From NCBI GenBank assembly GCA_025558095.1, contig JAIVFI010000051.1, forward strand, positions 1 to 21,801: a stretch of 21,801 nt of DNA, in the 5' to 3' direction. The stretch comes from Hyaloraphidium curvatum. Taxonomy: Eukaryota; Monoblepharomycota; Hyaloraphidiomycetes; Hyaloraphidiales; Hyaloraphidiaceae. This document shows positions 1 to 21,801 of this stretch, piece after piece. Position 1 is the stretch's first letter; the number at the start of each line of letters is the position of its first letter. Made by a program: the position numbers and the translations under genes. The notes beneath the pieces were generated by a model. That model was given only the letters and a program-made list of their open reading frames with translations, had not been told where the DNA came from and ran no database searches.

Positions 1-664
1 GTCTGCAAGCCAACCTCGAACGGCACAGGCGAGGCGACCACCATCTGCCTCGGGTCAACGGGGTGCGCCGAGCCGTTGCCGAGCATCCCGTCCGACGGGT
101 ACCGCGCGACGGAGCCGTACTCCGACTCGGAGGGGATGGAGCCCGAGTTGCCCGACGCGCCGGTGCTCGAACGCTGCACGGGGCGCGAGCCGTTCGTCTC
201 GGTGGGCGAAGTCTGCTGCAGCGCGCGCGCCTCTGCCCTGCGGGACTCTTCCAGCATCTGCTCCAATTTTTCGAGGCGCTCTGCAATAAGGGGGGGGGGG
301 TTGGAACGGGGATCAGCGGGGGATGGGAGGCAGGCGCCCCACCCTTCATCGAGGTCGAGCCCTTCGGCGGCCCGCGCTTCTTGACGCTGCGCGTGAACAA
401 GCAGTCGAGGTCCTTGCGCTCGCAGCGGCCGCACCGCGGCGCCGCGCCGTCGCACTTTGCCCGCCGAGCCGAACACGCCTGAACGGGGAGGGAACGGGGC
501 GCGGCCACCGGGCGACCGCGTCAGCAATACAAACATGATTAGAAAGCAGGTTACCGCACATCGCAGGCCGTCGTCGCGCGCTGCGGGCGGGAGTCAGCGG
601 TCGCCCGGGGTGGCAAGGCCACCGCGCCCACCTGCCGTCCGCCGCCGCCGCCGTTTCCGTCCAT
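1..664 (-). CDS. Zn2Cys6 fungal transcription factor, N-terminal part (copy A)
   Basis: This is the 5' portion of the same gene found whole at 9805-12371; the rest lies left of the window. By correspondence with unit C, exon 1 is 560-664 (start ATG at 664), intron 1 is 479-559, exon 2 is 343-478, intron 2 is 281-342, and exon 3 runs from 280 off the edge. It encodes the zinc cluster, split by intron 1 between its first and second cysteines, then the linker KKRGPPKG and the start of a Leu/Glu-rich coiled coil. The sequence is the same as unit C through this stretch, so this copy is predicted to be translatable as far as can be seen. Confidence 0.85.
290..300. repeat. Poly-G/poly-C tract in intron 2 of the transcription factor (copy A)
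   Basis: A run of 11 G on the plus strand reads as C11 on the coding strand, followed by TTATTGCAG. It is the pyrimidine tract just upstream of the intron 2 acceptor. The equivalent runs are 13 G at 6148-6160 in unit B and 11 G at 11997-12007 in unit C. Confidence 0.85.
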
Positions 665-850
665 CTCGCTGCGGTGCGCGCGTTCGACCGCTGGGAGGCC
701 CGCGTCGCGCCGCGTTGGACCCCGAGGCCGGCCGGGCTGTGGGTGGTGGTCGGCCGGCGGCGTTCGGTCGGGAACCCGATGACGGCTGGGGTTGGTTGTC
801 CCTACTTCGCCTCCTTCGCCGTTCCACAGAAACTTGGAATCTGGCGAAGT

Positions 851-1432
851 GCGGAGGCAGCGCTGCTTAGTCCGGATAAAATGGATTCTGCCAGCCGGAT
901 GGCATGGCGGAGCCAAACGGGAGCGTTTGAGGACCCGGCGGGAAGGGGAGTCTTTCCGGGGGCGCACCGCCGCTTTGGCCGTCGGCCAGCTAGTCCGCAC
1001 GCGCCGCTGGCATGCAGGCATCACCGCTCGCTCACAACATCCGGAAAGCGTTTCCGGCAAATGCGGAAAAGGTGCGGCGCGATCCCGCTTCGCCAGCGCT
1101 CTCCGACTTCTACCGCCCCCGGGGGAGAATGTGGGATTCCGGTGCTCAGCGCAGCCATCCGCCGCGAGGTACCCACCCGCGTGGCTCCGCTGGCGATCCG
1201 CGATCACCTCTACTGATTCCGAGCGGACGGGCACAGGGCTTGCGGGGAAGGACAGCCGAGGGTAGGGGCCGGGAAAACGGAGAAACCGGGGTGGCAACGG
1301 CCTTGGGCCCCGCGACTGCAAGGAAAAGGCGACTACCTGGCGGAAAAGTGGTCTCCTGGGTTGTGTCTCTTGTTCTTGTGCCTCGCTTCCACCCAGCGCG
1401 ACAGAAGAGCCTCACAAAGCTGACGTGGCTTC
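851..1432 (+). repeat. Dispersed ~580 bp element, copy A
   Basis: It begins GCGGAGGCAGCGCTGC and ends near GTGGCTTC. It is essentially identical to 6711-7291 and 12558-13140, and clearly but imperfectly similar (very roughly 80% by eye) to 14740-15327 outside the array. Conserved blocks include GTCGGCCAGCTAGTCCGCAC and CATCCGGAAAGCGTTT. The function is unknown. Confidence 0.75.
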
Positions 1433-1690
1433 ACGCACCCCAGCCCTCGCCGGGTGATTCCATCAGCTTGTCTGTCGTCCTACCGCAGAAGAATCCAGTT
1501 TTTCTGGAGCGGATTCGCCGATCTTCATGCTTGATGTTGCGGACGTTGCGTGACTTCGTCCTCAGACGACGCTAATACCCCCTTGGAGACGGCACGCTGG
1601 GTTGGGGCAGAGGCGATTCGGACGTGGCGGAATCCCGACGTGCTAAGGCTCCTGCTCGATCTCGACACCATCCGTGCCGACACATCTCTT

Positions 1691-1780
1691 TGTTTGTTTT
1701 GCACATTTCCTCGGTGCAGCAATTGTCGCAGATGCGTGATCGCGGCATCATAAGAAGGCTTGCGAAAGCGACATCGGGCA
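1691..1780 (+). pseudogene. Possible decayed MYND zinc finger (copy A)
   Basis: One frame reads CLFCTFPRCSNCRRC, then a TAA stop, then EGLRKRHRA. This resembles the MYND order C-x2-C ... RCxxC ... KECQKRHWA, with the later cysteines lost and an in-frame stop. It lies downstream of the dispersed element, just as the living MYND gene at 15539 does. The match is short and could be chance. Confidence 0.3.
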
Positions 1781-1835
1781 CGTCGAATATCCCCGAGCCC
1801 CGCTTGCTCTATACATATGCTCCTACGCAGAGGCG

Positions 1836-1837
1836 AC
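1836..1837. other. Unit A/unit B junction, inside the synthetase gene
   Basis: On the left, GCAGAGGCGA is shared with the right end of unit C (13545). On the right, the minus strand reads the synthetase codons for WWQTETG. The join lies within the codon after TETG. In unit C the same left-hand sequence continues into single-copy DNA, so this is the novel joint of the duplication. Confidence 0.85.
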
Positions 1838-3546
1838 CAGTCTCGGTCTGCCACCAGTTGTCGATGACGGGACACCGAGCAGCTGCGCAAAGTGGTTCGC
1901 CGTGTCCGTGTCGCAGCGCTCGCCGGCAACGAACATGACCTTGAGCGAGGAATGTCGTGCTGGCGGAGGTAGTGCCCGTGCGGGTCCTCGCGGTTGACGC
2001 GCGGAGCGCCGTCGGGGCCGTGAACAGGATCGAGGCCTTGTGCTCCTCTACGATGCGCCAGAAGGCGCCGGGTTGGGCGTCACGGGCTTGCCCTCGTAGA
2101 TAATGCTGGTGCAGCCGTTGAGCAGGGGGGCGTAGCAGATGAAGGTGTGGCCGACGACCCAGCCGAGGTCAGAGCGGCGAGGACGACCTCGCCGGGAGCG
2201 GCGCCCCATGAAGTGCTTCATGGCCCCTTGAGGGCCACGGCGTGGCCGCCGTTCTCGCGGACGATGCCCTTGGGCACGCCCTGTGGGATGGCAAGGGATC
2301 CTTGATCAACGCCCGCCGAGCCGATCAGCCTCTTCAACCCACCGTGGTGCCGCTGGTAGAGCACGTACAGCGGGTCCTCGCTGTCCATCTCGGCGTACTT
2401 CCTGGGCTTGCGCTTCTCGCGCCTTGACCCGCTTAACCTCGGCCTGCCAGTCGATCTCCTCTTGGCGGGGTCCAGCACCGCGGGCACCTGGGCGCGCTGC
2501 AGGCAGATGATCTTGGGGGGGGGGTTCGCCTGGGCGTGGGCCGAGTGCTTGAAGGACTCGTGGACGCGGTAGGTACGAGTATCACGCGCGAGGGCTCGAT
2601 GCCGCAGGACTGAGGTGGTCGTCAGCATGGGTCGAGGCGTGATCCCCAGTGATCGGGAACTCACCGCGGTCAGGATCACTTTGGGGCTGCAGTCGTCGAG
2701 GCGCTTGCGAGCTCCTTGGGCGCGAAACCGCCAAAGACGACCGAGTGGACGGCGCCGAGCTTGGCGCAGCCAGCATGCCGACGACGGCGTCGACGACCAT
2801 GGGCATGTAGATGATGACGGTGTCTCCCTTGTTGACGCCGTGGTCCGCAAGGACGTGGGAGAAGTGGTCGACCATGTGTGAGCTCGGAGTAGTGACGGCG
2901 GCGGCGCGCGTTGGTTGTAGGCCGAGTCCCAGATGAGGGCGACGCCTATCGCCGCGCCCCTCGTCAGACGTGGCGCTGGCAGGCAGTTGTAGGCCGTGTT
3001 CATCTTGCCGCCCTTGAACCAGTGGCCACTGCGGGGAGGCCGGGATCAGCAACGCCACACCATGCCGCCCGAGGACGCAGTCGAGTCATTCCGCGCCGCC
3101 AGGGTCGCCATCGCGCCTCCCGCGACCGCAGGCAGGATTTTCCAATGGAATGAAAGAGACCCAACGCCATCCCCGACCCGAAACGCACCTCCTTGCCGCC
3201 GTCGGTGCCCTCGAAAATCTTGTCCGGGAACCTGAACCACTTGAGGTCCAGCGCGGCCTGGCCCCAGAATCCGGCCGGGTCCTCGAGCGACTGCTTGTGC
3301 ACCGCGGCCTGCAGCGAGTCGTTGTGGCCGTGCGCGTCGGCGCCGGTCGCGAAGGAGCGGGCGGGGGCGGGGGGCGGGCACCCGCTGGGAAACGGGGCCG
3401 GAGCAGCAGATGCAGGCCGAGCACGTGCGGATGGCCGCGGCGCACGGAGCGACGCGGACGGCGGGCGGGCGGCCGCGGCGCGGACGGCGCGTGCGGCCGG
3501 CGCGAGGCGGGTGGCGCGCGCGGCGAGCTTCGACGGCGCGGGGCAT
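1837..3546 (-). pseudogene. ACSS3/PrpE-like short-chain acyl-CoA synthetase, truncated and frameshifted (copy B)
   Basis: This is the copy of the gene described at 7697-9408, starting at the ATG at 3546 and cut at the unit junction. Many one-base indels relative to unit C break its frame, for example an extra G three bases upstream of the ATG's cat at 3541-3544, lost bases around 2940-3010, and a lost G near 2766. No long stretch stays in one frame, although recognisable pieces such as NTAYNCL and WSTGT-like fragments survive in alternating frames. As written it cannot encode a synthetase. Because the lesions are almost all single-base indels, sequencing error explains them better than biological decay. 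Confidence 0.75.
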
Positions 3547-3946
3547 CGCGGCGGGGGGGCGCTAGGGGCTTCCTGGGCTCCGCTTGGGGTGCTCGGAGTT
3601 CCTCCGCGTAACCACGCAGCTCGGGTTACAGCGGTGCTCGTCGGGTTCCGGCCGGTGAATAGTCAGACGGAGGGAACGCCCGGCTCTGCGTCCATGGCCC
3701 ACTCTCCGCGCGGGCCCCGCGTCCCCGCAGCATTACAAACACACAGGAAACGGGCGATTGGTGCCGCAATCCAAACGATGTTGCCCGTCTGAGCTTGCTG
3801 ACGGAGCTTCCTCGCCGATGCGGGCAACAGGACCTGGATGGCCCTCGTTTTCTCGCCCGCAGATATTCTGGAGAGTTTTCGCGAAACTCCGTTTCTCCTT
3901 GTCATAGCCCGTACACCATTCGCCGCAGCGTGCGGCACCCCGACGA

Positions 3947-6524
3947 TCACGACTGCGCGGAAAACAGTCCCCGGAAGAAGTTGACGGTGTTGAGCAGCCG
4001 GCTGTGCCGCCCAAAGTACGCCTCGGTGGTCTGCACCATCTGCGCCACGTTCGCGAACCCCAATCTGGCCCACCAGGCGGCGTGCGTTGAGCGACTCGAT
4101 GCACACGTCGCCGGGGGGCGGGTCGTCGCCGAAGTAGTCCCCCAGGCGGCCGAGTGCAGGGCGAGCTTGAGGGCGAGGCAGAGGAAGACGGCGGTCGGGC
4201 GGCGCTCGCCCAGGCGGTCGAGCACCGAGATGGCGATCTCGACGCGCTCCTTGAGCTCGTTGTGAAGCGCCTGCAGGTCGCCTGCGGGGACGGAGGAGAT
4301 CTTCTTGGACGAGCATGATGTGGAGCTGTGCGGCACGACGGCGGCGTCAGCATCGCAGCTCCACAGAAGCCACCGCCACGCAGCCACCTGGGTGGTGAAG
4401 ATCACCGCCTCGGTCGCCCAGAACGGCAGAAGCTCAACCTCCACGGGCCGTCAGCAGCCCGTCAGCAGCGACGAGTGCTCCGTCCGCCACCAGAAAGTCC
4501 GTGCTCGCCAGCCACTCGGCGTCCCCGAGCAGGTTGTACCCCTTGGGCGGGGTGTGCAGGAGCTCCTGCACCCAGTTGTAGTAGATCAGCACGTGCACGG
4601 CGAGGGTGCGGGGCATGCCGTCGGCGGGGGCGGGGGTAGGCGGGCGGCTGGAGACGTAGGCGCTGGATTCCTCGTGGGGGAGGCAGTCGTTGCCACGCGC
4701 GGAGCTGCGCCTCGAGGAACTGCTTGTGCGCGGAGGTGCGGTGCACGTCGCGCTGGTAGTCGACGACCAGGGTCTGCGGCCGGCGGGCGTGTCAGCGGGT
4801 CCGAGGCGTCCACCGGGCCGACGACGAACCAGGATGTACTGCAGCACGATCCCCTTGGCCATGCTCGACATCTGCGGCAGGAGCAGCGGGTACGCCTGCG
4901 GTCCGGCCATGAACATGCCCAGCGTCACCGGCAACCCTGCCCGCCGCTTCCGGCCCCGGCCCGCCCGCGATGAACACCTCGTCGTGGCAAGGCATCGGCA
5001 GTTGCTCCATCCTCTCGAGCGGGATGGTGAAGTACCGCACGGACGACAGCACGGTGAAGTTGCGGGTCGTACAAGAAGAGCATCCACAGCAGCCGCCGCC
5101 GCTCTCTCCCAACCGGATCCAGTCGTCCCCCGTGCGGCCCTGCCGGCGGAGCTCCTCCATCGGGAGTTCCCGCCCGAGCAGGAGCAGCGTGTCGACGGTG
5201 CGGACGCCGGAGTACTTGTGGGCCGAGAGGGCGCCGAACGCAAAGGCGGCCTGCAGCAGGACGGCGACCTCGTAGGCTTCGACGGGGCGGGTGGGGATGA
5301 AAATCCGCGAGAGGATGGACTGTTGCACCCCGAGGAAGATGTGCCTCGCCCAGCTCGGAGCGGGAGCGGTGCGGGGAGGAGGCGACGATGGGGTCGAGCG
5401 CGGGATCAAGAGGAGAACTTGATCGCCATGGCGAGCACCGAAAGGATGACATAGGAGGGGTAGGCCGGGGTCGGTAGAGCAGGCTTGGGGGGTGGAAGAT
5501 GGGGTTGGTGGGCCAGACGTAGCGGAAGTAGGTCCGGATCAGGCTGTGTAGAGCGCCTGGTCGACCATGAAGGCATGTCCATGGCGGCGCTGACGGCCAT
5601 GAAGGCGGTGCCGAAGCGCCGGCGCGAGAAGGAGGCAGGGTTGGAGGGGAAGGCGGCCTGAGCGGCAAACGCCGGCGGCTCGTTTGAGTGGTGCCATGGC
5701 GGCCGACTGGTAAGACGCCGATGGAGCTGGATCCGCTGGTCCCCGGGTAGCCAGCGGGACAAATGGCATGCCGTTCGGGGCATGCACGGGCGAGGGAGCC
5801 CGGGGGAACAACCGACGGCTGGAACGCGAGCTGCTGGGCCCGGCCCAGGAACTGTGTCCTGCAAGCCAACCTCGAACGCACAGGCGAGGCGACCACCATC
5901 TGCCTCGGGTCAACGGGGTGCGCCGAGCCGTTGCCGAGCATCCCGTCCGACGGGTACCGCGCGACGGAGCCGTACTCCGACTCGGAGGGGATGGAGCCCG
6001 AGTTGCCCGCGCGCCGGTGCTCGAACGCTGCAAACCGGTGCGCGAGCCGTTCGTCTCGGTGGGCGAAGTTCTGCTGCAGCGCGCGCGCCTCTGCCCTGCG
6101 GGACTCTTCCAGCATCTGCTCCAATTTTTCGAGGCGCTCTGCAATAAGGGGGGGGGGGGGTTGGAACGGGGATCAGCGGGGGATGGGAGGCAGGCGCCCA
6201 CCCTTCATCGAGGTCGAGCCCTTCGGCGGCCCGCGCTTCTTGACGCTGCGCGTGAACAAGCAGTCGAGGTCCTTGCGCTCGCAGCGGGCCGCACCGCGGC
6301 GCCGCGCCGTCGCACTTTGCCCGCCGAGCCGAACACGCCTGAACGGGGAGGGAACGGGGCGCGGCCACCGGGCGACCGCGTCAGCAATACAAACATGATT
6401 AGAAAGCAGGTTACCGCACATCGCAGGCCGTCGTCGCGCGCTGCGGGCGGGAGTCAGCGGTCGCCCGGGGTGGCAAGGCCACCGCGCCCACCTGCCGTCC
6501 GCCGCCGCCGCCGTTTCCGTCCAT
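3947..6524 (-). pseudogene. Zn2Cys6 fungal transcription factor, frameshifted (copy B)
   Basis: This copy of the gene at 9805-12371 runs from the ATG at 6524 to the TGA at 3947. It is 2578 bases long against 2567 in unit C, so the net gain is 11 bases, while many individual indels offset one another. Exon 1 and the zinc cluster region are nearly clean. The middle and C-terminal exons are broken repeatedly, for example around 4080, 5470, 5570 and 5640-5860. The final exon regains frame and ends in FFRGLFSAQS, as in unit C. This is a pseudogene as written and probably an unpolished version of an intact copy. Confidence 0.75.
6148..6160. repeat. Poly-G/poly-C tract in intron 2 (copy B, 13 bases)
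   Basis: The equivalent runs are 11 bases in units A and C. It lies at the intron 2 acceptor of the regulator. The length difference is as expected for homopolymer miscalling or slippage. Confidence 0.85.
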
Positions 6525-6710
6525 CTCGCTGCGGTGCGCGCGTTCGACCGCTGGGAGGCCCGCGTCGCGCCGCGTTGGACCCCGAGGCCGGCCGGGCTGT
6601 GGGTGGTGGTCGGCCGGCGGCGTTCGGTCGGGAACCCGATGACGGCTGGGGTTGGTTGTCCCTACTTCGCCTCCTTCGCCGTTCCACAGAAACTTGGAAT
6701 CTGGCGAAGT

Positions 6711-7291
6711 GCGGAGGCAGCGCTGCTTAGTCCGGATAAAATGGATTCTGCCAGCCGGATGGCATGGCGGAGCCAAACGGGAGCGTTTGAGGACCCGGCG
6801 GGAAGGGGAGTCTTTCCGGGGGCGCACCGCCGCTTTGGCCGTCGGCCAGCTAGTCCGCACGCGCCGCTGGCATGCAGGCATCACCGCTCGCTCACAACAT
6901 CCGGAAAGCGTTTCCGGCAAATGCGGAAAAGGTGCGGCGCGATCCCGCTTCGCCAGCGCTCTCCGACTTCTACCGCCCCCGGGGGAGAATGTGGGATTCC
7001 GGTGCTCAGCGCAGCATCCGCCGCGAGGTACCCACCCGCGTGGCTCCGCTGGCGATCCGCGATCACCTCTACTGATTCCGAGCGGACGGGCACAGGGCTT
7101 GCGGGGGAAGGACAGCCGAGGGTAGGGGCCGGGAAAACGGAGAACCGGGGTGGCAACGGCCTTGGGCCCCGCGACTGCAAGGAAAAGGCGACTACCTGGC
7201 GGAAAAGTGGTCTCCTGGGTTGTGTCTCTTGTTCTTGTGCCTCGCTTCCACCCAGCGCGACAGAAGAGCCTCACAAAGCTGACGTGGCTTC
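6711..7291 (+). repeat. Dispersed ~580 bp element, copy B
   Basis: Near-identical to 851-1432 and 12558-13140, and diverged from 14740-15327. Confidence 0.75.
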
Positions 7292-7549
7292 ACGCACCCC
7301 AGCCCTCGCCGGGTGATTCCATCAGCTTGTCTGTCGTCCTACCGCAGAAGAATCCAGTTTTTCTGGAGCGGATTCGCCGATCTTCATGCTTGATGTTGCG
7401 GACGTTGCGTGACTTCGTCCTCAGACGACGCTAATACCCCCTTGGAGACGGCACGCTGGGTTGGGGCAGAGGCGATTCGGACGTGGCGGAATCCCGACGT
7501 GCTAAGGCTCCTGCTCGATCTCGACACCATCCGTGCCGACACATCTCTT

Positions 7550-7639
7550 TGTTTGTTTTGCACATTTCCTCGGTGCAGCAATTGTCGCAGATGCGTGATC
7601 GCGGCATCATAAGAAGGCTTGCGAAAGCGACATCGGGCA
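7550..7639 (+). pseudogene. Possible decayed MYND zinc finger (copy B)
   Basis: Same CLFCTFPRCSNCRRC, TAA, EGLRKRHRA reading as at 1691-1780. See that entry for the argument and its weakness. Confidence 0.3.
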
Positions 7640-7695
7640 CGTCGAATATCCCCGAGCCCCGCTTGCTCTATACAATATGCTCCTACGCAGAGGCG

Positions 7696-7697
7696 AC
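7696..7697. other. Unit B/unit C junction, inside the synthetase gene
   Basis: Same join as at 1836/1837: GCAGAGGCGA on the left and the synthetase breakpoint on the right. The synthetase frame does not stop here. It runs on into unit B sequence to a stop at 7384, adding about 103 unrelated residues beginning RLCVGAYCIEQ. Confidence 0.85.
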
Positions 7698-9408
7698 CAG
7701 TCTCGGTCTGCCACCAGTTGTCGATGACGGGCACACCGAGCAGCTGCGCAAAGTGGTTCGCCGTGTCCGTGTCGCAGCGCTCGCCGGCAACGAACATGAC
7801 CTTGAGCGAGGAAATGTCGTGCTGGCGGAGGTAGTGCCCGTGCGGGTCCTCGCGGTTGACGGCGCGGAGCGCCGTCGGGGCCGTGAACAGGATCGAGGCC
7901 TTGTGCTCCTCTACGATGCGCCAGAAGGCGCCCGGGTTGGGCGTCACGGGCTTGCCCTCGTAGATAATGCTGGTGCAGCCGTTGAGCAGGGGGGCGTAGC
8001 AGATGAAGGTGTGGCCGACGACCCAGCCGAGGTCAGAGGCGGCGAGGACGACCTCGCCGGGAGCGGCGCCCATGAAGTGCTTCATGGCCCACTTGAGGGC
8101 CACGGCGTGGCCGCCGTTCTCGCGGACGATGCCCTTGGGCACGCCCTGTGGGATGGCAAGGGATCCTTGATCAACGCCCGCCGAGCCGATCAGAGCCTCT
8201 TCAACCCACCGTGGTGCCGCTGGTGTAGAGCACGTACAGCGGGTCCTCGCTGTCCATCTCGGCGTACTTCCTGGGCTTGCGCTTCTCGGCCTTGACCCGC
8301 TTAACCTCGGCCTGCCAGTCGATCTCCTTCTTGGCGGGGTCCAGCACCGCGGGCACCTGGGCGCGCTGCAGGCAGATGATCTTGGGGGGGTTCGCCTGGG
8401 CGTGGGCCGAGTGCTTGAAGGACTCGTGGACGAGCGGGAGGTACGGGATCACGCGCGAGGGCTCGATGCCGCAGGACTGAGGTGGTCGTCAGCATGGGTC
8501 GAGGCGTGATCCCAGTGATCGGAACTCACCGCGGTCAGGATCACTTTGGGCTGGCAGTCGTCGAGGCGCTTGGCGAGCTCCTTGGGCGCGAAACCGCCAA
8601 AGACGACCGAGTGGACGGCGCCGAGCTTGGCGCAGGCCAGCATGCCGACGACGGCGTCGACGACCATGGGCATGTAGATGATGACGGTGTCGCCCTTGTT
8701 GACGCCGTGGTCCGCAAGGACGTGGGAGAAGTGGTCGACCATGGTGTTGAGCTCGGAGTAGGTGACGCGGCGGCGCGCGTTGGTGTAGGCCGAGTCCCAG
8801 ATGAGGGCGACGCTATCGCCGCGCCCCTCGTCGACGTGGCGCTGCAGGCAGTTGTAGGCCGTGTTCATCTTGCCGCCCTTGAACCAGTGCCACTGCGGGG
8901 AGGCCGGGATCAGCAACGCCACACCATGCCGCCCGAGGACGCAGTCGAGTCATTCCGCGCCGCCAGGTCGCCATCGCGCCTCCCGCGACCGCAGGCAGGA
9001 TTTTCCAATGGAATGAAAGAGACCCAACGCCATCCCCGACCCGAAACGCACCTCCTTGCCGCCGTCGGTGCCCTCGAAAATCTTGTCCGGGAACCTGAAC
9101 CACTTGAGGTCCAGCGCGGCCTGGCCCCAGAATCCGGCCGGGTCCTCGAGCGACTGCTTGTGCACCGCGGCCTGCAGCGAGTCGTTGTGGCCGTGCGCGT
9201 CGGCGCCGGTCGCGAAGGAGCGGGCGGGGGCGGGGGCGGGCACCCGCTGGGAAAACGGGGCCGGAGCAGCAGATGCAGGCCGAGCAACCGTGCGGATGGC
9301 CGCGGCGCACGGAGCGACGCGGACGGCGGCGGGCGCCGCGGCGCGGACGGCGCGTGCGGCCGGCGCGAGGCGGGTGGCGCGCGCGGCGAGCTTCGACGGC
9401 GCGGGCAT
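7697..9408 (-). CDS. Mitochondrial ACSS3/PrpE-like short-chain acyl-CoA synthetase, 3'-truncated (copy C)
   Basis: An ATP-dependent acid:CoA ligase of the acetyl/propionyl-CoA synthetase family. Exons are 9052-9408, 8530-8892, 8210-8476 and 8145 down to the unit junction at 7697. The introns (8893-9051, 8477-8529, 8146-8209) have GTGCGT, GTGAGT and GTGGGT donors with CAG acceptors, and all are phase 0. The start is the ATG at 9408, opening an Ala/Arg-rich, acid-free presequence that ends near RSFATG, so a mitochondrial location is likely. Family marks in order are WFKGGKMNTAYNC, GAVHSVVFGGFAPKEL, SCGIEPSR, the phosphate-binding YTSGTTGVPKG (about residues 324-334), RENGGHAVALKW, ASDLGWVVGH, LFTAPTALRAV and DNWWQTETG (about residue 478). 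The wording is closer to PrpE/ACSS3 (propionyl or acetyl) than to Acs. About 150-200 C-terminal residues are missing, including the domain with the catalytic adenylation lysine, so this copy should be inactive. A complete copy is predicted left of the window. Confidence 0.8.
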
Positions 9409-9804
9409 CGCGGCGGGGGGGCGCTAGGGGCTCCTGGGCTCCGCTTGGGGTGCTCGGAGTTTCCGCGTAACCACGCAGCTCGGGTTACAGCGGTGCTCGT
9501 CGGGTTCCGGCCGGTGAATAGTCAGACGGAGGGAACGCCCGGCTCTGCGTCATGGCCCACTCTCCGCGCGGGCCCCGCGTCCCCGCCGCATTACAAACAC
9601 ACAGGAAACGGGCGATTGGTGGCCGCAATCCAAACGATGTTGCCCGTCTGAGCTTGCTGACGGAGCTTCCTCGCCGATTGGCGGGCAACAGGACCTGGAT
9701 GGCTCGTTTCTCGCCCGCAGATATTCTGGAGAGTTTTCGCGAAACTCCGTTTCTCCTTGTCATAGCCCGTACACCATTCGCCGCAGCGTGCGGCACCCCG
9801 ACGA
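9409..9804. promoter_or_regulatory. Intergenic: 3' flank of the regulator and presumed promoter of the synthetase
   Basis: 396 bases between the synthetase ATG and the regulator's stop codon, both genes on the minus strand. No coding sequence is supported, and I recognise no TATA box or specific operator. The unit B equivalent is 3547-3946. Confidence 0.45.
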
Positions 9805-12371
9805 TCACGACTGCGCGGAAAACAGTCCCCGGAAGAAGTTGACGGTGTTGAGCAGCCGGCTGTGCCGCCCAAAGTACGCCTCGGTGGTCTGCACCATCTG
9901 CGCCACGTTCGCGAACCCCATCTGGCCCACCAGCGCGGCGTTGAGCGACTCGATGCCCACGTCGCCGGGGGGCGGGTCGTCGCCGAAGTAGTCCCCCAGG
10001 CCGGCCGAGTGCAGGGCGAGCTTGAGGGCGAGGCAGAGGAAGACGGCGGTCGGGCGGCGCTCGCCCAGGCGGTCGAGCACCGAGATGGCGATCTCGACGC
10101 GCTCCTTGAGCTCGTTGTGAAGCGCCTGCAGGTCGCCTGCGGGGACGGAGGAGATCTTCTTGACGAGCATGATGTGGAGCTGTGCGGCACGACGGCGGCG
10201 TCAGCATCGCAGCTCCACAGAAGCACACCGCCACGCAGCCCACCTGGGTGGTGAAGATCACCGCCTCGGTCGCCCAGAACGGCAGAAGCTCCACCTCCAC
10301 GGCCGGCAGCAGCCCCGTCAGCAGCGACGAGTGCTCCGCCGCCACCAGAAAGTCCGTGCTCGCCAGCCACTCGGCGTCCCCGAGCAGGTTGTACCCCTTG
10401 GGCGGGGTGTGCAGGAGCTCCTGCACCCAGTGGTAGTAGATCAGCACGTGCACGGCGAGGGTGCGGGGCATGCCGTCGGCGGGGGCGGGGGTAGGCGGGC
10501 GGCTGGAGACGTAGGCGCTGGATTCCTCGTGGGGGAGGCAGTCGTGCCACGCGCGGAGCTGCGCCTCGAGGAACTGCTTGTGCGCGGAGGTGCGGTGCAC
10601 GTCGCGCTGGTAGTCGACGACCAGGGTCTGCGGCCGGCGGGCGTGTCAGCGGGTCCGAGGCGTCCACCGGGCCGACGACGAACCAGGATGTACTGCAGCA
10701 CGATCCCCTTGGCCATGCTCGACATCTGCGGCAGGAGCAGCGGGTACGCCTGCGGTCCGGCCATGAACATGCCCAGCGTCACCGGCACCCTGCCCGCCGC
10801 TTCCGGCCCCGGCCCGCCCGCGATGAACACCTCGTCGTGGCAAGGCATCGGCAGTTGCTCCATCCTCTCGAGCGGGATGGTGAAGTACCGCACGGACGAC
10901 AGCACGGTGAAGTTGCGGTCGTACAAGAAGAGCATCCACAGCAGCCGCCGCCGCTCCTCCCACCGGATCCAGTCGTCCCCCGTGCGGCCCTGCCGGCGGA
11001 GCTCCTCCATCGGGAGTTCCCGCCCGAGCAGGAGCAGCGTGTCGACGGTGCGGACGCCGGAGTACTTGTGGGCCGAGAGGGCGCCGAACGCAAAGGCGGC
11101 CTGCAGCAGGACGGCGACCTCGTAGGCTTCGACGGGGCGGGTGGGGATGAAAATCCGCGAGAGGATGGACTGTTGCACCCCGAGGAAGATGTGCTCGCCC
11201 AGCTCGGAGCGGGAGCGGTGCGGGGAGGAGGCGACGATGGGGTCGAGCGCGGGATCAGAGGAGAACTTGATCGCCATGGCGAGCACCGAAAGGATGACAT
11301 AGGAGGGGTAGGCCGAGGGTCGGTAGAGCAGGCTTGGGGGGTGGAAGATGGGGTTGGTGGGCCAGACGTAGCGGAAGTAGGTCCGGATCAGGCTGGTGTA
11401 GAGCGCCTGGTCGACCATGAAGGGCATGTCCATGGCGGCGCTGACGGCCATGAAGGCGGGTGCCGAAGGCGCCGGCGGCGAGAAGGAGGCAGGGTTGGAG
11501 GGGAAGGCGGCCTGAGCGGCAAACGCCGGCGGCTCGTTGAGTGGTGCCATGGCGGCCGACTGGTAGACGCCGATGGAGCTGGATCCGCTGGTCCCCGGGT
11601 AGCCGAGCGGGACAAATGGCATGCCGTTCGGGGCATGCACGGGCGAGGGAAGCCCGGGGAACACCGACGGCTGGAACGCGAGCTGCTGGCCCGGCGCCAG
11701 GAACTGTGTCTGCAAGCCAACCTCGAACGGCACAGGCGAGGCGACCACCATCTGCCTCGGGTCAACGGGGTGCGCCGAGCCGTTGCCGAGCATCCCGTCC
11801 GACGGGTACCGCGCGACGGAGCCGTACTCCGACTCGGAGGGGATGGAGCCCGAGTTGCCCGACGCGCCGGTGCTCGAACGCTGCACGGGGCGCGAGCCGT
11901 TCGTCTCGGTGGGCGAAGTCTGCTGCAGCGCGCGCGCCTCTGCCCTGCGGGACTCTTCCAGCATCTGCTCCAATTTTTCGAGGCGCTCTGCAATAAGGGG
12001 GGGGGGGTTGGAACGGGGATCAGCGGGGGATGGGAGGCAGGCGCCCCACCCTTCATCGAGGTCGAGCCCTTCGGCGGCCCGCGCTTCTTGACGCTGCGCG
12101 TGAACAAGCAGTCGAGGTCCTTGCGCTCGCAGCGGCCGCACCGCGGCGCCGCGCCGTCGCACTTTGCCCGCCGAGCCGAACACGCCTGAACGGGGAGGGA
12201 ACGGGGCGCGGCCACCGGGCGACCGCGTCAGCAATACAAACATGATTAGAAAGCAGGTTACCGCACATCGCAGGCCGTCGTCGCGCGCTGCGGGCGGGAG
12301 TCAGCGGTCGCCCGGGGTGGCAAGGCCACCGCGCCCACCTGCCGTCCGCCGCCGCCGCCGTTTCCGTCCAT
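9805..12371 (-). CDS. Zn2Cys6 fungal-specific transcription factor, complete (copy C)
   Basis: A DNA-binding nuclear regulator. Five exons (12267-12371, 12050-12185, 10684-11987, 10244-10627, 9805-10179) join into 2304 bases, or 767 residues. Donors are GTGCGG, GTGGGG, GTTCGT and GTGGGC; all four introns contain GCTGAC or GCTGAT and end in CAG. The start at 12371 (MDGNGGGGG) is the first ATG leading into the cluster. Cysteines 34, 37, 44, 51, 54 and 61 give C-x2-C-x6-C-x6-C-x2-C-x6-C, and intron 1 falls between the first two. The linker KKRGPPKG and the coiled-coil start ERLEKLEQMLEES follow, then a long low-complexity spacer. The middle homology region has LIRTYFRYVWPTNPIFHPP (near residue 278) and RRRLLWMLFLYDRN (near 430). 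It lies just upstream of the synthetase, co-directional. Control of acid catabolism, by analogy with FacB-type regulators, is only a guess from position. Confidence 0.88.
11997..12007. repeat. Poly-G/poly-C tract in intron 2 (copy C, 11 bases)
   Basis: C11 on the coding strand just before TTATTGCAG, the intron 2 acceptor. Intron 2 spans 11988-12049. Joining ATGAAGG to AGCGCCTC restores a frame reading MKERLEKLEQ. Confidence 0.85.
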
Positions 12372-12557
12372 CTCGCTGCGGTGCGCGCGTTCGACCGCTG
12401 GGAGGCCCGCGTCGCGCCGCGTTGGACCCCGAGGCCGGCCGGGCTGTGGGTGGTGGTCGGCCGGCGGCGTTCGGTCGGGAACCCGATGACGGCTGGGGTT
12501 GGTTGTCCCTACTTCGCCTCCTTCGCCGTTCCACAGAAACTTGGAATCTGGCGAAGT

Positions 12558-13140
12558 GCGGAGGCAGCGCTGCTTAGTCCGGATAAAATGGATTCTGCCA
12601 GCCGGATGGCATGGCGGAGCCAAACGGGAGCGTTTGAGGACCCGGCGGGAAGGGGAGTCTTTCCGGGGGCGCACCGCCGCTTTGGCCGTCGGCCAGCTAG
12701 TCCGCACGCGCCGCTGGCATGCAGGCATCACCGCTCGCTCACAACATCCGGAAAGCGTTTCCGGCAAATGCGGAAAAGGTGCGGCGCGATCCCGCTTCGC
12801 CAGCGCTCTCCGACTTCTACCGCCCCCGGGGGAGAATGTGGGATTCCGGTGCTCAGCGCAGCCATCCGCCGCGAGGTACCCACCCGCGTGGCTCCGCTGG
12901 CGATCCGCGATCACCTCTACTGATTCCGAGCGGACGGGCACAGGGCTTGCGGGGGAAGGACAGCCGAGGGTAGGGGCCGGGAAAACGGAGAAACCGGGGT
13001 GGCAACGGCCTTGGGCCCCGCGACTGCAAGGAAAAGGCGACTACCTGGCGGAAAAGTGGTCTCCTGGGTTGTGTCTCTTGTTCTTGTGCCTCGCTTCCAC
13101 CCAGCGCGACAGAAGAGCCTCACAAAGCTGACGTGGCTTC
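12558..13140 (+). repeat. Dispersed ~580 bp element, copy C
   Basis: Near-identical to copies A and B, and about four-fifths identical by eye to 14740-15327 in the same orientation. With that fourth copy it flanks the GPI-protein gene as a direct repeat about 2.2 kb apart. Confidence 0.75.
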
Positions 13141-13398
13141 ACGCACCCCAGCCCTCGCCGGGTGATTCCATCAGCTTGTCTGTCGTCCTACCGCAGAAGA
13201 ATCCAGTTTTTCTGGAGCGGATTCGCCGATCTTCATGCTTGATGTTGCGGACGTTGCGTGACTTCGTCCTCAGACGACGCTAATACCCCCTTGGAGACGG
13301 CACGCTGGGTTGGGGCAGAGGCGATTCGGACGTGGCGGAATCCCGACGTGCTAAGGCTCCTGCTCGATCTCGACACCATCCGTGCCGACACATCTCTT

Positions 13399-13488
13399 TG
13401 TTTGTTTTGCACATTTCCTCGGTGCAGCAATTGTCGCAGATGCGTGATCGCGGCATCATAAGAAGGCTTGCGAAAGCGACATCGGGCA
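13399..13488 (+). pseudogene. Possible decayed MYND zinc finger (copy C)
   Basis: Reads CLFCTFPRCSNCRRC, VIAAS, then TAA at 13459-13461, then EGLRKRHRA. The frame upstream (from about 13258) also looks protein-like, for example TWRNPDVLRLLLDLDTI, but lacks an ATG start. Confidence 0.3.
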
Positions 13489-13631
13489 CGTCGAATATCC
13501 CCGAGCCCCGCTTGCTCTATACAATATGCTCCTACGCAGAGGCGAGTACACTTTGACCGGTCCCAACCCTGTGGAGATCCAAAGTCACCCAACACGCCAC
13601 AATCATTTCGCTTGCATGCCGCAATCCAACG

Positions 13632-14600
13632 TCATGCGAGGAAAGCCGCGCCGAGCGCGCCGACGGTCCCCCAGATCCCCCAACCGGCCGACGTGCGCGG
13701 GGCGGATGCGGGCCTGATGGTGACGGGGGAACCCTGGGACACCGTCGAAGAGGAGGTCGCCTTGACTGTCGCCGTGGTCGTCTGCGCGGCCGGGAGAACG
13801 GACGTCTGCGTCGCCTGGGCGGTTTGCGCGATCGAAGTGCCGCTGCGGGTCCTCGAGGCGCCCGAGGTCCCGTTGTTGGCACCGTCGTCGAACAGGAAAC
13901 CGGCAGCGTCCTCAGTTTCGGTGTCGCCTTCGGTAGCGGGATCGGTTCCGGGAGCAGCGGTCGGGCTCGCCTCGGGGTCGGCTCCGGTAGCCGGATCGGT
14001 ACCGGGAGCGGGGCTCGGGCTAGCCTCGACGGCCACGGACGTGCCCGGCGGCGTCCCCTTGGCGTACTCGCCCCCGTCGACGAAGAACGTGATGCAGCGC
14101 CGCTCCTGCGGGAGACCACTATTGATAAAGGTGTCCGGCGTCACGGAACGGCCCGCAATCTCGAAGTTCTGCAGCTCGATGAAGATGCACTTCCCGTTGA
14201 GGCCGGCCAGGTCCAGGTTGGGCGCGGCGACGACCTTTCCTCCCTGGATTTGGAAGGCATTGCAATCGGCAGCGTTGAAGGCGCCGGGGATGTGCAAGCC
14301 GTAACTCGTCACCTCGCCCAACGGGGTGTACCTGGACGGAGGCCTGAACGCGGCGATGGAGGACGAAACCACGCCTCCGGCCGGAGTCACGGCTAGGCGG
14401 GGAACGTTCAACCCGCTGTCGACGAACACAAATCCACAGGTCTCAAAGGGATCGGCGGTACAGTCGAATCCCGTCGAGAGGATCTTCATGCCAGCGTCGA
14501 ATATCGGCCGGCCGCATTCGTCCGTCTTCTGGGCTGCGCCCGCTGGCGCAAGCATGAAGGGGAGCGCGAGCACGGCGAGAAGGGTGGCGGGTCGGGGCAT
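13632..14600 (-). CDS. Secreted GPI-anchored Ser/Thr/Pro-rich surface protein
   Basis: 322 residues in a single exon; I do not recognise a named family. The start at 14600 is chosen because it opens a clean signal peptide (MPRPATLLAVLALPFMLAPA, cleavage near GAA/QKT). The frame extends upstream, but that part is Arg/Pro-rich and lacks secretory character. The body (about residues 24-195) holds six cysteines, in DEC, FDC, ETC, ADC, GKC and RRC, which is compatible with three disulfides. The C-terminal third is rich in Ser, Thr, Pro and Ala, has two PGTDPAT repeats and a short acidic patch (EGDTETED), and is a likely O-glycosylated stalk. The chain ends in a small-residue site followed by the hydrophobic tail WGIWGTVGALGAAFLA, typical of GPI attachment. 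Expected location is the plasma membrane or cell wall. It sits immediately right of the array edge and is single copy here. Confidence 0.82.
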   Translation of the reverse strand: MPRPATLLAVLALPFMLAPAGAAQKTDECGRPIFDAGMKILSTGFDCTADPFETCGFVFVDSGLNVPRLAVTPAGGVVSSSIAAFRPPSRYTPLGEVTSYGLHIPGAFNAADCNAFQIQGGKVVAAPNLDLAGLNGKCIFIELQNFEIAGRSVTPDTFINSGLPQERRCITFFVDGGEYAKGTPPGTSVAVEASPSPAPGTDPATGADPEASPTAAPGTDPATEGDTETEDAAGFLFDDGANNGTSGASRTRSGTSIAQTAQATQTSVLPAAQTTTATVKATSSSTVSQGSPVTIRPASAPRTSAGWGIWGTVGALGAAFLA

Positions 14601-15538
14601 GGTGTTGCCGTTGCTGTGGGGGAGAAGAAGATCGGGGGGAAGCGGGCGGGCTATGCACTTAACTTGATTGTTGCGGGCCAAGAATTGTCGCGCGCCGCGT
14701 TTCATGGAACGACGCGGGAAGCTTGAACGGCGGCGGAGCGCGGAGGCAGCGCTGCCCAGTCCGGATGAAAGTGGCTCAGCACAGGTTGGCATGATGGGGC
14801 CAAACAGGAGCGTTGGAGGACCCGGCGGGAGGGGGAGTCTCTCCGGGACGAGCACCGCCGCCGCGGCCGTCGGCCAGCTAGTCCGCACGCGCCACTGGCA
14901 TGCAGCACCGCCGCTCGCTGCAGGACATCCGGAAAGCGTTTACGGCAAAGGCGGAAAAGGTCCGGCGCGATCCCGCCTCGCCGGCGCTCGCCGACTTCTC
15001 TACGGTCCCCTGGGGAAGGCAGAATGTGAGATTCCGGTGCCCAGCGCAGCCATCCGCCGCGAGGCACGCACCCGCGTGGCTCCGCTGGCTTTCCGCGATT
15101 ACCCTAAATAATAGCGAGGGGACTGGCTCAGGGCTTGCGCGGGAGGGACCGCTGAGGGTAGGGACCGGGAAAGCGGAGAAACCGGGTGGCAACGGCCTTG
15201 GCCTCCGCGATTGCTGTTATGGGAGGTTCACCAAGCGGATAATGAGTCCATTAAGTTCGTGTCGCTTGTTGTTGTGCCGCGTTTCCACCCAGCGCAGGAG
15301 AATGGCGCGACAAGTGGAAGTGGCTTCCTCGGCCCAGTTTGACTTCGACCAGTACCCTTAGCCCACCTCTCGATTCATCGGATTCTGAAAAACCCCATTG
15401 GAGCTGCTTCAGCTGTGATAACTGTTGCCCGTGGACTGAAAACATCAGACGTTTGTTTTGCGCTTTTGTCCTCCACGTCTCGAACGAGTCACCCACTCAT
15501 AGACAGGACACTCTCACCAACGGGCGAAGACGATAGAC
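14601..15538. promoter_or_regulatory. Divergent intergenic region between the GPI-protein and MYND genes
   Basis: 938 bases serve as the 5' region of both flanking genes. Most of it is occupied by the diverged fourth copy of the dispersed element. A short A/T-richer stretch (15330-15480) contains GTTTGTTTTGCGCTTTTGTCCTC, which resembles GTTTGTTTTGCACATTTCCTC at about 13401 in the array, so the similarity may extend beyond the element. No gene is supported. Confidence 0.5.
14740..15327 (+). repeat. Dispersed ~590 bp element, copy D (diverged, outside the array)
   Basis: Begins GCGGAGGCAGCGCTGC and follows the array element to about GTGGCTTC. Long shared blocks include GTCGGCCAGCTAGTCCGCAC, CATCCGGAAAGCGTTT and GCAGCCATCCGCCGCGAGG, interrupted by substitutions and small indels. 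The best open frame differs between copies, which argues against coding. It lies just upstream of the MYND gene. Confidence 0.75.
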
Positions 15539-16892
15539 ATGGCAATGCTCTTCCGCAACGACCTGGAAGTGGAAGCCGGGGGCCACGCTAGTGGTGAGGT
15601 TCTCCTCCCGCACGCCAGCATGTGCATGGACGACCGGCCGACCGGCTCCTCTGGATCAAAGCGGCCTGCCTGGCCTGCGGCCAGAAAGACGATCCCCTGC
15701 GGCGCTGCGGTGCCTGCCAGACGGCGCCGTACTGTTCCAAGGAATGCCAGCGGGGCCACTGGGCTGCGCACCGGGAAGCCTGCCCCGTCCTCCTCCACCC
15801 GTTCGACTGTGCCTGAGCGGCCATCGCCCGTCCGGCTCGGAAACAAGCACGGCCGGGAAGCCACGCGCTCCAAGCCGACGGCCCCGTGTCCCGTCGTGAA
15901 CATCGTCAGCGACGCGGGCGCCCGGGCGCGCTGATGGTTGCGGCCTACAACGCCGAGAGAATGACTCTACGCGAAAGACGTTGGAGATCTGCGAAAAGAA
16001 GGGGATCGAGGTCGTGCCCGACGCCTTCGACTGCAACGCAATCTGGACGTCGACCAATGGCTTCACCACGTAGCCCGTCACGCCGGGCATAATGAAGGAC
16101 GGTGCGCAGCGTGATTCGAGGGTCATGACCTACGTCGAAACCATTATCAACGAGGATGGGCAGCGGACGCTGGCACTGGCCAATGATCTCGGCATTCGGG
16201 CGAAAGTTCTGGTCAGCTCCTTCGGCGACATCGCAAGCCGCGCATTCCCGGCGCTTCCGCCTGAGGCACCTCCTTCAATGGCCGATCTGTCGGCAACGAA
16301 GGTCAAGCGCACATGCGACGGCCACCGCAAGCCCGTGCTCCCCGGCTGCGAGGAATGGGAGTTCCTTCACTGCCTTCTGCCTTCGGCGCCTGTAGCTACG
16401 CCCTCCGCACTCGACCCATCAAACCCCGATTCGCCCCTCTTCTTCCGCCGCACGCCCCCTGCTGCACCGTACGCGCCGGATGCGATTGAAGGCCGCGTGC
16501 TGACCGCCTCGGACCACCCGGGCCCCTTCTTCGCCCTCCCGGGGGACAGCATCACCGCGTTCGCGCTGTGCACCGCGCTCCCGACGAACTCCCTCGGCCT
16601 CGCCCCCGGATTGCACGTCCAGCACGTGGAGGTCAACACGAGCACGGGGCTCTTCCGGGTGCTCGGTGCCTCGGGGTGGAGCTTCGGCACGGTCGTGCCG
16701 GACAAGATGGGGCGGTACATCGCGGCGATGGGGGCGCGGTGCGCGGATTGTGAGGGGCCGGAGGGGCCGGAAGGGTGGCGGCGGCCGGCCAGCAAGAAGG
16801 CGATCGATGAGGAGCGCGATCGGAGGTTCGGGGTCAAGGCGTGCGGCCAGAAATACGGCAGCAACCAGTACGTTCCCTATCCTCTCAAATAA
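15539..16892 (+). CDS. MYND-type zinc finger protein (exon structure unresolved)
   Basis: The MYND finger is clear at about 15665-15785: CLACGQKDDPLRRCGAC, then YCSKECQRGHWAAHREAC, which supplies all seven cysteines and the histidine of a protein-binding zinc finger. A possible first exon is 15539-15593 (MAMLFRNDLEV...), with intron 15594-15661 (GTGAGG donor). The phases fit, but the acceptor is AAAG and no CTGAC branch site is seen, so this join is doubtful. After the finger the frame stops at 15814-15816. The C-terminal part is a confident reading frame from about 16074 to the stop at 16892 (MKDGAQRD ... GSNQYVPYPLK), of no family I recognise. Between them, 15900-16070 reads protein-like (TLEICEKKGIEVVPDAFDC) in the C-terminal frame but meets TAG at 16071-16073, either an intron end or a true stop. 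The finger and the 16074-16892 part could also be separate genes. Confidence 0.55.
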
Positions 16893-16997
16893 CGTAGCTC
16901 TGGAGGGTACAATGGTTTTCTTCGAGTAGATCGACGACAAGGGGAATCGGCGACAGGGGGGAGTGACCGGACCCAGCCATCAGCTGGAAACCTCGCA

Positions 16998-17789
16998 ATG
17001 TCCTGCACTTGTGGCGCCTTGGACGAGGTTATGGCGCTACGGAGACGCGTCGAGGTGTGCGAGTGGCAGCTTGCCAACGCCGAAGCGCGAAGCGCGGAGC
17101 TGGAGCGCGAGAACGACGCGTTGCGAACCTCTGCTGTAGGGGCGCGATCCGGCGCCTCCCAAGGGCTCGGGGCCGCCGGCTATGGAACCTCCGGACATTC
17201 TGTGGCACATACGGATCCGGTCGTCGGGACTGCGCCCGCTTTGGCGTCCCCAGAGCAGGAGAGGGCAGAGGCATTCCCGGAGCTTGACTTGTCTGAGGAC
17301 GGGGACAGATCGAACATCGGCGACGCGTTCTTGGAGCCCGAGCATGCTCAAAAACAAGCTCGGAGAGCAGCATTGGAAACCGACGACGACTCAATGGACC
17401 CGCCCTACGACTCGGACGCCGAAGCGGATCTCCACTCCCGCACACCCCTCCGGACACCCCTATCGGTGTGCGAATCCGCCGTCCGCCACGCCGACGAAGC
17501 GTACCCGGACCACCTGACCCTACTGGAGCTCAAAACCCTGCTGGAATCCGACGCCGCGTTCCCCCCGCTGGGGGTGCCCGACACGTTGCCCGCGCTGTGG
17601 AAGCTCCTCCTCAACAACCGCACCCCGGGGACGCTGAGGATGTGGTCGTTCCCCGGCAGCGGGCAGGGGGAGCAGCGGAGGCTCGTGGGGTCGGGGGAGA
17701 CGGAGGTGCCCGAGGAGCATCAGGGGAGAAGGGGGTTCGTGGACTACGGCACTGACGGGGTGGAGCCGGTGAACGATATGTACCGATGA
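16998..17789 (+). CDS. Hypothetical protein with N-terminal coiled coil and acidic middle
   Basis: 263 residues in a single exon, starting MSCTCGALDEV. I do not recognise a family. Residues 10-45 (MALRRRVEVCEWQLANAEA and on through ELERENDAL) look like a coiled coil, so self-association or partner binding is likely. The middle (about 90-150) is acidic and disordered-looking (LDLSEDGDRS, TDDDSMDPPYDSDAE). The C-terminal part has a hydrophobic helical stretch (LTLLELKTLLE, LPALWKLLLNN) that may be folded. It begins 105 bases after the stop of the preceding reading frame on the same strand and converges on the acyl-CoA dehydrogenase gene. Codon use matches its neighbours. It could be a further exon of the upstream gene rather than independent, but its own ATG and complete frame favour a separate gene. 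Confidence 0.6.
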   Translation: MSCTCGALDEVMALRRRVEVCEWQLANAEARSAELERENDALRTSAVGARSGASQGLGAAGYGTSGHSVAHTDPVVGTAPALASPEQERAEAFPELDLSEDGDRSNIGDAFLEPEHAQKQARRAALETDDDSMDPPYDSDAEADLHSRTPLRTPLSVCESAVRHADEAYPDHLTLLELKTLLESDAAFPPLGVPDTLPALWKLLLNNRTPGTLRMWSFPGSGQGEQRRLVGSGETEVPEEHQGRRGFVDYGTDGVEPVNDMYR

Positions 17790-17917
17790 AGGAGTCGAAG
17801 CATGTTTTCTGCTGCGCCAACGTGGTCTACCGGGGCCTGTGTCGTAGCAAGCTACGGCCAAGTGCGCCCGCTAGCCCGTCGAGCAGGAGCAAGAAGTCTA
17901 CTTCCGATTCCATCGCG

Positions 17918-19249
17918 CTAGTAGCTCTTGGGCAGGTCCAGCACCTTCTCCCCGATGAACGACATGATGAGCTGCTCCGACACGGGCGCCAGCCTCGTGA
18001 TGGCCACCTCCCGGTAAAGCCTCTCGACGTGGTACTCCTTGGCGTACCCCATCCCCCCGAACGTGGCCATAGCCTGCCAGCACGCGTCGTGCCCGGCCTT
18101 GCCTCCGAGGAACTTGGCCGCGTTGGCCTCGGCCCCGCACGCCAGCCCGCGGTCGTACAGCCGCGCGGCGTGCAGCGCCATCAGCCACGCCGACTCGAGG
18201 TACATCCACCGCTCGGCGAGGGGGTGCTGGATGCCCTGGTTCTGCCCGATCGGCCGGTCGAAAACAACGCGCTCGCGGGCGTAGGCGGCCGCGCGGCGGA
18301 GGGCGTCCTGGCCGATGGCGATGGCCTCGGCGGCGATGAGCACGCGCTCGGGGTTGAGCGAGTGGAGGATGTACGAGAACCCCTTGCCCTCCTCGCCAAT
18401 GCGGTCGTGCTCGGGGACGAAGAGGTCGTCGATAAAGACCGAGTTGGAATCGACGGCCTTGCGGCCCATCTTTGGGATGCGGTGCGCGGTGATTCGGCTG
18501 CGGTCCAGGTCGGTGTAGAAGATGGTGATGCCGTCGGTGGGCTTGGCGCACTCCTCGATGGGTTTGGTCCGCGTGAGGAGCATGATCTTGTTGGCCACCT
18601 GCGCCGTCGACGTCCAGACCTTCTGGCCCTTGACCACGTAGCCGCCGTCCACCTTGCGCGCAAACGTCTTTATCCGGGTCGTGTTCAGGCCCGCGTCGGG
18701 CTCCGTGAACCCAAAGGCCACGCGGTCCTGGCCGGCGATCAGCCGCGGGATCCAGCGCTGCTTCTGCTCCTGCGTGCCCTTGAGCACCACCGGGTGCGGC
18801 CCGAACAGGTTGACGTGCACCGACGACGCCGCTGCCATCCCCCCGCCGTGGCTCGCCACCTCGTGCATCATGACCGCGGCCTCGGTGACCCCCAGCCCCG
18901 CGCCGCCAAACTCGGGGGGCATCGTGATGCCCAGCCAGCCGGCCTCGGCCAGGGCCGCGTGGAACTCGAAGGGGAACTTGCCGTCCTCGTCGCGGGCCAG
19001 CCAGTACTCGTCCGAGAAGCGCGAGACGACGGATCGGACGCCCTCGCGGAGGGACCGCAGGTCGTCGTTGCCGGCGGCGAGATCCGCCTGCGAGGGCAGG
19101 GCGGGCGCGACGGATCCCGACGTGCGGGCAGGAGGGGCGGCCGGCGTCGCCAGCCCGCGGGGCCGCGAAAGTGAAGGAGCCGGAGCGAGGGAGAGCCGCC
19201 CGAGGGCGCCCCGCGCGCGGCTGAGCGACAAGAAACGCGCTCCACGCAT
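17918..19249 (-). CDS. Mitochondrial acyl-CoA dehydrogenase
   Basis: A flavoenzyme that introduces the alpha-beta double bond into an acyl-CoA and passes electrons to ETF. It has 443 residues and no introns, the usual length plus a presequence. The N-terminus (MRGARFLSLSRARGALGRL ... RPRGLATPA) is Arg-rich and acid-free, so mitochondrial matrix is likely. Family marks are GWLGITMPPEFGGAGLG, FGFTEPDAGLNTT, VVKGQKVWTS, NSVFIDDLFVPEHDRIGEEG, FDRPIGQNQGIQHPLAE and FGGMGYAKEYHVERLYRE. The C-terminal YEGT catalytic glutamate of MCAD-type enzymes is absent (APVSEQL instead). Glu301 in LNPERVLIA aligns with the helix-G catalytic glutamate of isovaleryl-CoA and long-chain dehydrogenases. Substrate is not determined; branched or short dicarboxylic acyl-CoA is plausible given the CoA-transferase diverging from the same promoter. 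Confidence 0.92.
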   Translation of the reverse strand: MRGARFLSLSRARGALGRLSLAPAPSLSRPRGLATPAAPPARTSGSVAPALPSQADLAAGNDDLRSLREGVRSVVSRFSDEYWLARDEDGKFPFEFHAALAEAGWLGITMPPEFGGAGLGVTEAAVMMHEVASHGGGMAAASSVHVNLFGPHPVVLKGTQEQKQRWIPRLIAGQDRVAFGFTEPDAGLNTTRIKTFARKVDGGYVVKGQKVWTSTAQVANKIMLLTRTKPIEECAKPTDGITIFYTDLDRSRITAHRIPKMGRKAVDSNSVFIDDLFVPEHDRIGEEGKGFSYILHSLNPERVLIAAEAIAIGQDALRRAAAYARERVVFDRPIGQNQGIQHPLAERWMYLESAWLMALHAARLYDRGLACGAEANAAKFLGGKAGHDACWQAMATFGGMGYAKEYHVERLYREVAITRLAPVSEQLIMSFIGEKVLDLPKSY

Positions 19250-19379
19250 AGTTCAGAGGAAGAAAAATGGACTTTCTTTTGTACCTTGGCCGCTGCAGGC
19301 TAAGGTGAACGCGGGAGACGGTGGCAAGGACGAGACGCGGCAAGTTGTGATCGCGGTCCGACAAACAACCGACGCCGAC
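19250..19379. promoter_or_regulatory. Shared bidirectional promoter of the dehydrogenase and CoA-transferase genes
   Basis: Only 130 bases separate the two divergent start codons. I see no clear TATA box or named operator. Such a short shared region suggests the two genes are co-expressed. Confidence 0.6.
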
Positions 19380-20735
19380 ATGTTGCAGGCCGCGCGGAGG
19401 GTCGGCATTCTTCTCCATGGGACTCGTTTTGCTCTTCGGAATGTACCCGTTTTCGCCGGCGCCGCAGTGGACTGCAGATCGGAACGCAGACCGGACGGAC
19501 CCGCCGTTCCCGTTCGCGGCTACAGCACGGCCTCCGGACGCGGATTCGGCACCCTGGACGGGCTCAAGGTCGTCGACCTGACGGCCGTGCTCATGGGCCC
19601 CTTCTGCACCCAGATGCTGGCGGACCACGGGGCCGACGTGGTCAAGGTCGAGGGCCCCGAGGGGGACACCACGCGGCAGCTGCCGCTGTTCAAGGGCCCC
19701 GGGCTGGGCTCCATGTTCCTCAACCTCAACCGCGGGAAGCGGTTCGTCGGCCTGGACCTGAAGAACCCAGCCGGGAGGGACGCGGTCCTCCGCCTGTGCC
19801 GCGAGGCTGACGTGTTCGTCCACAGCATGCGGGCGGACGCCGTGGCCCGCCTGGGCCTCACTTACGCCGACGTGGCCGCGGTCAGGCCTGACATTGTGTA
19901 CGCCAACGTGTACGGCTTTTCCCGGCGCGGCCCGTACGCCAAGATGCCGGCGTATGACGACGTGATCCAGGCCATGAGCGGCATGGCCGGGCTGCAGCAG
20001 AGGATGCTGGGCTTCCCGACCTACTCCGCCACCCTCGTCGCGGACCAGGTCTCGGGCATCACCGCGCTGTACGCGATCCTGATGGCGCTCTTCCGCCGCG
20101 AGCGCACCGGCCGCGGGCAGGAGATCGAGGTGCCCATGTTCGAAACCATCGCCAACTTTGTCCTCACCGGCCACATGAACGGCTCGCTGTACGTCCCCGC
20201 CGAAGGCGAGCCCGTGTACCCGCGCGCGGCCTCGCGCAACCGCCGCCCGTACAAGACCAAGGACGGCTGGGTCGCCGCGCTCGTCTACACGGACAAGCAG
20301 TGGACCAACTTCTTCGCCACCGCCGGCCGCCCCGCGTGGGCCGACGAGCCGTACATGGCCTCGCTGAAGCAGCGCGCGGCGCGGATCGACGACGTGTACG
20401 CCAACCTGGCCTCGGAGGTCGAGAAGCGCACCACGGCCGAGTGGCTCGACATCTTTGGCCGCGCCGAGATACCCGCGGCGAGGGTCAACTCGACGCAGGA
20501 CGTGCTCGAAGACCCGCACCTAAACGAGACGGGGTTCTTCATCGAGCAGGACACGGAGCTGGGGAGGATGAGGTTCCCTGGCCTGCCGGCGTGGTTCTCG
20601 GACACGCCGGGGAGGATCGACGGGCCGGCCAAGGCGCTGGGGGCGGATACCGCGCAGGTGCTTTCGGACTACGGGTTTTCGGACGCCGAGATCGCGGGCC
20701 TACGGGAAAAGGGCGCGATGGTCGAGCCGAAGTAG
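19380..20735 (+). CDS. Mitochondrial class III (CaiB/BaiF, formyl-CoA transferase family) CoA-transferase
   Basis: Moves CoA from one acyl-CoA to a free carboxylic acid through an aspartyl-CoA thioester. It has 451 residues and no introns. The frame is open far upstream, but the ATG at 19380 is chosen because it opens a presequence (MLQAARRVGILLHGTRFALR ... VRGYSTASG) right before the conserved core. Core marks are LDGLKVVDLTAVLMGPFCTQ, LADHGADVVKVEGPEGDTTR, FLNLNRGKRFVGLDLKNPAG, DVFVHSMRADAVARLGL, YDDVIQAMSGMAGLQQ (Asp193 is the expected catalytic aspartate), GQEIEVPMFETIANFVL, NRRPYKTKDGWVA and EDPHLNETGFF. Relatives include succinyl-CoA:glutarate, citramalate and itaconate CoA-transferases and alpha-methylacyl-CoA racemase, so the substrate is open. 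Pairing with a divergent acyl-CoA dehydrogenase points to activation of an acid followed by its oxidation. Confidence 0.92.
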   Translation: MLQAARRVGILLHGTRFALRNVPVFAGAAVDCRSERRPDGPAVPVRGYSTASGRGFGTLDGLKVVDLTAVLMGPFCTQMLADHGADVVKVEGPEGDTTRQLPLFKGPGLGSMFLNLNRGKRFVGLDLKNPAGRDAVLRLCREADVFVHSMRADAVARLGLTYADVAAVRPDIVYANVYGFSRRGPYAKMPAYDDVIQAMSGMAGLQQRMLGFPTYSATLVADQVSGITALYAILMALFRRERTGRGQEIEVPMFETIANFVLTGHMNGSLYVPAEGEPVYPRAASRNRRPYKTKDGWVAALVYTDKQWTNFFATAGRPAWADEPYMASLKQRAARIDDVYANLASEVEKRTTAEWLDIFGRAEIPAARVNSTQDVLEDPHLNETGFFIEQDTELGRMRFPGLPAWFSDTPGRIDGPAKALGADTAQVLSDYGFSDAEIAGLREKGAMVEPK

Positions 20736-20744
20736 GCACTTGTC

Positions 20745-20813
20745 GATTGACGACAGAGGTGCTAAACAGCAGAGCCAAGAACATTGATTGACGATAGAGG
20801 TCCTAAACAGCAG
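20745..20813. repeat. Two imperfect 28-base direct repeats with 41-base period
   Basis: GATTGACGACAGAGGTGCTA continuing AACAGCAG at 20745-20772 recurs at 20786-20813 with two mismatches. It lies just after the CoA-transferase stop, between convergent genes, so it could act in 3'-end processing or be a chance local duplication. Confidence 0.85.
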
Positions 20814-20868
20814 CAGCGCCCATTGCCCATGTTGAGTTTCACTGTCCATTCGCGCGCAGTTTTGATCG

Positions 20869-21801
20869 TCAGCTCCGCCCCATCTCCCTCCGGCGCCTTC
20901 GCATAGTGCGAGTTAAGCCATTTTGCCGACAGCCAAGATACGCGGTCGAGAGACGGTGTAGCTCCGTGGCGATGTCCGCCATCGCCGGCCGCTTCGCGGG
21001 TTCTTCCTCCCAGCAAGACTCCACGAGACCCCACACGTCATCCAGGACTCCGCCGGGGCGCGGAGGCCGTTTACCGCTGAAAATGGCCCTCATGATCTGG
21101 CCGGAGAGGTCAGTTGGGGCGAGGAGAGCGAGAAGTCCATTCAAGAAAGACCCACCGCGGCCGGCGAGGTCAGATCCGAGTACGGGTCGTGTCCGCCCGA
21201 GAGCACCTGGTAGCACATCATGCCGAACGTCCATACGTCTGCTTGCCTCCCCATGGGTTGGTGGTCGAAGAACTCCGGGGGCGCGAACCGGATCGTGGCC
21301 CCGTGGAGACCCTTGTACTGGTACTCCTTGTTGCCGTTGCTGTCCTCGATCCGGGTGCGGATCTTGGAGATGCCAAAGTCCGCAATCTTACCTACGGGGT
21401 TGCCCGAGCCGTCGACAGCCACGAGTACGTTGTCCGCCTTCAGATCCGAGTGCACGACGCCGAAGGAATGCAGGCGGGCGATCCCTGATGCGGCGTGCGC
21501 CAGCATGCGAACCGAAAGGGGCTTTGGCCAGCCCTTCGAGGCAAGGAACGACTTGAGGCTGCCACCGCTGCAGAGCTCCGTGACCAGAAAAGTGGGAGCG
21601 GTCCTGTAGCCGAGCAAGGGTACGACTGCGGGGAACGCGCGGTTCAGCAGGAGTTCAAGGAGTCTTGGCGTCGTACCCGCGATTGTCGTGCCGAGGGACG
21701 TCGATCCACATCTTCAGCTCGGCCTCAAACATGGCCTTGGCTTCCTGTTCCTCGAGCGTTGCATGCAGAACCTTGACAGCGACGTTCTCCCCTAGGAACC
21801 G
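20869..21801 (-). CDS. TKL-like protein kinase, C-terminal part (5' end off the window)
   Basis: Ser/Thr or dual-specificity protein kinase domain. Exons read from the right edge to about 21677, then 21156-21625 and 20869-21096. The intron at 21097-21155 is clean (GTGGGT, AACTGAC, CAG, phase 0). The one near 21626-21676 (donor probably GTACGA) needs a one-base adjustment to keep frame, so a small sequence error there is possible. Visible marks are the ATP-binding lysine in VAVKV (codon near 21772), the helix C region EAELKMWIDVPRHDN, hinge-side LVTELCSGGSLKSFL, catalytic loop VVHSDLKADNVLV (HSD in place of HRD), metal-binding IADFGISK, FAPPEFF in place of APE, and DVWTFGMMCYQVLSGG. It ends with CWEEEPAKRPAMADIA and a basic tail. 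Gly-loop and any N-terminal regulatory domain lie outside the window. The kinase appears active by motif. Its target is unknown. Confidence 0.85.

Follow-up and report, generated by a model that had tools for sequence, protein, structure and literature searches.

The DNA analysed here, called the window, is the entire contig JAIVFI010000051.1 (C51; 21,801 bp), one of the 55 contigs of a 31,925,308 bp (31.9 Mb) assembly. Comparison of C51 with itself reveals a 5.85 kb direct repeat present at 2.3 copies, a partial unit at 1-1836, a full unit at 1837-7696 and a second full unit at 7697-13545, all in the same orientation (units, junctions and flank are given on the + strand). The units meet at 1836/1837 and 7696/7697, and no run of N separates them. 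Positions 3-7696 align with 5859-13545 at 98.4% identity, with 17 mismatches and 91 gap openings, and positions 1-1836 align with 11708-13545 at 99.89%, with no mismatch and 2 indels; such self-matches are far beyond chance. Because the window is the complete contig, the array starts at a contig end: base 1 lies inside the repeat, and C51 has no left flank of the array.

The gene content, with a Fungal_trans domain and introns, fits a fungus. An acyl-CoA synthetase gene of the acetyl/propionyl-CoA synthetase-like type lies on the minus strand of the last unit (7697-9408), with ACAS_N and AMP-binding domains and with parts that match propionate- and acetate-CoA ligases. Also on the minus strand, at 10441-12215, is the gene for a fungal transcription factor with a Fungal_trans domain (PF04082), whose N-terminal Cys cluster, CSARRAKCDGAAPRCGRCERKDLDC, is probably split by an intron. 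The original prediction was of a tandemly repeated gene pair at no fewer than 2.3 copies, and the repeat with its two junctions is indeed there, but the pair is incomplete: the left edge of the unit cuts the synthetase after WWQTETG, and this Zn-cluster-like regulator is the only gene to lie whole inside the unit. At the junctions within C51 the synthetase frame reads into intergenic DNA instead, so that any unit preceded by another carries a synthetase without its C-terminal part.

To the right of the array, 13546-21801 holds genes for a secreted-type protein, an acyl-CoA dehydrogenase and a family III CoA-transferase, and a protein kinase fragment. The dehydrogenase and CoA-transferase genes are arranged head-to-head (17918-20735), and their profile matches include glutaryl-CoA dehydrogenase and succinate-glutarate CoA-transferase; they are possibly a pair for glutarate, and so for lysine breakdown. 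A stretch of 590 bp occurs twice, once upstream of the regulator (12550-13140) and once in the right flank (14732-15327), the two being 2.2 kb apart and 81% identical; no further locus matching it was found in the whole assembly.

The unit has another home. A single copy, flanked on either side by unique DNA, lies at C10:39518-45367 in the 818,743 bp contig C10, and the right flank there is the same as that of the window. The correspondence of window 7696-21801 with C10:39518-53623 was established in two overlapping parts, 7696-18178 being letter-for-letter C10:39518-50000 with no difference, and 18000-21801 being 100% identical to C10:49822-53623. Some 14.1 kb of C51, including the whole of the last unit (7697-13545, or C10:39519-45367) and the right flank, thus matches C10 without difference. 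Because both of these parts match C10 fully, all that C51 adds is an extra 1.3 copies, and a diverged-haplotype haplotig was rejected as the main cause on this same identity. No extra copies were seen at the chromosomal locus between both flanks: C10 has both flanks around a single unit, and C51 lacks the left one. On C10 the synthetase gene runs beyond the left edge of the unit, continuing from WWQTETG through an intron (donor GT, acceptor CAG) into WPIAGVCLGLEKTYGDLL, and it is only across C10:39518 that the gene is complete. Two synthetase paralogues on a further contig, C12, form an inverted pair and are collinear with both sides of this edge, in the same order. Judged by the intact gene with its intron and by these paralogues, the arrangement on C10 is the native one. 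The paralogues themselves (C12:200112-202042 on the plus strand and C12:210583-212417 on the minus strand) stand about 10 kb apart in inverted orientation and are about 88.6% alike.

The copies in C51 are far from equal in quality. The partial unit corresponds to the last 1838 bp of the unit (C10:43530-45367) and is clean, differing by 2 single-base deletions. The middle copy, 1837-7696, differs from C10 by 94 events, 85 indels and 9 substitutions, and 92 of them fall in 1837-6290; only 2 are found in the 1406 bp of 6291-7696, which may be compared with 2 in the 1836 bp of the partial unit and none in 7696-18178. If events were uniformly distributed, clustering of this degree would have a P of about 3e-9. 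The noisy span begins at the first junction, has indel errors at a rate of about 2% across its 4.45 kb and stops abruptly near 6290. The earlier claim that copies differ by almost no substitutions and, in clean stretches, by single-base indels only holds as to the scarcity of substitutions (9 against 85 indels); it overlooked how uneven the indels are, with 92 of the 94 events in 1837-6290.

The differences in the middle copy look like sequencing errors, not like the products of evolution. Indels of 1 bp make up 75 of the 85; 36 of 42 insertions duplicate an adjacent base, where chance would give 19.7, and 26 of 33 deletions lie inside homopolymer runs, where 15.2 are expected. Of 83 indels in the noisy span, 55 fall in coding DNA, which forms 65.8% of that span, and all but one of the 55 (54) shift the frame; the indels are proportional to the coding share and therefore bear no mark of selection. 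Decay into pseudogenes after an old or selected amplification would account for the numerous frameshifts, but decay should bring substitutions, mostly transitions, throughout the copy, and what is seen is 9 substitutions without one transition and an end to the changes at about 6290. Changes of the RIP type, C>T, are absent from the differences of the middle copy. The spectrum led to the rejection of both RIP and pseudogene decay, and the reading of old amplification is extremely improbable. The 9 substitutions are without exception G>T or C>A, which in 1837-6290 is possibly a signature of base-calling or of DNA damage. The span as a whole resembles a stretch poorly supported by reads in an otherwise well-corrected contig.

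The two junctions are the part of C51 with no counterpart elsewhere. A 30-mer across the first (1823-1852) is identical to that across the second (7683-7712), and in the whole assembly it occurs at these two C51 sites and nowhere else. Within C10:30001-50000 there are no direct repeats at the two edges of the unit, and only about 1 bp is common to both at the junction; the earlier statement that no mobile element is visible at the edges is consistent with this lack of flanking repeats. Recombination between flanking repeats was likewise dismissed, as none was found, the only repeat being the 81% identical 590-bp pair, one copy of which is in the unit and the other in the right flank. An inverted, missed-adapter read artefact was set aside as the copies all have the same direction. 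A circular-RNA-like origin came to mind because the left edge falls 1-2 bp within an intron donor; the other edge has no acceptor to match, and the position is treated as chance.

C51 is a redundant contig that probably carries a false tandem duplication, the product of faulty reads or of a looped path in the assembly graph. The right end of the unit would have been joined to its left end, either in chimeric or concatenated long reads (one or a few of them) or by the graph loop. Since the resulting structure did not fit into C10, it would have been kept as a separate small contig, and the middle copy, with few or no supporting reads, would have retained uncorrected sequencing errors. The redundancy, the single copy on C10, the restriction of the junction to C51 and the error-like differences are shown; the cause at the level of reads or of the graph is inferred. 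Two observations go against a false duplication. The two junctions coincide to the base, a repetition not expected of one random chimera; it requires a graph loop or a genuine molecule, tandem or circular. Positions 1-1836 and 6291-7696, moreover, are nearly error-free, unlike a single uncorrected read.

The identity of the junctions also speaks for a real but rare structural variant, in which a minority of nuclei or cells, or one haplotype, has the tandem duplication, or in which a 5.85 kb circle has re-joined the chromosome, and the assembler kept a secondary contig of it. The 1 bp or so shared at the junction resembles end-joining, and another small contig, C53, has a structural difference from its larger counterpart without sequence divergence. 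Against such a variant, the absence of any substitution over 14.1 kb relative to C10 gives no sign of a diverged second haplotype, the middle copy has the spectrum of sequencing error, and the left end of the array is unassembled. It is unlikely on balance, and the more specific proposal, that minority nuclei of the sequenced culture had spontaneously amplified the regulator and truncated synthetase in tandem (or held them as an excised circle) and that one secondary contig caught the event, is distinctly unlikely.

A real, fixed tandem array could in principle have been collapsed to one unit on C10, with C51 formed from leftover reads of the array. A string graph may reduce a tandem array to a single unit with both flanks, and C51 does lead from the array to the genuine right flank. 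Yet a fixed array would raise coverage, and one copy would then not be expected to retain indel errors at about 2% through 4.45 kb with the others clean; long reads can span a 5.85 kb unit, and the other redundant small contigs show that this assembly retains false duplicates. A collapsed array is improbable. As to the two readings first offered, a recent amplification with possible dosage effect on the regulator or an assembly error, it is the second that is favoured by the single copy with flanks on C10, the redundancy of the small contigs in the parts examined and the error-like differences. Nothing beyond C51 supports the first, and the synthetase of each downstream unit would be truncated. 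A dosage effect would be possible for the regulator only, and then only if the array exists, because no other gene lies whole in the unit.

False duplications of the homotype class are extra copies without heterozygous differences, ascribed to read errors and under-collapsed sequence, and can be mistaken for gene gain (PMC9516828, Genome Biol. 2022). In this class the copies are commonly, though not necessarily, separated by an assembly gap or by unsupported depth (PMC9516828). The C51 array resembles this class in having no haplotype differences (7696-18178 and 18000-21801 equal C10, and the middle copy has indels plus 9 G>T or C>A changes) and in that the duplicate carries sequence errors, 92 of 94 in 1837-6290. 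Unlike the class described (PMC9516828), the array has its extra copies arranged head-to-tail on a single small contig, and the correct locus sits on a different contig. Chimeric long reads, which join separate stretches, are also known to imitate structural variants (PMC12870357). That account covers joins more than 1 Mb apart or inverted fold-backs, with tandem duplication serving as an example of a true break; unlike those chimeras, a tandem join of the C51 type would escape the flag of the scheme.

Annotating C51 unchanged would inflate the gene count by false copies of the transcription factor and a truncated acyl-CoA synthetase. Copy-number claims resting on any of C50-C55 need checking, since redundancy seems to extend to the other five smallest contigs: in the parts examined C50, C52, C53, C54 and C55 are near-copies of interior segments of C27, C1, C33, C7 and C2, respectively. 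Identity to C1 is 99.96% over the first 19.4 kb of C52; C50 and C54 reach 99.7% and 99.6% against their counterparts over their first 7.5 kb, and 2.5 kb was compared for C55, the first 5 kb of which is N. The first 6 kb of C53 is 100% identical apart from a gap, C53 being without 422 bp present in the C33:156701-157900 region; no repeat was found at the edges of this gap, and the sequence on both sides of it is 100% identical. Small contigs with a structural break relative to a large one may be the remains of odd reads that found no place in the main contig.
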